Assembly (NCBI GenBank): GCA_947492955.1 | Contig: CANLOV010000005.1 | Location: 1 to 64,000, forward strand | Source of the DNA: an uncultured Cellulophaga sp. | GTDB lineage: Bacteria > Bacteroidota > Bacteroidia > Flavobacteriales > Flavobacteriaceae | DNA length: 64,000 bases | Direction of reading: 5' to 3' | Shown here: positions 1 to 64,000 of the stretch, one piece after another | Position numbering within the stretch: position 1 is the first letter of the stretch | Layout: each line of letters starts with the position of its first letter | Program-made: the position numbers and the translations under genes | The notes under the pieces: generated by a model | What the model saw: the letters and a program-made list of their open reading frames with translations, nothing else | Database searches by the model: none | What the model was told of the DNA's origin: nothing

Positions 1-3000
1 TTAGCATCTCGCATCCTTATTACATAATCTCCATCCACTGTTACTGCATTAGTAAACTCTGGACTAGACTGAAATGCAACTACTACTGCTCCTGCTGAAG
101 TCTCTAATTGATAACTATAAGGCGCTTGCCCCCCACTAAATGTATTCGCTACTATTGTAGCCGTTGGATCCAAACACGTTAATTCCTTACTCACTATTCC
201 CGATACGGATAAAGCATCTGGCTCAGTTAAGGTTCTTATAACTTGTGCTGTACAACTTGGCTCATTCTGCCTTCTTATATATATCGTATGACTACCTGCT
301 GTTAACGGATGTGTGGCTGCCACCGTCGTTACCGGTGAAGTAGTAGATAACGTTGGGCTAGCAAAACTAGCATCATCTATACTGTACTCAAAACCACTTG
401 CCGCATCAAAATTAGATACCTCAAATATTATTGTTCCATCATTACCATTATTACAACTAACATTCTCAGATGATACATAAGTAGCACTAAATCCCTGATT
501 ATCTAAAACTGTTACAGGTCTATCTATAGAAAGCTCACAAACTTCTGGGTTTTGAAAAGCCAAAATATCATCTATAGCCATATCATTACCAGAATTATTA
601 TTATTATTCGTTCTTATAACAATATCAATTCTACTATTAGAACCTGGATCTAAATCTATTGTTTGATTATACCAATCATCTGAACTTGTATTTCGAGGTA
701 TTTCTCCCGTAACATGGCTAGCAATTACCATTCCCGAATTATCAACTAATTGTATTGTAAGATTTGGGTTAGTTTCTCCTGAAGGAAGTGATGCTGATAA
801 TAAATTAAAGGTTTCTAATGATATTCTTATATCTCTATTAGGTATTATTTCTATATCTCTTTTTGCATAAATAATACCATTTAAACCAGCTACCGAACCA
901 AGATCTATAGCTAAATAACGACCATTGGCTACTAACCCATGATCATTAGGAGTTACCCATCTAAAATAAGAACTTGTAAAATTGGTTGAAGCAGCTGAAG
1001 TAACAACATATTCGCCATTACTAAGAGACCCAACACCTCCTCTATTACAAGGCGTATTGGTTCCATCTAAGGGTTCATAACAATAATTGGGTCCTATTTC
1101 TGGATTAGAAGTATTTGCACCAAAACCGAAATTCTCATTTAACAATAAACTTGGTGTTGGTGGTGTTTGCGAAATATAATTGGTAGTAATTGTATAATTA
1201 CCAGAAGTTATATTATTAAAAATATTACTTGTTGGTGGTGTATTTAAAACTCCATTTAACTCATAAGTATAATTATATGTAGTAATATCTGTATTTACTG
1301 TAACAATTCCTTCTCCTTCACAATCATAAGTAACACTTGGAGTAATAGTAGGATCTATTGGTAAAGATTCTACAACTACTTCCATTGGAAATTCACAGCC
1401 TAAAGCATCTCTAACTATAATAGTATAAAAATTTCCGGCTAATAAATTTGCTGTACTATTTGAACCAAAAGTAGTACCTCCATCAAAGCTATAAGAATAA
1501 GGAGACATTCCTCCTCTTACATTAAAAACACCAACTTCTGCACCATTTATAACATCACATGTGGTACCTCTAGAAACACCTGCAGAAGCACTCAAAGGAA
1601 ATTCTTCGGTAATTGTATGTGTTGTTGTAACCTCATCACAACCAGAGGCATCTAAAACACTAATATTATATGTTCCTGCACTTAAGTTTACAAAGCTAGG
1701 AACATCGTCTTGGTAAGTTGTACCTCCATCGATACTATATCTATAAGGACCATCTCCTCCTGTTATATTAATAGTAATTGCCGCTGTGCTTTCTCCATTA
1801 CATCTAACCGGAGTATCATCTACAACATTTGTAATTACCAATGTACCGTTATCTGTAATTGTTACACTATTAGAAAAAGTAGAACAGTTATTACTATCTA
1901 TAACAATAAACACATAGTCTCCATCTTCTCCAGGAACATATGTTGTTATAAAAGGAGCCGTAGGATCAATTTCTGTTGGGCCACCAGTAGTTTCATAACC
2001 AAACTCAAAAACTGGATTTGTTTGATAAGCATCTGCAGGGATATCTGCAACGGATGTATATAATGGTGTACCATCTTTACTCCATATGGCATAAATATAA
2101 TCTGGGTCTGGTAACCCTCCTTCTGGTGTAACTGTTATAGAACCAGCTGAACAACCGATATTAGCTGTTGTAATTGCTGATAATTGTATATCATCTATCT
2201 CAGTAACTGTAATTCTTTGTAGATCTGTACAACCATCTTGTGTGGTTACCTCTACTATATAATCATCGGGGTTAAGGTTATTAAAAAAGAAATTGTTATC
2301 TATTTGTGCTGTAGCTTGTGTTACACGTGTACCTTCTCCATATGCATGTGTTGTTCCATCATCTAAACGTAAATCATAACTATAATTTGCTTCTACGTTT
2401 AATACTTGAATATTTATAATTCCTAAATCATTACAATTTGCTGGGGTGCTATCTACATCTACTTGAAAATCTCTATTTAATATTCCTATTTCTTCTGTAC
2501 TAAATAAACAAGAATTTGGAATTGGGTCTCCTGAAGCATCTAATTGTATCATCTCTACACGGTAAGCTCCATTTGTTGTAAAATCGAAACTAGGACCATT
2601 GTTTGCACTAAAAGGAATGGCAATTGTATTATTAGAAATATCTACCAATTGATACCCATAACCTGTACCTATATTAGTTATTGTTATATTTCCTGGAGTT
2701 GTACAAATAACATCTCTCTTAGTAAACTGTATATCTAAATTATTTTGAAATACATTAAAGTTAAAACGGCTAATACATCCATCTGTATAATTAATACTTA
2801 ATCTATATTCTCCTGGATTACTAGCTATATAACTATTACCAGTACCAACTTGTGTCCAACAAGAAGGAGAATTACTTTTATTTGCACAACCATTATTTGT
2901 GGCAGTACAATTTGCTTCATTTAACTGTTCCCATGTAATTACTGCATCTGTTATATTTATCTGTAAAAGCTGTGTATCATTAGTACCACAAAGAAATATA

Positions 3001-5057
3001 TTAGGTAACTCACTACCATCTATGGAACATGTTAATATTTCTCCTTGTATATCATTTAAAGGGTCTGCATCGCTATTACTCTCATTAAAAAGTGTAATAA
3101 TTGGGTTTGTTGGTCTTGTTCCAAAACGCTCTACCGTTATTATTTCTTGAAAACCCTTACAAGGATCTGCAATTATTTTATCTACAATATAAACACCTGG
3201 GTCCTCTACAATAAGCGTACTTAAATCGCCATCTGGATTCTGATCATCTAATACTGTATCAACACCTATATCTATAGTATTATTTCCGTTTTCATCTCTA
3301 TACCAGATATAATCATCGAAACCATTACCCGCATCTAAAATAGTTGTAGTTCCGCAAAGTTCAACCGTTCTTCTAAAATCACAATCAGATAAATCATCTA
3401 ATAAAAAGTTAGTAGCACCAGGAACTGTAAATCCACAATCATTAAAATCTGTAACACTAGGGTCATCACTTATTTGGTTGGTGTTTATAACCCCTTCATA
3501 GGTAGAAAAAGCTGTATTTAATATTTCATTAGTACATGCATCTACAAAATCGAAACAGTTTTCTGCTACTTTTACTCGCATTCGTATAGATGAAATAGGG
3601 TCTCCTTCTTCTACTAAGTTATCTGGTATTGTAAAAATTACTGTTCCTGTAGGTTCATCATAGGTATAGGTTACACCGATTGGTACTGTAATATTAAGTT
3701 CATCTAAAGTAACATTAACAGGAAGTACATCTCTAATTGTATAGTTTGTACCATCATCGTTGCCAATATTTTGGAAGGATAATACATAATCTAAAGTTTG
3801 TCCTAAGTTTACTCCTTGCCCTGTAATATCATTACCCGCAATATCTTCTACTTTTTTCTCTAAAACAATATCTGGTTCTATAATTTCTATCCCAAATGTT
3901 ACCAAAAATGCTCCAAACCAATCTCCTGCTGTACTTAATTGTAAATCAGCGGTATTATCTCCGTTATTAATAACACTATTTAATGGGTTATCGATAGTAA
4001 AAATATCAGCATCATATCCTAATGTATTTTCACTATCAATACTTCTAGTGGTTACATTAGCTCCGTCTATAGTAATATTAGAATTAAAAAAGTTTGTTGA
4101 TGAATTGGCTGCATTAAATAAATCTGTATAACCTCCGCTAGGAGTACCATTAGCCGCTCTAATTCTAAATTGATCTCCTCTTAAAGCTCTATCCCCTTCT
4201 AATACAACTGCTCCTAATTTTGCTCTTACAGGACCTACAGGAATCGTATTAAAACCAGAAATTGTGATATCTGCACTTTGACTCCCACGAACTCCTTCAT
4301 AACCATCATATATCGAAATATATTTTCCTGTTAAAGTTGGGTTTTCATAAACTACAACTAATGTCCATCCTGCAGCTCCGTGACCCGTTTGCCCTCTACT
4401 ACCTCTAACATTTGCTACAAAATATTCTCCATCAGGATTTGCTAACCCTTGTAATAAGCTTGTTACATTTTTATAACATACATAAGGGCTATTAGTTACA
4501 TTTGACTGACCATTAATGATTATGGCATCATCTTCTCCTGAAGGGTCTGCATTATTATCTGCTACTAAATCTATATAATTACCTCCTGGCATTTTAAATT
4601 TAATCGCTGTAAAATCGTATTGATTGGCATCATCGGGTAAGTCATCCGGAAACCAAGAGCCCCTAACATCTCTATCGTAATTTCCTCCCCAATATAGTGC
4701 TGCATAATAAATTTGTGAACAATCTGGCACAGCTAGTGTAGAACTACTAGAACTAAAAGTAGTATCATCACCATCTATATCTATATACTCTCTATGATGA
4801 GGGTTATTATTTGCCCACCAATCGAATTCATTTGTATTATCATATACATCATTGGCTGAGTCTGTACTATTTCTTCTATTTAAAATACCATTAGAAATAA
4901 AAGTATAATCTCCTTTAATATTAATGTAATCGTTACCGTTACCATCATTTAATCTAGGAGAAAAGGGAACTTCTTGTGCACTGCTAACAGAAATTACTCC
5001 TAACAGTAGTATTAGAAATAATAAAAATTTGGTTTTGGTTAAATTAAGTACTTTCAT
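1..5057 (-). CDS. Large SprB-repeat, DUF11-containing surface adhesin, partial (3' end beyond window)
   Basis: An uninterrupted reading frame runs from an ATG at 5057 off the left edge, giving at least 1685 residues. Residues 1-23 are a signal peptide (Lys start, Leu/Ile/Phe core, ending SSAQ). Around 390-480 is a DUF11-like repeat (VLEKKVEDIAGN, then LDYVLSFQNIG). Around 1080-1210 and 1530-1570 are SprB-type repeats (VRCNGEST, PYRYSIDGG, PYSYSFDGG, VSCNNGNDG). About 1310-1510 looks like a jelly-roll or MAM-like module. SprB is the mobile gliding adhesin of Flavobacterium johnsoniae, and such proteins normally end in a type B T9SS sorting domain, which is not visible here. The protein is probably secreted to the cell surface by T9SS. 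The neighbouring PorP/SprF and adhesin genes on the same strand support this. The exact role (gliding, attachment or polymer binding) cannot be told. Confidence 0.85.
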   Translation of the reverse strand, partial: MKVLNLTKTKFLLFLILLLGVISVSSAQEVPFSPRLNDGNGNDYINIKGDYTFISNGILNRRNSTDSANDVYDNTNEFDWWANNNPHHREYIDIDGDDTTFSSSSSTLAVPDCSQIYYAALYWGGNYDRDVRGSWFPDDLPDDANQYDFTAIKFKMPGGNYIDLVADNNADPSGEDDAIIINGQSNVTNSPYVCYKNVTSLLQGLANPDGEYFVANVRGSRGQTGHGAAGWTLVVVYENPTLTGKYISIYDGYEGVRGSQSADITISGFNTIPVGPVRAKLGAVVLEGDRALRGDQFRIRAANGTPSGGYTDLFNAANSSTNFFNSNITIDGANVTTRSIDSENTLGYDADIFTIDNPLNSVINNGDNTADLQLSTAGDWFGAFLVTFGIEIIEPDIVLEKKVEDIAGNDITGQGVNLGQTLDYVLSFQNIGNDDGTNYTIRDVLPVNVTLDELNITVPIGVTYTYDEPTGTVIFTIPDNLVEEGDPISSIRMRVKVAENCFDFVDACTNEILNTAFSTYEGVINTNQISDDPSVTDFNDCGFTVPGATNFLLDDLSDCDFRRTVELCGTTTILDAGNGFDDYIWYRDENGNNTIDIGVDTVLDDQNPDGDLSTLIVEDPGVYIVDKIIADPCKGFQEIITVERFGTRPTNPIITLFNESNSDADPLNDIQGEILTCSIDGSELPNIFLCGTNDTQLLQINITDAVITWEQLNEANCTATNNGCANKSNSPSCWTQVGTGNSYIASNPGEYRLSINYTDGCISRFNFNVFQNNLDIQFTKRDVICTTPGNITITNIGTGYGYQLVDISNNTIAIPFSANNGPSFDFTTNGAYRVEMIQLDASGDPIPNSCLFSTEEIGILNRDFQVDVDSTPANCNDLGIINIQVLNVEANYSYDLRLDDGTTHAYGEGTRVTQATAQIDNNFFFNNLNPDDYIVEVTTQDGCTDLQRITVTEIDDIQLSAITTANIGCSAGSITVTPEGGLPDPDYIYAIWSKDGTPLYTSVADIPADAYQTNPVFEFGYETTGGPTEIDPTAPFITTYVPGEDGDYVFIVIDSNNCSTFSNSVTITDNGTLVITNVVDDTPVRCNGESTAAITINITGGDGPYRYSIDGGTTYQDDVPSFVNLSAGTYNISVLDASGCDEVTTTHTITEEFPLSASAGVSRGTTCDVINGAEVGVFNVRGGMSPYSYSFDGGTTFGSNSTANLLAGNFYTIIVRDALGCEFPMEVVVESLPIDPTITPSVTYDCEGEGIVTVNTDITTYNYTYELNGVLNTPPTSNIFNNITSGNYTITTNYISQTPPTPSLLLNENFGFGANTSNPEIGPNYCYEPLDGTNTPCNRGGVGSLSNGEYVVTSAASTNFTSSYFRWVTPNDHGLVANGRYLAIDLGSVAGLNGIIYAKRDIEIIPNRDIRISLETFNLLSASLPSGETNPNLTIQLVDNSGMVIASHVTGEIPRNTSSDDWYNQTIDLDPGSNSRIDIVIRTNNNNNSGNDMAIDDILAFQNPEVCELSIDRPVTVLDNQGFSATYVSSENVSCNNGNDGTIIFEVSNFDAASGFEYSIDDASFASPTLSTTSPVTTVAATHPLTAGSHTIYIRRQNEPSCTAQVIRTLTEPDALSVSGIVSKELTCLDPTATIVANTFSGGQAPYSYQLETSAGAVVVAFQSSPEFTNAVTVDGDYVIRMRDA

Positions 5058-5184
5058 TAGGGCTTGGGTTATTATGTAATAAACTACATTCAATATCAGT
5101 AAATTTGTAACTAGGTTTTTTTAGTAATAAAAACTTATAAACTCTTGTTCTATAAGGATTTTATATTCTAGTCTCTATTCACCT

Positions 5185-5280
5185 AATAACAAATATTGTC
5201 TATATTACTGAGGGTAAAAATTTAATGTTGTAGTATAGTTTATTTCTGTTGTGAAATACTATTTATTTAATGTGTGCTAG
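5185..5280 (-). promoter_or_regulatory. Conserved upstream block, copy A
   Basis: This stretch lies 128-223 bp upstream of the large adhesin start and aligns without gaps with 9935-10030, upstream of the other adhesin gene. Shared words at identical spacing are AATAACAAATAT (5185), GTTGTAGT (5227) and TGTTGTGAAA (5247), followed by TGTG and GCT words near 5271. A further shared word, TCCTACAT, lies at 5297 but with 11 bp different spacing. It is probably a promoter or operator region common to the two surface-protein genes. Its mechanism is unknown. Confidence 0.5.
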
Positions 5281-5422
5281 TTTAACCCATTTACTTTCCT
5301 ACATGTACTAAGAGTTGAGTATAAATAAGGGGTATAGAGCTTTTTGTTAAAATTTTAGAAAACGATTTATTACATTAAAAATTAAAAAAACAAGCTTTAA
5401 TTAGAAGATATACTACTTATTC

Positions 5423-5464
5423 AAAACAAAAGCCCTAAAGAATATTCTTTAGGGCTTTTGTTTT
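5423..5464. terminator. Perfect bidirectional terminator hairpin
   Basis: A perfect inverted repeat with 21 bases per arm, built around AGCCCTAAAGAAT/ATTCTTTAGGGCT, is flanked by A-rich and T-rich ends. It would end minus-strand transcription from the PorP/SprF gene and any plus-strand transcript entering from the left. Confidence 0.85.
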
Positions 5465-5496
5465 AAATTTTATGGTGGTTAATTGCTATCTTTAAT

Positions 5497-7572
5497 TTAT
5501 GTTAATGTGTTTGGTGTTACACGCATAATCCACATTTTATTTTCATATGCATTATCTAATTTAGTATAATAAGATACTAAAGCATTATTCCAAGAATCGT
5601 GCTTTTTTAAATATACATATCTATAGTTATTCTTTGGATTAATAAAGTAGCTAGCATTAAATCCTTTATCATTTAATAACTTTACAAAACGATTAGCATT
5701 ACTTGCATTAGCAAAAACATTAGCAATAATGTAATAACCTTTTCCTACTCCATCTATTCTATATTTTTTAGTAATCGGCTGCTGATTTGAAACTACTTTA
5801 TCTTTTACAACCACATTTGTTTGTAAATTATCATCATACCTTGAAGCTTTTTCTGCTATCTGTTTTACGTTTGCAGCATAGGCACTATTTGTATATCTAC
5901 TATTATCTACATTCATAACCCATAAATCTCCATTATAAGATCCACTAGCATTAGATTTATGTGCTTTAGCAGCTTCTTGCCAAGTATCATATCGTTTTAA
6001 ATACACATATTTTAAACCGTTATTCTTATTTTCAAAATAATCGGCTTCTATTCCGTCTGCATTTAATTTATCTACAAATTTATGATGGTAGTTTCCGCCT
6101 TTGTAAACATTTGCTACTAAATAATATCCATCATCTACGCCTTCTACATTATTAAATTTTCTACTTTTTATTGCTGTTTTTTTAACTGAACTTGGCGTTT
6201 TATCTACTGCTATTTTATCTTTTGATGTTGTTGGATAAACCTTAGTTTGCTTCTCTTCTATTGAATTTTGACTATCAATAATATTTTTTATACTAATTGG
6301 TTTTTTATTACTTGCTTCACTTGAATTTTCTACTAATGCATTGTTAGACTTGTTATTTATAAAATACATTTGCCTTGCTTTTTCTTCTAAGTCTGGATTC
6401 TCTCCTCTGGTTTCTCTACGAACCATTTTCATCACCATTTCGAACCTACGTTCTAAATCTTTATCTCTACTGTTTTCTATAGAATCTTGACGATACATTA
6501 ATTCTGCAAGAATATCATCATTCTCTGCTAATCTTCTTTTTAAGTCAGCTATTTCCTCATCTTTAGAGGTATATGGTTCTTTTTTCAAATCGTCTTCTAA
6601 ACTAGCCAACTCATCAAAATCATCTTCTAGTAATACACGATCTTCTGTAAGGTTTGGTGTAAATGAGTATGCAAAAGAAATTTCATGAGTAGTTCCAAAA
6701 TTATCAAAACTTCCAGAGAGTCCTTTTTCCATAGTATATCCTAAGGATATTCTTTTATTTAAGTTAAATCCTACGCCTGCGGCTGCTCCATAAAAACTAT
6801 CGTAACCTGCTTGTAACCATCCTATCTTAGGTAAATCTAATATTAAACTTCCTCCTAATACAACCTCTTCTTCCCCTGCTTTGCGCACACGTGCCAATGG
6901 CATTAAACGGCCTTCTTCTAAAAGACCTGTTGCTTTAGTAAACTGATGAGTATATTGTAAATGTCCCGAGAATGTTTTGTCTTTAAATTCTGATGCAGAT
7001 TTACTTGTTTTTAAATTATAATCGAATAAATTTTCTGCAAATAAACCAAAATCGAATTTTCCGTAAGAAATATTAAATCCTGGTTGAAAAGAAACTAAGT
7101 TACTATCTTCAAATGCATTTATAAATGGATCTGTATTATTAGCATCTATTCTATTTCTATCTAACCCACTTCTATAATAAGATATATTAGCTCCAAAAGT
7201 AAAATTACTTTTATCGCTTAATTTAATTCCATATGCATAATTTGCCAAAACTCCATAATTAGATAATACACCTTCTCTTTGTGTAAATACGCTTAAACCT
7301 AATCCTGTACGGTCGTTAACTCTACCACTATAACTTAAAAAATAATCCTGATTGTTATCTTTAAATTGTACCGATTGGTTTCTATGCAATAAATTAACAT
7401 AGGACTTATCTTCCCTAACTGTTGAAAATGTAGGGTTAATTAAAAATCTATTGAATTTTAATAAGTTCTGTGCCGGAACATCATATGAAACAAAAGGATT
7501 ATCATCCTGAGCACTAAGTTTCATTAGTGATATAATGGCCAATAATAGGAAAATTAGGTTTCTTTTAAACAT
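5497..7572 (-). CDS. PorP/SprF-family T9SS outer-membrane protein with two C-terminal SPOR-like repeats
   Basis: The 691-residue protein starts with a signal peptide (residues 1-21, ending SAQ). Residues about 25-310 look like a PorP/SprF beta-barrel: NPFVSYDVPAQNLLKFNRF, then repeated amphipathic segments such as GLGLSVFTQREG and GWLQAGYDSFYGAAAGVGF. A charged helical stretch lies at about 320-405. Two related repeats of about 80 residues follow, near 475-555 and 608-691, each with GYY(L/I)(V/I)ANV, a YVYLK(R/K) core and a final W(V/I)M motif; they resemble SPOR domains. SprF is needed for secretion of SprB, and the gene begins 6 bp after a T9SS substrate gene, so it probably serves that adhesin. 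Known PorP/SprF proteins are usually near 300 residues, so the tail is an extension. It could tether the protein to peptidoglycan, but that is inference. Confidence 0.85.
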   Translation of the reverse strand: MFKRNLIFLLLAIISLMKLSAQDDNPFVSYDVPAQNLLKFNRFLINPTFSTVREDKSYVNLLHRNQSVQFKDNNQDYFLSYSGRVNDRTGLGLSVFTQREGVLSNYGVLANYAYGIKLSDKSNFTFGANISYYRSGLDRNRIDANNTDPFINAFEDSNLVSFQPGFNISYGKFDFGLFAENLFDYNLKTSKSASEFKDKTFSGHLQYTHQFTKATGLLEEGRLMPLARVRKAGEEEVVLGGSLILDLPKIGWLQAGYDSFYGAAAGVGFNLNKRISLGYTMEKGLSGSFDNFGTTHEISFAYSFTPNLTEDRVLLEDDFDELASLEDDLKKEPYTSKDEEIADLKRRLAENDDILAELMYRQDSIENSRDKDLERRFEMVMKMVRRETRGENPDLEEKARQMYFINNKSNNALVENSSEASNKKPISIKNIIDSQNSIEEKQTKVYPTTSKDKIAVDKTPSSVKKTAIKSRKFNNVEGVDDGYYLVANVYKGGNYHHKFVDKLNADGIEADYFENKNNGLKYVYLKRYDTWQEAAKAHKSNASGSYNGDLWVMNVDNSRYTNSAYAANVKQIAEKASRYDDNLQTNVVVKDKVVSNQQPITKKYRIDGVGKGYYIIANVFANASNANRFVKLLNDKGFNASYFINPKNNYRYVYLKKHDSWNNALVSYYTKLDNAYENKMWIMRVTPNTLT

Positions 7573-7578
7573 CTTTGG

Positions 7579-9840
7579 TTAACGTATTACGGTTATGGTG
7601 CCTTGTTTTAACACTTCGGCTGTATTTTTAATTTTATAATAAAACACCATATTCTGTCTAGTAAATTCAGTTGTAGCTTCTGGCCAATTATTTTGGTAAT
7701 CGGACACATTGTAAATTTCTTTACCAGCAGAATTGTATATTATTACATTAATATTTGGATCTTGAGAATAAGTATTAGGAAGTGCCCATAAATCATTAAT
7801 TCCATCCCCATTAGGCGTAATTAAATTTGGAACATTAAACACATCTTTATAAGCAATAGTAATATTCTTTGTAACATTACAATCTCCTACATTTGCAATT
7901 AAAATATAATCTCCTTCTTCGGTTAAATCTACTGAAGAAGTACTACTTAATAAATCGTTATTAACATTAAACCACTGGTAAGTCGCTCCTCCTGTGGCTG
8001 TAATTGTTTTGGTTGTTCCTTCTGGAATAACAATTGTACTTTCTGTTGTATCTAGGGATACTAAATTATCGTTTAAAGGAGAAATTACTATTTCATTAGA
8101 CATTAAAGGACAACCATTTTTCTGAACAACCAATTTGTATGTTCCTGGTTCCGATACACTTAATGATGTATTATTAGAATTTACAGCAATATTATCTTTT
8201 CTCCATTCAAAAGTTGCTCCTGTTAAATCTGTAGTAGTATTAATAATAATTGCATTTGTTCCATTACAAAGCACATTGCTATTACTAGATATTGTTACTG
8301 TTTCATTAATTAATAATTGAACAGGTAATGTATTAGAGTTTTCATTATAAGTATTTAGTACAGCATTAAGGCTATAGTCGCCATTTTCTGTATTTGAAGT
8401 TAAGCTAATAGATGATGCTGTTTCTCCGTTAACAGCTATACCTCCTTTATTCCATTGATATGTAAAACTATTGATTAAGTCTGTTGTAACATCTGTTTTA
8501 GTATCATCTGCAGCAATAGCATTTATGGTGCTAACTCCTAGAACAATACTTGTATTTTCACATGCTGTATATGCTGTAGTATAATCTACTACAAGCTCAA
8601 ATGAAGCAGGAGACACTACATTAGTAGTTTCAGAATTCATTGGTGTAGCAGCACATGCCCCTCCGCTTTGAGATACCGTTACGTAGTAAACACCAGCATC
8701 TGTTATATCTAAAGAACTATTTGTTGCACCAGTAACAATGGCATTATCCTTATACCATTGGTAAGATGGTGATATTGCTGTTGTAGTTACACTTAATGTT
8801 TTTGTTTGACTTGGTAGTAATACCATATCGGCTACATTATCTCTTGTAACCGTAAAATTTCCTGAATTTGTAATTGTTACCGCTAATGAACGCTCCAAAC
8901 AAGTGCCTGGACCACTAATTTCTACCTGATAGTCTCCTTCAAAACCAGATACTGAACTATCTACTGTATAAATATGATCATCGATTGTTGGGCTTGTAAT
9001 GGCAACATTATCTTTATACCATACATATGTTAATCCTTGAGCAGAAATATTTGCCTCTAAATCTTGGTTTTCCCCAGGACATAAAGCTGTTTTAGCCGGA
9101 TCATTAATTGCAATTCCAATATTAGTTCCTAAGCTTATGTTTATATCATTTGATAGTGTATTTGCTGATCCTGAACAAATAGAACCATAATCTATTTCTA
9201 CATTATATATACCTGCTTGTGTTATTTCTATTGAAGAACTTTTCTCTGCTAATAGAGTACTACTCTTATACCAATTATACTGATAGGTATTTGCGTTAGG
9301 CACATTATGTACTGCTAATGTTACTGTATTACCCGTACATATTTCTATATTTCCACCTGGCGGTATTGTTCCACTAGCATTCTCACTTATTAGTAAAGGA
9401 GAGTCATAATCTATATAATACATAGAAAAAGCATCTGACTCTGGACTGGTAAGTGCAGGGTTAGTACTTCTAACTCTCATTTTATAACCACTACCTCTTA
9501 TATCTGTTGGTAAAACAAAATCGAACTCAAAATCGAAACTTGTGTTTTTATCGTTTTTTCTGTCTAATTCTACTGGGTTACTAAAACTTCCGCTAGCATC
9601 AGATAATTCTAAAATAAACTCGTTAGAAGAATCTACTAATGGAGTATTCCATGTAAAATTTACAAAGTATTCATTAAAAGTGGCTGATGCACATGCAGCT
9701 GTCCAAGGTGAATTTCCCGAAAAATTAGGGTTATCGGCAGGAGTTGGTTTGTTTAATGTTTGTGCTAATGTAGGAGTAGCACCTAATAACATAAAAGCTA
9801 TTAGTAAGAAAGTTAATTTAAAAAGTTTTTTTGTTTTCAT
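7579..9840 (-). CDS. Ig/PKD-like repeat surface protein with type B T9SS sorting domain
   Basis: A 753-residue secreted protein with a signal peptide (residues 1-26, ending TLAQ). Most of it consists of Ig/PKD-like repeats, recognisable by recurring cores such as TYVWYKDN, SYQWYKDN and TYQWF and by DAGVYYVTVS-like strands. The last roughly 85 residues form a gliding-motility-associated (type B) T9SS sorting domain: NLITPNGDGINDLW, then VIIYNSAGKEIY and a final TVIR. T9SS moves such proteins across the outer membrane. The gene is the first of a pair with the PorP/SprF gene 6 bp downstream, the same order as sprB-sprF. The ligand is unknown. Confidence 0.9.
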   Translation of the reverse strand: MKTKKLFKLTFLLIAFMLLGATPTLAQTLNKPTPADNPNFSGNSPWTAACASATFNEYFVNFTWNTPLVDSSNEFILELSDASGSFSNPVELDRKNDKNTSFDFEFDFVLPTDIRGSGYKMRVRSTNPALTSPESDAFSMYYIDYDSPLLISENASGTIPPGGNIEICTGNTVTLAVHNVPNANTYQYNWYKSSTLLAEKSSSIEITQAGIYNVEIDYGSICSGSANTLSNDINISLGTNIGIAINDPAKTALCPGENQDLEANISAQGLTYVWYKDNVAITSPTIDDHIYTVDSSVSGFEGDYQVEISGPGTCLERSLAVTITNSGNFTVTRDNVADMVLLPSQTKTLSVTTTAISPSYQWYKDNAIVTGATNSSLDITDAGVYYVTVSQSGGACAATPMNSETTNVVSPASFELVVDYTTAYTACENTSIVLGVSTINAIAADDTKTDVTTDLINSFTYQWNKGGIAVNGETASSISLTSNTENGDYSLNAVLNTYNENSNTLPVQLLINETVTISSNSNVLCNGTNAIIINTTTDLTGATFEWRKDNIAVNSNNTSLSVSEPGTYKLVVQKNGCPLMSNEIVISPLNDNLVSLDTTESTIVIPEGTTKTITATGGATYQWFNVNNDLLSSTSSVDLTEEGDYILIANVGDCNVTKNITIAYKDVFNVPNLITPNGDGINDLWALPNTYSQDPNINVIIYNSAGKEIYNVSDYQNNWPEATTEFTRQNMVFYYKIKNTAEVLKQGTITVIR

Positions 9841-9934
9841 AAGTAGTTGTATTTGGGGTTACTACTGATTTATATATTGTTTTTATGTCTTTAAACTATT
9901 TTTTTTAGCATTAAAACAGATTTATACAATAGTG

Positions 9935-10030
9935 AATAACAAATATGTGTTTTATATCTATTGTATAAAATTTATTGTTGTAGTGTATAATAAATTTGTT
10001 GTGAAACCCATTTATTGTATTGTGAGCTCG
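9935..10030 (-). promoter_or_regulatory. Conserved upstream block, copy B
   Basis: Lies 95-190 bp upstream of the Ig-like adhesin start. AATAACAAATAT (9935), GTTGTAGT (9977) and TGTTGTGAAA (9997) occur at exactly the same spacing as in copy A at 5185-5280. It also lies within the 247-bp gap to the divergent glnS gene, so an effect on glnS cannot be excluded. Confidence 0.5.
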
Positions 10031-10060
10031 TTTTATATATTAGCATTACTGCATTTTTCC

Positions 10061-10068
10061 TACATTTG
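10061..10068 (+). promoter_or_regulatory. -7 promoter element (TACATTTG) of glnS
   Basis: TACATTTG matches the Bacteroidota -7 consensus TAnnTTTG and ends 19 bp before the glnS start. No clear -33 TTG is seen at the ideal distance. Confidence 0.5.
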
Positions 10069-10087
10069 CGCTTTAAATACAAGTTAA

Positions 10088-11773
10088 ATGAACGAAACAC
10101 CCAAATCCCTTAATTTTATTGAACATATAATAGAGGAAGATTTAGCCAAAGGCTTTCCTAAAAGCAACTTACGTTTTAGGTTTCCACCAGAACCAAATGG
10201 CTACTTACATATTGGCCATGCAAGCTCTATATGTCTTAATTTTGGTTTAGGGCTAACTTATAGTGCGCCTGTTAACCTAAGGTTCGATGATACCAACCCT
10301 GCCAAAGAAGAGCAAGAGTATGTAGATGCCATTAAGAAAGATGTATCATGGCTTGGTTTTAAATGGGATGCAGAGTGCTATGCCTCTGATTATTTTCAAC
10401 AATTATACGATTGGGCTATCCTTTTAATAAAGGAAGGGAAAGCCTATGTAGATAACCAATCTTCTGAAGAAATGGCAATCCAAAAAGGAACGCCCACAGA
10501 ACCTGGTACAGATAGCCCTAACAGAAATCGTTCTATAGAAGAAAATCTATCGCTATTTGAGCAAATGAAGAATGGCGAATTTAAAGAAGGTACGCATGTT
10601 TTAAGAGCTAAAATAGATATGAGTTCTTCTAATATGTTAATGAGAGACCCTATTATATATCGTATACTACACAAGGCTCACCATAGAACAAATACCGATT
10701 GGTGTATTTACCCTATGTACGACTGGACACACGGTGAGAGCGATTATTTAGAGCAAGTATCACACTCCTTTTGTACACTAGAATTTGCTATGCACAGAGA
10801 GCTATACGATTGGTTTTTAGATCAGGTTATAGATATTACTAAAGTGCGTCCAAAGCAAAGAGAATTTGCCAGAAGAAATTTTAGCCATACTGTAGTTAGT
10901 AAGCGTAAATTATTACAATTAGTAGAGCAAGGTGTTGTTACAGGTTGGGATGATCCTCGAATGCCAACTATCTCAGGATTAAGAAGAAAGGGGTATACCG
11001 CTCGGTCTATTCGTAATTTTGTAGATACTATTGGTATTGCTAAACGAGAAAATGTAGTAGATGTTTCTTTATTAGATTTTTGTATACGAGAAGACCTAAA
11101 TAAAATTGCACCACGTGTAATGGGAGTTTTAGATCCTGTTAAAGTAGTAATTACAAATTACCCTGAAGGTGAAGAAGAATGGTTAGATGCAGAAAATAAT
11201 CCTGAAGATGAAACAGCAGGAAGTAGAAAAGTACCTTTTTCTAAAGAAATATATATAGAGAGAGAAGACTTTAGAGAAGAAGCAAATAAAAAATTCTTCC
11301 GTTTAAAACTAGGGAAAGAAGTTCGTTTAAAGAACGCCTATATTATTAAAGCTCAGAGCTGTACAAAAGATACCGATGGGAATATTACTGAAATACAATG
11401 TACATACGACCCTAAAAGTAAAAGTGGTAGTGGTACCGAAGAAAGTTTACGTAAAGTAAAAGGAACTTTACATTGGGTATCTATAAAACATGCTGTTAAG
11501 GCTGAAGTTCGTTTGTATGATCGTTTATTTACAGATGAAACACCAGATGCTCACAAGGATAAAGATTTTATGGAATTTGTAAATCCAGATTCTTTAAAAA
11601 TAATTACAGGTTTTGTGGAGCCTAGTTTAGCAGAAGCAAAAATTGGTGCTAATTTTCAGTTTCAACGTATCGGTTATTTTAATGTTGATTTAGATAGTAC
11701 GCCAGAAAAATTAGTTTTTAATAAAACAGTTGGCCTTAGAGATTCTTGGGCAAAAATTGCACAGAAAAACTAA
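10088..11773 (+). CDS. glnS: Glutaminyl-tRNA synthetase
   Basis: A 561-residue class I aminoacyl-tRNA synthetase that charges tRNA-Gln with glutamine in the cytoplasm. The HIGH signature lies at residues 41-44 within PPEPNGYLHIGHAS. The KMSKS equivalent VVSKRKLL is near residue 270. RFDDTNPAKEEQEYV and the C-terminal beta-barrel anticodon domain (EAKIGANFQFQRIGYF) distinguish GlnRS from GluRS. The length is normal for the family. The cell also has a discriminating-type gltX at 18863-20368. It stands alone, divergent from the adhesin gene and ended by the hairpin at 11848. Confidence 0.97.
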   Translation: MNETPKSLNFIEHIIEEDLAKGFPKSNLRFRFPPEPNGYLHIGHASSICLNFGLGLTYSAPVNLRFDDTNPAKEEQEYVDAIKKDVSWLGFKWDAECYASDYFQQLYDWAILLIKEGKAYVDNQSSEEMAIQKGTPTEPGTDSPNRNRSIEENLSLFEQMKNGEFKEGTHVLRAKIDMSSSNMLMRDPIIYRILHKAHHRTNTDWCIYPMYDWTHGESDYLEQVSHSFCTLEFAMHRELYDWFLDQVIDITKVRPKQREFARRNFSHTVVSKRKLLQLVEQGVVTGWDDPRMPTISGLRRKGYTARSIRNFVDTIGIAKRENVVDVSLLDFCIREDLNKIAPRVMGVLDPVKVVITNYPEGEEEWLDAENNPEDETAGSRKVPFSKEIYIEREDFREEANKKFFRLKLGKEVRLKNAYIIKAQSCTKDTDGNITEIQCTYDPKSKSGSGTEESLRKVKGTLHWVSIKHAVKAEVRLYDRLFTDETPDAHKDKDFMEFVNPDSLKIITGFVEPSLAEAKIGANFQFQRIGYFNVDLDSTPEKLVFNKTVGLRDSWAKIAQKN

Positions 11774-11847
11774 ATAGATTTTACTTATCACATAAAAAAT
11801 ACCAATTGATATTTTTTATAAAAACCGCATAATTTTAAAGCCTTTTA

Positions 11848-11882
11848 AAAGGGAATCATAATTAAAGAATATGATTCCCTTT
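11848..11882. terminator. Bidirectional terminator between glnS and the MocR gene
   Basis: Inverted repeat AAAGGGAATCAT / ATGATTCCCTTT with an 11-base AT-rich loop lies between two convergent genes. T-rich tracts flank both sides. Confidence 0.8.
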
Positions 11883-11901
11883 CTTATTTTTTATTTAGCT
11901 A

Positions 11902-13395
11902 CTATAGCGCTTTAAAATTAGTTTTTGCTTTTTCTAGTGTAATTTTTAGTCTTTTTACCAGCTTTAACATTTCATCTTTGTTATAAGTAGCAAAACCCAT
12001 TCGTATACAATTATGTTTTGCATTTATAGCATCATACCATTTCCAATCTGGTACTACTAATTTTTCTTGCAATGCAATAGTTCTAATTTCTTCCCAATTA
12101 TATTTTTTATCTAAACAAACCCAAACTGCCATTCCGCCTTGTGGTATATTAAATGTAAAATATTCTCCTAATTCATCTTTCAGTAATTTACAGAACAAAT
12201 TTCTACGCTCTTTATATATTTTTAGCATTTTATTTATATGCCTATCCAAATCTCCATTTTTAATAAACTTAGAAAACGTTAATTCTAATAAAGCATCTCC
12301 TTGCCGATCTATATAGCCTCTTAATTTTGCTGCTTCATCTACAAACTCTTTTGCTGCAATTAAATAGCCTACCCTATACACTGGAGCTACTGTTTTACAA
12401 ACCGACCCAATATATATTACATTACCATTAATATCATGACTAGCCAAAGGCAATATAGGCGCATAGTTGTAATGAAAATCGTAATCGTAGTCGTCTTCTA
12501 TAACAGCAAAACTATATTCTTGAGCTAGGTTTAATAAATGTAACCTTCTTTCTGCCGATAAGGTAAATGTTGTGGGATGGTGATGATGTGGTGTTACATA
12601 AACCGCTTTTATTGTATGCTTTTTACAGATTTTTTCTAAATCGTTAGTATCTATTCCTTTATCATCTACCTTAATTCGTATAATTTGTGCTTCATTTAAT
12701 TTAAATGTACTATCCGCAGATATATAGTTGGTACTTCCTACTGCTATCTTATCTTTAGTTTTAAGCAATAATGCAGCGGCTAAGTATATGCCCATTTGAC
12801 TACCCCGAGTTATTAAAATATTATCTACAGTTATATTTAAGCCTCTAGTGTTATTTAAATAGTTTACTAACGTAGTTCTTAAATCGTTATGACCATAGGT
12901 TGATGTATAGCTTATAAAAGAAAGCGTGTGTTTTTTATGAGAAATATTTCTATAAATAAGTGCTAAATCTTTTAATGGGGTTAATCTTACATCTGAAATA
13001 CCATCATTTAAATACAAATAGTTTTGATCTAAAACGGTTCCTTTTTCTCTTAAGCATTCATTTTTATAATAGGTAAAGCCCGTTTTCTTTTTATCAATAG
13101 TATTATTTACATCCAAATAATTTTTTTGCTGTAATACAGGGATCTCGGCATTAACAAAAGTTCCTTTTTTTGGCACCGTAATTATCCAACCTTGCATAAG
13201 CAACTCATCATAAGCTGCTATTACAGTTTTTCTGTGTATTTCTAGTGTCTCCGCTAAACTTCTGCTACTAGGTAATATGGCTTTAGGCTTTAAAACATTA
13301 GTTTTTATAAGTGTAATTAATTGGTTTGAAAGCTGAATATATACCGATTGTTTTTTTGTCTTGTCTAATTGTATTATTGATTTATACGGAATCAT
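11902..13395 (-). CDS. MocR/PdxR-type transcriptional regulator (GntR HTH plus aminotransferase fold)
   Basis: A 497-residue fusion. Residues about 10-75 form a GntR winged helix (SVYIQLSNQLITLIK, ILPSSRSLAETLEIHRKTVIAAYDEL). From about residue 120 there is a class I aminotransferase-like domain that binds PLP. The Schiff-base lysine is in GSVCKTVAPVYRVGYL near residue 330, and VIEDDYDYDFHY carries the cofactor-contacting aspartate. MocR proteins often sense PLP or an amino compound and commonly regulate the divergent gene. Here that would be the GNAT/DUF1272/FMN-binding set starting at 13486. The actual effector is unknown. PdxR, the regulator of vitamin B6 synthesis, is one member of this group, but no PLP synthase gene is adjacent. 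Confidence 0.9.
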   Translation of the reverse strand: MIPYKSIIQLDKTKKQSVYIQLSNQLITLIKTNVLKPKAILPSSRSLAETLEIHRKTVIAAYDELLMQGWIITVPKKGTFVNAEIPVLQQKNYLDVNNTIDKKKTGFTYYKNECLREKGTVLDQNYLYLNDGISDVRLTPLKDLALIYRNISHKKHTLSFISYTSTYGHNDLRTTLVNYLNNTRGLNITVDNILITRGSQMGIYLAAALLLKTKDKIAVGSTNYISADSTFKLNEAQIIRIKVDDKGIDTNDLEKICKKHTIKAVYVTPHHHHPTTFTLSAERRLHLLNLAQEYSFAVIEDDYDYDFHYNYAPILPLASHDINGNVIYIGSVCKTVAPVYRVGYLIAAKEFVDEAAKLRGYIDRQGDALLELTFSKFIKNGDLDRHINKMLKIYKERRNLFCKLLKDELGEYFTFNIPQGGMAVWVCLDKKYNWEEIRTIALQEKLVVPDWKWYDAINAKHNCIRMGFATYNKDEMLKLVKRLKITLEKAKTNFKAL

Positions 13396-13485
13396 CTGGA
13401 CTATTTATAAAATAAAAACTGGATTATTATTGTAGTCCAACAAGATACTATTTTTGCTTTAAGATTAATACAAATATTTTTAAAA

Positions 13486-14019
13486 GTGGAAACACAAACC
13501 ATAACTGTTAGAAGAGCAACTGAAGAAGATGCTCCTATCATTGCGCTACTAGGTAGAATTACCTTTACCGAAACTTTTAATCATCTTTTTAAGGATAAAA
13601 ATGATTTGCTGGCTTATTATGATAGAACGTTTACCGTTGCAAAAATTAAAGAAGGGTTAGCTAAAGAAACTAATCTTTTTTGGCTTGCTTTTGCAAATGG
13701 TATCCCTGTGGGTTATGCTAAACTTAAATTAAATTCTAATTCAGAATTTATTAGCGCCAATAAAATATGTCAGCTACAAAAAATATATGTGCTACAAGAT
13801 TATATAGCAACTGGTATAGGAAGAAAATTAAAAGATGAACTCATTGCTATGGCAAAAGAACTTGCTTTTGAAACTATTTGGCTTACTACCTTAAAATATA
13901 ATAATGAAAGAGCTATTACTTTTTATACCAAAAATAAATTTAAAACAAATGGTATTACCAACTACCAGATAGGAAAACTAAAATCAGAATTACTTGTAAT
14001 GTCTGCAAGTTTAACTTAA
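13486..14019 (+). CDS. GNAT-family N-acetyltransferase
   Basis: A 177-residue protein read from a GTG start (GTG GAA ACA). The acetyl-CoA-binding region is visible: LQKIYVLQDYIATGIGRKLKDEL contains the Q/RxxGxG/A-type loop near residues 100-120, and NNERAITFYTKNKF is the usual late motif. The substrate is unknown. It is first in a plus-strand set with two further genes 11 bp and 3 bp apart, divergent from the MocR regulator and probably controlled by it. Confidence 0.85.
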   Translation: METQTITVRRATEEDAPIIALLGRITFTETFNHLFKDKNDLLAYYDRTFTVAKIKEGLAKETNLFWLAFANGIPVGYAKLKLNSNSEFISANKICQLQKIYVLQDYIATGIGRKLKDELIAMAKELAFETIWLTTLKYNNERAITFYTKNKFKTNGITNYQIGKLKSELLVMSASLT

Positions 14020-14030
14020 AAAACAATAAA

Positions 14031-14321
14031 ATGTTAGCTATTAAACCCAATTGTGAAAATTGTAATAAGGAATTAAAACCAGATAGTACAGAAGCCATGA
14101 TTTGTTCTTATGAATGTACTTTTTGCAGCAGTTGTGTAGAAAGTATATTGCATAATGTTTGCCCCAATTGTGGTGGAGGTTTAGAAAAACGACCAGTACG
14201 TCCCAAAAATGAGCTAATAAATAACCCAGCAAGTAAAAAAGTTATATACAAGCCCATAGATTTAAGTGCTTTTAAGCTTTTAAAAGATAAGTTTAAGAAT
14301 ATAGAACCTCATAAACGATAA
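14031..14321 (+). CDS. DUF1272 small zinc-ribbon protein
   Basis: A 96-residue protein with four cysteine pairs or knuckles in its first 50 residues: CENC, ICSYECTFCSSC and CPNCGGG. These are a good match to the DUF1272 family, a presumed zinc-binding protein of unknown function. The tail is Lys-rich and the rest has no recognisable domain. It sits between the GNAT and FMN-binding genes with almost no spacing, so all three are probably co-transcribed. Confidence 0.8.
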   Translation: MLAIKPNCENCNKELKPDSTEAMICSYECTFCSSCVESILHNVCPNCGGGLEKRPVRPKNELINNPASKKVIYKPIDLSAFKLLKDKFKNIEPHKR

Positions 14322-14324
14322 ACT

Positions 14325-14984
14325 ATGTCAGAATATAAAATAACGGCCTTAAATAAAGTAAAAAGAGGCCCTAATAGAGCCCACTATGATAAAGAAACGG
14401 TATATAAAATATTAGATGCCGGTTTTATTGCTTATGTAGCCTATGTTTATGAAGGAAAAGCAATAACAATACCCATGGCTTATGCTAGAATTAACGATAA
14501 AGTTTATATACATGGCTCTTTAAAAAATAGAATGTTATTAGCTTTATTAGCTGCTAAGGAAGCAAGTATTACAATTATGCATTTAGATGGTTTAGTTTTA
14601 GCTCGTTCTGCTTTTCATCATTCTGTAAATTATAGATCTGCCACTTTATTTGGTGCTGTAAAAAAGATAGACGGTATAGAAGAAAAAGACAACATTTTAA
14701 AAGCTATTGTAGATCAAATGATTCCTAACCGCTGGGATACGCTTAGAACAATGACCGAAAAAGAACGCAATGCAACTTTAGTAGTAGAATTAACTATTGA
14801 AACAGCATCTGCAAAAGTTAGAGCTGAAGGTGCCTTAGACGAAAAACCTGATGAGGATCTACCCATATGGGCAGGTATAGTTCCTATAAAGCAAATTGCT
14901 TTAGCTCCTATAACTAATAAAGAAATAGGGGAAAACATAGAAATACCTAGTCATGTTTTGGACTATTGTAAAAAGAACAAATAG
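14325..14984 (+). CDS. Pyridoxamine 5'-phosphate oxidase family (FMN-binding) protein
   Basis: A 219-residue cytoplasmic protein of the split-barrel flavin-binding family, which includes NimA-like reductases. RGPNRAHYDKETVYKIL, AITIPMAYARINDKVYIHGS and the NRMLLALL stretch are the expected N-terminal barrel strands. HHSVNYRSATLFGAV follows near residue 105. Members bind FMN and are often annotated as putative detoxifying oxidoreductases. Its nearness to a PLP-binding MocR regulator is suggestive, but this is not the biosynthetic PdxH. It is last in the three-gene set and followed by a terminator. Confidence 0.85.
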   Translation: MSEYKITALNKVKRGPNRAHYDKETVYKILDAGFIAYVAYVYEGKAITIPMAYARINDKVYIHGSLKNRMLLALLAAKEASITIMHLDGLVLARSAFHHSVNYRSATLFGAVKKIDGIEEKDNILKAIVDQMIPNRWDTLRTMTEKERNATLVVELTIETASAKVRAEGALDEKPDEDLPIWAGIVPIKQIALAPITNKEIGENIEIPSHVLDYCKKNK

Positions 14985-15038
14985 AAAAGTTAATTAGTCA
15001 GACTTTTAGGTGTATTACATGAGATAATTTAAAAACAA

Positions 15039-15074
15039 AAAACCCTATAAAGCACAGTGTTTTATAGGGTTTTA
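15039..15074. terminator. Bidirectional terminator
   Basis: Inverted repeat AAAACCCTATAAA / TTTATAGGGTTTT around a short GCACAGTG loop lies between two convergent genes. Confidence 0.85.
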
Positions 15075-15093
15075 ATTTTATACCAATTAGTTT

Positions 15094-16026
15094 TTATTCT
15101 TTGTCTATTTTTTTATTGTTTGTTTTCTTCATTTCTTCTCCTATCATATTACTTGCTGTAAACGATGCTACCATACTGTTTAGCATATCGCTACCAGCTT
15201 GTGGTGAGTTAGGTAAAAGAATTAAGTTAGAGTTTGTTTCCTCTCCTATAGATTGTAAGGTATCATAATGTTGTGTTACCACAATAAGAGCCGATGCTTC
15301 TTGAGAATTTATCCCTACTTTATTTAAAACCTCTACAGACTCTTCTAAACCACGAGCAATTTCTCTTCTTTGGTCTGCAATACCCTGTCCTTGTAAACGC
15401 TTGCTTTCTGCTTCTGCCTTTGCTTTTTCTACAATAAGTATACGAGCAGCATCTCCTTCAAATTGCGCAGCAATTTTTTCTCTTTCAGAGGCATTAATTC
15501 TGTTCATTGCTTCTTTTACCTGTGCATCTGGATCAATATCTGTTACTAATGTTTTTATAATATCAAAACCATAGTTGATCATTGCATCTTGTAATTCTGC
15601 TTTTACAGCAATGGCAATATCATCTTTCTTAACAAATACATCATCTAATTTCATTTTAGGTACCTCTGCACGTACTACATCAAAAACATAAGATGTTATT
15701 TGATCATGCGGATATTCTAATTTATAAAAAGCATCGTACACTTTATCTTTTATAACTACATACTGCACCGATACTTTTAGTTTGGTAAATACATCATCTA
15801 AAGTTTTTGTTTCTACAATTACATCTAATTGCTGAATTTTTAAACTTAAACGCCCAGCAATACGTTGTACAAATGGTATTTTAAATTGTATACCAGATTG
15901 TCTTATACTACTGAATTTACCAAAGGTTTCTATAATAACTGCCGTTTGTTGTTTTACAATAAATATTCCTGAAAAAATAACTGCCAGTACAAATATTGCT
16001 ATAGGTATTAAATAAAATTCTCCCAT
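15094..16026 (-). CDS. SPFH/band 7 membrane-scaffold protein
   Basis: A 310-residue stomatin/prohibitin-like protein. An N-terminal membrane helix (residues about 5-24, FYLIPIAIFVLAVIFSGIFIV) is followed by the SPFH domain (TFGKFSSIRQSGIQFKIPFVQ, VVRAEVPKMKLDDVF). A helical region rich in Ala/Glu/Lys (EREKIAAQFEGDAARILIVE) mediates oligomer formation. Close relatives include plant hypersensitive-induced-response proteins and bacterial slipins. These usually form membrane microdomain scaffolds or modulate proteases. It appears to be a single gene ended by its own hairpin. Confidence 0.9.
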   Translation of the reverse strand: MGEFYLIPIAIFVLAVIFSGIFIVKQQTAVIIETFGKFSSIRQSGIQFKIPFVQRIAGRLSLKIQQLDVIVETKTLDDVFTKLKVSVQYVVIKDKVYDAFYKLEYPHDQITSYVFDVVRAEVPKMKLDDVFVKKDDIAIAVKAELQDAMINYGFDIIKTLVTDIDPDAQVKEAMNRINASEREKIAAQFEGDAARILIVEKAKAEAESKRLQGQGIADQRREIARGLEESVEVLNKVGINSQEASALIVVTQHYDTLQSIGEETNSNLILLPNSPQAGSDMLNSMVASFTASNMIGEEMKKTNNKKIDKE

Positions 16027-16143
16027 GTTTCTTGTTTTTTAGTTAAGGTTATGAATTTACAAAAGTTACACTAATATGTAGTTAATTATTCACTTTTGTT
16101 ACAAGCTAAACTTATATTTAAGTTATTTAGTATAAAAACTAAT

Positions 16144-17187
16144 TTATTTCCTATAAGAAGATGGTGTTATTCCTTCGTGTTTTTTAAAGGCACTATTAAA
16201 CGATGATAAACTACTAAAACCTACATCAAAAGCAATGGAAGATATGGTATAATTTTTATTGTTTTCATCTACAAGTTTCTTTTTGGCTTCTTGAATTCTA
16301 TGGTAATTTATATAATCATTAAAATTCTGTTTCATGTATTGATTAATTACTTCTGATGTTTTTTGCGTACTTTTTCCTAACAACTTACTTAAACCAGAAA
16401 GAGATACATCTGGTTCTAGATACCATTTATCTTTAACTACTATATTAGATATTTTTTTAAATAATAATACATCATCATTCTCTTTAAATACTTCACCATC
16501 AATATCTGTAATCTTTAATTGAAAAGCTTTATAACTTAAAAAATAAATTACTAAAGAATACATAATTGGTCCTATAACATAAGGCACTTTTTCTTCGATA
16601 ATATTTAAAACGTATGATACCCAAATTATAATTAAACCCATAATAAATAAATACAACCACTTAAATATAGCTTTCTGAAATTTTGTTTGTACACTAGTTT
16701 TATATTCTTTTTTTACTTTCTGTAGCGATTTCCAACCTATGAAAATATAAAAAGCAAAATGTATATATATGAATATTAAAATACTACCAAATACAATGAC
16801 TGAAAAGTTGTTATTTATATTAAACCAGGTTTCTTTTACAAAAAAACTCATGCTAAAAAATATAACAAACGGTATTAACTCAATAAAATAAGACCTTGGC
16901 ATCTTAAAATTGGCTGTGGTTAAAGCCAAAACATACCATCTTATTAAAGGACCTATAGAAAGTAAAAAAGATAAACCTGCAAAAATAAATATAGGTTCTA
17001 AATTATTTCCAAAATTTAGCAATACCGATTTCCCAATTCTAAATGCCATAAAAATGAGAATTAAGCCCAGCAATAGATTTGTTAATGTTTTTTTCTTCTT
17101 AAAAAAACACAAATAAACAGCAAATACTAAACCATGTAAAAGTCCAGCGCTGCTTATAATTATAAGTAGTATTTCTGAAAAGCGCAA
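16144..17187 (-). CDS. AraC-family regulator with seven-helix membrane N-terminus
   Basis: A 347-residue protein. Residues about 1-225 hold roughly seven hydrophobic helices (for example GLVFAVYLCFF, IGPIMYSLVIYFLSYKAF), like the membrane sensors common in Bacteroidota. Residues about 250-347 form the AraC DNA-binding domain with two HTHs (LSGLSKLLGKSTQKTSEVINQ and ISSIAFDVGFSSLSSFNSAFKKHEG, ending SSYRK). It likely senses an unknown signal in the membrane and controls transcription directly. It starts 23 bp after the DJ-1/PfpI gene and is probably in one operon with it. Confidence 0.9.
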   Translation of the reverse strand: MRFSEILLIIISSAGLLHGLVFAVYLCFFKKKKTLTNLLLGLILIFMAFRIGKSVLLNFGNNLEPIFIFAGLSFLLSIGPLIRWYVLALTTANFKMPRSYFIELIPFVIFFSMSFFVKETWFNINNNFSVIVFGSILIFIYIHFAFYIFIGWKSLQKVKKEYKTSVQTKFQKAIFKWLYLFIMGLIIIWVSYVLNIIEEKVPYVIGPIMYSLVIYFLSYKAFQLKITDIDGEVFKENDDVLLFKKISNIVVKDKWYLEPDVSLSGLSKLLGKSTQKTSEVINQYMKQNFNDYINYHRIQEAKKKLVDENNKNYTISSIAFDVGFSSLSSFNSAFKKHEGITPSSYRK

Positions 17188-17210
17188 TAGAAAATTTTTC
17201 TCAAATGTAA

Positions 17211-18317
17211 TTATATTTTTGTTGTAGCTATATCATACTTCTTTGCATAAGAAGTTATCTTTAATATATCTAAAAACTGCCCAATGTTTCCTTGCATAAC
17301 AGCTACAATACTATGTTTTGCTATTAAAGCTCTATCTATATATTTCTTTTCTTTTTTTGCAATCCTTTTAATTGTTTCTTTTGCTTTTTGCAATCCTTTG
17401 TTATGATAAACAGATAATATTTCTACCGCATTTTCTTCTGCCGTAATCGCCCTTTGTTTTGGTGTATACCCCAATTGTTTAACCATAGTTTCTGCTAGAG
17501 TCCAAACAGACCATGGATTTTGACCTGTAATTAAATTACTATCATGACTAATTTTTTCTAAATACATTGCGCCTTCATTAAATTTAGCGCCTTTTGATAC
17601 CAATTTATCTTCTAAAAGAAAAGGAAATACAGTTTCTGCCTCTGGTATAAATAGCAATTCTTCTTCATTGGTAAAACTGCTTATTTTTTTATTCTCTACC
17701 AGCGAACGTCCATTATCTAAACTTACATTCACCAACGCAGCTGGCCCATGACAAACAGCGCCGATAACCTTATTAGATTGATAATAGTTGCGAACAATAG
17801 TTTGGATATGTTCATTATCAGGAAAATCGAACATGGCTCCTTTTCCCCCAACAAAATAAACTGCTACATAATCTTCCTCTTTAATCTCTTTTAATTCAAT
17901 TGTGTTATTTGTTTTATGCTGGGCAATGGAATCATTTAAAAAAGCATAATCAAAAGCTCCCATATCTTCCCAATCTATAACTACCGGTGGTTTTCCTCCT
18001 TTTGGACTCGCAATATCTACATTAAAACCATTAGCCATAAACACATAATATGCACGTGCTAATTCTGTTAACTCATAACCTGTACTTTTACCCTCATATC
18101 CCATAGTATTAGTACTTGTTACTATAGCTAATATTTTGCCTTTAGCTGGTATTCTATTTTCTGATAAATAAGGCAAATCTTTTATTGTAACGGTTGTTAA
18201 TTTAGTGTCTTTGGAAGGAATTAAGCTCATAAACCAAAATCCGAATGAAACAACTATAACAATTAAAGCAACTAATGAAATTCCTATCCATTTAAGGGTT
18301 TTATATTTTTTAAACAT
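17211..18317 (-). CDS. Membrane-anchored DJ-1/PfpI (type 1 glutamine amidotransferase-like) protein
   Basis: A 368-residue protein with an N-terminal membrane anchor (residues about 10-31, WIGISLVALIVIVVSFGFWFM). It carries a DJ-1/PfpI fold from about 60 to 260. The nucleophile elbow is VIGAVCHGPAALVNV with the cysteine followed by histidine, and AVYFVGGKGAMFDFPDN supplies the oxyanion region. Such proteins include chaperones, glyoxalases and proteases, and the reaction here is unknown. The extra C-terminal helical 100 residues are unusual for the family. It is transcribed first in a pair with the AraC-type regulator. Confidence 0.85.
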   Translation of the reverse strand: MFKKYKTLKWIGISLVALIVIVVSFGFWFMSLIPSKDTKLTTVTIKDLPYLSENRIPAKGKILAIVTSTNTMGYEGKSTGYELTELARAYYVFMANGFNVDIASPKGGKPPVVIDWEDMGAFDYAFLNDSIAQHKTNNTIELKEIKEEDYVAVYFVGGKGAMFDFPDNEHIQTIVRNYYQSNKVIGAVCHGPAALVNVSLDNGRSLVENKKISSFTNEEELLFIPEAETVFPFLLEDKLVSKGAKFNEGAMYLEKISHDSNLITGQNPWSVWTLAETMVKQLGYTPKQRAITAEENAVEILSVYHNKGLQKAKETIKRIAKKEKKYIDRALIAKHSIVAVMQGNIGQFLDILKITSYAKKYDIATTKI

Positions 18318-18455
18318 ACTCTTGTATTTACAATTAGTCTGCTAAATACATGAAAGGATATGATAAAAGCTGTTGAAATGATAATTCCGTCAGTATAAAA
18401 TTATATCTAGAGATTATAATATGCTTTTTAAATACTTTAGTAGAAAAATTATGCA

Positions 18456-18794
18456 ATGATAAACTACCACAACAAACGCTTTCGCGTGCTAAAAAATAGT
18501 CCTAACGGAGAAACATCTACCACAACCATTTTTACATACCAGCAAAAGGATACTATTTTAAGTTGCACATATAGTGATGATGCTATTAAAACAGGGCATT
18601 TATTAGGAATTGTAAATGAGCAAGGAATTATAAATATGAGCTACCACCAAATTAATAATAAGGGAGAACTTGTTTATGGTACTTGTACTTCTACGCCAGA
18701 AATACTAGCCAATGGTAAAATTAGATTGTATGAGTCTTGGCAATGGACTTCTGGAGATAGATCTAAAGGAACATCTGTATTAGAAGAATTATAA
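18456..18794 (+). CDS. Small conserved protein often labelled 'n-acetylglutamate synthase'
   Basis: A 112-residue protein with alternating polar strands (FRVLKNSPNGETSTTTIFTYQQ, GELVYGTCTSTPEILANGKIRLYESW). It looks like a small beta-sandwich or lipocalin-like barrel. Homologues in Flavobacteria carry the name n-acetylglutamate synthase, but there is no GNAT or amino-acid kinase motif, so I treat that label as doubtful. An ATG 5 bp upstream is followed at once by a stop, so 18456 is the only workable start. It lies alone between gltX and the DJ-1 gene. Confidence 0.6.
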   Translation: MINYHNKRFRVLKNSPNGETSTTTIFTYQQKDTILSCTYSDDAIKTGHLLGIVNEQGIINMSYHQINNKGELVYGTCTSTPEILANGKIRLYESWQWTSGDRSKGTSVLEEL

Positions 18795-18862
18795 ACTTGC
18801 TATACTAAGCAACTTAAATTAGCAATGCGCAAAAAATGACATTGCAATTATTTTATAAAAAC

Positions 18863-20368
18863 CTATAAGCTTGCTATTGCTTTTTTAATTCTTGCAACTG
18901 TTTCTTCTTTCCCTATAATTGCTATAATATCAAAAATATGTGGGCCTTTCATGTCACCAACAATTACCAATCGTAAGGGTGGCATTACTTTTCCAAAAGA
19001 CAGCTCATTATCTGTAATCCATTGTTTTACAATAGTTTCTGTATTGTTAGAACTAAAGTCGCTTATATTTTCTATTACAGATACCAATTGGTTTAAAATT
19101 TCTGGTGTTCCTTCTTTCCATTGTTTTTTTACAGCCTTTTCTCCGTACGAGGTAGGCGCCACAAAAAAGTAATCGGACAAGTTCCAAAAATCTGCCACAA
19201 ACACAGCTCTTTCTTTAATTAAGCTAACCACTTTTGTTACATAAGTAGCGGCTAATTTATCTGCGCTTATTTTCTTTTCTTCTAATACAGGTATAAATAA
19301 ATTGGCTAATTGCTCATCTGATGTTTGCTGAACATAATGTTGGTTATACCATTTGGTTTTTTCAATATCGAAACGAGCACCAGACTTATTAACACGCTCT
19401 AAGCTAAAGGATTGTACTAATTCTTCTAGACTAAAAATCTCTTGTTCTGTTCCAGGGTTCCAGCCTAATAATGCTAAAAAGTTAACCACTGCTTCAGGAA
19501 AATATCCTTCTTCTTTATAACCTAAAGAACCATTCCATGATAACGGAAAAACAGGAAAGCCTAATTTATCGCCATCTCTTTTACTTAATTTTCCTTTACC
19601 AACTGGTTTCATAATTAAAGGTAAATGAGCAAATTCTGGTGCTTGCCATTCAAAAGCATCATACAATTGTTGGTGCAAGGCTAAAGAAGGCAACCATTCT
19701 TCTCCACGAATTACATGTGAAATCTCCATTAAATGGTCGTCTACAATATTTGCTAAATGATAGGTTGGCATGCCATCACTCTTAAATAAAACTTTATCAT
19801 CGAGAATATTGGTATCAATCTCCATATTTCCTCTAATAAGGTCTTTTAATGCTAATTTCTCGTCTTGTGGTGTTTTAAAACGAATTACATAAGCATCGCC
19901 AGCATCTAATTTTGCTGTTGTTTCTTCTTTAGATAAGGCTAAAGAATTGTCTAATCTTAAACGGTTATGCCAATTATATATAAATGTTTTTCCTTTAGTT
20001 TCGTGCTCTTTTCTATGGTTATTTAAACTTTCTGAAGTATCAAAAGCATAATACGCTTTTCCTTTGCTAATAAGTTCATCGGCATATTGCTTGTATAAAC
20101 TTTTTCGTTCGCTTTGTCTGTAAGGTCCAAATTTTCCTTCTTTACCAACACCTTCATCAAAAGGAATTCCACACCAATTTAATGCATTTACAATATAATC
20201 TTCGGCTCCTTCTACATACCTGGTTTGATCAGTGTCTTCTATCCTTAAAATAAAATCTCCACCATGTTTTTTGGCAAATAAATAATTGAATAAAGCAGTA
20301 CGAACACCACCAATATGCAAACCTCCTGTTGGACTAGGAGCAAAACGAACACGAACTTTCTTAGACAT
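18863..20368 (-). CDS. gltX: Glutamyl-tRNA synthetase
   Basis: A 501-residue class I synthetase that attaches glutamate to tRNA-Glu. It begins RFAPSPTGGLHIGGVRTALFN, with the HIGH-equivalent at residues 18-21. LRIEDTDQTRYVEGAE is typical of GluRS, and the KMSKS equivalent is KLSKRDGD near residue 257. The C-terminal helical anticodon domain is present. Since glnS is encoded nearby, GluRS need not misacylate tRNA-Gln. It is a single gene with no obvious operon partner. Confidence 0.97.
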   Translation of the reverse strand: MSKKVRVRFAPSPTGGLHIGGVRTALFNYLFAKKHGGDFILRIEDTDQTRYVEGAEDYIVNALNWCGIPFDEGVGKEGKFGPYRQSERKSLYKQYADELISKGKAYYAFDTSESLNNHRKEHETKGKTFIYNWHNRLRLDNSLALSKEETTAKLDAGDAYVIRFKTPQDEKLALKDLIRGNMEIDTNILDDKVLFKSDGMPTYHLANIVDDHLMEISHVIRGEEWLPSLALHQQLYDAFEWQAPEFAHLPLIMKPVGKGKLSKRDGDKLGFPVFPLSWNGSLGYKEEGYFPEAVVNFLALLGWNPGTEQEIFSLEELVQSFSLERVNKSGARFDIEKTKWYNQHYVQQTSDEQLANLFIPVLEEKKISADKLAATYVTKVVSLIKERAVFVADFWNLSDYFFVAPTSYGEKAVKKQWKEGTPEILNQLVSVIENISDFSSNNTETIVKQWITDNELSFGKVMPPLRLVIVGDMKGPHIFDIIAIIGKEETVARIKKAIASL

Positions 20369-20544
20369 TTATGCTGTATTTAAAAATGCAAAGATACTTT
20401 TTGCTATGTATTATTATAAACTAATTTTAATAAAACTATAGCTATTAATTATCTTGTTTAACATAAGCTATTTTCTTTTTTATCGTTTTTTAGATATGTA
20501 ATTTTATGATAAACAGGTATCTTGGTATTAAATAAGTTTATATT

Positions 20545-23500
20545 TTGAATAGTTTTAATAAGATATTAGCCAAGCTAAACGCATTTACAAAAAAGTATTA
20601 CACCAAAATGCTGGTAAAAGGTGTGTTGCTTTTTTTAAGTATTGGTGTCCTTTTTTTTATTGCCATTCTTGGCATAGAATATTTTTTATGGCTTAATTCT
20701 ACTGGTAGATTTTTACTTTTTCTACTTTTTATTGGAGTAGAATTGTATTTACTTTTTAAATTTATTGCCGTACCTATTTTTTATCTTTTTAAAATAAAAA
20801 ACGGAATAACAAACAGAGAAGCTTCGGTTTTAATAGGCAAACACTTTCCTAAGGTTGGCGATAAATTATATAATCTTTTAGATTTAGCCGATGATGAAAA
20901 TAAATCGGAATTATTACTAGCAAGTATAGAGCAGCGTTCTACTAATTTAGATAGTATTCCGTTTACCAAGGCCATTAATTTTAATGAGAATTTTAAATAC
21001 GCTAAATATTTAGCTATTCCTGTACTAATTTTTGCACTTATTTGGCTTTCTGGCAATTTAAATACCTTTTTTAGCTCTTATAAACGGGTTGTAAATTTTG
21101 ATACTGCCTATATACCACCTGCTCCTTTTTCTTTTAAATTACTAAACAGTAAACTTAATGTTTTAGAATCGGACTCTTTTACCCTAAAAGTAACTACGGA
21201 AGGGACTGTAAAACCAGAAAATGTTTTTATGGTTCTAGATAACAAAGAGTTTTTATTAAAAGAGAATGCTGGCATTTACGAGTATACATTTACGGCTCCT
21301 TTAAAATCTACCGATTTTTATGTAAAAGCTAATGATGTTAGGTCTATAGATTATAGCATTACAGCTTTAAAAACTCCGGCAATTCAGGATTTTAATTTGT
21401 TATTAAATTACCCTGCTTATACTAATAAAACTTCCGAATTAATTAAAAGTACTGGTAATGCTACTTTCCCTGAGGGAACAAAAGTTACTTGGAAAATTAA
21501 AGGGAATAATACAGAAAATATTCAGCTAATTACAAATGATACTACAGTAAATTTTAAAGAAACGAAGCAAGAGTTTAAACTAAGCAAAAGAATTTATAAC
21601 AGCTTAAATTATGAAATAGCAACATCTAACAAAAATGTAAAAGCCTATGAAAAATTAAGCTATGCATTTAAAATAATTAAAGATGAATACCCCACTATTA
21701 AAGTAAGCCAAATATTAGACTCTTTAAACCCTAATGTTTCTTATTACGCAGGAGAATCTTCGGACGATTTTAAAGTATCCACAATTAAATTAATTTATTA
21801 CCCAGATACCAATCCTAATGATAAAAAGGAAGTACTTATTAGTACTCCAAACAACAACTTTAATCAGTTTTATTACACCTATCCATCTGGTTTAGATTTA
21901 AAAACAGATGTTAACTACAGCTTTTATTTTACTGCTATAGATAATGATGCCATACATGGAGGCAAAAGCACTAATAGTGAGGTGTTTACAAAACAATTAT
22001 TAAACATTAATCAACTGAAAAACAATGAGTTAAATACTCAAAACAAGCTAATAGATAAGCTAGATAAGTCCTTACAAGAGTTTAAAAATCAGAAGCAAGA
22101 TTTAAAAGAAATTAATAAAAACCAGAAAGAAAAAAGTAGTCTAAACTTTAACGAACAAACTAAGGTTAAAGACTTTCTTAAAAAGCAAGAGCAACAAGAA
22201 AGTTTAAGGCAAAAATTTAGCAAACAATTAAAAGAAAATTTAGAAAAAGGAGATAAAAACGACCCTTTAAACAAACTATTAAAAGAACGTTTAGAAAGAC
22301 AAGAGCTAGAAGCTAAAAAGAATGAAAAATTACTAAACGAACTTAACAAAGTAGCCGATAAAATTAAAAAAGAAGAACTTACAAAAAAGCTCGAAGAAAT
22401 AGCTAAAAAGCAACAAAATAGTGAGCGTAACCTAGAACAGCTTTTAGAACTGACCAAACGGTATTATGTAACCGAAAAAGCATCACAGTTAGCTAAGGAT
22501 TTAGAAGAATTAGCTAAAAAACAAGAAGAAGCCTCTAAAAGTAAAAACACTGAAAACAAAGAGGAAGAACAGAAAAAACTAAATGAAGAATTTAATAAAC
22601 TAGCTAAAGATTTAGAAGAATTAGCTAAGGATAACAAAGCCTTAAAGAAGCCCTTAGATTTAAATACCGATAAGTCTAAAGAAGAAGAAATTAAAAAAGA
22701 ACAGCAAGAAGCTACCGAAGAATTACAAAAAGAAAAATCTGAAAATAGTAGTGAAGAAGAGCAGAAAAAATCTAGTAAAGAAGCTTCTAAAAAGCAAAAA
22801 TCTGCTGCTGATAAAATGCAACAAATGGGAGAACAATTGGCACAATCTTCTTCCTCATCATCATCGGGTAGTGAATCTATTTCTGAAGATGCCGAAATGC
22901 TACGTCAGATTTTAGATAACCTTGTTACTTTTTCTTTTAAACAAGAAAATATTTACGATAAGCTTTCTAATACAGAAACTGCCATTTCTAAAATACCTAC
23001 TAATATTAGAAAACAAAAAGAACTACGTAATTTATTTGAGCATGTAGATGATAGTTTGTTTTCACTTTCATTGCGCAGAGCAGAATTATCAGAATTTGTA
23101 AATGAACAAATTACAGATGTATATTATAACATAGATAAAGCCTTAGAAAGTTTAGCAGAGAATCAGGTTTACAAAGGTGTATCTAACCAGCAATATGTAC
23201 TTACTGCTTCTAATAATTTAGCAGATTTCTTAGCAGATATTTTAAGTAATATGCAACAAAGTATGCAATCTGGTTCTGGTGAAGGACAAAGTGGAGAAGG
23301 TTTTCAGTTACCAGATATTATTAAAGGACAAGGAGAACTTAGTAAAAAAATGGGCGATCACGGGCAAAAAGGAGCCGGTAAACCAGGTGGTAAAGAAGGA
23401 GAAGGAAAAGCTGGAGGAAAGAAAGGACAAGGAAAAACAGGTGGTAAAGATGGTGAAGGCCAAAAAGGAGAAAATGGAAACCAAGGAAAGAACGGAAATA

Positions 23501-24012
23501 ATGGTAAAGGAAACGGAGAAAAAGGAAGTGGCAAAGGAAAAGGAAGCACAGGAGAAAATGGTAATGGAGGTTCTGGCAATGGACAAGGAGAAGCAGAATT
23601 AGAAGAAATCTATGAAATTTATAAAGAGCAACAAGCTATACGTAAACAATTAGAACAACAATTAAAAGATTTTATTAATACTAAAGACGCACAATTAGCT
23701 AAAAAATTAATGCGCCAAATGGAAGATTTTGAAAACGATTTAATAGAGAACGGAATTACACAAAGAACCATTACTAAGGCTAATAATATTGAGCACCAAT
23801 TATTAAAACTAGAAAATGCGGCATTAAAACAAGGCAAAAAGTCTGAGCGAGAAGGAACTACAAATAAAAATGAATTTGCAAATCCAATTACTACCAAACC
23901 CTCATTATTAGATAATTATCGTAACGAAGTAGAAATTTTAAACAGACAAGCACTACCTTTGCGGCAAATTTACCAAGAAAAGGTAAAGTCTTATTTTAAA
24001 AGTGATGATTGA
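20545..24012 (+). CDS. DUF4175-family membrane protein with coiled coils and Gly/Lys-rich tract
   Basis: A 1155-residue protein read from a TTG start. The next ATG is 14 codons on, but the residues before it (NKILAKLNAFTKKYYTKM) look like the family's normal N-terminus. Three hydrophobic segments lie near residues 25-50, 52-78 and 150-170. The middle contains beta-rich repeats. From about 495 to 780 there are long Glu/Lys/Gln coiled coils. From about 910 to 1015 there is a low-complexity Gly/Lys/Glu tract (KGQGKTGGKDGEGQKGEN). The family is widespread in Bacteroidota but uncharacterised; an envelope or scaffold function is only a guess. It overlaps ybeY by 11 bp, implying coupled translation. 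Confidence 0.85.
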   Translation: MNSFNKILAKLNAFTKKYYTKMLVKGVLLFLSIGVLFFIAILGIEYFLWLNSTGRFLLFLLFIGVELYLLFKFIAVPIFYLFKIKNGITNREASVLIGKHFPKVGDKLYNLLDLADDENKSELLLASIEQRSTNLDSIPFTKAINFNENFKYAKYLAIPVLIFALIWLSGNLNTFFSSYKRVVNFDTAYIPPAPFSFKLLNSKLNVLESDSFTLKVTTEGTVKPENVFMVLDNKEFLLKENAGIYEYTFTAPLKSTDFYVKANDVRSIDYSITALKTPAIQDFNLLLNYPAYTNKTSELIKSTGNATFPEGTKVTWKIKGNNTENIQLITNDTTVNFKETKQEFKLSKRIYNSLNYEIATSNKNVKAYEKLSYAFKIIKDEYPTIKVSQILDSLNPNVSYYAGESSDDFKVSTIKLIYYPDTNPNDKKEVLISTPNNNFNQFYYTYPSGLDLKTDVNYSFYFTAIDNDAIHGGKSTNSEVFTKQLLNINQLKNNELNTQNKLIDKLDKSLQEFKNQKQDLKEINKNQKEKSSLNFNEQTKVKDFLKKQEQQESLRQKFSKQLKENLEKGDKNDPLNKLLKERLERQELEAKKNEKLLNELNKVADKIKKEELTKKLEEIAKKQQNSERNLEQLLELTKRYYVTEKASQLAKDLEELAKKQEEASKSKNTENKEEEQKKLNEEFNKLAKDLEELAKDNKALKKPLDLNTDKSKEEEIKKEQQEATEELQKEKSENSSEEEQKKSSKEASKKQKSAADKMQQMGEQLAQSSSSSSSGSESISEDAEMLRQILDNLVTFSFKQENIYDKLSNTETAISKIPTNIRKQKELRNLFEHVDDSLFSLSLRRAELSEFVNEQITDVYYNIDKALESLAENQVYKGVSNQQYVLTASNNLADFLADILSNMQQSMQSGSGEGQSGEGFQLPDIIKGQGELSKKMGDHGQKGAGKPGGKEGEGKAGGKKGQGKTGGKDGEGQKGENGNQGKNGNNGKGNGEKGSGKGKGSTGENGNGGSGNGQGEAELEEIYEIYKEQQAIRKQLEQQLKDFINTKDAQLAKKLMRQMEDFENDLIENGITQRTITKANNIEHQLLKLENAALKQGKKSEREGTTNKNEFANPITTKPSLLDNYRNEVEILNRQALPLRQIYQEKVKSYFKSDD

Positions 24013-24427
24013 TTATAATTATGAAACGGATTTTAAGATAGACAATGAAGTCTACTATTCCGATTGGATTGATAGGATATTAAAAAAAGAAAAAAGTATT
24101 CTTGGTACTTTATCCTATATTTTTTGCGATGATGAGTACTTACTAAAAATAAACAAAGAGTATTTAGATCACGATACTTACACAGATATTATAACTTTTG
24201 ATTATACTGAAGGTGCAACAATTTCTGGCGATATTTTTATTTCTATAGATAGAATAAAAGAAAACGCAATAGAATTTAATGTTAGTTTTGAGCAAGAACT
24301 TATTAGAGTTATGTCTCACGGTGTGCTTCATTTAATAGGCTATAAAGACAAAAGTGCAGATGATGCTGCATTAATGAGAGAGAAAGAAAACCAAATGATA
24401 GAATTGTTCCACGTGGAACGCGAATAG
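24002..24427 (+). CDS. ybeY: Endoribonuclease YbeY (16S rRNA maturation)
   Basis: A 141-residue metalloprotein, normal length, that matures the 16S rRNA 3' end and takes part in ribosome quality control. [19 protein letters not shown] and [16 protein letters not shown] are the family motifs. The canonical zinc motif is HGxLHLxGYDH; here the third ligand position reads Asp or Lys (GYKDK) rather than His. It overlaps the DUF4175 gene and is followed after 5 bp by mnmG. A parS-like palindrome sits inside its last codons (24406-24419). Confidence 0.93.
24406..24419. promoter_or_regulatory. parS-like centromere site 1 (inside ybeY)
   Basis: GTTCCACGTGGAAC is a perfect palindrome and matches the conserved bacterial parS core TGTTNCACGTGNAACA at all but one outer base (TGTT...AACG). 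ParB spreads from such sites, which cluster near oriC in most bacteria. It overlaps the coding sequence for FHVER at the ybeY C-terminus. Confidence 0.85.
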
Positions 24428-24432
24428 AAATT

Positions 24433-26301
24433 ATGTTTGATAAAGAGTATGATGTAATTGTTGTTGGAGCTGGGCACGCTGGTGCAGAAGCAGCAGCAGC
24501 AGCAGCCAATATGGGTTCTAAAACTTTATTAGTTACTATGAACCTACAAACCATTGGGCAAATGTCTTGCAACCCAGCAATGGGAGGTATTGCCAAAGGG
24601 CAAATAGTAAGAGAAATAGATGCCCTTGGTGGTTATAGCGGAATTATAACAGACAAATCTGCTATACAATTTAAAATGCTAAACAAATCTAAAGGTCCTG
24701 CAATGTGGAGTCCTAGAGCACAAAGCGATAGGATGCGCTTTGCAGAAGAATGGCGTTTAGCTTTAGAAAATACTCCTAATGTAGATTTTTATCAAGAAAT
24801 GATTTCTGGTTTATTAATAGAAAACAATAAAGTAGTTGGGGTACAATCTTCTCTAGGTATTAAAATAAAAAGTAAATCTGTTGTTTTAACTAATGGCACC
24901 TTTTTAAACGGATTAATACATATTGGAGAAAAACAATTTGGTGGTGGTAGAGCAGGAGAATCTGCTGCCACAGGAATAACTGAACAGTTAGTAAATTTAG
25001 GTTTTGAAAGTGGTAGAATGAAAACAGGAACACCGCCAAGAGTAGATGGGCGTTCTTTAGATTATTCTAAAATGATACCACAACCTGGAGATGCAAGACC
25101 AGAAAAATTCTCGTATACAGATACTTCTTTTTTAACTACGCAAATAGATTGCCATATGTCTCATACAAGTGCATTGGTTCACGATTTATTGCGAGAAGGT
25201 TTTGATAGGTCTCCAATGTTTAACGGTAGAATTAAAAGTTTAGGACCACGCTATTGCCCATCTATAGAAGATAAAATAAACAGATTTGCAGATAAAGATA
25301 GTCACCAATTATTTGTAGAACCAGAGGGATGGAAAACAGTAGAAGTTTATGTAAATGGTTTTTCAACATCATTACCAGAAGATGTACAATACAAAGCTTT
25401 AAAATCTGTAGTTGGTTTTGAAAATGTAAAATTCTTTAGACCTGGTTATGCTATAGAGTACGATTACTTTCCGCCAACGCAATTAAAACATACTTTAGAA
25501 ACTAAATTAGTGGATAATTTATTTTTTGCTGGGCAAATAAACGGAACTACAGGTTACGAGGAAGCAGCATCGCAAGGAATAATGGCTGGTATAAATGCTC
25601 ATTTAAAAGTACAAGAAAAAGAACCTTTTATCTTAACAAGAGACGAAGCTTATATTGGTGTATTAATAGACGACTTAATTACAAAAGGAACAGAAGAGCC
25701 TTATAGAATGTTTACTTCTAGGGCAGAATATAGAACTTTGTTAAGACAAGATAATGCCGATTTAAGATTAACTCCTAAAGGTTATGAAATAGGTTTGGCC
25801 AAAGAAAGTAGACTTAAAAGAATGGAAGACAAGTTAGCTAAGTCTAACAACTTTGTAAAATTCTTTAAAGAAACAAGTGTAAAGCCTTCAGAAATAAATC
25901 CAATATTAGGGTCTGTATCATCTTCTACGGTAAATCAATCTGGGAAAATGTTTAAATTATTTTCTAGACCTAATGTAACTATGGACCATATGTTACAATT
26001 AGAATCTGTTTCTAATTTTGTAAAAGAAAACGAAATAGGAAGAGAAGAACTAGAGCAAACAGAAGTACAAGTTAAATATGCAGGTTACATTGCTAAGGAA
26101 AAATTAAATGCTGATAAATTACACAGATTAGAAAATGTAAAAATACCAGCAAATTTTGACTATACTAAACTTAAATCTTTGTCTTATGAAGCAAGGGAAA
26201 AATTAAGCAAAATACAACCTGTAACTATTTCGCAAGCATCTAGAATTAGTGGTGTAACTCCAAGTGATATTAGTGTGCTTTTAGTTTTCTTAGGAAGATA
26301 A
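24433..26301 (+). CDS. mnmG: tRNA uridine-5-carboxymethylaminomethyl modification enzyme MnmG (GidA)
   Basis: A 622-residue FAD protein that, with MnmE, installs the cmnm5 group on wobble U34 of certain tRNAs. The FAD dinucleotide fold is at residues about 7-30 ([19 protein letters not shown]). [11 protein letters not shown] and [22 protein letters not shown] and the C-terminal helical domain ([22 protein letters not shown]) are all family hallmarks. Length is normal. It is co-directional with ybeY and ended by a hairpin. gidA often lies near the origin in other bacteria, in line with the adjacent parS sites. Confidence 0.97.
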
Positions 26302-26327
26302 AAATCTAGATACAGTTTAAGTTTTAA

Positions 26328-26359
26328 AAGCTCGCCAATATTAGGCGGGCTTTTTTTGT
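26328..26359 (+). terminator. Rho-independent terminator of mnmG
   Basis: AAGCTCGCC / GGCGGGCTT stem (one G-T pair) with an AATATTA loop is followed by a run of T. Confidence 0.9.
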
Positions 26360-26585
26360 TTAAATAATTACATGCTTAAATAGTATTATTATTTAAGCAA
26401 CTATTGCAGCTAGATAATAATGAAACATAAACACTAAACTATTTTACCTCTCTCCTATTCTATCTTTCGTTTATTAAATGCTACTAATACTTTACTAAAA
26501 TTATAATCTCTATAGAAGAAATAAATTAATACTTTTAGGGAGCAAAGAAACATAGAACAAAATTAAATTTTTAAAAAAAGAATAT

Positions 26586-27056
26586 ATGGAATCATTATTT
26601 TTTAAACAAGAAAAAGCACTTACCGTTAAAATTCTTGGTATTGCTCTACTTATACTATCCTTTATTAATTTAATAACTAACGCCAACAAATTAAACCAAA
26701 CAACAACTATGTTATTAATTGGTTTATTATTATTATTATCATACTCTATCTCTTATGAAATTAAAAAAGATTACGAAAACAAAAAACACATTAAAGTATT
26801 TGGATTTAGCATTATAAAATTAAATTTAGAAATTATATTCCCTCACTATATAACCATATTTTCTGCTCAATATAAACAAGAAACCAATTGGGGGTTTGTT
26901 GCTGCTCTAGGCAATGAAGCAAAAAAAGGAACATTTGTTATTAGATTATTTAAAGGAAACAAACACTTTACTATTTATAAAAAGAACGAGCTTGAGGTTG
27001 TAAAAACAAAAGCTTATGAATTATCTGAATTTTTAAATATAAACTTAAAAAATTAG
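26586..27056 (+). CDS. Hypothetical protein with two membrane helices
   Basis: A 156-residue protein I do not recognise. Two hydrophobic helices lie at about residues 16-32 and 42-58 (ILGIALLILSFINLI, TTMLLIGLLLLLSYSIS), separated by a short polar loop. A soluble beta-rich C-terminal part resembles a PH-like or small sandwich fold (HITKxx absent, so no family is assigned). It is followed within 10 bp by parS-like site 2. The gene stands alone between mnmG and a lipoprotein gene. Confidence 0.6.
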   Translation: MESLFFKQEKALTVKILGIALLILSFINLITNANKLNQTTTMLLIGLLLLLSYSISYEIKKDYENKKHIKVFGFSIIKLNLEIIFPHYITIFSAQYKQETNWGFVAALGNEAKKGTFVIRLFKGNKHFTIYKKNELEVVKTKAYELSEFLNINLKN

Positions 27057-27064
27057 TAAAAAAG

Positions 27065-27078
27065 GTTCCACGTGGAAC
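27065..27078. promoter_or_regulatory. parS-like centromere site 2
   Basis: GTTCCACGTGGAAC at the centre of a 24-bp perfect palindrome (27060-27083) that starts just after the stop codon of the preceding gene. The outer arms AAAAG/CTTTT may also let the RNA form a terminator-like hairpin. Confidence 0.85.
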
Positions 27079-27137
27079 CTTTTAATTTTAATAATACTTT
27101 TATAAAATACGAAAGACAGTAAAAATGCACTATAAAT

Positions 27138-27151
27138 GTTCCACGTGGAAC
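27138..27151. promoter_or_regulatory. parS-like centromere site 3 (perfect consensus)
   Basis: The 16-base form TGTTCCACGTGGAACA at 27137-27152 matches the parS consensus TGTTNCACGTGNAACA exactly. It lies 73 bp from site 2 in a short non-coding stretch. Confidence 0.9.
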
Positions 27152-27250
27152 ATTGGTTATCTATATAAAAATATGTTAAATATTACGTAGGAATATACTT
27201 AGGTTTAGTTTTTGATAGACTATAAAATTTAAATAAGAAAATAGTCTGCT

Positions 27251-27802
27251 ATGAAAAGAATATTACTTTTAATGTCACTAATTTTAATAATGGAGTCTTG
27301 CATACCGATAAGAATAGCTCCAAATATAAATTACTATGAAATAACAAAAGGTAAAAATTTTAAAAGAAGTTTACCAAAAAGACATATGTTTATTTTTGAA
27401 GACCCTAAGGAAGCTAATCATTTTTACGATTATATAAACACTAAATTTAACTTAGATGATACTAATGTTTACGATGATGTTCCATTTAGTATTGATGGTC
27501 AACAATATTTTTTATCATTTTATGAAACAGAAATACCTAATAAAACAATAAATTTACTTCCTACTATAAGTAGTGCTTTGTTTAATGCAGCTATTGGAAA
27601 TACGGATAATGAAGATATTTCGGATCCTGAAATGGTAAGGAATGGTAATTGGTATATTGCAATAGAAGTATATAATGATATAGAAAAAGACTGCCTAGAG
27701 GATGATTCTCTTTCACGTACTCCAGTTTTAAAGTATCTTCGTAATTTAAAGAAAGAATATTTGTCTACTCATAATTACAATGAAGTTATATTTACAAACT
27801 AA
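27251..27802 (+). CDS. Hypothetical lipoprotein
   Basis: A 183-residue protein with a lipoprotein signal peptide: KRILLLMSLILIMESC, with Cys at residue 17. The mature part has no recognised domain; it contains an acidic stretch and ends in FTN. Its last 23 bp overlap the start of the methyltransferase gene in another frame, so the two are likely translationally coupled. Probably an inner- or outer-membrane lipoprotein of unknown role. Confidence 0.65.
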   Translation: MKRILLLMSLILIMESCIPIRIAPNINYYEITKGKNFKRSLPKRHMFIFEDPKEANHFYDYINTKFNLDDTNVYDDVPFSIDGQQYFLSFYETEIPNKTINLLPTISSALFNAAIGNTDNEDISDPEMVRNGNWYIAIEVYNDIEKDCLEDDSLSRTPVLKYLRNLKKEYLSTHNYNEVIFTN

Positions 27803-28607
27803 AGATTTTACGGTTACAAAAGAAGAATTTGAATTAAAACATAATTTAGATTTGGATATGTTAGTTACTGATCCCGTACCAGATAATTTAAGTCTATATT
27901 ATGAAAGTGAAGATTACATTTCTCATACAGATGCTAAAAAGACTTTTATAGACAAAATATATCAAGCAGTAAAAACTTATAGTTTAAATAAAAAAGTTAA
28001 GCTAATAACAAAGTATTCAAATGAAAATAAAAGTTTACTAGATGTAGGTGCTGGAACAGGTGATTTTTTAATTACTGCAAAAACAAATAATTGGAATGTT
28101 AATGGTGTAGAACCAAATAGTAAAGCAAAAAAACTAGCTTCAGAAAAAGGTCTACAACTATTTTCAGATTTAGATTCTTTACCAAATAAGGAATATGATA
28201 TAATTACCCTTTGGCATGTACTAGAACATTTGCCAGATTTAGAGATAAAAATTCGTAGACTAAAATCCTTATTAAAAAAGGATGGTACTTTAATAATTGC
28301 TGTTCCTAATTATAAATCTTACGATGCACAGTATTATAAAAAGTTTTGGGCAGCATATGATGTACCCAGACATTTATGGCATTTTTCAAAATTATCTATT
28401 GCAAAATTATTTGCTTTAGAAAACATGAAGGTTATAAAAACAAGACCAATGCTCTTTGATTCTTTCTATGTTTCTTTATTATCAGAAAAATACAAAACTG
28501 GAAAGCAGAATTTTATAAAAGCCTTTTATATTGGTTTACTATCGAATCTAAAGGCAATTAAGAGTAAAGAGCATTCTTCTATCATATATATCATTAAAAA
28601 TATCTAA
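27780..28607 (+). CDS. Class I SAM-dependent methyltransferase
   Basis: A 275-residue Rossmann methyltransferase. Motif I is LLDVGAGTGDFLITA near residues 85-99, the acidic ribose ligand is in GVEPNSKAKKLA, and post-motif DIITLWHVLEHLPD plus GTLIIAVPNYKSYD complete the fold. The C-terminal part (AAYDVPRHLWHFS) resembles small-molecule and ubiquinone-type methyltransferases. The substrate is unknown. Its position downstream of mnmG and upstream of an OmpH-like gene is, as far as I recall, common in related genomes. Confidence 0.85.
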   Translation: MKLYLQTKDFTVTKEEFELKHNLDLDMLVTDPVPDNLSLYYESEDYISHTDAKKTFIDKIYQAVKTYSLNKKVKLITKYSNENKSLLDVGAGTGDFLITAKTNNWNVNGVEPNSKAKKLASEKGLQLFSDLDSLPNKEYDIITLWHVLEHLPDLEIKIRRLKSLLKKDGTLIIAVPNYKSYDAQYYKKFWAAYDVPRHLWHFSKLSIAKLFALENMKVIKTRPMLFDSFYVSLLSEKYKTGKQNFIKAFYIGLLSNLKAIKSKEHSSIIYIIKNI

Positions 28608-28910
28608 AAACTTATTTTAAGAGCATTTAAGAATATTATTAAGATATAAATATATACTTAATAGTAAATTTTAAAAAACACTCTTAAAATAGCTTTAAAT
28701 GATCAATTTACATAAGTAAAATCTATTATTTATTTTATAATTAATAATTATTATCTATTTAATATCAAAAAACAGTTTTTTTATAAATTGACTATGAATT
28801 ATTTAGAAATAATCTAAATATCAATTTTAAAGAAAAAAAGTATTTTATAATTTAATTAGTATAGTTTTTCAAAAGCTTTGTTATTTTAGCGCAACTTAAA
28901 AATTAACACC
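28608..28910. other. 303-bp extremely AT-rich gap
   Basis: No reading frame or promoter consensus was recognised. One long-range inverted repeat, ATTTTAAGAG (28614-28623) / CTCTTAAAAT (28681-28690), is visible. The stretch includes the leader and presumably the promoter of the OmpH-like gene. Confidence 0.4.
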
Positions 28911-29417
28911 ATGAAAAAATTAATATTGTCGTTAGCTCTTTTAGGAGCTGTAGCTTGCCAACAAAATAAAATTGGTTATGTAGACAATGAAGAAATATTA
29001 AATGATTACCAAGCAAAGATTGATGTTGAAGCAAAGTTTAAGAAAAAAGCTGAGACTTTAAGAAAAAAAACAGATAGTTTAAGTCAATCTTTTGATATGG
29101 AAAAAAAATCTTTTAATAGTAAATTGAAATCCATGTCACAAAAAAATGCACAGGAACAATATGATTTATTACAAGAAAAAGGTCAATTTTTAGGACGACA
29201 AATACAACAAGAACAGCAACAATTACAATTAGCTAGCCAAACAGAAATTGATAGTATTATTAGTGATGTTAAAGAAGAAATAAGAAAATACGGTGAAGCT
29301 AATGGATACTCTTACATATTAAGTGGTGGAGAAAATGGTAGCGTTCTTTTTGGAAACGATAAGGATGAAGTTACAGAAGCGGTATTAAAAATATTAAATG
29401 ATAATTATAAGAAATAA
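28911..29417 (+). CDS. OmpH/Skp-like periplasmic chaperone lipoprotein
   Basis: A 168-residue protein with a lipoprotein-type signal (KKLILSLALLGAVAC, Cys at residue 16). IGYVDNEEILNDYQ is the usual OmpH N-terminus. A long helical hairpin rich in Lys, Gln and Glu follows (FKKKAETLRKKTDSL, QQEQQQLQLASQTEI), then the C-terminal strand YSYILSGGENGSVLFG. Skp/OmpH proteins hold unfolded outer-membrane proteins in the periplasm. It is a single gene with its own terminator. Confidence 0.85.
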   Translation: MKKLILSLALLGAVACQQNKIGYVDNEEILNDYQAKIDVEAKFKKKAETLRKKTDSLSQSFDMEKKSFNSKLKSMSQKNAQEQYDLLQEKGQFLGRQIQQEQQQLQLASQTEIDSIISDVKEEIRKYGEANGYSYILSGGENGSVLFGNDKDEVTEAVLKILNDNYKK

Positions 29418-29444
29418 TTATCTCCATAATTTATGTAAACTATG

Positions 29445-29474
29445 GCCTTTAAATAATATTTAAAGGCTTTTTTA
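29445..29474 (+). terminator. Rho-independent terminator
   Basis: GCCTTTAAAT / ATTTAAAGGC stem with a 3-base loop, followed by a T run. It ends the OmpH-like gene. Confidence 0.85.
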
Positions 29475-30146
29475 TTTATTCTGCTCTCTAATTATTTCTA
29501 TACCTTTTTCTATATTTAATTGGTCTTTGGGTAAAAAACCCTTTGTTATAAGGACAACACCGCATATAACTAAAATAAAACCTAATCCCTTCTTTACCAA
29601 ATAAATACGTTTAGGAGTTAATTTTTTTCTTAGTTGTTTAGCTAATAATATTTTAACTAAATCTGTTACAAAATATGAGCTTATCATAGTAGCAAAAAAT
29701 ACCCATATTCTATTAGGTTCGTTTTCTAGACTTGGACCAACTATAATTATAATTCCAAGCCAGAAAACTAGTACTCCTACGTTTATAAAATTTAATAGGA
29801 AACCTTTTATAAACAAACTAATGTAGCCTCCCTTGGTCATTTTTACATTAAGTTCTTCCTTTTTTTTATCTTTTTTTAGGATTGTAGTAAGCCCATATAT
29901 TAATAATATAACACCGCCAAACACATATAATCCAGGCTGGTTACTTAAATTTTCTAATAGTTGATAACTACTAAAATAAGCAATAGTTATAAAAATAATA
30001 TCTGCTATAATAACACCAAAATCAAAACTTAAAGCAGCTCTAAATCCTTTAGTAGCACTAGTTTCTAATAAAACAAAAAAAACAGGCCCAATCATAAAAC
30101 TTAAAAAGAAACCTAAAGGAATAGCTGCCTGTATATCTTCTAACAT
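29472..30146 (-). CDS. LysE-family amino-acid/metabolite exporter
   Basis: A 224-residue inner-membrane protein with about six hydrophobic helices. AAIPLGFFLSFMIGPVFFVLLETSATKGFRAAL is split by the conserved GP motif of LysE/RhtB exporters near residues 21-22, and LNFINVGVLVFWLGI is the typical fourth segment. Substrate unknown. It begins 7 bp after the head-GIN protein gene and may be co-transcribed with it. Confidence 0.85.
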   Translation of the reverse strand: MLEDIQAAIPLGFFLSFMIGPVFFVLLETSATKGFRAALSFDFGVIIADIIFITIAYFSSYQLLENLSNQPGLYVFGGVILLIYGLTTILKKDKKKEELNVKMTKGGYISLFIKGFLLNFINVGVLVFWLGIIIIVGPSLENEPNRIWVFFATMISSYFVTDLVKILLAKQLRKKLTPKRIYLVKKGLGFILVICGVVLITKGFLPKDQLNIEKGIEIIREQNK

Positions 30147-30153
30147 GCTGTAA

Positions 30154-30828
30154 TTACATTTTAATTACTTTGCCGCCAAAGATAGTTTTTTCATCTATTT
30201 TAGAAGGCTTACCATAGACTTCTACTGTACCACCTGCTTTAGCTATTGCTTTAACGTAATTAGTAGCATAGATAGCTGCTTTAGAACCAGAATTTACATT
30301 TATGGTAGAAAACTTAGTTTTAAAAGCTTTACCATTATATTTACCACCAGTGTTTACTATAACGTCTTGGTTATTAGAAAAACCATTAGTAGTAATAATA
30401 CCTCCTGTTATAGATTTAATTAATAACTGTTCTACTTGTGTTGTTAACTCTATTTCTCCGCCTTCTTGTGCTTTTAATTCTAATAAATCTTGAATTATAA
30501 TATCTGCAGAAATAATTCTGGCATCTTCGTTTACATCTACCACTAATAAATCTTCTGTATAGTATACATCTATAAAGGTTTTATAACCGCTAAATATTTT
30601 ATCTATTTGCATTCTTAACTTAAGAACTCCGTTATTATTAACTATTACAACCTTTTCCGTGTTTTCACCAGAAATTATAGCTTTATTAATATCAGATTTA
30701 ATAAGGTTAATAGATAAACCATCGAATGCTTTAATTACATTAAATTTAACAAACTCTTTAGTAATTACTTCTTGAGATTGTATACATTGAAAGCTACATA
30801 ATAGTATAAAAAATATTATTTTTTTCAT
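30154..30828 (-). CDS. Secreted head-GIN (DUF2807) domain protein
   Basis: Read from the ATG at 30828 (224 residues), which gives a clean signal peptide KKIIFFILLCSFQCIQSQ; an upstream ATG at 30852 would add eight non-conserved residues. The mature part is a repetitive beta-solenoid: FNVIKAFDGLSINLIKSD, VEVYGKPSKIDEKTIFGGKV. DUF2807 proteins are predicted periplasmic or exported proteins with a putative autotransporter-like head; function unknown. It precedes the LysE-type exporter gene. Confidence 0.8.
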   Translation of the reverse strand: MKKIIFFILLCSFQCIQSQEVITKEFVKFNVIKAFDGLSINLIKSDINKAIISGENTEKVVIVNNNGVLKLRMQIDKIFSGYKTFIDVYYTEDLLVVDVNEDARIISADIIIQDLLELKAQEGGEIELTTQVEQLLIKSITGGIITTNGFSNNQDVIVNTGGKYNGKAFKTKFSTINVNSGSKAAIYATNYVKAIAKAGGTVEVYGKPSKIDEKTIFGGKVIKM

Positions 30829-30884
30829 TTTGCAATTTTTAAATTGTAACATACAAAATCACACAAATTTTATTCCAAAAGACT

Positions 30885-33071
30885 CTATTGTTGAACCTTG
30901 TTTAATAAAGAGAAATCTAAATGTCTTTTAGTTAAATCTGTACTTTTAACCATAACAATAACTTTATCACCTAACTGATATATATTTTTAGATTTTTCTC
31001 CAATGATTGCATATTGTTTTTCATCAAACGTATAATAATCGTCCTTAATATCTCTTATACGAACCATTCCTTCGCATTTATTTTCTTCAATTTCTACATA
31101 AATACCCCATTCTGTTACTCCAGAAATTACACCTACAAATTCTTCATCTTTATGATCTTCCATAAATTTAATTTGCATGTATTTAATAGAGTCTCTTTCT
31201 GCTTGTGCAGCTAAAGCTTCCATACTAGAAGAATGTTTACACTTTTCTTCATAAATATCCTCTTTAACGGCTTTTCCTTCATCTAAATAATGTTGAAGCA
31301 ATCTATGTACCATTACATCCGGATAACGTCTTATAGGTGATGTAAAATGCGTATAATACTCAAATGCTAAACCATAATGACCAACATTTTCTAATGTATA
31401 TATAGCCTTACTCATACTACGTATAGCTAAAGTATCTACTAAATTTTGTTCTTTTTTACCTTTTACATCACTTAAAAGTTTGTTTAAAGAATCGCTAATT
31501 GTTTGCTTACTATTAAAATTTAATTTGTGTCCAAAACGAGAAACAATACCATTTAAAGCAATTAATTTTTCCTCATTAGGTTCATCATGAACTCTATATA
31601 CAAATGGCTTTTTTTGTTTTCCAATAAACTCAGCTACTTTTCTATTAGCCAATAACATAAACTCTTCTATAAGTTTATTAGCATCTTTACTTTCTTTAAA
31701 ATAAACTCCTTGTGGTTCGTTATTTTCATTTAAATTAAATCTAACCTCTATTTTATCAAAAGATATAGCTCCTTCTTTCATACGCTTAGCACGTAATATT
31801 TTAGCTAATTTATCTAAGGTAAGTGTTGCTTCTACAATTGTATTATCTACAGTATAACTACCTTCTCTTATAGATATTTCTTCAGGAATTTTAGCATCTC
31901 CTGTTTCTATAATATGCTGTGCTTCTTCATAAGCAAAACGCTCATTAGAATCTATAACTGTTCTACCAAACCATTGATTTTTTAAAACTGCATTTTTATC
32001 TAATTCAAAAATGGCAGAAAATGTATATTTTTCCTCATTAGGTCTAAGAGAACAAGCATTATTTGATAATACTTCTGGCAACATAGGTACTACTCTATCT
32101 ACTAAATAAACAGAAGTAGCTCTTTCGTAAGCTTCATCATCTAAAATGGTTCCTTCTTTTAAATAATGAGATACATCAGCAATATGTACACCTATTTCAT
32201 AATTACCATTTTCTAATTTTTGAAAAGATAAAGCATCATCAAAATCTTTTGCATCTTTAGGATCTATAGTAAAAGTTAAGATATCTCTCATATCTCTTCT
32301 TTTAGCTATTTCTTCTTTTTTTATAGAAGTATCTAACTTATTAGCATAACTTTCTACTTCTAAAGGAAATTCGTAAGGCAAACCATACTCAGCTAAAATA
32401 GAGTGTATTTCGGTATTGTGATCTCCTGGTTTTCCTAATACTTCTGTAATTTCTCCAAAAGGAGAATCTGCATTATCTGGCCATTCGTTAATACTTACAA
32501 TTACTTTATCACCATCTGTTGCTTTTCCTATTTTTTCTTTAGGAATAAAAATATCTGTATACATTCTAAAATCTGTTGGTCTTACAAATGCATAAGATTT
32601 TTGCATATCTACAATACCAACAAATTCTGTTTTATTACGCTCTAATACTTTAGTAATTTCACCCTCTAATTTTTTACCTTTTCTTCTAGGAAAAATATAG
32701 ATTTCTACAGTGTCTTTATGAAATGCTTTTTTAAGTTTATTAAAAGGTACAAAAACATCATCATCTATACCTTCTACAATTATATAAGCATTTCCTTTAC
32801 CTGTTAAATCTACGGTTCCGGTATGGTAAGATTTAGATGCGGCAATAGCTTTATACTTACCAGGAGAGGTTTCTACTATTCTCCTTTTTTCTTTTAATTG
32901 TACTAATCTTTTAACTAGTTTATTTCTATCCTGGGGAGTGTCTATTCTTAATTTAGCAGCAATTTGTTTATAATTAAAACTTTCATTCGACTCCTTTTCT
33001 AAAACAGTAAATATCCCTTTAGTAATTTCGTTTACTCTTTGGTTATTACTTTTTCTTTTTCTCTTTGACAT
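30885..33071 (-). CDS. rnr: Ribonuclease R
   Basis: A 728-residue 3'-5' exoribonuclease of the RNB family that degrades structured RNA. An N-terminal winged helix and cold-shock domains (residues about 1-230) precede the RNB catalytic core. FTIDPKDAKDFDDALSF holds the metal-binding aspartates, and HYGLAFEYYTHFTSPIRRYPD is the conserved C-terminal part of the core. An S1 domain is at 640-728 (FVGVISGVTEWGIYVEIEE). Length is normal. It starts next to the long non-coding region at 33072-33679. Confidence 0.96.
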   Translation of the reverse strand: MSKRKRKSNNQRVNEITKGIFTVLEKESNESFNYKQIAAKLRIDTPQDRNKLVKRLVQLKEKRRIVETSPGKYKAIAASKSYHTGTVDLTGKGNAYIIVEGIDDDVFVPFNKLKKAFHKDTVEIYIFPRRKGKKLEGEITKVLERNKTEFVGIVDMQKSYAFVRPTDFRMYTDIFIPKEKIGKATDGDKVIVSINEWPDNADSPFGEITEVLGKPGDHNTEIHSILAEYGLPYEFPLEVESYANKLDTSIKKEEIAKRRDMRDILTFTIDPKDAKDFDDALSFQKLENGNYEIGVHIADVSHYLKEGTILDDEAYERATSVYLVDRVVPMLPEVLSNNACSLRPNEEKYTFSAIFELDKNAVLKNQWFGRTVIDSNERFAYEEAQHIIETGDAKIPEEISIREGSYTVDNTIVEATLTLDKLAKILRAKRMKEGAISFDKIEVRFNLNENNEPQGVYFKESKDANKLIEEFMLLANRKVAEFIGKQKKPFVYRVHDEPNEEKLIALNGIVSRFGHKLNFNSKQTISDSLNKLLSDVKGKKEQNLVDTLAIRSMSKAIYTLENVGHYGLAFEYYTHFTSPIRRYPDVMVHRLLQHYLDEGKAVKEDIYEEKCKHSSSMEALAAQAERDSIKYMQIKFMEDHKDEEFVGVISGVTEWGIYVEIEENKCEGMVRIRDIKDDYYTFDEKQYAIIGEKSKNIYQLGDKVIVMVKSTDLTKRHLDFSLLNKVQQ

Positions 33072-33679
33072 TAATTTTATTTATTTCTGGAAAATTACAA
33101 ATTATAATTTATAGCTTTCCTTATATTGAGATTAAGTTAATTTTATGTAATCAACTTAATCAACATATATTATATTATATACTTTTTCTTTTATTAAATT
33201 TAAAAAAATATGGTGATGATTATAGTGTGTTAATAGTTACTATAAATAGTTGACAAAAAACTTGCTTTGAACCGATATAACAGTTTATTTACAATTTATC
33301 ATCTGTATTATTTTCTAATAATTAAACACTTACATTTTTTATTAACGGTTATTAACAAGTTATATCAACATAAATTTATTGATAATTTAATGTTACGTAA
33401 TTGTTAATTACTTATAAGAAGTGTTTAATATCTTTTGCTTAATTATTTAGAACTAAAAACAAATTATGTACAATAATTTTGTAAAGCAATAAATTGAGGA
33501 GAAATAAAAATTTAAAAATTACTTTTTATGAGTAGTTTATTAACAATTGGGTATAATTACTAAAGTGCTAAATAACAGCAAGCTTTACTAATTTTTAAAT
33601 TTATGTTGTTAATAACGCATATTCTGTTGTGAAACCATAGGTATTTGTACATTTGTAATAGAATAAACACCATATAACA
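33072..33679. other. 608-bp AT-rich non-coding region with repeated TTATTAACA motifs; candidate oriC or complex regulatory region
   Basis: There is no believable gene here. TTATTAACA occurs at 33349-33357, 33537-33545 and, inverted, at 33607-33615; a near copy TTATTAACG is at 33339-33347. TATCAACA-like words also occur (33363 and near 33160). These resemble relaxed DnaA boxes (TTATCCACA) but differ from the consensus at two positions. Three parS-like sites lie 6-9 kb away, which makes an origin plausible. The region also contains the rpiB promoter. No dnaA or parAB gene is nearby. Confidence 0.35.
33627..33655 (+). promoter_or_regulatory. Flavobacterial-type promoter of rpiB
   Basis: TTG at 33627-33629 and TACATTTG at 33648-33655, separated by 18 bp, match the TTG / TAnnTTTG promoter model. 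TACATTTG ends 24 bp before the rpiB start. The -33 TTG lies within TGTTGTGAAA (33625), the same word found in the two adhesin upstream blocks. Confidence 0.65.
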
Positions 33680-34111
33680 ATGAAAATAGCCATAGGAAAC
33701 GATCATGCTGGTACAGAATACAAATTAGCTATTGTAGGTCTTTTAAAGTCTTTACAAATAGAAGTTATTAATTATGGAACAGATGGTAGTGATAGTGTAG
33801 ATTATGCAGATTTTGTTCATCCGGTTTCTAAAGATGTAGATTCTGGTACTGTAGATTTAGGTATTATTATATGTGGTAGTGGTAATGGTGCTTGTATGAC
33901 TGCAAATAAACACCAAAAAGTAAGAGCTGCTTTATGTTGGACAAAAGAAATAGTGGCTTTGGCTAGAGAACATAACGATGCTAATATATTAGGTTTACCT
34001 GCCAGATATATTTCTTTACCACAAGCATTAGAAATGGTAAAAGTATTTTTAGATACAAATTTTGAAGGCGGTAGACACGAAAGAAGAATAGAAAAAATGC
34101 CTTGTAAATAA
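33680..34111 (+). CDS. rpiB: Ribose 5-phosphate isomerase B
   Basis: A 143-residue RpiB/LacB-family isomerase that interconverts ribose 5-phosphate and ribulose 5-phosphate in the pentose phosphate pathway. IGNDHAGTEYK is the N-terminal signature, and IIICGSGNGACMTANK carries the catalytic cysteine and the glycine-rich anion hole near residue 70. Length is normal. The CDF transporter gene follows after 8 bp, so the two may share a transcript. Confidence 0.94.
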   Translation: MKIAIGNDHAGTEYKLAIVGLLKSLQIEVINYGTDGSDSVDYADFVHPVSKDVDSGTVDLGIIICGSGNGACMTANKHQKVRAALCWTKEIVALAREHNDANILGLPARYISLPQALEMVKVFLDTNFEGGRHERRIEKMPCK

Positions 34112-34119
34112 TATACTAT

Positions 34120-35034
34120 ATGGCACATTCCCATAATCACCATCATCATTCACATGGAGAAATAAAGGGAAAAAATTTATTAGTATCAATTTTATTAAAT
34201 ATACTTATTACCATTAGTCAGGTAATAGGTGGTATTATATCTGGTAGTTTATCTTTATTATCAGATGCTTTACATAATTTTAGTGATGTATTATCTTTAA
34301 TAGTAAGTTATATAGCTACTATTTTATCTAAAAGAAAAGCTTCTCCTAATAAAACATTTGGATACAAAAGAGCAGAAATTATTGCTGCTTTTATTAATGC
34401 ATCAACCTTAATTATAGTTGCTATAATTTTAATTATAGAAGCCGCAGAACGGTTTTTTAATCCACAAGAAATTGTATCTAATTTGGTTATTTGGATGTCT
34501 TTATTAGGCATATTTGCCAATGGTTTTAGTGTATTGTTATTAAAAAAAGATGCAGATTCTAATATGAATATGAAATCTGCTTATCTACATTTACTAACAG
34601 ATATGATGGCTTCCGTAGCAGTTTTAGTTGGTGGTATTCTTATGAAATATTATCAAATATATTGGATAGATGCAGTATTAACTTTTGCTATAGCTATTTA
34701 TTTAATATATATGGGGTATCATCTTTTAAGAGCGTCTACTAATGTATTAATGTTATTTACTCCAGAAACTATAGAAGTACAAAAAATAGTTACTTCTATT
34801 AGTAAAATAAAACCAATAAAAAATATACACCATGTACATGTATGGCAATTAAATGAAAATGAAATACATTTAGAAGCGCATATAGATTTTGATAAGGATA
34901 TTAGATTATCAGAATTTGATGTTATTTTAGAAAAAATAGAAGAAGATTTATATCATAATTATGGTATAAACCACGTTAATATTCAGCCAGAATTTGGAAA
35001 ATCAGATAGTAAACAATTAATTGTGCAAGATTAA
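34120..35034 (+). CDS. Cation diffusion facilitator (CDF) metal exporter
   Basis: A 304-residue inner-membrane protein of the ZitB/CzcD type that exports Zn or other divalent ions in exchange for protons. A His-rich N-terminus (residues 3-13, HSHNHHHHSHG) binds metal. Six helices follow: SLLSDALHNFSDVLSL holds the HxxxD-type site in the second helix and YLHLLTDMMASVAVL in the fifth. The cytoplasmic C-terminal domain has HHVHVWQLNENEIHLEAHI. Metal specificity cannot be read directly. Confidence 0.92.
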   Translation: MAHSHNHHHHSHGEIKGKNLLVSILLNILITISQVIGGIISGSLSLLSDALHNFSDVLSLIVSYIATILSKRKASPNKTFGYKRAEIIAAFINASTLIIVAIILIIEAAERFFNPQEIVSNLVIWMSLLGIFANGFSVLLLKKDADSNMNMKSAYLHLLTDMMASVAVLVGGILMKYYQIYWIDAVLTFAIAIYLIYMGYHLLRASTNVLMLFTPETIEVQKIVTSISKIKPIKNIHHVHVWQLNENEIHLEAHIDFDKDIRLSEFDVILEKIEEDLYHNYGINHVNIQPEFGKSDSKQLIVQD

Positions 35035-35041
35035 TTTTTAA

Positions 35042-35488
35042 ATGGAAAGTATAGAAATAAAATCTTTTTCAGAGTTATCTACAGCAGAATTGTATGCTAT
35101 TTTACAATTACGTAGCGAGGTTTTTATAGTAGAACAAAATTGCGTGTATCAAGATATAGATAATAAAGATAAAGACGCATATCATCTTTTATTATTTAAG
35201 GATAATATATTGGTAGCTTATACAAGAATTTTTAAACCTGGTTTATATTTTTCTTTAGCTAGTATTGGCAGAGTAGTTGTAAAAAAAGGAGAACGAAAAT
35301 ATGGTTACGGAAAGGATATAATGAACGCTTCTATTAAATATTTGCATGAAAAATGTAATGTAGATAAAATACATATTTCTGCACAAACCTATTTAATTAA
35401 ATTTTATAATTCTTTAGGTTTTATAGTACAAGGAGAAGAGTATTTAGAAGATGATATTCTACATATAAAAATGATTAAATCTATCTAA
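35042..35488 (+). CDS. ElaA-type GNAT acetyltransferase
   Basis: A 148-residue GNAT protein close to E. coli ElaA. AILQLRSEVFIVEQNCVYQDID is the distinctive ElaA N-terminus, ASIGRVVVKKGERKYGYGKDIM is the acetyl-CoA site and ISAQTYLIKFYNSLGF ends the fold. Substrate not established. It is part of a tightly spaced plus-strand run with rpiB, the CDF gene and the next small gene (gaps of 1-8 bp). Confidence 0.85.
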   Translation: MESIEIKSFSELSTAELYAILQLRSEVFIVEQNCVYQDIDNKDKDAYHLLLFKDNILVAYTRIFKPGLYFSLASIGRVVVKKGERKYGYGKDIMNASIKYLHEKCNVDKIHISAQTYLIKFYNSLGFIVQGEEYLEDDILHIKMIKSI

Positions 35489-35489
35489 T

Positions 35490-35792
35490 ATGCTATATTT
35501 TACGATGTTAATTTTTGTAAAAGAAGGACAAGAAAAAGTTTTTCAAGAGTTTGAAAACTTAGCAATTCCTTTATTAAAAGAGCATAATGGGAAAATAATT
35601 TATAGAATAAGACCTACTAAGGATAATTATATATCATACGAGGACGAACTTCCTTATGAAATACACTTTCTTTCGTTTAATACAGAGCAAGATTTTAAAA
35701 ATTTTAGAAAAGACGAGCGTAGAAAAGCATTTTTACATTTAAAAGAAGCCTCTATAAAATCTACCCTATTGGTTAAAGGAGAAAAAATATAA
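35490..35792 (+). CDS. Small DUF1330-like dimeric alpha/beta-barrel protein
   Basis: A 100-residue protein whose pattern (LYFTMLIFVKEGQEKVFQEFE, HGGKI-like HNGKIIYRI, EIHFLSF, FKNFRKDERRKAF) fits the dimeric alpha/beta-barrel fold of DUF1330 and monooxygenase-like proteins. No catalytic residues are obvious. It starts 1 bp after the ElaA-like gene stop and ends next to the convergent nuclease-like gene. Confidence 0.6.
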   Translation: MLYFTMLIFVKEGQEKVFQEFENLAIPLLKEHNGKIIYRIRPTKDNYISYEDELPYEIHFLSFNTEQDFKNFRKDERRKAFLHLKEASIKSTLLVKGEKI

Positions 35793-36404
35793 TTAAACCA
35801 ACTGTTTAGCAATTCCTTTTGCAATTAAAAAATCTAGTCTAAGAATAAGATTTATAGGTTTTTCTGCTTTGTTTTTGCTAGAAATAAACAAGTAGCCCTC
35901 CCTCCTATGATTTAATTTAGGGTGTTTAATTTTTCCGTGTTTACTGTTATTTTCTAAGCAATATTTATATAAAGAACTTTCATTAAGTTCTAAATTATTT
36001 AAAAAAAGTAATAGCTTTTTTCTGTTTACAAAAGTTATTTTACAAGAGGTGTATTTATGAGGTTCATCGCTATAAATACTTGTAATTAAACTATAGAAAT
36101 CTGTTTTTTTACTAGTATCAAACAACCAACCTTTTTTCTCAATATTATTTTTAAAATAGGATAACTCAAAAGCAAAAGTGGGTAAGTCTTCATTAATATA
36201 ATCGAGCTGCGCTTTTTCATCTACTAAAAACTGTTTTTTAGAGCTTTTATGAGTTAAGACAAGGTCTATACCAGAAAGTTGCTCTTTTAGGTTATAAACA
36301 CGTTTAAAATTGTAAAAATTAAAGTGCTTTTTATAATAAGTATCTAGTAAAACAGCTAGTTTTTGTTCTTTTTTTAAATCAGAATTAAAGTTGCTTTTTA
36401 GCAT
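35793..36404 (-). CDS. Putative PD-(D/E)xK restriction endonuclease paired with the DNA methyltransferase
   Basis: A 203-residue protein with no named family that I can assign. Residues 40-70 contain a PD-(D/E)xK-like pattern: GIDLVL (Asp 47), about 15 residues, then VDEKAQ with D62-x-K64. Gln 66 after the lysine is also seen in several type II restriction enzymes. It begins 8 bp after the methyltransferase gene on the same strand, which is a usual layout of a type II restriction-modification pair. The function is inferred from motif and context only; the recognition site is unknown. Confidence 0.55.
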   Translation of the reverse strand: MLKSNFNSDLKKEQKLAVLLDTYYKKHFNFYNFKRVYNLKEQLSGIDLVLTHKSSKKQFLVDEKAQLDYINEDLPTFAFELSYFKNNIEKKGWLFDTSKKTDFYSLITSIYSDEPHKYTSCKITFVNRKKLLLFLNNLELNESSLYKYCLENNSKHGKIKHPKLNHRREGYLFISSKNKAEKPINLILRLDFLIAKGIAKQLV

Positions 36405-36412
36405 CCTCTAAT

Positions 36413-37639
36413 TTAAGAAACTATTTTATTATGTAATGCATTTCCTATTTTTTCTACAACACCAACAACTAAAGCATTTCCCATAAAAAAAGCACGTTTG
36501 GTATTGCTAATGCCTTCTAATTTGGTATGGTTGTCTGGGAACATATTTAAACGTTCTAATTCTATGGGTGTTAAACGGCGTAATCCTTTTTTAGTATGTA
36601 CAACATGTTTAAAGCGCGATGGAGATTTACCACCTTCTCCGGTAATAATAGTTCTAGAAGCATTATCTAAAGCATCAGGGAAAACCATTGAACCTTCACT
36701 ATAGTTGTACTGAAATCCTTCTTTAGTAGTTCGTATTTCTTTTTTAGCTCCTTTTAAATAGTTCCATTTAGGAATATCTTCTTCAGAAATATAAAATTCA
36801 TCGGCTACTATATCATTTTGTAAAATATCCTTTAATAAGGTTTTAGAACCGTCATAATTTGGACTAGTTTTAATTGTAGTTACAACTCCGTTTATAAAAA
36901 TACCTGTATTTAAAAAAGGAGATAGTTTTTTGTCCTTATTAAAAGTATTAGAAATAGCAACCAAATCGTCTTCTATAGTAAAAGATGTTGTTTTTGTAGA
37001 TTCGTTAGCACAAGGAAATTCACTTGCAATAGTTCCAGAAGAAAGCATCCAATCTATTTTATTAGTCTTTTTAATAGAAGTATATATAGCAGTAGATTTG
37101 TGGTATGCAATAAAAAAAATACGCCTTCGGCGTTGTGGCATTCCATATTCTGCGGCATTAATAACACGCCATTCTACGGCATAACCTAACTGATCTAAAC
37201 TCTTAAGCATAATAGCAAAATCTCGTCCTCTTTGCGATGATGGAGATTTTAATAAACGATCTACATTTTCTAAAAATAAGTACTTAGGCGGATTTTTCTT
37301 TTCACTTAATATTTTATGAATAGACCACCATAGAACCCCTTTTTTACCAATAAGTCCTTTAGAGTTGTTTAGTGTAGTTGCTACAGAATAATCCTGACAA
37401 GGAAAACCACCAACTAAAATATCATGGTCTGGAATGTTAGATATGGGAACTTCGGCAATATCTTCGTTACTATGGTTTTTAGCACCAAACCTAGCCTCGT
37501 AAACCATAGAAGCATGTTGAGTTTTGGTTGAAGGTTCCCATTGGTTAGACCAAACAATATTGTATTTATTTGTTTTTTCTAAACCAATTCTAAAACCACC
37601 TACACCAGCAAAGAGCTCTACTACTCTAAGTTTTTTCAT
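36413..37639 (-). CDS. C5 cytosine-specific DNA methyltransferase
   Basis: A 408-residue enzyme that transfers a methyl group from SAM to carbon 5 of cytosine. Motif I is VVELFAGVGGFRIGLE (residues 6-21), motif IV GGFPCQDYS has the catalytic Cys 81, motif VI ENV is at 124-126, motif VIII QRRRRIFFIAY starts at 169, and motif X is GNALVVGVVEKIGNAL. The target-recognition region (about 230-340) is not recognisable, so the recognition sequence is unknown. Followed by the putative nuclease gene; probably a type II restriction-modification system. Confidence 0.95.
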   Translation of the reverse strand: MKKLRVVELFAGVGGFRIGLEKTNKYNIVWSNQWEPSTKTQHASMVYEARFGAKNHSNEDIAEVPISNIPDHDILVGGFPCQDYSVATTLNNSKGLIGKKGVLWWSIHKILSEKKNPPKYLFLENVDRLLKSPSSQRGRDFAIMLKSLDQLGYAVEWRVINAAEYGMPQRRRRIFFIAYHKSTAIYTSIKKTNKIDWMLSSGTIASEFPCANESTKTTSFTIEDDLVAISNTFNKDKKLSPFLNTGIFINGVVTTIKTSPNYDGSKTLLKDILQNDIVADEFYISEEDIPKWNYLKGAKKEIRTTKEGFQYNYSEGSMVFPDALDNASRTIITGEGGKSPSRFKHVVHTKKGLRRLTPIELERLNMFPDNHTKLEGISNTKRAFFMGNALVVGVVEKIGNALHNKIVS

Positions 37640-37931
37640 GCTATTAAAATAAGATTTACAATATAGGTATTGGTTTTCTTATCACCAAAGATGTTACCAT
37701 ATGGATATATAAAATTGAATGTTTTAGCCCTTTTATGGGATTGTATAGTAATCCTTCTTTTTTAACAAAAATTATTTCTTTGTAATAGCTAATTTTAACA
37801 GAAAAGCTTTCGTATTTTAAGTAGGTATGATGCATATAAAAGGGTGTTTATCAGTATATAAATACGTATATTTCATGTTTAATCACCATTCTAAAAAAAT
37901 TAATAAAGCCAATTTTAATCACCACATTATC

Positions 37932-39509
37932 ATGAAAAATATAACTAAAAATTTAAAACCTCTGGGTGTTAGTTTCTTATTATTATTTGCATTTATAGCT
38001 TGTAAAGATGTAAAAAAAGAAAAATCCGATGTTAAAGAGGAAACAGCTAAAAAACCAAATATTGTTGTTATTTATATGGACGATTTAGGTTTTGGAGATG
38101 TAGGATTCAATGGTGCCAGAGCATTTAAAACTCCTAATATGGATAAGTTAGCAAACGGAGGTTTAAAATTTACTAATGGTTATGCTAGCTCTGCTACATG
38201 TACACCAAGTAGATATGCTTTATTAACAGGTGTATATCCTTGGAGAGATAAAGATGCAAAAATACTACCAGGAACAGCACCGCTACTTATTAAAACTGAT
38301 CAAATGACGATTCCAAAAATGCTAAAAACTAAAGGATACCAAACGGGTATTGTTGGAAAATGGCATTTAGGCTTAGGAGCAGGAAATGTAGATTGGAACA
38401 AGCATGTTAAACCAGGGCCTAATGAAGTAGGTTTCGATTATTCTTATATCATGGCTGCTACGCAAGATAGAGTACCTACGGTATATATAGAAGATGGAAA
38501 TGTTGTTGGCCTAGACCCTAATGATCCTATTGTAATAGATTATAAAAATAATTTTGAAGGACAACCTACAGGAAAAGATAATCCTGAATTATTAAAAATG
38601 ACTTGGCATCATGGCCATAATAATACCATAGTAAATGGTATTCCTAGAATTGGATTTATGAAAGGTGGAGAAAAAGCTAAATGGATAGATGAGGATATGG
38701 CAGACCATTTTTTAAAAGGAGCCCAAGACTATGTAAAAAAACATAAAAAAGAACCTTTCTTTTTATACTATGCAATGCAACAACCACATGTACCACGTAC
38801 ACCGCACCCTCGTTTTGTGGGTAAATCTGGTTTAGGAGCTCGTGGCGATGTTATTTTAGAAGCAGATTGGTGTATAGGTGAGTTTGTAAAAACATTAGAA
38901 GAAGAAGGTTTATTAGAGAATACACTTATTGTTTTTTCTAGTGATAATGGACCAGTTTTAAACGATGGTTATAATGATGAATCTGATACTAAAATAGGAG
39001 AACATACACCTTGGGGACCTTTTAGAGGTGGAAAATATAGCTTACTAGAAGCAGGAACTAACGTGCCGTTTTTTACCTATTGGAAAGGAATAATTAAACC
39101 AGGGAAAACAGATGCTTTAGTTTGTCAAATGGATTTGCTTTCTTCTTTAGCTGCTTTGGTAGATAGTGATATTAGAGTAGACGATAGTCAGGATTTATTA
39201 GATGTATTTTTAGGAGAATCTAACAAAGGAAGAGAAAATTTAGTGATAGAAGCTACTTCTAGAACAGCATTTCGCCAAGGAGATTGGGTAATGATACCAC
39301 CGTATGAACTTCCTGAAATAAATACGCAAGTAAATATAGAATTAGGAAATGCTAAAGAATATCAACTATATAATTTAAAAGAGGATATTGGGGAGAAAAA
39401 TAATTTAGCAACGGTAAATAAAGAAAAGTTAAAGGAAATGATAACTTCTTTTGAAAGTATAAGAGGTAAAGATTATAAAAAAAATGTAGGAGGTTTAAAA
39501 TTAAAATAA
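37932..39509 (+). CDS. S1-family sulfatase lipoprotein
   Basis: I chose the ATG at 37932 (525 residues) because it gives a clean lipoprotein signal (LLLFAFIAC, Cys 24); the frame continues upstream to 37827 without a signal. The formylglycine motif is C90-TPSR with a TG further on. PNIVVIYMDDLGFGDVGFNG binds calcium, and GKWHLGLG, HHGHN and SSDNGP are other hallmarks. It hydrolyses a sulfate ester, probably on an algal polysaccharide or oligosaccharide in the periplasm. It needs a maturase (anSME-type), not present here. Next to the L-fucose/L-galactose operon, so sulfated L-galactose or fucose is a plausible substrate. Confidence 0.92.
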   Translation: MKNITKNLKPLGVSFLLLFAFIACKDVKKEKSDVKEETAKKPNIVVIYMDDLGFGDVGFNGARAFKTPNMDKLANGGLKFTNGYASSATCTPSRYALLTGVYPWRDKDAKILPGTAPLLIKTDQMTIPKMLKTKGYQTGIVGKWHLGLGAGNVDWNKHVKPGPNEVGFDYSYIMAATQDRVPTVYIEDGNVVGLDPNDPIVIDYKNNFEGQPTGKDNPELLKMTWHHGHNNTIVNGIPRIGFMKGGEKAKWIDEDMADHFLKGAQDYVKKHKKEPFFLYYAMQQPHVPRTPHPRFVGKSGLGARGDVILEADWCIGEFVKTLEEEGLLENTLIVFSSDNGPVLNDGYNDESDTKIGEHTPWGPFRGGKYSLLEAGTNVPFFTYWKGIIKPGKTDALVCQMDLLSSLAALVDSDIRVDDSQDLLDVFLGESNKGRENLVIEATSRTAFRQGDWVMIPPYELPEINTQVNIELGNAKEYQLYNLKEDIGEKNNLATVNKEKLKEMITSFESIRGKDYKKNVGGLKLK

Positions 39510-39530
39510 CAGCCTTAAAATAATGTAAAT

Positions 39531-39566
39531 AAAAATGCCTGTGAAATTAGTATCACAGGCATTTTT
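39531..39566. terminator. Bidirectional terminator
   Basis: Perfect 14-base inverted repeat AAAAATGCCTGTGA / TCACAGGCATTTTT with an 8-base loop, between the sulfatase and the end of the sugar operon. Confidence 0.9.
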
Positions 39567-39579
39567 ATTTGCTATAAAG

Positions 39580-39921
39580 TTATAATTGAAAAACCTTTTC
39601 CATTTCAATCCATTTTTCACCGTTTTTAGCCCACGGTAGCTCTTGTTGGTATTTCCACATCAATTGCTCCCACTCTTGTACTTTAGGGTTGTTAGCGTCC
39701 ATCTCTGCCTTTTTATTAGGGTCAAAGGTTTCGTCTACTTCCATAATCATAAACATACGATTTCCTGTTAAGTAAATTTGCATGTCTACAATACCAGCAT
39801 CTTTTATACTAGCTGTAATCTCTGGCCAAGCATTACCAGTAGCATGGTATTCTTTATATTCTGCAATTAATTTGGGGTCGTCTTTTAAATCACAAGAAAG
39901 ACAGTATCTTTTTGTTTTCAT
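39580..39921 (-). CDS. L-fucose/L-rhamnose mutarotase (DUF718 family)
   Basis: A 113-residue dimeric alpha/beta-barrel enzyme that speeds the alpha/beta anomer exchange of a sugar. TKRYCLSCDLKDDPKLIAEYKEYH, AWPEITASIKDAGIVDMQIYL and RMFMIMEVDETFD are the RhaM-type motifs. Last gene of the minus-strand sugar operon, 12 bp after the permease. Here it probably acts on L-galactose or L-fucose. It is ended by the hairpin at 39531. Confidence 0.9.
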   Translation of the reverse strand: MKTKRYCLSCDLKDDPKLIAEYKEYHATGNAWPEITASIKDAGIVDMQIYLTGNRMFMIMEVDETFDPNKKAEMDANNPKVQEWEQLMWKYQQELPWAKNGEKWIEMEKVFQL

Positions 39922-39933
39922 TATTTATATAAT

Positions 39934-41253
39934 TTAAGCTTTATCTATTTTTGAAGCAAAAAAACCATATAAGCCCACAACAGCAATACATATCATAGGT
40001 ACTATAAAAGAAAATTTTACCTCAGGAACTCCCATTATTGTTGTATCTGCTAACTTATCTCCCCCTATATCTATAATAGATGCTTGGATTAATGGGAAAA
40101 ATGAACCTCCTACAATAGCCATTACTAAAAATGCTGATCCAATTTTAGCTTCATCTCCCATATCTTTTAATGCAATACCATAAATTGTAGGAAACATAAT
40201 AGACATAAATAATGAAATACAAACTAGAGATATTAATCCTGGCATCCCAGGAATTAATATTGCTCCTAAGCAACATACAACTGCTAAAACAGCAAACAAG
40301 GTTAATAATTTAGGAGCTTTCATTTTACTTAATAAAATTGTTCCTAAGAAACGCCCTCCTAGAAAAATACCCATAGCTATCATATTCATGTAAGTTGCAT
40401 TAATATCACTGCCCGTAGATTCGTTTAAATATTGAACATATTGAAAAATAGCAGTCCAACACATAATTTGGGCACCTACATAAAACATCTGTGCAATAAC
40501 ACCTGGAAAGAAAGCTTTCTTTTTAAATATTTTTCTTATAGACTCACTAAAACTTAAAGAGACTTCTTTTTGAACATTTGGAATTTTAGTCATAGCAATG
40601 ACAACTAGTATAACTAACACAACAACACCTATTCCTATGTAAGGATAACTTATAATACTTAAATCTTCTGTTTTTATTGCTGCTTTTGTTGCACTATCCA
40701 ATGCTGCATAAGTATTTTCATCATAATTAGCTGATTTTATTTGACTTAAAACCACAAACTGAGCAACCATCATCCCAGTTAAAGAACCAATAGGGTTAAA
40801 AGATTGTGCTAAATTTAAACGTTGTGTAGCCGTTTCTTTATCACCTAAAGACAACATAAGAGGGTTTGATGTAGTTTCTAATAAAGCTAACCCACATGTA
40901 ATCACATATAAAGAAATTAAGAAGAAGGTATAATTCTCTAAAACAGAAGCAGGATAAAACAAAAACGCTCCAACAGCATACAATGTTAGTCCCAATAAAA
41001 TCCCAGACTTATAACTATATTTTTTAATAAACAAAGCTGCCGGTAGTGCCATGCAAAAATATCCAAAATAAAAAGCAGCCTGTACTAAATATGCTTGAAA
41101 CCAACTAAGTTCTGGCATTACCTTTTTAAATGCTGATACCATAGGGTTTGTAACATCATTTGCAAAACCCCAAAGAGCAAATAAAGAGGTAATAATTATA
41201 AAAGGAAATAAGAGTTCTTTCCTAACTACAGGAATTTTAGCTGATTTATTCAT
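39934..41253 (-). CDS. fucP: L-fucose permease-type proton symporter (FucP, MFS)
   Basis: A 439-residue inner-membrane protein with about twelve helices. FALWGFANDVTNPMV is the signature of the FucP/GlcP sugar-proton symporters, followed by AALFIKKYSYKSGILLGL and LGLLETTSNP-like CGLALLETTSNPLMLSLG. These take up L-fucose, L-galactose or D-glucose/galactose. In this operon of L-galactose-type enzymes, L-galactose or L-fucose is the probable substrate. Most likely co-transcribed with the mutarotase and SDR genes. Confidence 0.9.
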   Translation of the reverse strand: MNKSAKIPVVRKELLFPFIIITSLFALWGFANDVTNPMVSAFKKVMPELSWFQAYLVQAAFYFGYFCMALPAALFIKKYSYKSGILLGLTLYAVGAFLFYPASVLENYTFFLISLYVITCGLALLETTSNPLMLSLGDKETATQRLNLAQSFNPIGSLTGMMVAQFVVLSQIKSANYDENTYAALDSATKAAIKTEDLSIISYPYIGIGVVVLVILVVIAMTKIPNVQKEVSLSFSESIRKIFKKKAFFPGVIAQMFYVGAQIMCWTAIFQYVQYLNESTGSDINATYMNMIAMGIFLGGRFLGTILLSKMKAPKLLTLFAVLAVVCCLGAILIPGMPGLISLVCISLFMSIMFPTIYGIALKDMGDEAKIGSAFLVMAIVGGSFFPLIQASIIDIGGDKLADTTIMGVPEVKFSFIVPMICIAVVGLYGFFASKIDKA

Positions 41254-41355
41254 TCTTTTTGGTTTAGATTAATATTTTAAATAAATACTCTAGCAAATTA
41301 ATAAGACAAAACGAACTTATCTATCACTTTACTCTTTTATTGTACAACATATGTT

Positions 41356-42147
41356 TTATTCTGTTAATAAAGACCTATCTAAGTGTACATAACCACCATC
41401 TACAGTAATAAACTGCCCTGTAGTATGCGATGACTTTTCCGAAATTGTAAATAAACACTGATCTGCAATTTCTTGCGGAGTGGTCATTCTATTTTCTAAC
41501 GGAATCTTTTTTACAATAGATTGTAACTTTTCTTCTCCGTTTTCTAAAGTATCAATCCAATTTTGATAGGCAGGTGTCCAGCTTTCAGCAATAATAATAG
41601 CATTAGAGCGTATACCATCTTTAATTAAATCTACAGCCCACTCACGAGTTAAACCGGCAACACCACCTTTTGATGCTGCATAACCAGAAGTTCCTCCCTG
41701 ACCCGTAAGCCCTACTTTAGAACCAATATTTAAGATGTTTCCTTTTGCTTTTTTTAGCATTGGTAAGCAATACTTTGTCATGGCAAAGAAACTTACTAGA
41801 TTTAATTTTAAAGACCACATAAAATCTTCCATAGATGCATCTAAACCTGCACCATCGTTTACGCCCACGTTATTTATTAAAGCATCTACACGCCCGTATT
41901 TTTTTTCTATAACTTCAGCAGCAGCTTTAATTTGTGTATGGTCCGATAAGTCTGTTTTTACAAAAATGGAATCTATGCCACGTGCTTGTAATGCTTCTGC
42001 ATAACCTATTCCACGATCGTTACGACAAACAATTACAGGAATTGCTCCTTCATTAGCCAATGATTGTACTATTGTTTCTCCTATACTCCCTTTTATTCCT
42101 GCAGCACCAGTGACTACAACTACTTTGTTTTTTAATCCTAAATCCAT
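41356..42147 (-). CDS. SDR-family L-fucose/L-galactose dehydrogenase
   Basis: A 263-residue short-chain dehydrogenase. TGAAGIKGSIG near residues 13-23 binds NAD(P), the NNVG motif follows near 92, and the catalytic Ser143, Tyr156 (GYAASKGG) and Lys160 are present. Relatives in fucose operons oxidise L-fucose or L-galactose at C1 to the lactone. In this locus it would make L-galactono-1,5-lactone for the downstream lactonase. It starts 2 bp before the lactonase stop on the same strand. Specificity between L-fucose and L-galactose cannot be read from sequence. Confidence 0.85.
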   Translation of the reverse strand: MDLGLKNKVVVVTGAAGIKGSIGETIVQSLANEGAIPVIVCRNDRGIGYAEALQARGIDSIFVKTDLSDHTQIKAAAEVIEKKYGRVDALINNVGVNDGAGLDASMEDFMWSLKLNLVSFFAMTKYCLPMLKKAKGNILNIGSKVGLTGQGGTSGYAASKGGVAGLTREWAVDLIKDGIRSNAIIIAESWTPAYQNWIDTLENGEEKLQSIVKKIPLENRMTTPQEIADQCLFTISEKSSHTTGQFITVDGGYVHLDRSLLTE

Positions 42148-42149
42148 TT

Positions 42150-42977
42150 TTATAAGTTGTAAAATTCCATAGCATTTAATCCCATAATTTTTTCTTGTTC
42201 AGCGGGGCTTAGTTTTGCTATAAAGTTTGTGGTTAATTCTTTTACTTTTTTATAGTTTCCTGCTACCAAACATACAGGCCAATCTGATCCATACATAAGT
42301 CTATTAGGCCCAAAAGCTTCTAAAACCAAATTCATATAAGGCTCTATTTGTGCAGGTGTCCAAGAATTGTAATCTGCTTCTGTGATCATACCAGAAAGTT
42401 TACAGCTTACATTTTCGTAGGAGGCAACTTCTTTCATTAAAGCAGCCCACCCCTCATAAAAACCATCTTTTATGTAAGGCTTAGCAATATGATCAATAAC
42501 AAATTTTTGGTTTGGAAACTTTTTTACAAATTCTAATGTAGCTCCTAATTGGTGCGGAAATATTAGAATATCGTAAGTATAATTAAACTCTTTTAGAGCA
42601 GAAATACCATTTAAAAAATTAGGCCTTAGTAAAAAGTTGTGGTCTGGTTCTCCTTGTACTACATGCCTAAAACCTTTTACTTTATTAAATTGACTATACT
42701 TTTCTAAATCTGTTTTAACAGTATTGCTTCTTAAATCTACCCACCCAACAATACCTTTAATAAAATCGTTTTCATTTGCAAGTTGAATAAGAAAGTCTGT
42801 TTCTGCTAATGTTTGGTCTGCTTGTACAGCAACACACCCATCAATAGTATTTTCCTGATATACCTTTTTTAAATCTGACGGACTAAAATCTCTACGGATT
42901 ACAGCCATATCGTCGTCTATCCATTCGTGTTTTACGGGTTCGTAATTCCAAAAATGCTGATGAGAATCTATAGTCAT
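42150..42977 (-). CDS. Amidohydrolase-superfamily sugar lactonase (L-fucono/L-galactono-lactonase type)
   Basis: A 275-residue TIM-barrel hydrolase of the COG3618 type. TIDSHQHFWNY carries the metal-binding HxH, FVIDHIAKPYI the later His, and LMYGSDWPV the final Asp. Family members open L-fucono-, L-rhamnono- and L-galactono-1,5-lactones. It is between the SDR gene and the fucosidase gene in the sugar operon. It probably hydrolyses L-galactono-1,5-lactone and possibly L-fuconolactone. Confidence 0.88.
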   Translation of the reverse strand: MTIDSHQHFWNYEPVKHEWIDDDMAVIRRDFSPSDLKKVYQENTIDGCVAVQADQTLAETDFLIQLANENDFIKGIVGWVDLRSNTVKTDLEKYSQFNKVKGFRHVVQGEPDHNFLLRPNFLNGISALKEFNYTYDILIFPHQLGATLEFVKKFPNQKFVIDHIAKPYIKDGFYEGWAALMKEVASYENVSCKLSGMITEADYNSWTPAQIEPYMNLVLEAFGPNRLMYGSDWPVCLVAGNYKKVKELTTNFIAKLSPAEQEKIMGLNAMEFYNL

Positions 42978-42981
42978 TTTA

Positions 42982-44526
42982 TTATTGTGAAATGGTTACT
43001 TTTATTACTGTTGCCAACTCATTTATCTGTTGCGTAGGCGCTTTTATATGTAGCCCTTCTTCATCTAAGTTCCATGTTATTTTTTCATCACTTCCTAAAA
43101 ACGAAACCGTTTCTATAGCTACCTCATCGTGGATATTTTTTTTAGCAAATGATTCTAAAAGTAATTCTTTATTAGAGGCTACAGTTCCTAGTATAATACC
43201 ATAAATGTTATAATCCTTGGTGGTATATCTAATATCTTTATTAGAATATTTTAATTTTATAAAGGCCTTATGGTTTTTAAAATGTCCTTTAGGTTCTTTC
43301 GTTGGTCCTTCCCCAAAAGTGTACCAAGCTTCGGTATCATAAATTGCTTCGCCATATTTTTTTAACCAATCTCCCATTTTTAATAAACCATCTTTTTGGT
43401 TTTCTGGGATAGTACCATCTGCTTTTGGAGATACATTTAATAACAAAACACCATTTTTACTGGTAATATCTACAAGCATATGCAGAATATCCTTAGCTGG
43501 TTTTACCCCTAAATTTTCTGTATAACACCAACTACCATCACTAATAGTAGCATCTGTCATCCATGTTTTTGTACCAATTACATTTTTACGTGCCTGTTCT
43601 AAATCGTCTACACTTAAAGACAAAGGTAAATCGTGTTGTTTTCTACCAATAACAACTTCTTTTCCTAATTCATGGGCTTTATTTAAGTAATAAGCAGCAA
43701 ATTCTTTTCTGTAGTTTTCAGGAATATCACCCAATACATAATCGAACCAAACAATATCTGGGTTATAGTTATCTATAACTTCTTTTAATTTCCCTAACCA
43801 TATTTCTTTATACCATTTTTCTGGTTCCATATTACCATAAAGCAATTGTAATTCTGGGTCGTTAGAACTTGTTGGCATTCCTTCAAAATATGGAAAATGA
43901 CTTATAGAAACTTCTTTTCCTAATTCTGTACTACGTTGTAAATTTTTAGAGTGATGAAAAGTGGTTATTAATTTCATATCTAAGGCTCTAATTGCCTCTG
44001 CTATTTCACCTGTAATATCGCGTTTAGGGCCTTTATTAACAACATTCCAAGGCGTTACTTTACTATCCCACATCGCAAAACCATCATGGTGTTCTGCTAC
44101 AGGACCTGCAAATTGTGCTCCTGCATCTTTAAATAATTGTGCCCATTCTTTAGCATTAAATTTTTCTGCCTTAAACATAGGTACAAAATCGTGATATCCA
44201 AATTCTGATAGTTCTCCGTATTTTTCTACATGGTGTTTGTACACTTTATGGTCTTTAAAATGCATGTGTCTTGGATACCATTCATTATGAAAAGCAGGAA
44301 CGGAGTATACTCCCCAGTGAAAATAGATGCCTAATTTGGCATTTTTAAACCATTCTGGAGATTCGTTATGTTTTCCTAAAGATTGCCAGTCTGGAGTGTA
44401 TTTAGGGGCAGTAACGGCTTCTTTTATTGTGTTAGGAGCTGTTTCTTTTGTGTTCTTTTCTGTACAACTAGAAATAATAGATAGCACTAAAAGAAGGCTT
44501 AAAATTTTTGAAGATATCCGATTCAT
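42982..44526 (-). CDS. GH29 alpha-L-fucosidase (or alpha-L-galactosidase) lipoprotein
   Basis: A 514-residue glycoside hydrolase with a lipoprotein signal (LLLVLSIISSC, Cys 21). WFKNAKLGIYFHWGVYSVPAF and GAQFAGPVAEHHDGFAMWDS are GH29 hallmarks, and NPDIVWFDYVLGD, near residue 270, contains the nucleophile aspartate. It releases alpha-L-fucose, or by stereochemistry alpha-L-galactose, from chain ends in the periplasm. Its place in the operon links it to the L-galactose route. GH29 enzymes with L-galactosidase activity are known in principle; specificity here is unproven. Confidence 0.9.
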   Translation of the reverse strand: MNRISSKILSLLLVLSIISSCTEKNTKETAPNTIKEAVTAPKYTPDWQSLGKHNESPEWFKNAKLGIYFHWGVYSVPAFHNEWYPRHMHFKDHKVYKHHVEKYGELSEFGYHDFVPMFKAEKFNAKEWAQLFKDAGAQFAGPVAEHHDGFAMWDSKVTPWNVVNKGPKRDITGEIAEAIRALDMKLITTFHHSKNLQRSTELGKEVSISHFPYFEGMPTSSNDPELQLLYGNMEPEKWYKEIWLGKLKEVIDNYNPDIVWFDYVLGDIPENYRKEFAAYYLNKAHELGKEVVIGRKQHDLPLSLSVDDLEQARKNVIGTKTWMTDATISDGSWCYTENLGVKPAKDILHMLVDITSKNGVLLLNVSPKADGTIPENQKDGLLKMGDWLKKYGEAIYDTEAWYTFGEGPTKEPKGHFKNHKAFIKLKYSNKDIRYTTKDYNIYGIILGTVASNKELLLESFAKKNIHDEVAIETVSFLGSDEKITWNLDEEGLHIKAPTQQINELATVIKVTISQ

Positions 44527-44535
44527 AATATAATT

Positions 44536-45996
44536 TTATATACTTAATTGAGATTTAAGTACTGTTTCTATTCCGTTTTGGTCTATAGCTTCTAAGTTTT
44601 TAGCAACAGCAGTAGCTAAACCATCTATAGCGTTTAAATTTATTCCCCAAATAGTAGTATTTTCTAATAGTTGAACAACTAATTCTGAATAACTAATTTC
44701 TTCAGCTTCTTTTTTATTCCAAACAGTTTTAAAAAAGGCTAGTGTTTCAGGAGCATCATTTACTGCAATAAGCTCATTATTATATTCTCCTTTATAAAAA
44801 CGAATAAGGCAGGATAAAGCAAATACAATACGTTTTGGTAATTTATTTTGGCTATCATTATATTCTTTTAAGGCAGGATAAAGCCTTGCTATAAATTTAG
44901 AAGTACTATTTAATGATATACTGATTAAGAAATGTTTTAGGGTAGGGTTTTTAAACCTGTCTAATACTGCATTTACAAAAGCATTGAGTTCTTCTTTTGG
45001 AAAATCTTGAAGCGTTTTGGTAATTTCTTTGGAAAGAACTTCGTTTACATATTTAAGAATTAATGGGTTATCCATAGATTCTTTAACTGTTCTAAGTCCT
45101 GCTAAATAAGCAACAGGAACTAATGAAGTATGTGCTCCGTTAAGAATACGTACTTTCATTTCTCTATAAGCTCTAGCGTCTTTTACAAACTGAACATTAA
45201 GGTTTGTTTGCCCAAAAGGCAATTCTTTTTCTACAATAGCATCTCCTTGTATTACCCAACTATGGTAATCTTCACCAGCAACTAATAATTTATCATTAAA
45301 ATTAAGCTCTTTTAAAATAGCTTCTGAACGTTCTTTTGGATAACCAGAAACAATACGATCTACAAGCGTATTACAGAAATAATTGTAATTTTTTATCCAA
45401 GAGATAAAATCATTAGAAAGACCAAAGTGTTTTGCATATTGAAGAACAGTTGCTTTTAAAGCATCTCCATTTTGTTCTATTAACTCGCAAGGCAATAAAA
45501 TACAGCCTTTATCTTTTGCTCCTTTAAAATGCTGAAATCTATGGTGTAACCAAACGGTTAGTTTTGCAGGAAACTCATGCGGAGGATTATCATTTAGGGT
45601 ATCAGAATCAGAAAATTTTATACCAGATTCTGTAGTATTAGAAACAATAAATCTAATAGTTTCACTTTCTGCTAATGCTATGTATGTATCCCATTCGGTA
45701 TAGGGTTGTATAACACGACTAACACTTTCTACTAAAGTTAAATTAGAAACAAGTTCTCCTTTACGAATACCATCTAAGGCAACATAAAATAAACCATCTT
45801 GTTCTTTTAGCTCTGTATAGTCACCTCTTTTTGTGGGTTTAATAACTACAACACTACCATTAAAATTGGTTTCTTTATTTAGAGCATCAAACATCCAATT
45901 AGCAAAAGCACGTAAAAAATTACCCCCTCCAAATTGTAATACCCTTTCTGGGGCTATATGTTGTGTTTTTGTTGTTTGTCTGTTTAATAATTGCAT
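44536..45996 (-). CDS. uxaB: Tagaturonate reductase (altronate oxidoreductase)
   Basis: A 486-residue mannitol-dehydrogenase-family enzyme that interconverts D-tagaturonate and D-altronate with NADH. PERVLQFGGGNFLRAFANWMFD holds the NAD-binding GxGxF-type motif near residues 20-30; RIVSGYPK and RILNGAHTSLVPVAYLAG carry the catalytic Lys/Asn/His region. It lacks the long N-terminal extensions of mannitol dehydrogenases. Neighbour uxaA is the next enzyme in the pathway, which strongly supports the assignment. Confidence 0.92.
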   Translation of the reverse strand: MQLLNRQTTKTQHIAPERVLQFGGGNFLRAFANWMFDALNKETNFNGSVVVIKPTKRGDYTELKEQDGLFYVALDGIRKGELVSNLTLVESVSRVIQPYTEWDTYIALAESETIRFIVSNTTESGIKFSDSDTLNDNPPHEFPAKLTVWLHHRFQHFKGAKDKGCILLPCELIEQNGDALKATVLQYAKHFGLSNDFISWIKNYNYFCNTLVDRIVSGYPKERSEAILKELNFNDKLLVAGEDYHSWVIQGDAIVEKELPFGQTNLNVQFVKDARAYREMKVRILNGAHTSLVPVAYLAGLRTVKESMDNPLILKYVNEVLSKEITKTLQDFPKEELNAFVNAVLDRFKNPTLKHFLISISLNSTSKFIARLYPALKEYNDSQNKLPKRIVFALSCLIRFYKGEYNNELIAVNDAPETLAFFKTVWNKKEAEEISYSELVVQLLENTTIWGINLNAIDGLATAVAKNLEAIDQNGIETVLKSQLSI

Positions 45997-46016
45997 TTAC
46001 GGTTTGTGCTATATAA

Positions 46017-47669
46017 TTATAATGAAATTCCTCTTTTCCAAGGAATAAAATCGTTTTGACCTTTAAGGTCTGCTTTGGCAGCTATTTCTCCGCTAGCTAC
46101 TTTTATAATGTGTTCTAATATTTTTTCTCCCATGCTTTCTATGGTATCTTCTCCAGAGATAACTGTACCAGCATTTATATCTATAATATCATTCATTTTT
46201 TCGAACAAATGAGTATTGCTAGACATTTTTAAAACGGGAGCAATTGGGTTTCCTGTAGGTGTTCCTAAGCCAGTAGTAAAAACAATAATATTGCATCCAG
46301 AACCAGCTAAACCAGTAGTACTTTCTACATCGTTACCCGGCGTACAAAGTAAATTTAAACCTGGTTTTGTAATTTTTTCTGTATAATCTAAAACTTTGGT
46401 AACTGGTGATGTTCCTCCTTTTTTTGCTGCACCAGCAGATTTCATGGCATCGGTTATTAAGCCATCTTTAATATTTCCTGGTGAAGGGTTATTTTCAAAA
46501 CCAGAACCTACAGCTACAGCTGCTGCTGAATAAGAACGCATAAGAGAAGAGAATTTTTTTGCATCTTCTTGCTGTTCACATCTATTAATTAGGTCTTGTT
46601 CTACTCCATTGAGTTCAGGAAATTCTGAAAGTATAGGTGAACCTCCTAAGCCAACTAATAAATCCGATGCATACCCTAGTGCTGGGTTTGCAGAGATACC
46701 AGAAAAACCATCGGAACCACCACATTCTAGTCCTAGAACTAGCTTGTTTAAAGGTGCTGGTTTGCGTTCTATTTTATTGGCTTCGGTTAAACCTACAAAA
46801 GTATGTTTTACAGCCTCTTCTATTAATTTTCTTTCACTAGCGCTTTTTTGCTGTTCTAGATAATGTATAGGCTTAGAAAAGTTAGGGTCTTTTTCTAGAA
46901 TTGCTTTTTGTAGCATATCTATTTGTGCATTTTGGCACCCTAAACTAAAAATGGTTGCTCCTGCTACATTACTGTTGGTAATATAACCGGCTAAGAGTTT
47001 ACAGAGTATTTCTGAATCTTGGCGAATACCGCCACAACCGCCATCGTGCTTTAAAAATTTTATACCATCAACATTTGGGAAAACTCTATTTTTAGACATT
47101 TCCTCTTTCGTAGTAATGATGGGTGTATTGTATAAATCGTCTGTAGAAGCACCCGATTTATATTTGTTAATTAATGCTGAGGTATCTACAGCAAAATCTT
47201 TTTTTGTTTGGTAGCCTAAAGCATCAGATAATGCTGCTTCTAGCACATCTATATTTCTATTTTCACAGAAGGTTAAGGGAATTACCAACCAGTAATTCCC
47301 TGTCCCTACACTACCGTCTGCTCTATGATATCCATTAAAGGTTCTTCCTTTAAATTTTGATATGTCTGGAGCTTTCCAAGTAAATTTTTCGTTAGCATCA
47401 TTAAAATCTGCAGAAGCATGCTTTACGTTTTCTATGGTGATTGCTGTTCCTTTTTGGATAGGTAAAACGGCCTTACCAATTAGAACACCATACATAAATA
47501 TTTGATCACCAATGTTAAAATCATTTAAAGCAAATTTGTGTTTGCCTTTTATGTTTTCTTTTAAGTCAAATGTTTGCCCAGCAATAGTAACAGTTGTTCC
47601 TTGTTCTAAATTATGAATAGCAACAATAATATTATCTTTTGGATCTATTTGAACGTAACTTTTGGGCAT
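46017..47669 (-). CDS. uxaA: Altronate dehydratase
   Basis: A 550-residue UxaA-family dehydratase that converts D-altronate to 2-keto-3-deoxy-D-gluconate. An N-terminal SAF-like domain (residues about 1-95) precedes the catalytic domain: FNGYHRADGSVGTGNYWLVIP, KHDGGCGGIRQDSE, LGLECGGSDGFSGISANPALG and FTTGLGTPTGNPIAPVLK. Length is normal for the fused two-domain form. It lies between uxaB and the KDPG aldolase gene. Confidence 0.92.
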   Translation of the reverse strand: MPKSYVQIDPKDNIIVAIHNLEQGTTVTIAGQTFDLKENIKGKHKFALNDFNIGDQIFMYGVLIGKAVLPIQKGTAITIENVKHASADFNDANEKFTWKAPDISKFKGRTFNGYHRADGSVGTGNYWLVIPLTFCENRNIDVLEAALSDALGYQTKKDFAVDTSALINKYKSGASTDDLYNTPIITTKEEMSKNRVFPNVDGIKFLKHDGGCGGIRQDSEILCKLLAGYITNSNVAGATIFSLGCQNAQIDMLQKAILEKDPNFSKPIHYLEQQKSASERKLIEEAVKHTFVGLTEANKIERKPAPLNKLVLGLECGGSDGFSGISANPALGYASDLLVGLGGSPILSEFPELNGVEQDLINRCEQQEDAKKFSSLMRSYSAAAVAVGSGFENNPSPGNIKDGLITDAMKSAGAAKKGGTSPVTKVLDYTEKITKPGLNLLCTPGNDVESTTGLAGSGCNIIVFTTGLGTPTGNPIAPVLKMSSNTHLFEKMNDIIDINAGTVISGEDTIESMGEKILEHIIKVASGEIAAKADLKGQNDFIPWKRGISL

Positions 47670-47685
47670 GCTTTGGTTTTAATAA

Positions 47686-48354
47686 TTATTTACGAACGGC
47701 TTTAATTATATCTAAAGCTGCTTTTACGTCTTTTTCTAATTTTGCGTAATCTTTGTTTGCTATAATGTCTTTAGAAATTAATTTAGACCCCATACCAACA
47801 CAAGTAACACCAGCATTAAACCAACCAGATAAGTTTTCTTCTGTTGGTGCAACACCACCTGTAGGCATAATACTTGTCCAAGGGCAAGGTCCTTTAATAC
47901 CTTTTACAAAGTTTGGTCCGTATAAATCTCCAGGGAATAATTTTACAATTTCGCATCCAAGCTCTTCTGCTCTAGCTATTTCTGTTAAAGAACCACAACC
48001 AGGAGACCATAGTACTTTTTTTCTGTTACAAGCAATGGCAATATCTTCTCTTAATACAGGAGTTACAATAAAGTTAGCTCCTAAAGCCATATATAAAGAT
48101 GCTGCACCAGCATCGGTAATAGAACCAACACCCATTATCATTCCAGGTAATTCTGCAACAGCATATTTTGTTAATTCTCCAAAAACTTCGTGAGCAAAAT
48201 CTCCACGAGCAGTGAACTCCATTAAACGAGCACCACCATCGTAACAAGCTTTTAATACTTTTTTACTTAATTCTAAATCACTATTAAAAAACAAAGGAAT
48301 CATCCCTGTTTCTTTCATTGCCGTAGCAACTTCTATTCTTGTAAATTGTGCCAT
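47686..48354 (-). CDS. eda: KDPG aldolase (2-keto-3-deoxy-6-phosphogluconate aldolase)
   Basis: A 222-residue class I aldolase that splits KDPG into pyruvate and glyceraldehyde 3-phosphate. Glu 46 (LMEFTARG) and Schiff-base Lys 138 (EIVKLFPGD) are the expected catalytic residues; IMPTGGVAPT is the phosphate site. With the adjacent KDG kinase it completes the Entner-Doudoroff-type lower end of the hexuronate route. A small hairpin at about 48366-48391 separates it from the kinase gene. Confidence 0.92.
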   Translation of the reverse strand: MAQFTRIEVATAMKETGMIPLFFNSDLELSKKVLKACYDGGARLMEFTARGDFAHEVFGELTKYAVAELPGMIMGVGSITDAGAASLYMALGANFIVTPVLREDIAIACNRKKVLWSPGCGSLTEIARAEELGCEIVKLFPGDLYGPNFVKGIKGPCPWTSIMPTGGVAPTEENLSGWFNAGVTCVGMGSKLISKDIIANKDYAKLEKDVKAALDIIKAVRK

Positions 48355-48365
48355 AATTTTATTTT

Positions 48366-48391
48366 AAACCCTTCCTCGAAAGGAAGAGTTT
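48366..48391 (-). other. Intercistronic hairpin in the sugar operon
   Basis: An AACCCTTCCT / AGGAAGAGTT inverted repeat with a short loop (one mismatch) lies between the KDG kinase and KDPG aldolase genes. No T run follows on the minus strand, so it may be a processing or stabilising structure rather than a terminator. Confidence 0.4.
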
Positions 48392-48420
48392 TTAAATTAA
48401 TATTGTTGTTATAAAAAGTA

Positions 48421-49467
48421 TTAACGAGCTACTCTACCAGAAGCATCACCACCCATTAATTTTTCTACTTCAGCAACTGTTGCTAAGTTAGCATCACCTT
48501 TAATAGTATGCTTTAAACAAGAAGCCGCAACTGCAAAATCTAATGCATTTTGGTCATCTTCTGGGTATTTTAATAATCCGTAGATTAATCCACCCATGAA
48601 AGAATCTCCACCACCAACTCTATCAACGATATCTGTTATTTGGTACTGACGTGTTTGGAATAATGTTTTACCATCATATAAAACCCCTGCCCATGTGTTA
48701 TGAGATGCAGAGATAGAACCTCTTAATGTTGTAATTACCTTTTTAGCTTTAGGGAATTTTTTCATCATTTGCTCACATACAGATAAGAAAGCTTCTGCTT
48801 TTACATTGTGTCCTTCTGTTTGTACGCTAATTCCTTCTGGCTTAATTCCAAAGTGCATTTCTGCATCTTCTTCGTTTCCTAAAACGATATCACAGTAAGA
48901 AGTTAATTCTGTCATAATCGCTTCTCTATGTGCATCATCACAGAACTTCCATAATTTTGCTCTATAGTTTAAGTCTGTAGAAATAGTAATACCTTTAGCA
49001 CTAGCTGCTTTTACTGCTTCTAAACAAACATCTGCAGAACCTTGAGAAATTGCAGGAGTAATTCCTGTCCAGTGGAACCATTCAACACCATCGAAAATAG
49101 CATCCCAATCAATCATACCAGATTCAATTTCTGCCATTGCAGAATGTGCACGGTCATAAACTACTTTAGATCCTCTAGATACAGCACCTGTTTCAAGGAA
49201 ATAGATTCCTAAACGGTCTCCACCGTAAACAATTTTATCTACGCCTACACCTCTTTTACGCATTTCCATCATAGCACACTCGCCAATGTCATTTTTTGGC
49301 AAACGTGTTACAAAATCTACATCTACTCCGTAGTTTGCAAGAGATACAGCAACGTTAGATTCTCCACCACCATATATAGCGTCGAAATTGTTAGCTTGTG
49401 AAAATCTTAAGAATCCTTGTGGAGCCAATCTTAACATGATTTCTCCAAATGTTACTACTTTACCCAT
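48421..49467 (-). CDS. kdgK: 2-keto-3-deoxygluconate kinase (PfkB family)
   Basis: A 348-residue ribokinase-like enzyme that phosphorylates KDG to KDPG. VTFGEIMLRLAPQGFLRFSQ and AIYGGGESNVAVSLANYGVDV are the KDG-kinase-like N-terminus; the ATP/anion-hole motif is DRVGGGDSFMGGLIYGL near residue 285, with GGGD replacing GAGD but keeping the catalytic Asp. Its order with the aldolase, uxaA and uxaB fits one pathway. Confidence 0.9.
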   Translation of the reverse strand: MGKVVTFGEIMLRLAPQGFLRFSQANNFDAIYGGGESNVAVSLANYGVDVDFVTRLPKNDIGECAMMEMRKRGVGVDKIVYGGDRLGIYFLETGAVSRGSKVVYDRAHSAMAEIESGMIDWDAIFDGVEWFHWTGITPAISQGSADVCLEAVKAASAKGITISTDLNYRAKLWKFCDDAHREAIMTELTSYCDIVLGNEEDAEMHFGIKPEGISVQTEGHNVKAEAFLSVCEQMMKKFPKAKKVITTLRGSISASHNTWAGVLYDGKTLFQTRQYQITDIVDRVGGGDSFMGGLIYGLLKYPEDDQNALDFAVAASCLKHTIKGDANLATVAEVEKLMGGDASGRVAR

Positions 49468-49503
49468 TTTTAATTTATATTTAGTTTTAGTTGTGAACTT
49501 AAT

Positions 49504-50517
49504 TTAAGATTGAAAACTAACAGTTGCTTTAATAACACCTGTTTCTGGTTTTAACCAGCTATCAAAATTTTCTATCATTTCTGTATAAGGGACATTGTGT
49601 GTAATGAAAGATGCAGTTGGAAACTGATCTAGAACACTAATTACGTGCTCAAAATCTTCTGTTGTAGCATTACGACTACACATTAATGTCATTTCTTTAG
49701 CATGTACTGCTGGGTGATTATAAGTTAGCTCTCCTTTAGATAGGCCTACTAAAATAAATCTACCACCGTGAGACATATATGAAGGACCACTTTCTAAGGC
49801 TCCCTTATGTCCGGAAGCATCGAAAACGGCAGTACATAAATCTCCATTTGTAATATCAGTAATTTGTTTTATGGGATCATTACCAACATTTACGGTATAA
49901 TCTACACCTATTTTTTCTTTGGCATATTGTAAACGTTGTTCGTTCATATCCATAGCAATTACCTTTGCTCCTGCTATTTGTGCTAATTTCATAATTCCGA
50001 TACCAATAGGTCCGCAACCAACAACAGCTACAATTTCACCAGGCTGTATTGCAGCTCTTCTAACAGCATGCGCACCAATAGCTAATGGCTCTACAATTGC
50101 CATTTGATCGTTAGATAAATTGTTTGCGGGTAATAAAATATCTGCAGGCACAGTAATTTGCTCTTGCATACCACCATCTGTGTGTACACCTAGAACTTTA
50201 ATATTGGTACAACAATTTGTTTTTCCGTTAGTGCAAGCAATACATTCGTTACAGCTTACATAAGGCATTATTACCACTTTATCGCCTGCTTTTATTCCTC
50301 TTTTATTTTCGCCAATTTCTATAACTTCAGTAGCCAGTTCATGACCAAGAATTCTTGGATAAGTAAAAAAAGCTTGGTTGCCAGCATACGCATGTAAATC
50401 TGTACCACAGATACCTACTTTGTTAACCTGTAATAAAGCTTCGTTTTCTTTTCTAACAGGAGCTTCTTTTTCTTTTAATAAAAATTCTCCAGGTTTTTCG
50501 CAAACAATGTATTTCAT
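49504..50517 (-). CDS. Zinc-dependent medium-chain dehydrogenase, probably L-galactonate 5-dehydrogenase
   Basis: A 337-residue medium-chain dehydrogenase. The catalytic-zinc residues are in GICGTDLHAY and LGHELATEVIE; the structural-zinc cysteines are in CNECIACTNGKTNCC; the NAD fold is VAVVGCGPIGIGIMKLAQIAG. E. coli YjjN (LgoD) in the same family oxidises L-galactonate to D-tagaturonate. Since tagaturonate reductase, KDG kinase and a sugar lactonase are encoded next to it, that activity is the best fit. First gene of the operon, just downstream of the two operators. Sorbitol/threonine-type activity cannot be excluded. Confidence 0.7.
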   Translation of the reverse strand: MKYIVCEKPGEFLLKEKEAPVRKENEALLQVNKVGICGTDLHAYAGNQAFFTYPRILGHELATEVIEIGENKRGIKAGDKVVIMPYVSCNECIACTNGKTNCCTNIKVLGVHTDGGMQEQITVPADILLPANNLSNDQMAIVEPLAIGAHAVRRAAIQPGEIVAVVGCGPIGIGIMKLAQIAGAKVIAMDMNEQRLQYAKEKIGVDYTVNVGNDPIKQITDITNGDLCTAVFDASGHKGALESGPSYMSHGGRFILVGLSKGELTYNHPAVHAKEMTLMCSRNATTEDFEHVISVLDQFPTASFITHNVPYTEMIENFDSWLKPETGVIKATVSFQS

Positions 50518-50565
50518 GAACGTATGGTATATCTTAATTTTTTAAAAAATCGTTTTCTTGTTTTA

Positions 50566-50581
50566 GTTCAATCGATTGAAC
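50566..50581. promoter_or_regulatory. LacI-type operator 1
   Basis: Perfect palindrome GTTCAATCGATTGAAC with the central CG typical of LacI-family operators, 49 bp upstream of the operon start. It shares the half-site GTTCAA with operator 2, 150 bp away. Confidence 0.8.
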
Positions 50582-50714
50582 ATTTTTTCTTAAAAGAAAG
50601 GATAACGTTTAACTATCCTTTGATAACGACACATAAAAAAACACTTAAACCCCATATTTTATTGGGGAACAAGCATTTTTATAAGTTTTGTTTAGTTTGA
50701 AAAAAATATGTTTC

Positions 50715-50736
50715 TTTGTTCAAACGTTTGAACAAA
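50715..50736. promoter_or_regulatory. LacI-type operator 2
   Basis: Perfect 22-bp palindrome with core GTTCAAACGTTTGAAC, 13 bp upstream of the lacI-type regulator start. It would allow autoregulation and, with operator 1, DNA looping across the divergent promoters. Confidence 0.8.
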
Positions 50737-50749
50737 TATAGAAAAAAGT

Positions 50750-51790
50750 TTGGGAAACAAAAAAGTTACGATAAAAGATATTGCTAATGTTTTAGGTATA
50801 ACGCCTTCTGCAGTTTCTAAAGCACTTAATAATCACCCTAGAATTAGTGAGAAAACAAAAGTTGCGGTAGAGCAAATTGCAAAGAATCTTAATTACCAAC
50901 CCAATCATTTAGCCAGTGCTTTACGAAAAGGAAAAAGTAATTTAGTGGGGGTTATAGTTCCTTTAACTAACAGTAACTTTTTTTCGTCCGTTGTTCAAAA
51001 TATAGAAGAGGTTTTAAATAAGAAGGGCTATAATATTATAATTACCCAGTCTAACGAATCGTATAAAAAGGAATGTAGTAATATAGATACCTTATTGTAT
51101 ACGCAAGTAGATGGTATTATTGCTTCTATGGCTAATGAGACTACTAAATTAACACACTATAAGAAAATAAAATCTAAGGGAGTTCCTTTAATTTTGTTTG
51201 ATAGAGGAGAGAACGATTTAGGAGTAGATTATATTGGGATTGATGATTACAAAAGTAGTCAGTTAGTTATAGAACATCTGGTAGCTCAAAAATGCAAAAG
51301 AATAGCACATATTGCAGGGTATAGCCATACTAGAATTTATAAAAATAGAATTAGAGGTTACAAAGATGCTTTAGAGAAAAATGCATTACCTATTGAAAAA
51401 GAGTTGATATTAGAAACAAGTCTTACACTAGAAGAGGGAAGAAAAAAGATGGAATTATTATTGCAACTTCCTAATAGACCAGATGCTGTATATGTTGCGG
51501 GCGATTATGCAGCTTTAGGAGCTTTACAAGTATTAAAAGAACACAATATTAAAGTACCAGAGGAAATTGCATTGGTTGGTTTTAGTGATGAGCCTTTTAC
51601 TTCTTTAATAACGCCTTCGATTTCTACAATAAATCAACATAGTGAACAGATAGGAAAATTAGCAGCAGAAACTTTTTTAGAGCGAATAGAAGACCCTAAT
51701 TGGAAGCCTGTTCTAAATAAAATAATATTAGAACCAGAATTAGTGGTAAGAGAATCGTCAGATAAATTGGGTTTACTTAAAAAACAATAG
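50750..51790 (+). CDS. LacI-family transcriptional regulator of the sugar operon
   Basis: A 346-residue repressor read from a TTG start (TTG GGA AAC) that places the helix-turn-helix at the very N-terminus: KKVTIKDIANVLGITPSAVSKALN with hinge HLASALRKG near residues 50-60. The rest is a periplasmic-binding-protein-like effector domain (LVGVIVPLTNSNFFSSVV, GFSDEPFTSLITPSIST). Divergent from the operon with two palindromes between, so it probably represses it until an L-galactose-pathway intermediate binds. It overlaps the end of the convergent permease gene by 18 bp. Confidence 0.9.
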   Translation: MGNKKVTIKDIANVLGITPSAVSKALNNHPRISEKTKVAVEQIAKNLNYQPNHLASALRKGKSNLVGVIVPLTNSNFFSSVVQNIEEVLNKKGYNIIITQSNESYKKECSNIDTLLYTQVDGIIASMANETTKLTHYKKIKSKGVPLILFDRGENDLGVDYIGIDDYKSSQLVIEHLVAQKCKRIAHIAGYSHTRIYKNRIRGYKDALEKNALPIEKELILETSLTLEEGRKKMELLLQLPNRPDAVYVAGDYAALGALQVLKEHNIKVPEEIALVGFSDEPFTSLITPSISTINQHSEQIGKLAAETFLERIEDPNWKPVLNKIILEPELVVRESSDKLGLLKKQ

Positions 51791-52525
51791 AATTGCCCCT
51801 ATTGCGGTGAGAATTAATATCATTTTACGATAAAACTGTTCTTTAATAATTTTTACCAATCTAAAACCTAAAAACAGCCCTACTAAAATACCAGGAAGCA
51901 ATTTTAAGTTTATAATAATAGTATCTGGTGTTATAGTTTTCCAAATAAAAAAATGAAAAGGTAATTTAATTACATTAACAATTAGGAATAACCAAGCGGC
52001 AGTACCAATAAATTCGTTTTTAGGAAGTCGCATTGCTAAAAAGAAAATATTAGAAAAAGCACCAGCCAAATTCCCAATCATAGTCGTTATTCCGGTCATA
52101 ATTCCTACTGATCCAGCAAAAGCCCAATGTGTTGGTACTACTTTAGATTTTTTTTGATCCCACCAAAACATCATAATAACACTACCAAGAATAATGATAG
52201 CCATACTAATTTTAAAACTTTTTTCAGGCAGGTCTTTACCAATACCAACGCCAATAATGAGTCCTGCTATAATCCATGGTAGAAATTTTATAATGTATTT
52301 CCACTGTGTGTGCCTGTTATAGTAAATAACAGCAAATAAATCGCATATAACCAATAAAGGAACTAATAAGCCTGTGGACTCTTTAGCGCCAAAAGCAAGA
52401 GCCATTAAAGCAACAGAAACAATACCGATTCCTTTAATACCTGCCTTAGAAACCCCGGTTATAAGAGCTGCTAGGAAAGCCAAAAGCCAAGAAGAGAAGG
52501 AAAGTTCTAGGAAGTTTGTTGGCAC
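51773..52525 (-). CDS. TauE/SafE-family anion permease
   Basis: A 250-residue inner-membrane protein with about eight helices (LAFLAALITGVSKAGIKGIGIVSV, GFRLVKIIKEQFYRKMILILTAIGAILLFF). The family exports sulfite, sulfoacetate or related anions. Lying next to a sugar locus with a sulfatase, it might export sulfite or sulfate-derived anions, but the substrate is unproven. Convergent with and overlapping the LacI gene; divergent from the symporter gene. Confidence 0.85.
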   Translation of the reverse strand: MPTNFLELSFSSWLLAFLAALITGVSKAGIKGIGIVSVALMALAFGAKESTGLLVPLLVICDLFAVIYYNRHTQWKYIIKFLPWIIAGLIIGVGIGKDLPEKSFKISMAIIILGSVIMMFWWDQKKSKVVPTHWAFAGSVGIMTGITTMIGNLAGAFSNIFFLAMRLPKNEFIGTAAWLFLIVNVIKLPFHFFIWKTITPDTIIINLKLLPGILVGLFLGFRLVKIIKEQFYRKMILILTAIGAILLFFK

Positions 52526-52550
52526 AATACATTTGTGTTATTAGAATGAG

Positions 52551-52585
52551 CGCCAAAGGTATCTTAAAAAATAATACCTTTAGCG
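52551..52585 (+). other. Hairpin in the leader of the symporter gene
   Basis: CGCCAAAGGTAT / ATACCTTTAGCG stem (one mismatch) with an 11-base A-rich loop, 33 bp before the symporter start. No T run follows, so a regulatory or processing role is more likely than termination. Confidence 0.4.
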
Positions 52586-52618
52586 AGCATCATATAAAGT
52601 TTAAATTAAAATTAACTA

Positions 52619-54451
52619 ATGAGTTTAAGCACTTTAGATTACAGTATAATTATAGTTTTTTTTGCCATAATACTAGCCATAGGAATTGTTGTTTCTAAAA
52701 AATCAGGAAAAGATACTTCAGAATATTTTTTATCGGGTCGTAATATGCCTTGGTGGTTATTAGGTTTTTCTATGGTGGCTACTACTTTTTCTACAGATAC
52801 CCCCAATTTGGTGGCAGATTTGGTGAGAACTAATGGTGTTTCTGGAAATTGGGTATGGTGGGCTTTTTTACTTACAGGATTATTAACCGTATTTGTATAT
52901 GCTAAGTTATGGCGAAAGTCAAATGTAACTACAGATATGGAGTTTTATGAGCTTAGATATGGCGGCAAACCTGCAGAATTTCTTAGAGGTTTTAGAGCGG
53001 TATATTTAGGTGTTATATTTAATGTTTTAGCAATGGCAGGAGTTACTTTAGCTGCTATAAAAATTGGACAAGTTATGCTGGGCTTGTCTCCAATGGTTAC
53101 GGTAGGTGTTGCAGGAACAATAACAGTATTGTTTAGTGCTATTGGCGGGTTTAGAGGGGTAGTTTATACTGATTTTGTATTGTTTTTTGTAGCTATAATT
53201 GGTTCTGTAGGAGCTGCATATTATTTAGTTAATCTTCCAGAAATTGGTGGCGTTACTAATTTAATAGCACATGAAAACGTAGTAGGTAAATTATCATTAC
53301 TTCCAGATTTTTCAGATACGGAAGCTTTAATAGGGATTTTAATTATCCCTTTGGCGGTACAATGGTGGAGTTCTTGGTATCCAGGTTCGGAACCCGGAGG
53401 AGGAGGTTATATAGCACAGCGTATGTTGGCAGCAAAAAATGAGAACCATGCCATAGGGGCAACGTTCTTTTTTAATATTATGCATTATGCATTGCGCCCT
53501 TGGCCATGGATTTTGGTAGCTTTAGCCTCTTTAGTTTTGTACCCAGATATTGCTAGTATAAAGGAAGCATTTCCGAATATTGAAGAGAGTAAATTAGGAG
53601 AAGATTTAGCCTATTCTGCAATGCTAACTAAATTGCCAAGCGGGCTTTTAGGACTGGTAATGGCTTCTTTAGGTGCTGCTTATATGTCTACCATTTCCAC
53701 ACATTTAAATTGGGGGTCATCATATATTGTAAATGATTTTTATAAACAACAAGTAAATAAAAGCGCCACGGAAAGAGAATTGGTAAATGTGGGGCGTTTA
53801 TCCACGCTTTTGCTAATGGTTATTAGCACTTTTATAGCATTAATGTTAACAAACGCAGCACAGCTTTTCGATATTATATTAATGTTTGGAGCAGGTACGG
53901 GGCTTATTTTTATTTTACGTTGGTTCTGGTGGCGAATTAATGCTTGGAGTGAAATATCGGCTATGTTTTCTTCAGGATTTATTTCTATAATACTAGCATT
54001 TACATCATTAGGGAATATATTATTTGATACAAAAAATATAAGCGGAGATATAGTAGAAGGATTGATGCCTGCTTGGGCAAAATTTCCCATTATTGTTTTA
54101 ATAACTACTATTATTTGGGTCGTTGTAACGTTTATTACGCAACCAGAAACAAAACAAACACTAAATAGTTTTTACAAACAAACACAACCAGGCGGCCCAG
54201 GATGGAAAAAGGTAGTAGCACAAGCTAAGACAGATGGAAATTCTATTATAGATAAAAAAGAAAAATGGTCTGTACCCTCTGGGATAATAGCAATGTTATT
54301 AGGTTGCATTTTAGTATATGGCTGTTTGTTTGCTACGGGGAATTGGATTTATGGAAATTATAGTTTAGCAATAGGATTAACGATAACAGTAATAGTATCA
54401 GGTTTTTTATTGGTAAAAGTTTGGAATAAGATGAAGGATAACGTTTTGTAA
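52619..54451 (+). CDS. Sodium/solute symporter (SSS family)
   Basis: A 610-residue inner-membrane protein with about fourteen helices. LSGRNMPWWLLGFSMVATTFSTDTP is the usual SSS motif at residues 36-60, and GAAYMSTISTHLNWGSSYIVND is the later conserved one. A long C-terminal cytosolic loop precedes the last two helices. The family takes up sugars, sialic acids and other solutes with sodium; here probably a sugar of the neighbouring pathway. It starts 93 bp from the divergent TauE gene. Confidence 0.88.
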   Translation: MSLSTLDYSIIIVFFAIILAIGIVVSKKSGKDTSEYFLSGRNMPWWLLGFSMVATTFSTDTPNLVADLVRTNGVSGNWVWWAFLLTGLLTVFVYAKLWRKSNVTTDMEFYELRYGGKPAEFLRGFRAVYLGVIFNVLAMAGVTLAAIKIGQVMLGLSPMVTVGVAGTITVLFSAIGGFRGVVYTDFVLFFVAIIGSVGAAYYLVNLPEIGGVTNLIAHENVVGKLSLLPDFSDTEALIGILIIPLAVQWWSSWYPGSEPGGGGYIAQRMLAAKNENHAIGATFFFNIMHYALRPWPWILVALASLVLYPDIASIKEAFPNIEESKLGEDLAYSAMLTKLPSGLLGLVMASLGAAYMSTISTHLNWGSSYIVNDFYKQQVNKSATERELVNVGRLSTLLLMVISTFIALMLTNAAQLFDIILMFGAGTGLIFILRWFWWRINAWSEISAMFSSGFISIILAFTSLGNILFDTKNISGDIVEGLMPAWAKFPIIVLITTIIWVVVTFITQPETKQTLNSFYKQTQPGGPGWKKVVAQAKTDGNSIIDKKEKWSVPSGIIAMLLGCILVYGCLFATGNWIYGNYSLAIGLTITVIVSGFLLVKVWNKMKDNVL

Positions 54452-54473
54452 TTAAAAAGAACCCTTTTGTTTA

Positions 54474-55346
54474 ATGAGTAATCTTATAAAAATAGAGTCG
54501 TATTCCGTTCCTTTATTAAAAGATAAAATACGCTTATCTGATTTTCCTGCGGGTACATTTACAAAACTTACTTCTCGTAAAAGTTTTAAAAATGCCATAA
54601 AAAAAGGATTGGTTTATGTAGATGGTAAAAAAGGGTCTACAGGGAGTTATATTTATGGAGGAGAAATTATAACAATTTATAAAGACTCTAGTATAAGCAA
54701 AAAACCAGAAATTAATATAAAGTTAGAAGTGCTTTTTGAGGACGACTATTTAGCTATAGTAAATAAACCAGCAGGTATTGTAGTGAGTGGTAATAAAAAA
54801 TGGACTTTAGAAAATGCTTTACAAGGGAATTTAAAAAAGAGTTCCCAGCCCAATGCTTTAGCCCCAGAGCCTATACATCGTTTAGATTATCCTACTAGTG
54901 GCGTTTTACTAATAGGAAAAACAGCAAGCTCAATTCAGCAGTTAAATACGTTATTTAAGAATCGTACCATAGAAAAAACATACGCAGCAGTAACTATTAA
55001 ACAAATGCAATCTAAAGGTGTTATTACTACTAATATTGATGAAAAAACAGCAAAAAGCACTTATAAAGTAATAGAAACTATAGCATCGCCAAAGTATAAT
55101 TTTTTAAACCTAGTAGAACTAAAACCGCATACTGGGAGAAATCACCAACTAAGAAAACATATGGCAGAAATAGGAAGTCCTATTTTTGGAGATTTATTAT
55201 ACGGAATAGAAGGCTTTATACTAAAAGGAAAAGGCTTGTATTTACATGCTAAAAGTTTACAATTTAAACACCCTATTTCAGGAGAAAATATATTTGTTGA
55301 GGTAGCTCCGCCAAAAAAGTTTGAGAAGTTGTTTGGGAAATTATAG
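54474..55346 (+). CDS. RluA-family pseudouridine synthase
   Basis: A 290-residue RNA-modification enzyme. An S4-like N-terminal part (residues about 20-75) precedes the catalytic domain; IHRLDYPTSGVLLIGKT holds the catalytic aspartate near residue 143, and LKPHTGRNHQLRKHMAEIG SP is the conserved final motif. It converts uridine to pseudouridine in rRNA or tRNA; which site cannot be told. It starts 22 bp after the symporter gene but is probably unrelated in function. Confidence 0.9.
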   Translation: MSNLIKIESYSVPLLKDKIRLSDFPAGTFTKLTSRKSFKNAIKKGLVYVDGKKGSTGSYIYGGEIITIYKDSSISKKPEINIKLEVLFEDDYLAIVNKPAGIVVSGNKKWTLENALQGNLKKSSQPNALAPEPIHRLDYPTSGVLLIGKTASSIQQLNTLFKNRTIEKTYAAVTIKQMQSKGVITTNIDEKTAKSTYKVIETIASPKYNFLNLVELKPHTGRNHQLRKHMAEIGSPIFGDLLYGIEGFILKGKGLYLHAKSLQFKHPISGENIFVEVAPPKKFEKLFGKL

Positions 55347-55382
55347 CGTTATTAATGTTAATTAACACGGCATATGGGAGGT

Positions 55383-55973
55383 TTATTCCTTTAACTCCAT
55401 TAACCTAGAAACATATTTACCAATAACATCAAACTCTAAATTTACAACAGTTCCAATTTTGTAAGAATTAAAACGGGTGTGTTCATAAGTATAAGGTATA
55501 ATAGCAACACTAAAACCATTTTTAGTAGAATTTACAACCGTTAAACTAGTACCATCTATTGTAATAGAACCTTTTTCTATGGTTACATTATTTAAAGAGC
55601 TATCATAATTAAAAGTAAAAAACCAACTCCCATCTTTAAATTCAATATTAGAACAAGTACCAGTTTGGTCTACATGGCCTTGCACAATATGCCCATCTAA
55701 TCTAGCGCCTAAAATCATGGCACGTTCTAAATTTACAGCATCGCCTACTTTTAAGGTATTAAGGTTTGTTTTTTGCAGTGTTTCATCAATAGCTGTAACC
55801 GTATAATTATCACCATTTAAAGCAATAACAGTTAAGCAAACTCCATTGTGAGCTACACTTTGGTCTATTTTTAACTCTGGTGTTAAAGAAGATTTTATGG
55901 TAAGATGTAAGTTTGTATTTTCTTGCTCCAATTCTTTTACTTCTCCTAAAGTTTCAATAATTCCGGTAAACAT
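55383..55973 (-). CDS. ribE: Riboflavin synthase, alpha subunit
   Basis: A 196-residue enzyme that converts two 6,7-dimethyl-8-ribityllumazines into riboflavin. It consists of two lumazine-binding repeats: MFTGIIETLGEV and VAHNGVCLTVI in the first half, RLDGHIVQGHVDQTGT and ITIDGTSLTVVN in the second. Length is normal. Divergent from pdxA across 58 bp. Confidence 0.95.
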   Translation of the reverse strand: MFTGIIETLGEVKELEQENTNLHLTIKSSLTPELKIDQSVAHNGVCLTVIALNGDNYTVTAIDETLQKTNLNTLKVGDAVNLERAMILGARLDGHIVQGHVDQTGTCSNIEFKDGSWFFTFNYDSSLNNVTIEKGSITIDGTSLTVVNSTKNGFSVAIIPYTYEHTRFNSYKIGTVVNLEFDVIGKYVSRLMELKE

Positions 55974-56031
55974 GTATCGTATAAATTAAGTAGTTTTGCA
56001 ACGTAAATTTAGACATAAAGGGATAGATAAC

Positions 56032-57081
56032 ATGCAGGAAAACGAAAAAATTAAAGTAGGAATCTCAATAGGAGACTTAAATGGAATAGGTTGTGAGGTT
56101 GCTTTAAAAACGTTTGAAGATACTAGAATGTTAGATTTTTGTACGCCAATTATTTTTGCATCTAGCAAAACTTTAGCGGTACATAAAAAGGAATTAAAAA
56201 TAGAAGTTAATTACCAAGGTATACACGAAGCCTCTAAAGCAGTAGATGGTAAAATTAATGTGGTAAACGTTTGGAAAGAAAATCCAAGAATAAATTTTGG
56301 AAAGGAAACCAAAGAAGGGGGCGCTTATGCTATAAAATCTCTAAGAGCAGCCGTAAAAGCATTGCAAGAAAATGAGATAGATGTATTGGTAACAGCTCCT
56401 ATTAATAAAAAAAACATACAAGCAGATGATTTTAAGTTTCCTGGCCATACCGATTATTTGGCTAAGGAATTAAAAGGAGATAGTTTAATGTTTATGGTAA
56501 CCGATACTTTAAAAGTAGGTTTACTTACCGATCATTTAGCCGTAAAAGATGCTCCTGCTGCTATAACACCAGAACTTATAAAAAAGAAAGTAGCTACAAT
56601 AGAAGCTTCCTTAAAGATGGATTTTGGTATTCGTAAACCCAAAATAGCACTATTAGGTATAAATCCACATAGTGGAGATAATGGTATTATTGGCAAAGAA
56701 GACGATGAGGTTTTAAAACCTACAATAAAAGAAATATCAGATCAAGGAACATTGGTATTTGGTCCCTATGCTGCAGATAGTTTTTTTGGTTCTAATGAAT
56801 ATGAAAAGTTCGATGCTATTTTAGCAGCCTACCATGATCAAGGACTAATACCATTTAAAACACTATCTTTTGGTAAAGGAGTAAATTATACAGGAGGCTT
56901 ATCTAAAGTACGTACATCACCAGATCACGGAACAGCCTATGAAATTGCAGGAAAAAATAAAGCAGATTTCTGTTCTTTTAAAGAAGCAGTCTTTATGGCA
57001 TTGCGTATTTTTAAAAACAGAAAAGAATATTTAGAGTTAACAGAAAATCCACTGAAGAAACAAAAAATAAAACGTTCTTAA
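56032..57081 (+). CDS. pdxA: 4-hydroxythreonine-4-phosphate dehydrogenase
   Basis: I chose the ATG at 56032 (349 residues); a TTG 36 bp earlier is in frame but adds residues without family similarity. KVGISIGDLNGIGCEVALK is the normal start. Metal-binding residues are in GHTDYLAKEL, LTDHLAVKDAP and AAYHDQGLIPFKTLSFGKGVN. It makes 3-amino-1-hydroxyacetone phosphate in the DXP-dependent pyridoxal phosphate pathway. Confidence 0.94.
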   Translation: MQENEKIKVGISIGDLNGIGCEVALKTFEDTRMLDFCTPIIFASSKTLAVHKKELKIEVNYQGIHEASKAVDGKINVVNVWKENPRINFGKETKEGGAYAIKSLRAAVKALQENEIDVLVTAPINKKNIQADDFKFPGHTDYLAKELKGDSLMFMVTDTLKVGLLTDHLAVKDAPAAITPELIKKKVATIEASLKMDFGIRKPKIALLGINPHSGDNGIIGKEDDEVLKPTIKEISDQGTLVFGPYAADSFFGSNEYEKFDAILAAYHDQGLIPFKTLSFGKGVNYTGGLSKVRTSPDHGTAYEIAGKNKADFCSFKEAVFMALRIFKNRKEYLELTENPLKKQKIKRS

Positions 57082-57132
57082 CTAAAAATCTATTTATTAA
57101 AGCGTAGCTTTTGTAATTTAATAGTTAGATTG

Positions 57133-57162
57133 TTGGCTTTTAGTAAAATAATAGTATCTTTG
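57133..57162 (+). promoter_or_regulatory. Flavobacterial-type promoter of the yceD-rpmF-fabH cluster
   Basis: TTG at 57133-57135 and TATCTTTG at 57155-57162, spaced by 19 bp, match the TTG / TAnnTTTG model and lie 33 bp before the yceD start. Confidence 0.75.
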
Positions 57163-57194
57163 CCCCCGCCTTTAGGGCAAATATTTTTAAACTA

Positions 57195-57746
57195 ATGTTG
57201 GAAATGAAGGATCACAAGGAGTTTGTTATTCCTTTTTCGGGGTTGAAGCAAGGAAAACATGAGTTTGAATTTGAAATAGACAATACGTTCTTTGAATCTT
57301 TTGAGTACAATGAGTTTAATAGTACAGCTATACATTTAGATGTATTATTAAATAAAACAAGTACAATGTTGGAGTTTGAGATGACAGCCAAGGGAGCAGT
57401 AAATGTAAATTGCGACGTAACAAACGAACCTTACGATCAAAATATTAGTTCTTTTTTAGAGTTAGTAGTAAAGTTCGGAGATGAGTTTAATGATGAGAAC
57501 GAAGAATTATTAATAATTCCTCATGGAGAACATCAAGTTAATATTGCACAATATATTTATGAAATGTTAGTATTGGCAGTTCCTCAGAAAAGAGTACATC
57601 CAGGAGTTTTAGATGGTACATTAAAATCTGAAGCTTTAGATAAACTAGAAGAACTACAACCAAAAGAAGAAAAAGAAAGTAAAGGAAAAGAAGAAGATAC
57701 GGATCCCCGATGGGATGCACTAAAAAAGTTATTAAAAGATAAATAA
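57195..57746 (+). CDS. yceD: DUF177/YceD-family protein
   Basis: A 183-residue protein of the YceD family, which in many bacteria precedes rpmF and is linked to 23S rRNA or ribosome processing. CDVTNEPYDQNIS is the central motif and the C-terminus is charged, ending in DPRWDALKKLLKDK. The conserved yceD-rpmF order, 9 bp apart here, supports the name. Exact molecular role unknown. Confidence 0.88.
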   Translation: MLEMKDHKEFVIPFSGLKQGKHEFEFEIDNTFFESFEYNEFNSTAIHLDVLLNKTSTMLEFEMTAKGAVNVNCDVTNEPYDQNISSFLELVVKFGDEFNDENEELLIIPHGEHQVNIAQYIYEMLVLAVPQKRVHPGVLDGTLKSEALDKLEELQPKEEKESKGKEEDTDPRWDALKKLLKDK

Positions 57747-57755
57747 GTTTCAATA

Positions 57756-57953
57756 ATGGCACATCCAAAGAGAAAAATCTCGAAAACAAGAAGAGATAAA
57801 AGAAGAACACATTATAAAGCGGTAGCACCAACAATTGCTAAAGATTCTACTACAGGAGAAATGCACTTGTACCATAGAGCTCACTGGCACGAAGGTAAAT
57901 TATACTACCGTGGTGAAGTTTTAATAGATAAAACAGAAGAAGCTGTAGCATAA
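57756..57953 (+). CDS. rpmF: 50S ribosomal protein L32
   Basis: A 65-residue, basic ribosomal protein: [20 protein letters not shown], then [19 protein letters not shown]. It has no cysteines, so it is a zinc-free variant, common in Bacteroidota. Follows yceD as in many genomes and ends at a strong hairpin. Confidence 0.95.
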
Positions 57954-57978
57954 AAACAGCTTTTTAATAATAATAAGA

Positions 57979-58011
57979 ACCCTCCTTTTTTTAAAAAAAG
58001 TGAGGGTTTTT
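57979..58011 (+). terminator. Rho-independent terminator after rpmF
   Basis: AACCCTC / GAGGGTT stem, with inner T/A-rich pairing, followed by seven T. Confidence 0.85.
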
Positions 58012-58131
58012 TTACGTTTTTTAAAAAAAGTGAAAAACTATCTTTTTTAGGGCAAAAAGTCGTAAAAAATGACTACTTTTCACCGATTTTTGAGCATTTT
58101 TGCACTTTTTTGATTAAAACCCAAGTTTAAC

Positions 58132-59130
58132 ATGAGCAAAATATCGGCAGCAATTACTGCGGTAGGAGGTTACGTTCCAGACCATATTTTAACCAACAAA
58201 ATGTTGGAAGAAATGGTAGAAACCAATGATGAATGGATTACCACAAGAACAGGAATAAAAGAAAGGAGAATTTTAAAGGATGCTACTTTAGGAACTTCTT
58301 TTTTAGCAATACAAGCAGCAGAGGATCTTATTAAAAGAAAAAATATTGATCCTAAAGAAATAGATTTAGTTCTTGTAGGAACTGCAACACCAGATACTTT
58401 AGTTGCGTCTACAGCAGCATATGTAGCATCAGAAATTGGCGCAGTTAATGCATTTGCATACGATTTATTAGCAGCATGTTCTAGCTTTTTATTTGGAATG
58501 TCTACAGCGGCAAGCTATATACAATCTGGTAGATACAAGAAAGTGTTACTTATAGGAGCAGATAAAATGTCCTCAATAGTAGATTATACAGATAGAGCTA
58601 CTTGTATAATTTTTGGGGATGGAGCAGGAGCAGCACTTTTTGAGCCTAATGAAGAAGGCTTAGGTTTACAAGACGAGTATTTACGGTCAGATGGTGCAGG
58701 TAGAGAGTTTTTAAATATTAATGCAGGTGGTTCTTTATTACCAGCATCAGAACAAACAGTAAAAGATAAGCAACATTATATATTCCAAGAAGGAAAAACG
58801 GTATTTAAATTTGCGGTATCTAATATGGCAGATGCTGCTGCAAAAATAATGGAGCGCAATAGCCTAACAAATAAAGATGTAGATTGGTTAGTGCCACACC
58901 AAGCCAATAAGCGTATTATAGATGCTACGGCTAATAGAATGGAATTAAAAGACGATTCTAAGGTATTAATTAACATTCAAAATTATGGAAACACAACTTC
59001 TGGTACCTTACCATTAGTATTATCAGATTTTGAAAAGCAATTTAAAAAAGGAGATAATATTGTTTTTGCCGCTTTTGGAGGTGGCTTTACTTGGGGCTCT
59101 ATTTATTTAAAATGGGCCTATAATTCATAA
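58132..59130 (+). CDS. fabH: Beta-ketoacyl-ACP synthase III
   Basis: A 332-residue condensing enzyme that starts fatty-acid synthesis from acetyl- or branched acyl-CoA and malonyl-ACP. The catalytic Cys 116 is in LLAACSSFLFGM; His is in VPHQANKRI and Asn in NIQNYGNTT. Length is normal. Followed by accB and accC, which supply malonyl-CoA. No plsX is present in this copy of the cluster. Confidence 0.96.
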   Translation: MSKISAAITAVGGYVPDHILTNKMLEEMVETNDEWITTRTGIKERRILKDATLGTSFLAIQAAEDLIKRKNIDPKEIDLVLVGTATPDTLVASTAAYVASEIGAVNAFAYDLLAACSSFLFGMSTAASYIQSGRYKKVLLIGADKMSSIVDYTDRATCIIFGDGAGAALFEPNEEGLGLQDEYLRSDGAGREFLNINAGGSLLPASEQTVKDKQHYIFQEGKTVFKFAVSNMADAAAKIMERNSLTNKDVDWLVPHQANKRIIDATANRMELKDDSKVLINIQNYGNTTSGTLPLVLSDFEKQFKKGDNIVFAAFGGGFTWGSIYLKWAYNS

Positions 59131-59167
59131 ACATTAATAAGACAACAACTGACAAAAATAGAATTCC

Positions 59168-59653
59168 ATGGATATCAAAGAAATTCAAAACTTAATTAAA
59201 TTTGTGGCAAAATCTGGTGCCAGCGAAGTTAAATTAGAAACAGGAGATGTAAAAATCACCATTCGTACAGGATCTCTAAGTTCTTCTACTCCTGAAACTA
59301 CTTATGTACAACAAATTCCAATGGCACAGGCACCTGTAGCCCCAGCGCCTGCAGCGGCAGCATCTGCTGCTCCGGTAGCAGAAGCACCTGCACCAGTAGA
59401 CGAAGATGCTAAGTATATTACCGTTAAGTCTCCTATTATTGGAACATTTTATAGAAAGCCATCTCCAGATAAGCCTAACTTTGTAGAAGTAGGTAGCACT
59501 ATTAATCAAGGAGATGTTCTTTGTGTTATAGAAGCAATGAAGCTTTTTAATGATATAGAATCTGAGATTTCTGGAAAAATAGTAAAAGTATTGGTAGACG
59601 ATTCTTCTCCGGTAGAGTTTGATCAACCATTATTTTTAGTAGATCCATCTTAA
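59168..59653 (+). CDS. accB: Biotin carboxyl carrier protein of acetyl-CoA carboxylase
   Basis: A 161-residue protein. An N-terminal domain (residues 1-45) is joined by an Ala/Pro-rich linker (about 55-80) to the biotinyl domain, with the biotin lysine in VIEAMKLFNDIE. It carries CO2 between biotin carboxylase and the transferase. Located 37 bp after fabH and 85 bp before accC. Confidence 0.96.
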   Translation: MDIKEIQNLIKFVAKSGASEVKLETGDVKITIRTGSLSSSTPETTYVQQIPMAQAPVAPAPAAAASAAPVAEAPAPVDEDAKYITVKSPIIGTFYRKPSPDKPNFVEVGSTINQGDVLCVIEAMKLFNDIESEISGKIVKVLVDDSSPVEFDQPLFLVDPS

Positions 59654-59738
59654 TAAATTTTAAGTGTTGAATATTCTGTGCTTGTATAAAAGCATGTAAA
59701 ATGTTTAAAACTTAAACTTAACTTAAAATTTTATAAAG

Positions 59739-61085
59739 ATGTTTAAAAAAATACTTATTGCCAATAGAGGAGAAATTGCACTTCGAATTATTAGAAGTTG
59801 TAAAGAAATGGGAATAAAAACCGTAGCAGTATATTCTACAGCAGATGCGGAAAGTTTACATGTTCGCTTCGCAGATGAAGCGGTATGTATTGGCCCAGCT
59901 CCTAGTAGCGAATCGTACTTAAAAATACCAAATATTATTGCAGCAGCAGAAATAACAAATGCAGATGCAATACATCCAGGATATGGATTTTTATCAGAAA
60001 ATTCTAAATTTTCTAAAATATGTTCGGAGCACGATATTAAATTTATTGGAGCCTCTGGTGAGCATATAGATAAAATGGGAGATAAGGCTACGGCTAAAGA
60101 AACCATGAAAGAAGCTGGGGTACCTTGTGTTCCAGGATCAGAAGGTCTTTTAAAAGACGTAGACGATGCTTTAGCAACTGCTAAAGAAATGGGATACCCT
60201 GTAATGATAAAAGCAACTGCTGGTGGTGGTGGTAAAGGAATGCGTGCTGTTTGGAAAGAAGAAGAAATGACTCCTCTTTTCGAAAGCGCAGTTCAAGAAG
60301 CAACAGCAGCTTTTGGTAATGGAGGTATGTATATGGAAAAGCTTATAGAAGAGCCTAGACATATAGAAATACAAATTGTAGGCGATCAGTACGGAAAAGC
60401 ATGTCATTTATCAGAAAGAGATTGTTCTGTACAAAGACGCCATCAAAAACTAACAGAAGAAACACCTTCTCCTTTCATGACAGATAAGTTAAGAGAGGAT
60501 ATGGGTAAAGCGGCAGTAAAAGCGGCAGAATATATTAAATACGAAGGTGCCGGAACAGTAGAATTTCTTGTAGACAAGCATAGAAATTTCTATTTCATGG
60601 AAATGAACACACGTATACAAGTAGAGCACCCAATTACAGAACAAGTAATAGACTACGATTTAATTAGAGAACAAATTTTAGTAGCAGCAGGTGTTCCAAT
60701 ATCTGGAAAGCATTACCTTCCAAAATTACATTCTATAGAATGTAGAATTAATGCGGAAGATCCTTATAACGATTTTAGACCTTCTCCGGGTAAAATAACA
60801 ACCTTACACACCCCTGGAGGACACGGAATACGATTAGATACGCATGTATACAGTGGTTATATTATACCGCCTAATTACGATTCTATGATTGCTAAATTAA
60901 TTACAACAGCTCAAACAAGAGAAGAGGCAATTAATAAAATGAAAAGAGCATTGGACGAGTTTGTAATAGAAGGTATAAAAACTACCATTCCTTTTCATAG
61001 GCAATTAATGGATCACCCAGACTATTTAGCAGGTAATTATACCACTAAATTTATGGAAGATTTTAAAATGAATCCACAAGAATAA
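59739..61085 (+). CDS. accC: Biotin carboxylase subunit of acetyl-CoA carboxylase
   Basis: A 448-residue ATP-grasp enzyme that carboxylates biotin on Acc[20 protein letters not shown] is the N-terminus; [14 protein letters not shown] is the glycine-rich ATP loop near residue 160; [20 protein letters not shown] is the active-site stretch. Length is normal. Ended by a hairpin. Confidence 0.97.
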
Positions 61086-61106
61086 ACCATTAGTGGTTAC
61101 TAAATA

Positions 61107-61133
61107 AAACTCCGGCAATAGTCGGAGTTTTTT
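61107..61133 (+). terminator. Rho-independent terminator of accC
   Basis: AAACTCCG / CGGAGTTT stem with an 8-base loop, followed by TTT. Confidence 0.88.
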
Positions 61134-61273
61134 ATATTAGGGGTGTTCTTTTACTAAAAAAAGTAAAAGGCGGGCTTTTCGCTGTATCTTTTTAAGCACA
61201 AAAAAGATGCTTAAAAAGGATGCCGCTGCAATCCCTAACACAAACACAAAATAAAGAGATTACAGATATTATA

Positions 61274-62386
61274 ATGAACCTAAGTTATTGGGAATATAAA
61301 ACATGGTTATCTAATGTAGACTACACTATAATTGGCAGTGGTATAGTAGGACTTAACTGTGCCTTACAATTAAAAAAAAGGTTTCCAGCAGCTAAAGTGG
61401 TTATATTAGAAAAAGGAATATTACCACAAGGAGCAAGTACCAAGAATGCAGGTTTTGCCTGTTTCGGAAGTATATCAGAAATTATATCAGATCTTAAAAC
61501 ACACCGTAAAGAAGATGTCTTTAAACTGGTAAAACAACGTTGGGAAGGGCTACAAATATTACGGCACAATTTGGGAGATGCCACCATAGATTACCAAAAT
61601 AATGGCGGACACGAAGTTTTCATGAATAATCAGCAAGAATTATACCATGAGTCATTAGAAAAAACAGATGAGATTAATACTTTTCTTAAGCCCATTTTTA
61701 ATACAGAAGTATTTAAGAAGAACAATAATATTTTTCATTTTAAAAATATACAAGAACAGTATATCACCAGTACTCTAGAGGCCCAGATAGATACAGGTAA
61801 AATGATGCAAGCATTATTACAAAAAGTAATAAAAGCAGGGGTTATTATATTAAACGCTATAACAGTAGAAAATTATGTAGAGCTACAAGATAGTTGTACC
61901 ATAGAAACAAACCTATTTCAATTAAAAACCAAGAAACTATTTATAACTACTAATGGCTTTGCATCTCAATTACTACAAGAAAAAGTGCAGCCAGCAAGAG
62001 CCCAAATTTTAATAACAAAACCAATAAAAAACCTACATATAAAAGGTACCTTTCATTTAGATCAAGGTTATTATTATTTTAGAAATATACACAATAGAAT
62101 TTTATTTGGAGGCGCTCGTAATTTAGATTTTGCAACCGAAGAAACCTTAGAATTTGGAGAAACAGCTATTGTGCAAAATCAGTTAGAGAAAATTTTAAAA
62201 AATACCATACTCCCTAATACTGTATATGAAATAGAACATAGGTGGAGTGGTATTATGGGAATGGGCAACCAAAAAAAACCGATAGTAAAACAAGTGTCTA
62301 ACAATGTATACTGTGGAGTACGTTTAGGAGGTTTAGGAGTAGCCATAGGAAGCTTAATAGGAAAAGAATTAGCAGATATAGCTTAA
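61274..62386 (+). CDS. FAD-dependent D-amino-acid-oxidase-like oxidoreductase
   Basis: I chose the ATG at 61274 (370 residues, NLSYWEYKTWL); an upstream ATG at 61220 is in frame but adds a low-similarity tail. DYTIIGSGIVGLNCALQL is the FAD dinucleotide fold near residues 16-33, and GASTKNAGFACFGSISE is a typical DAO-family stretch. GVRLGGLGVAIGSLIG ends the C-terminal FAD site. Substrate unknown; amino acids or amines are likely. Confidence 0.85.
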   Translation: MNLSYWEYKTWLSNVDYTIIGSGIVGLNCALQLKKRFPAAKVVILEKGILPQGASTKNAGFACFGSISEIISDLKTHRKEDVFKLVKQRWEGLQILRHNLGDATIDYQNNGGHEVFMNNQQELYHESLEKTDEINTFLKPIFNTEVFKKNNNIFHFKNIQEQYITSTLEAQIDTGKMMQALLQKVIKAGVIILNAITVENYVELQDSCTIETNLFQLKTKKLFITTNGFASQLLQEKVQPARAQILITKPIKNLHIKGTFHLDQGYYYFRNIHNRILFGGARNLDFATEETLEFGETAIVQNQLEKILKNTILPNTVYEIEHRWSGIMGMGNQKKPIVKQVSNNVYCGVRLGGLGVAIGSLIGKELADIA

Positions 62387-62544
62387 AAGAAGCATTATAT
62401 GCTTTATATATGAGCGAAAAAATATTTGAATATAGAAATTCATGTACTTGGCATTAATTTTGAATTTTGAAATGCTTAAGGGTTAATACACAATTTTTAA
62501 CCTTAAAATAAGTTAATAGAATACCAAAAACCAATACATTATAA

Positions 62545-63228
62545 ATGAAAAGATTTTGTAGTTACTTTTTATTACTTGTAAGCTTAACATTATGTACTAG
62601 TTGTTTTGAAATTTTAGAGGAAATAACTTTAAATGAAGATGGTAGCGGAAAAATGCTAGTAACATTTAATTTAAGTAAAAGTAAATCTAAAATAGCATCA
62701 GTTATGTTATTAGATAGTGTAAATGGTTACAAAGTACCATCTAAAAGCGATATTAATATTGCTTTAGAAGATGCAGAAGACCATTTAAAAACAATACCGG
62801 GCATTTCTAATATTAAAAAAACTACCGATTATGATAATTACATTTTTACAATCTCTTGTAATTTTGATAAAGTAAGTAATTTAGATGCTGTTTTTAAAGA
62901 CCTTATTAGTAAACAAAACAAGAAAAGCAAAACAAACTTTAATACTACTAATTTCTCTTATAATGTTGCAAACAATAGTTTTAAAAGAGTTTTTTCTTAT
63001 GATAGTAGTATAAAAAGAACATTTGATAAATTAAAACCAGAAGATCGTAAAATTTTTAAAGAGGCAAACTTCACAAGTATCTACAGGTTTCAAAATAATG
63101 TAGTAAGTACAACAAATACAAATGCTAAAATAGCACCCAATAAAAAAGCAGTATTTCTTAAAGTAGAGGCAATGTCACTTATTTTAGGAGAAAAAAATAT
63201 TGCCAATACCATACAATTATCTAAATAA
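62545..63228 (+). CDS. Hypothetical lipoprotein
   Basis: A 227-residue protein with a lipoprotein signal (FLLLVSLTLCTSC, Cys 20). The mature part begins FEILEEITLNEDGSGKMLVTFN, a beta-rich stretch seen in several Bacteroidota lipoproteins. No enzyme motif. It precedes the next exported protein by 9 bp, so the two are probably in one operon. Confidence 0.65.
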   Translation: MKRFCSYFLLLVSLTLCTSCFEILEEITLNEDGSGKMLVTFNLSKSKSKIASVMLLDSVNGYKVPSKSDINIALEDAEDHLKTIPGISNIKKTTDYDNYIFTISCNFDKVSNLDAVFKDLISKQNKKSKTNFNTTNFSYNVANNSFKRVFSYDSSIKRTFDKLKPEDRKIFKEANFTSIYRFQNNVVSTTNTNAKIAPNKKAVFLKVEAMSLILGEKNIANTIQLSK

Positions 63229-63237
63229 ATACTTCAA

Positions 63238-64000
63238 ATGAAAAAATTATTATTTTTTACATGTTTCCTATGCCTTTCATTAGCTGTGAAAGCACAAGAT
63301 TTAGCATTAAAAATACCTAAAAATGCAAAAGCAGTTATAAGTTTAAAAGGTAAAAATATTACAGATTTAGTTGCTGTTCCAGAGTTTGAAAACTCTAAAA
63401 TTGGAAAATTATTTTTTAAAGAAATATTAAAAACAACAGATGGTAAAGTTTCTAATTTAAATGAATTAGGAATAGATTTAAATCGTGATTTTTATTACTA
63501 TATGGAATCTGATTCTACCGGATTTAAACATAATTTTTTAGCACCATTAAAAAACAAAGATGGTTTTGAAAGTTTAATTTCAGATAGAGAAAAGGAAAAA
63601 ACAATAACAGAAGGTGGTGTATCTTACTTTATAGATTCTTATGACGATATAATTACGATGTGGGATAGTAAAACACTATTGGTTACTATTTTACAAACCG
63701 AAGATGATCAGTATAACGATTACAGTTATCATGGTGAAGTAATAGAAGAGGCAGCGGAAGAAGTGGTAATGGAATCAGTAGAGACTTCTTATCCTGTAAT
63801 GACTTTTAAAGAGTCTACATACGATTTTGGAGATATTATAATAGGCGATGTAGTAGAGCATACGTTTAAATTTACAAATACAGGAGATACAGATTTATTA
63901 ATAACAAACGCAAAAGCTAGTTGTGGTTGCACAGTACCTAGTTATTCTAAAACACCAATAGTACCTGGAGGTTCGGGTGAAATTAAAGTAAAATTTAATA
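63238..64000 (+). CDS. Exported DUF4836-like protein with a C-terminal DUF1573 domain, partial
   Basis: At least 254 residues, truncated by the right edge. Signal peptide KKLLFFTCFLCLSLAVKAQ. Residues about 20-170 resemble the N-terminus of DUF4836 proteins (LKIPKNAKAVISLKGKNITDLV). From about 195 a DUF1573 domain starts (STYDFGDIIIGDVVEHTFKF, SCGCTVPSYSKTPIVPGG). DUF1573 is an Ig-like domain of unknown function that is common and usually alone in Bacteroidota. The combination is unusual. Confidence 0.7.
   Translation, partial: MKKLLFFTCFLCLSLAVKAQDLALKIPKNAKAVISLKGKNITDLVAVPEFENSKIGKLFFKEILKTTDGKVSNLNELGIDLNRDFYYYMESDSTGFKHNFLAPLKNKDGFESLISDREKEKTITEGGVSYFIDSYDDIITMWDSKTLLVTILQTEDDQYNDYSYHGEVIEEAAEEVVMESVETSYPVMTFKESTYDFGDIIIGDVVEHTFKFTNTGDTDLLITNAKASCGCTVPSYSKTPIVPGGSGEIKVKFN

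Follow-up and report, generated by a model that had tools for sequence, protein, structure and literature searches.

A predicted LacI-controlled operon for L-galactose catabolism, probably fed by porphyran, in a marine flavobacterium

In Bacteroides vulgatus, BVU_0219, BVU_0220 and BVU_0222 (a dehydrogenase, a lactonase and an L-galactonate dehydrogenase) reportedly convert L-galactose through its lactone and L-galactonate to D-tagaturonate, and in Escherichia coli KdgK and Eda carry out the final steps of L-galactonate catabolism. The non-phosphorylating L-fucose pathway consists of FucDH, a lactonase, FucD, KDF dehydrogenase and a hydrolase. The breakdown of porphyran to monosaccharides has been described in gut Bacteroides (PMC12316285, in excerpt); the fate of porphyran's L-galactose half in marine Flavobacteriia was not found in the literature searched.

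Here we analyzed a window of 64,000 nucleotides (positions 1 to 64,000 of contig CANLOV010000005.1, assembly GCA_947492955.1) from an uncultured Cellulophaga sp. Ten consecutive open reading frames, all confirmed, occupy its minus strand at 39580-50517 with intergenic gaps of 2-102 bp, and a Pfam search confirmed the family of every gene. By family, a C1 dehydrogenase, a lactonase, an L-galactonate 5-dehydrogenase and the tagaturonate-to-triose steps are all encoded, so that the pathway gene set is complete; an earlier note on this DNA had described a ten-gene block with every step from L-galactose to pyruvate and triose phosphate, and at the level of families Pfam and NCBIfam bore this out. 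We consider it very probable that the block is a single LacI-controlled operon that would take L-galactose, most likely from porphyran, from uptake to pyruvate and D-glyceraldehyde 3-phosphate. This core claim of the note is supported by a genome search that did not find key fucose-route genes, by swaps of an AKR for the SDR in related loci and by co-occurrence with an exo-L-galactose-6-sulfatase homologue.

We infer the substrate of each step from the encoded sequences; NCBIfam scores are given as bits/cut-off, a score below the cut-off marking a weaker name. A FucP-type sugar:H+ symporter (39934-41253; TIGR00885, 499/280) would import L-galactose, and a RhaM-family mutarotase (39580-39921; PF05336, 115 bits), probably for L-galactose and far below the cut-off of the rhamnose-specific model TIGR02625 (24.5/99.6), would act next. 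The SDR aldose 1-dehydrogenase (41356-42147; nearest PDB entry 4gkb), a proposed L-galactose dehydrogenase, would form L-galactono-lactone, which a proposed L-galactonolactonase of the amidohydrolase-2 family (42150-42977; PF04909; nearest PDB entry 4dlf; 266/400 against the fuconolactonase model, below cut-off) would convert to L-galactonate. Oxidation at C5 to D-tagaturonate would fall to the zinc dehydrogenase (49504-50517), a candidate L-galactonate 5-dehydrogenase below the cut-off of the PRK10083 model (195/376). Its residues C37/H59/E60/E143 and C89/C92/C95/C103, which we take to be zinc ligands, do not vary across 10 aligned sequences, its own included. The enzyme, called LgoD-type in the note, is 41% identical to E. 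coli LgoD. UxaB, a tagaturonate reductase (44536-45996; NF002969, 641/359; 43% identical to the E. coli protein), would then yield D-altronate, and the altronate dehydratase UxaA (46017-47669; PF20629, PF04295 and SAF; 30% identical to the E. coli protein; 274/731 against the galactarate model, below cut-off) would dehydrate it to KDG. Finally, a PfkB-family KDG kinase (48421-49467; PF00294), which corresponds to the kinase part of the fusion model NF041633 (480/700, below cut-off), and a KHG/KDPG aldolase (47686-48354; NF005499, 380/275) would together produce pyruvate and D-glyceraldehyde 3-phosphate.

On paper the same enzymes suffice for a route in which the dehydratase acts first on L-galactonate, the resulting 2-keto-3-deoxy-L-galactonate is oxidized at C5 by the zinc dehydrogenase and UxaB then gives KDG, and this order has a counterpart in the 2,5-diketo-3-deoxy intermediate of anhydro-L-galactose catabolism. 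We regard it as very improbable, because UxaB scores well above the tagaturonate reductase cut-off (641 vs 359) and because in Luteolibacter L-galactonate and D-tagaturonate are the substrates of LguD and LguC (PMC12632266, in excerpt).

The ten genes have a promoter region in common with a divergent gene on the plus strand (50750-51790) that was assigned to the LacI family by eye, and a homologue of this gene, 68-77% identical, adjoins the zinc dehydrogenase in several relatives. A 14-bp palindrome, TTCAAWCGWTTGAA, occurs at only two places in the 3.87-Mb genome, both within this region (50567-50580, TTCAATCGATTGAA; 50719-50732, TTCAAACGTTTGAA), and it is kept in relatives having an adjacent lacI; both copies are proposed operators to which the LacI protein would bind as a repressor. 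Directly after the last gene lies a terminator-like hairpin on the minus strand (39527-39570), whose stem of 18 pairs runs into a T-rich tail; the region holds 8 terminator-like sites against 5.6 expected. A promoter scan gave no excess (42 found, 49.8 expected by shuffling). The ten genes are presumably co-transcribed.

FucP, the RhaM-type mutarotase, the FucDH-like SDR and GH29 are all fucose-type families, and the locus could thus be read as an L-fucose operon with UxaA as L-fuconate dehydratase and GH29 as a fucosidase. A Campylobacter L-fucose locus is alike in make-up and includes the dehydratase Cj0483 (PMC6946681, in excerpt), and some clusters combine uxaA with FAH and KDF-dehydrogenase-like genes but have no uxaB (L115, L116, L119). 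Nevertheless, we searched the genome (G000) and found 0 matches to PF07881 for the L-fucose isomerase FucI, 0 for the L-fuconate dehydratase FucD candidate (an enolase-family query named by context) and 0 for the FAH hydrolase that fucose-type clusters carry, a 2,4-diketo-3-deoxy-fuconate hydrolase whose query was likewise named by context and reaches 360 bits against an L-rhamnonate-type hydrolase model with a cut-off of 500. For 6-deoxy acids it also makes no chemical sense to reduce tagaturonate or to phosphorylate KDG at C6, and in three operon genomes a fucose-type cluster lies apart from the operon and has an SDR of its own, the two SDR types being divided by both the tree and fixed differences. 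A plain L-fucose operon was therefore rejected and is, in our estimate, extremely improbable; the note's argument that L-fucose alone cannot explain UxaB and KdgK agrees with the 6-deoxy chemistry. The genome search thus turned up no key genes of two L-fucose routes, and among the substrates considered L-galactose has the best support.

The SDR carries S143/Y156/K160, presumably the expected catalytic motif. SDR rows of <45% identity or at least 330 residues were excluded, and a second tree was built without four long-branch rows (L144, L120, L139, L108); in it the SDR falls within a 70-row set apart from verified and fucose-cluster FucDHs (100/100), long branches being flagged and the bootstrap not settled. 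Positions 94 and 145 are Val in 70/70 rows of the set and Ala and Thr in 7/7 fucose-type rows. Three observations count against the L-galactose reading: the SDR exceeds the cut-off of the L-fucose dehydrogenase equivalog NF052481 (358 vs 300 bits), 18 of the 70 rows come from loci with the zinc dehydrogenase, SDR and lactonase but without UxaAB, and a characterized family member from C. jejuni uses L-galactose weakly (PMC6946681, in excerpt). Four of 55 operon-type loci, from four relatives, have an AKR in the SDR slot, as in Lutibacter agarilyticus, and the two never occur together. Five of the seven best PDB matches of this AKR are L-galactose dehydrogenases, although its top score (81.7 bits, to an L-galactose dehydrogenase) is barely above that of IolS (80.5). 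Since an AKR resembling L-galactose dehydrogenases replaces the SDR, and since the Luteolibacter AKR LguA does not use L-fucose (PMC12632266, in excerpt), the swap argues for L-galactose as the substrate.

The core of SDR, lactonase, FucP and zinc dehydrogenase with uxaA and uxaB is common to 25 of 65 full-flank loci of relatives, which bears on the linkage that the note proposed to check in neighboring genomes; these loci were picked by the zinc dehydrogenase, whose presence there is no evidence. Gene counts use identity limits (kdgK below 70% was dropped, hiding 48-51% kinases in L082, L083, L085, L094, L118 and L131), and locus sets overlap, L036 and L093 being the same contig as judged from length and place. 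The operon layout is widespread in marine Flavobacteriaceae. Having the full route, permease and glycosidase in one operon, which the note had put forward as the novelty, is accordingly not unique, the Luteolibacter lgu cluster also being close to complete (PMC12632266, in excerpt), and what looks new in the operon is how its enzymes, most of them known, are arranged. Counting against L-galactose, the other 19 of 28 genomes have the zinc dehydrogenase, SDR and lactonase without UxaAB; in 17 of these 19 the locus also includes a gene for an FAH hydrolase, the zinc dehydrogenase of the closest such locus (L033) is 84% identical, and the same enzyme is found in fucose-type loci too.

The absence of a uronate isomerase, as claimed earlier, holds for the operon and fails for the genome, which encodes UxaC on contig 1 (G000:C1:252863). 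As genome searches at E 1e-20 matched no UxaA or UxaB besides those of the operon and UxaC lies elsewhere, both enzymes may also serve D-galacturonate. The same facts would fit an operon that chiefly serves D-galacturonate, with UxaC supplying UxaB, UxaA, KdgK and Eda from a distance and with sugar-oxidation genes of other purpose attached; we think this very improbable, because UxaC has as neighbors an SDR and a gene judged by eye to be UxuA-like, a glucuronate-type set, and the SDR, lactonase and FucP beside uxaA/uxaB in 25/65 full-flank loci would be left unexplained.

The L-galactose would most likely come from L-galactose-6-sulfate units of porphyran, released outside the cytoplasm through the action of a sulfatase and a GH29 whose genes lie elsewhere in the genome, perhaps together with the operon's GH29 (42982-44526), whose N-terminus is lipoprotein-like by eye. 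This putative alpha-L-galactosidase or alpha-L-fucosidase belongs to family GH29 as first described (PF01120, 344 bits), and its catalytic nucleophile D262 lines up with the Asp of BpGH29 for which 7lnp has Asn. The nearest PDB chain is, narrowly, the L-galactosidase BpGH29 (phmmer, 341 vs 295 bits), with blastp giving 39% identity (327 bits) to it and 36% (310 bits) to a fungal fucosidase, and in the tree the operon GH29 and its five closest relatives make up a separate clade to which BpGH29 is not joined; the assignment by nearest chain was dropped, as neither tree nor blastp supports it. The sulfatase next door (37827-39509) was rejected as an L-galactose-6-sulfatase, being S1_15-like (665 bits to 7ozc, 59 bits to 7lha). 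That separate clade and the S1_15-like neighbor would suit an L-galactose pathway fed by another glycan through the operon's own GH29. We consider such a source unlikely: the genome also encodes a porphyranase-like GH86, a sulfatase and a BpGH29-like exo-alpha-L-galactosidase candidate, as well as a P450 resembling one beside Zobellia operons, and of the 395 genomes examined from the order, 7 have an exo-L-galactose-6-sulfatase homologue, every one of them belonging to the 9 operon genomes (genus-level p 2e-7). These porphyran-type genes and the tight co-occurrence point to porphyran and support the red-algal sulfated galactan named earlier as the probable source, although the sulfatase search, at its threshold, matched nothing in the operon genomes G291 and G109, and although the P450 homologue (8/395 genomes, 6 with the operon) is missing from 3 operon genomes and present in 2 others that lack the operon.

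Taken together, we think it likely that the operon serves porphyran degraders in the sea as their general route for L-galactose, that its SDR represents an undescribed L-galactose 1-dehydrogenase clade of separate origin from the AKR type, two unrelated folds swapping in one slot, and that operon, exo-L-galactose-6-sulfatase and 6-O-methyl-galactose demethylase together account for the downstream half of porphyran breakdown, which had been missing. The operon would provide a concrete L-galactose route in culturable hosts such as Zobellia galactanivorans, in which gene deletions have been made (PMC10033563) and where the operon corresponds by our count to about ZGAL_4680-4686, with the GH29 at 4679 (a literature search found no mention of locus tags ZGAL_4679-4684), predicts a new L-galactose dehydrogenase type and could mark L-galactose use in metagenomes; 'L-fucose dehydrogenase' and 'alpha-L-fucosidase' labels are possibly wrong in many marine genomes.

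Compared with known systems, the locus has the FucP, SDR, lactonase and mutarotase families in common with the non-phosphorylating L-fucose pathway, but its genome has no FucD-candidate or hydrolase match and its SDR stands apart from verified FucDHs in the tree. E. coli LgoD, UxaB and UxaA perform the same chemistry from L-galactonate onward but start at the acid, and their genes, unlike those of the operon, are far apart on the chromosome. In Halomonas and Chromohalobacter, L-fuconate/L-galactonate loci cluster lgoD, uxaA and uxaB (or uxaF) beside L-fucose/L-fuconate genes, with acid uptake by a TRAP transporter, the Halomonas loci being genome-context predictions (PMC5507952, in excerpt). 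The B. vulgatus BVU_0219-0222 system, compared by description, follows the same steps from L-galactose to D-tagaturonate; its BVU_0219 clusters with the AKR LguA and plant L-galactose dehydrogenase (PMC12632266, in excerpt), whereas here the first enzyme is an SDR and the later steps lie in the same operon. This system and lguABCDEF of Luteolibacter LG18 are the closest characterized ones. The latter takes L-galactose to KDPG cleavage by way of L-galactonate, D-tagaturonate, D-altronate and KDG, with most of the route encoded in one cluster. There the first enzyme is an AKR (found in the slot in 4/55 loci related to ours), the KDG kinase LguH lies outside the cluster, the regulator LguR is annotated as the activator Btr, and the excerpted text names no permease, lactonase or glycosidase in the cluster (PMC12632266), whereas the operon described here has an SDR, includes its kinase together with all three of these genes, and is paired with a LacI-family gene.

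All ten open reading frames that the earlier note had assigned to L-galactose catabolism were found, all on the minus strand (39580-50517), and Pfam and NCBIfam concur with the families it had named. The gene order is zinc dehydrogenase (49504..50517; proposed L-galactonate 5-dehydrogenase), KDG kinase, KDPG aldolase, UxaA, UxaB, GH29, lactonase, SDR (41356..42147), FucP and the mutarotase RhaM, with intergenic gaps of 2 to 66 bp except for 102 bp between SDR and FucP, and a terminator-like hairpin of 18 pairs lies 3' of the last gene. The lactonase, kinase, UxaA, mutarotase and zinc dehydrogenase fall below the specific NCBIfam cut-offs, and therefore these models give no exact substrates. 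Convergent with the operon is an S1_15-like sulfatase gene (37827-39509), which has a 69-73% homologue near the operon or the zinc dehydrogenase in three loci (L040, L107, L122). The stretch 35793-37639 carries a DNA cytosine methyltransferase-like gene and, after it, a gene of 203 aa; judged by eye, the two may form a restriction-modification pair.

At E 1e-60, the zinc dehydrogenase occurs in 28 of the 395 Flavobacteriales genomes compared, inside a uxaA/uxaB operon in nine and outside one in 19. Among named genomes, where the best 80 of 583 relatives were kept, 65 loci have full flanks, and 25 of these unite zinc dehydrogenase, uxaA, uxaB, lactonase, SDR and fucP, including those of Zobellia, Maribacter, Flavicella, Flavivirga, Aquimarina and Neolewinella agarilytica, with GH29 in 14 of the 25 and eda plus kdgK, by the limits set, in five. 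Related zinc dehydrogenases (51-55%) in 15 genomes of one genus (g2; L041-L055) stand with an SDR and lactonase but no uxaAB; the FAH hydrolase of fucose-type clusters is present in 14 of these 15 loci, and many hold KDF-dehydrogenase-like, CoA-transferase-like and GH28-like genes (the last two by eye), the substrate perhaps being L-galactose or L-fucose from plant pectin. Four Paenibacillus loci (L141-L143, L145) encode zinc dehydrogenases 56-59% identical, with no operon gene recognized nearby beyond weak matches to lacI (29-31%) and, in L141, a weak match to an AKR (aldo-keto reductase).

We defined operon-type loci as those with the zinc dehydrogenase, uxaA or uxaB, and lactonase or FucP (55 of 117 loci); 43 hold only the SDR, four only an AKR, none both and eight neither, the last group counting against the L-galactose reading. 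In the AKR loci, namely Lutibacter agarilyticus (L076), Mariniflexile maritimum (L077), Flavobacterium sp. UMI-01 (L078) and Wenyingzhuangia sp. (L083), the AKR takes the SDR's place between lactonase and FucP. Both of the two scanned, of the four, match PF00248, and no NCBIfam model names the slot AKR. For the L076 AKR, the single one searched, L-galactose dehydrogenases make up five of the seven best PDB matches, with modest and close scores (first 81.7 bits vs 80.5 for IolS). LguA, an AKR of Luteolibacter, is inactive on L-fucose (excerpts of PMC12632266). The slot probably encodes an L-galactose dehydrogenase, for which the swap is the strongest single argument. Genome G370 has a second zinc-dehydrogenase locus (L058) that may encode another L-sugar pathway: along with three GH29s and an AKR sharing 53% identity with the slot AKR, it holds genes resembling RhaM and FucP and others that by eye are of enolase type.

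It is highly improbable, in our estimate, that the operon serves L-fucose instead of L-galactose, although its SDR passes the L-fucose dehydrogenase model's cut-off and its GH29 resembles a fucosidase almost as much as the exo-alpha-L-galactosidase BpGH29. In a tree of 79 SDRs, those of fucose clusters separate (100/99); in a second, which gained 4gkb and 6drr (both verified L-fucose dehydrogenases) and lost four long rows, 70 rows including the operon SDR group together (100/100), leaving outside five fucose-cluster SDRs, 4gkb and 6drr. The exact branching is unsure, given flagged long branches and an unsettled bootstrap. Positions 94 and 145 are Ala and Thr in all seven fucose-type rows and Val in all 70 others. 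The set of 70 includes SDRs of loci with fucose-type genes (18 rows labeled F, 3 AF) and is therefore not purely operon-linked. Also counting against the L-galactose reading, a Campylobacter jejuni member of the L-fucose dehydrogenase family has only weak activity on L-galactose, which does not improve growth (PMC6946681, in excerpt).

Further evidence against L-fucose comes from the source genome, G000, where searches with L-fucose isomerase (PF07881), an enolase-family FucD candidate from L056 (E 1e-20) and the L033 FAH hydrolase (E 1e-60) all came back empty; the last two queries were named from context, the enolase exceeding no NCBIfam cut-off and the hydrolase reaching 360 bits against the 500-bit cut-off of the 2,4-didehydro-3-deoxy-L-rhamnonate hydrolase model. 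Six of the nine operon genomes have the FAH hydrolase (G000, G370 and G119 are without). Furthermore, G133, G373 and G391, one genus taken as Zobellia, have in addition to the operon a separate cluster with FucD candidate, KDF-dehydrogenase-like SDR, FAH hydrolase, second FucP and second FucDH-like SDR (53-54% to the operon SDR). On the other side, 19 of the 28 genomes combine zinc dehydrogenase, SDR and lactonase with no uxaAB alongside, and in 17 of these the locus also includes the FAH hydrolase; UxaA and UxaB matches lie elsewhere in all ten of these 19 that were searched, and a candidate common L-fucose/L-galactose front end would therefore explain these genomes. Clusters L115, L116 and L119 likewise mix uxaA with fucose-type genes: each has a uxaA-type dehydratase, which may be an L-fuconate dehydratase, with zinc dehydrogenase, KDF-dehydrogenase-like SDR and FAH hydrolase but without uxaB. 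As for D-galacturonate, the earlier note's absence of uronate isomerase holds for the operon but not genome-wide, as UxaC lies on contig 1, next to an SDR and a UxuA-like gene. UxaB and UxaA of the operon, each the single match in G000, may therefore serve D-galacturonate as well.

G000 also points to porphyran as the probable source of the sugar. It encodes a GH86 porphyranase-like protein on contig 14 and, on contig 11, a homologue of exo-L-galactose-6-sulfatase, which scores 608 bits with 7lha and 357 bits with the first chain beyond the 7lha/7snj/7sno group. Its neighbors are a GH29 (45% to BpGH29 vs 35% to a fungal fucosidase), a GH2, and alcohol dehydrogenase (70%) and esterase (63%) homologues whose counterparts adjoin Zobellia operons. 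At E 1e-140, with at most three candidates scored per genome and misses possible, the sulfatase occurs in seven of 395 genomes, all seven among the nine operon genomes (Fisher p 1e-13 by genome, kin treated as independent; 2e-7 by genus). Sulfatase and operon share one 20-kb locus in 11 of 117 loci, and in 21 the zinc dehydrogenase has upstream of it, usually no more than 2-3 kb away, a BpGH29-like GH29 at least 67% identical to that of contig 11. A P450 homologue (G133 query) is found in eight of 395 genomes, six of them operon genomes including G000, while the remaining 19 zinc-dehydrogenase genomes gave no match (genus-level p 9e-5). From gene order alone it is read as a candidate 6-O-methyl-galactose demethylase, because the order CYP, redox partners, esterase, ADH resembles that described in excerpts of PMC10033563. 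In L034-L036, L089 and L093 the operon lies between the P450 set and the sulfatase. By gene count from the ADH zgal_4674 (same excerpts), the Z. galactanivorans operon would be about ZGAL_4680-4686; the nearby ZGAL_4688-4690 are agar-responsive, their role being called unclear (PMC5613140, in excerpt), and the portions of published Zobellia work covered here do not mention induction of ZGAL_4680-4686.

The operon and a divergent LacI-family gene are separated by 232 bp that hold two copies of the palindrome TTCAAWCGWTTGAA (50567 and 50719), its only places in the 3.87-Mb genome; the reversed pattern occurs at one place. The palindrome is present in 10 of 14 spaces between zinc dehydrogenase and adjacent lacI, the window's own counted. 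L076 has a near variant, and the L071 space is reduced to 13 bases by ORF overlap. Together with the adjacent lacI, the pair suggests a putative local, dedicated repressor. L066 and L070 carry instead a different palindrome of TGCTA...TAGCA type (by eye), pointing to an operator that may have changed along with its regulator.

The chemistry of the L-galactose pathway is known from E. coli and reportedly from B. vulgatus. It is also known from Luteolibacter, in work that discusses B. vulgatus too (excerpts of PMC12632266), and lgoD-uxaA-uxaB loci adjoining fucose genes have been predicted in Halomonas (PMC5507952, in excerpt). We found no description of the operon in marine Flavobacteriia in the open-licence papers searched. 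New here is that one arrangement includes permease, mutarotase and the complete lower pathway; further new features are the SDR clade, the exchange of SDR for AKR, the palindrome pair local to the operon and its tight co-occurrence with the sulfatase.
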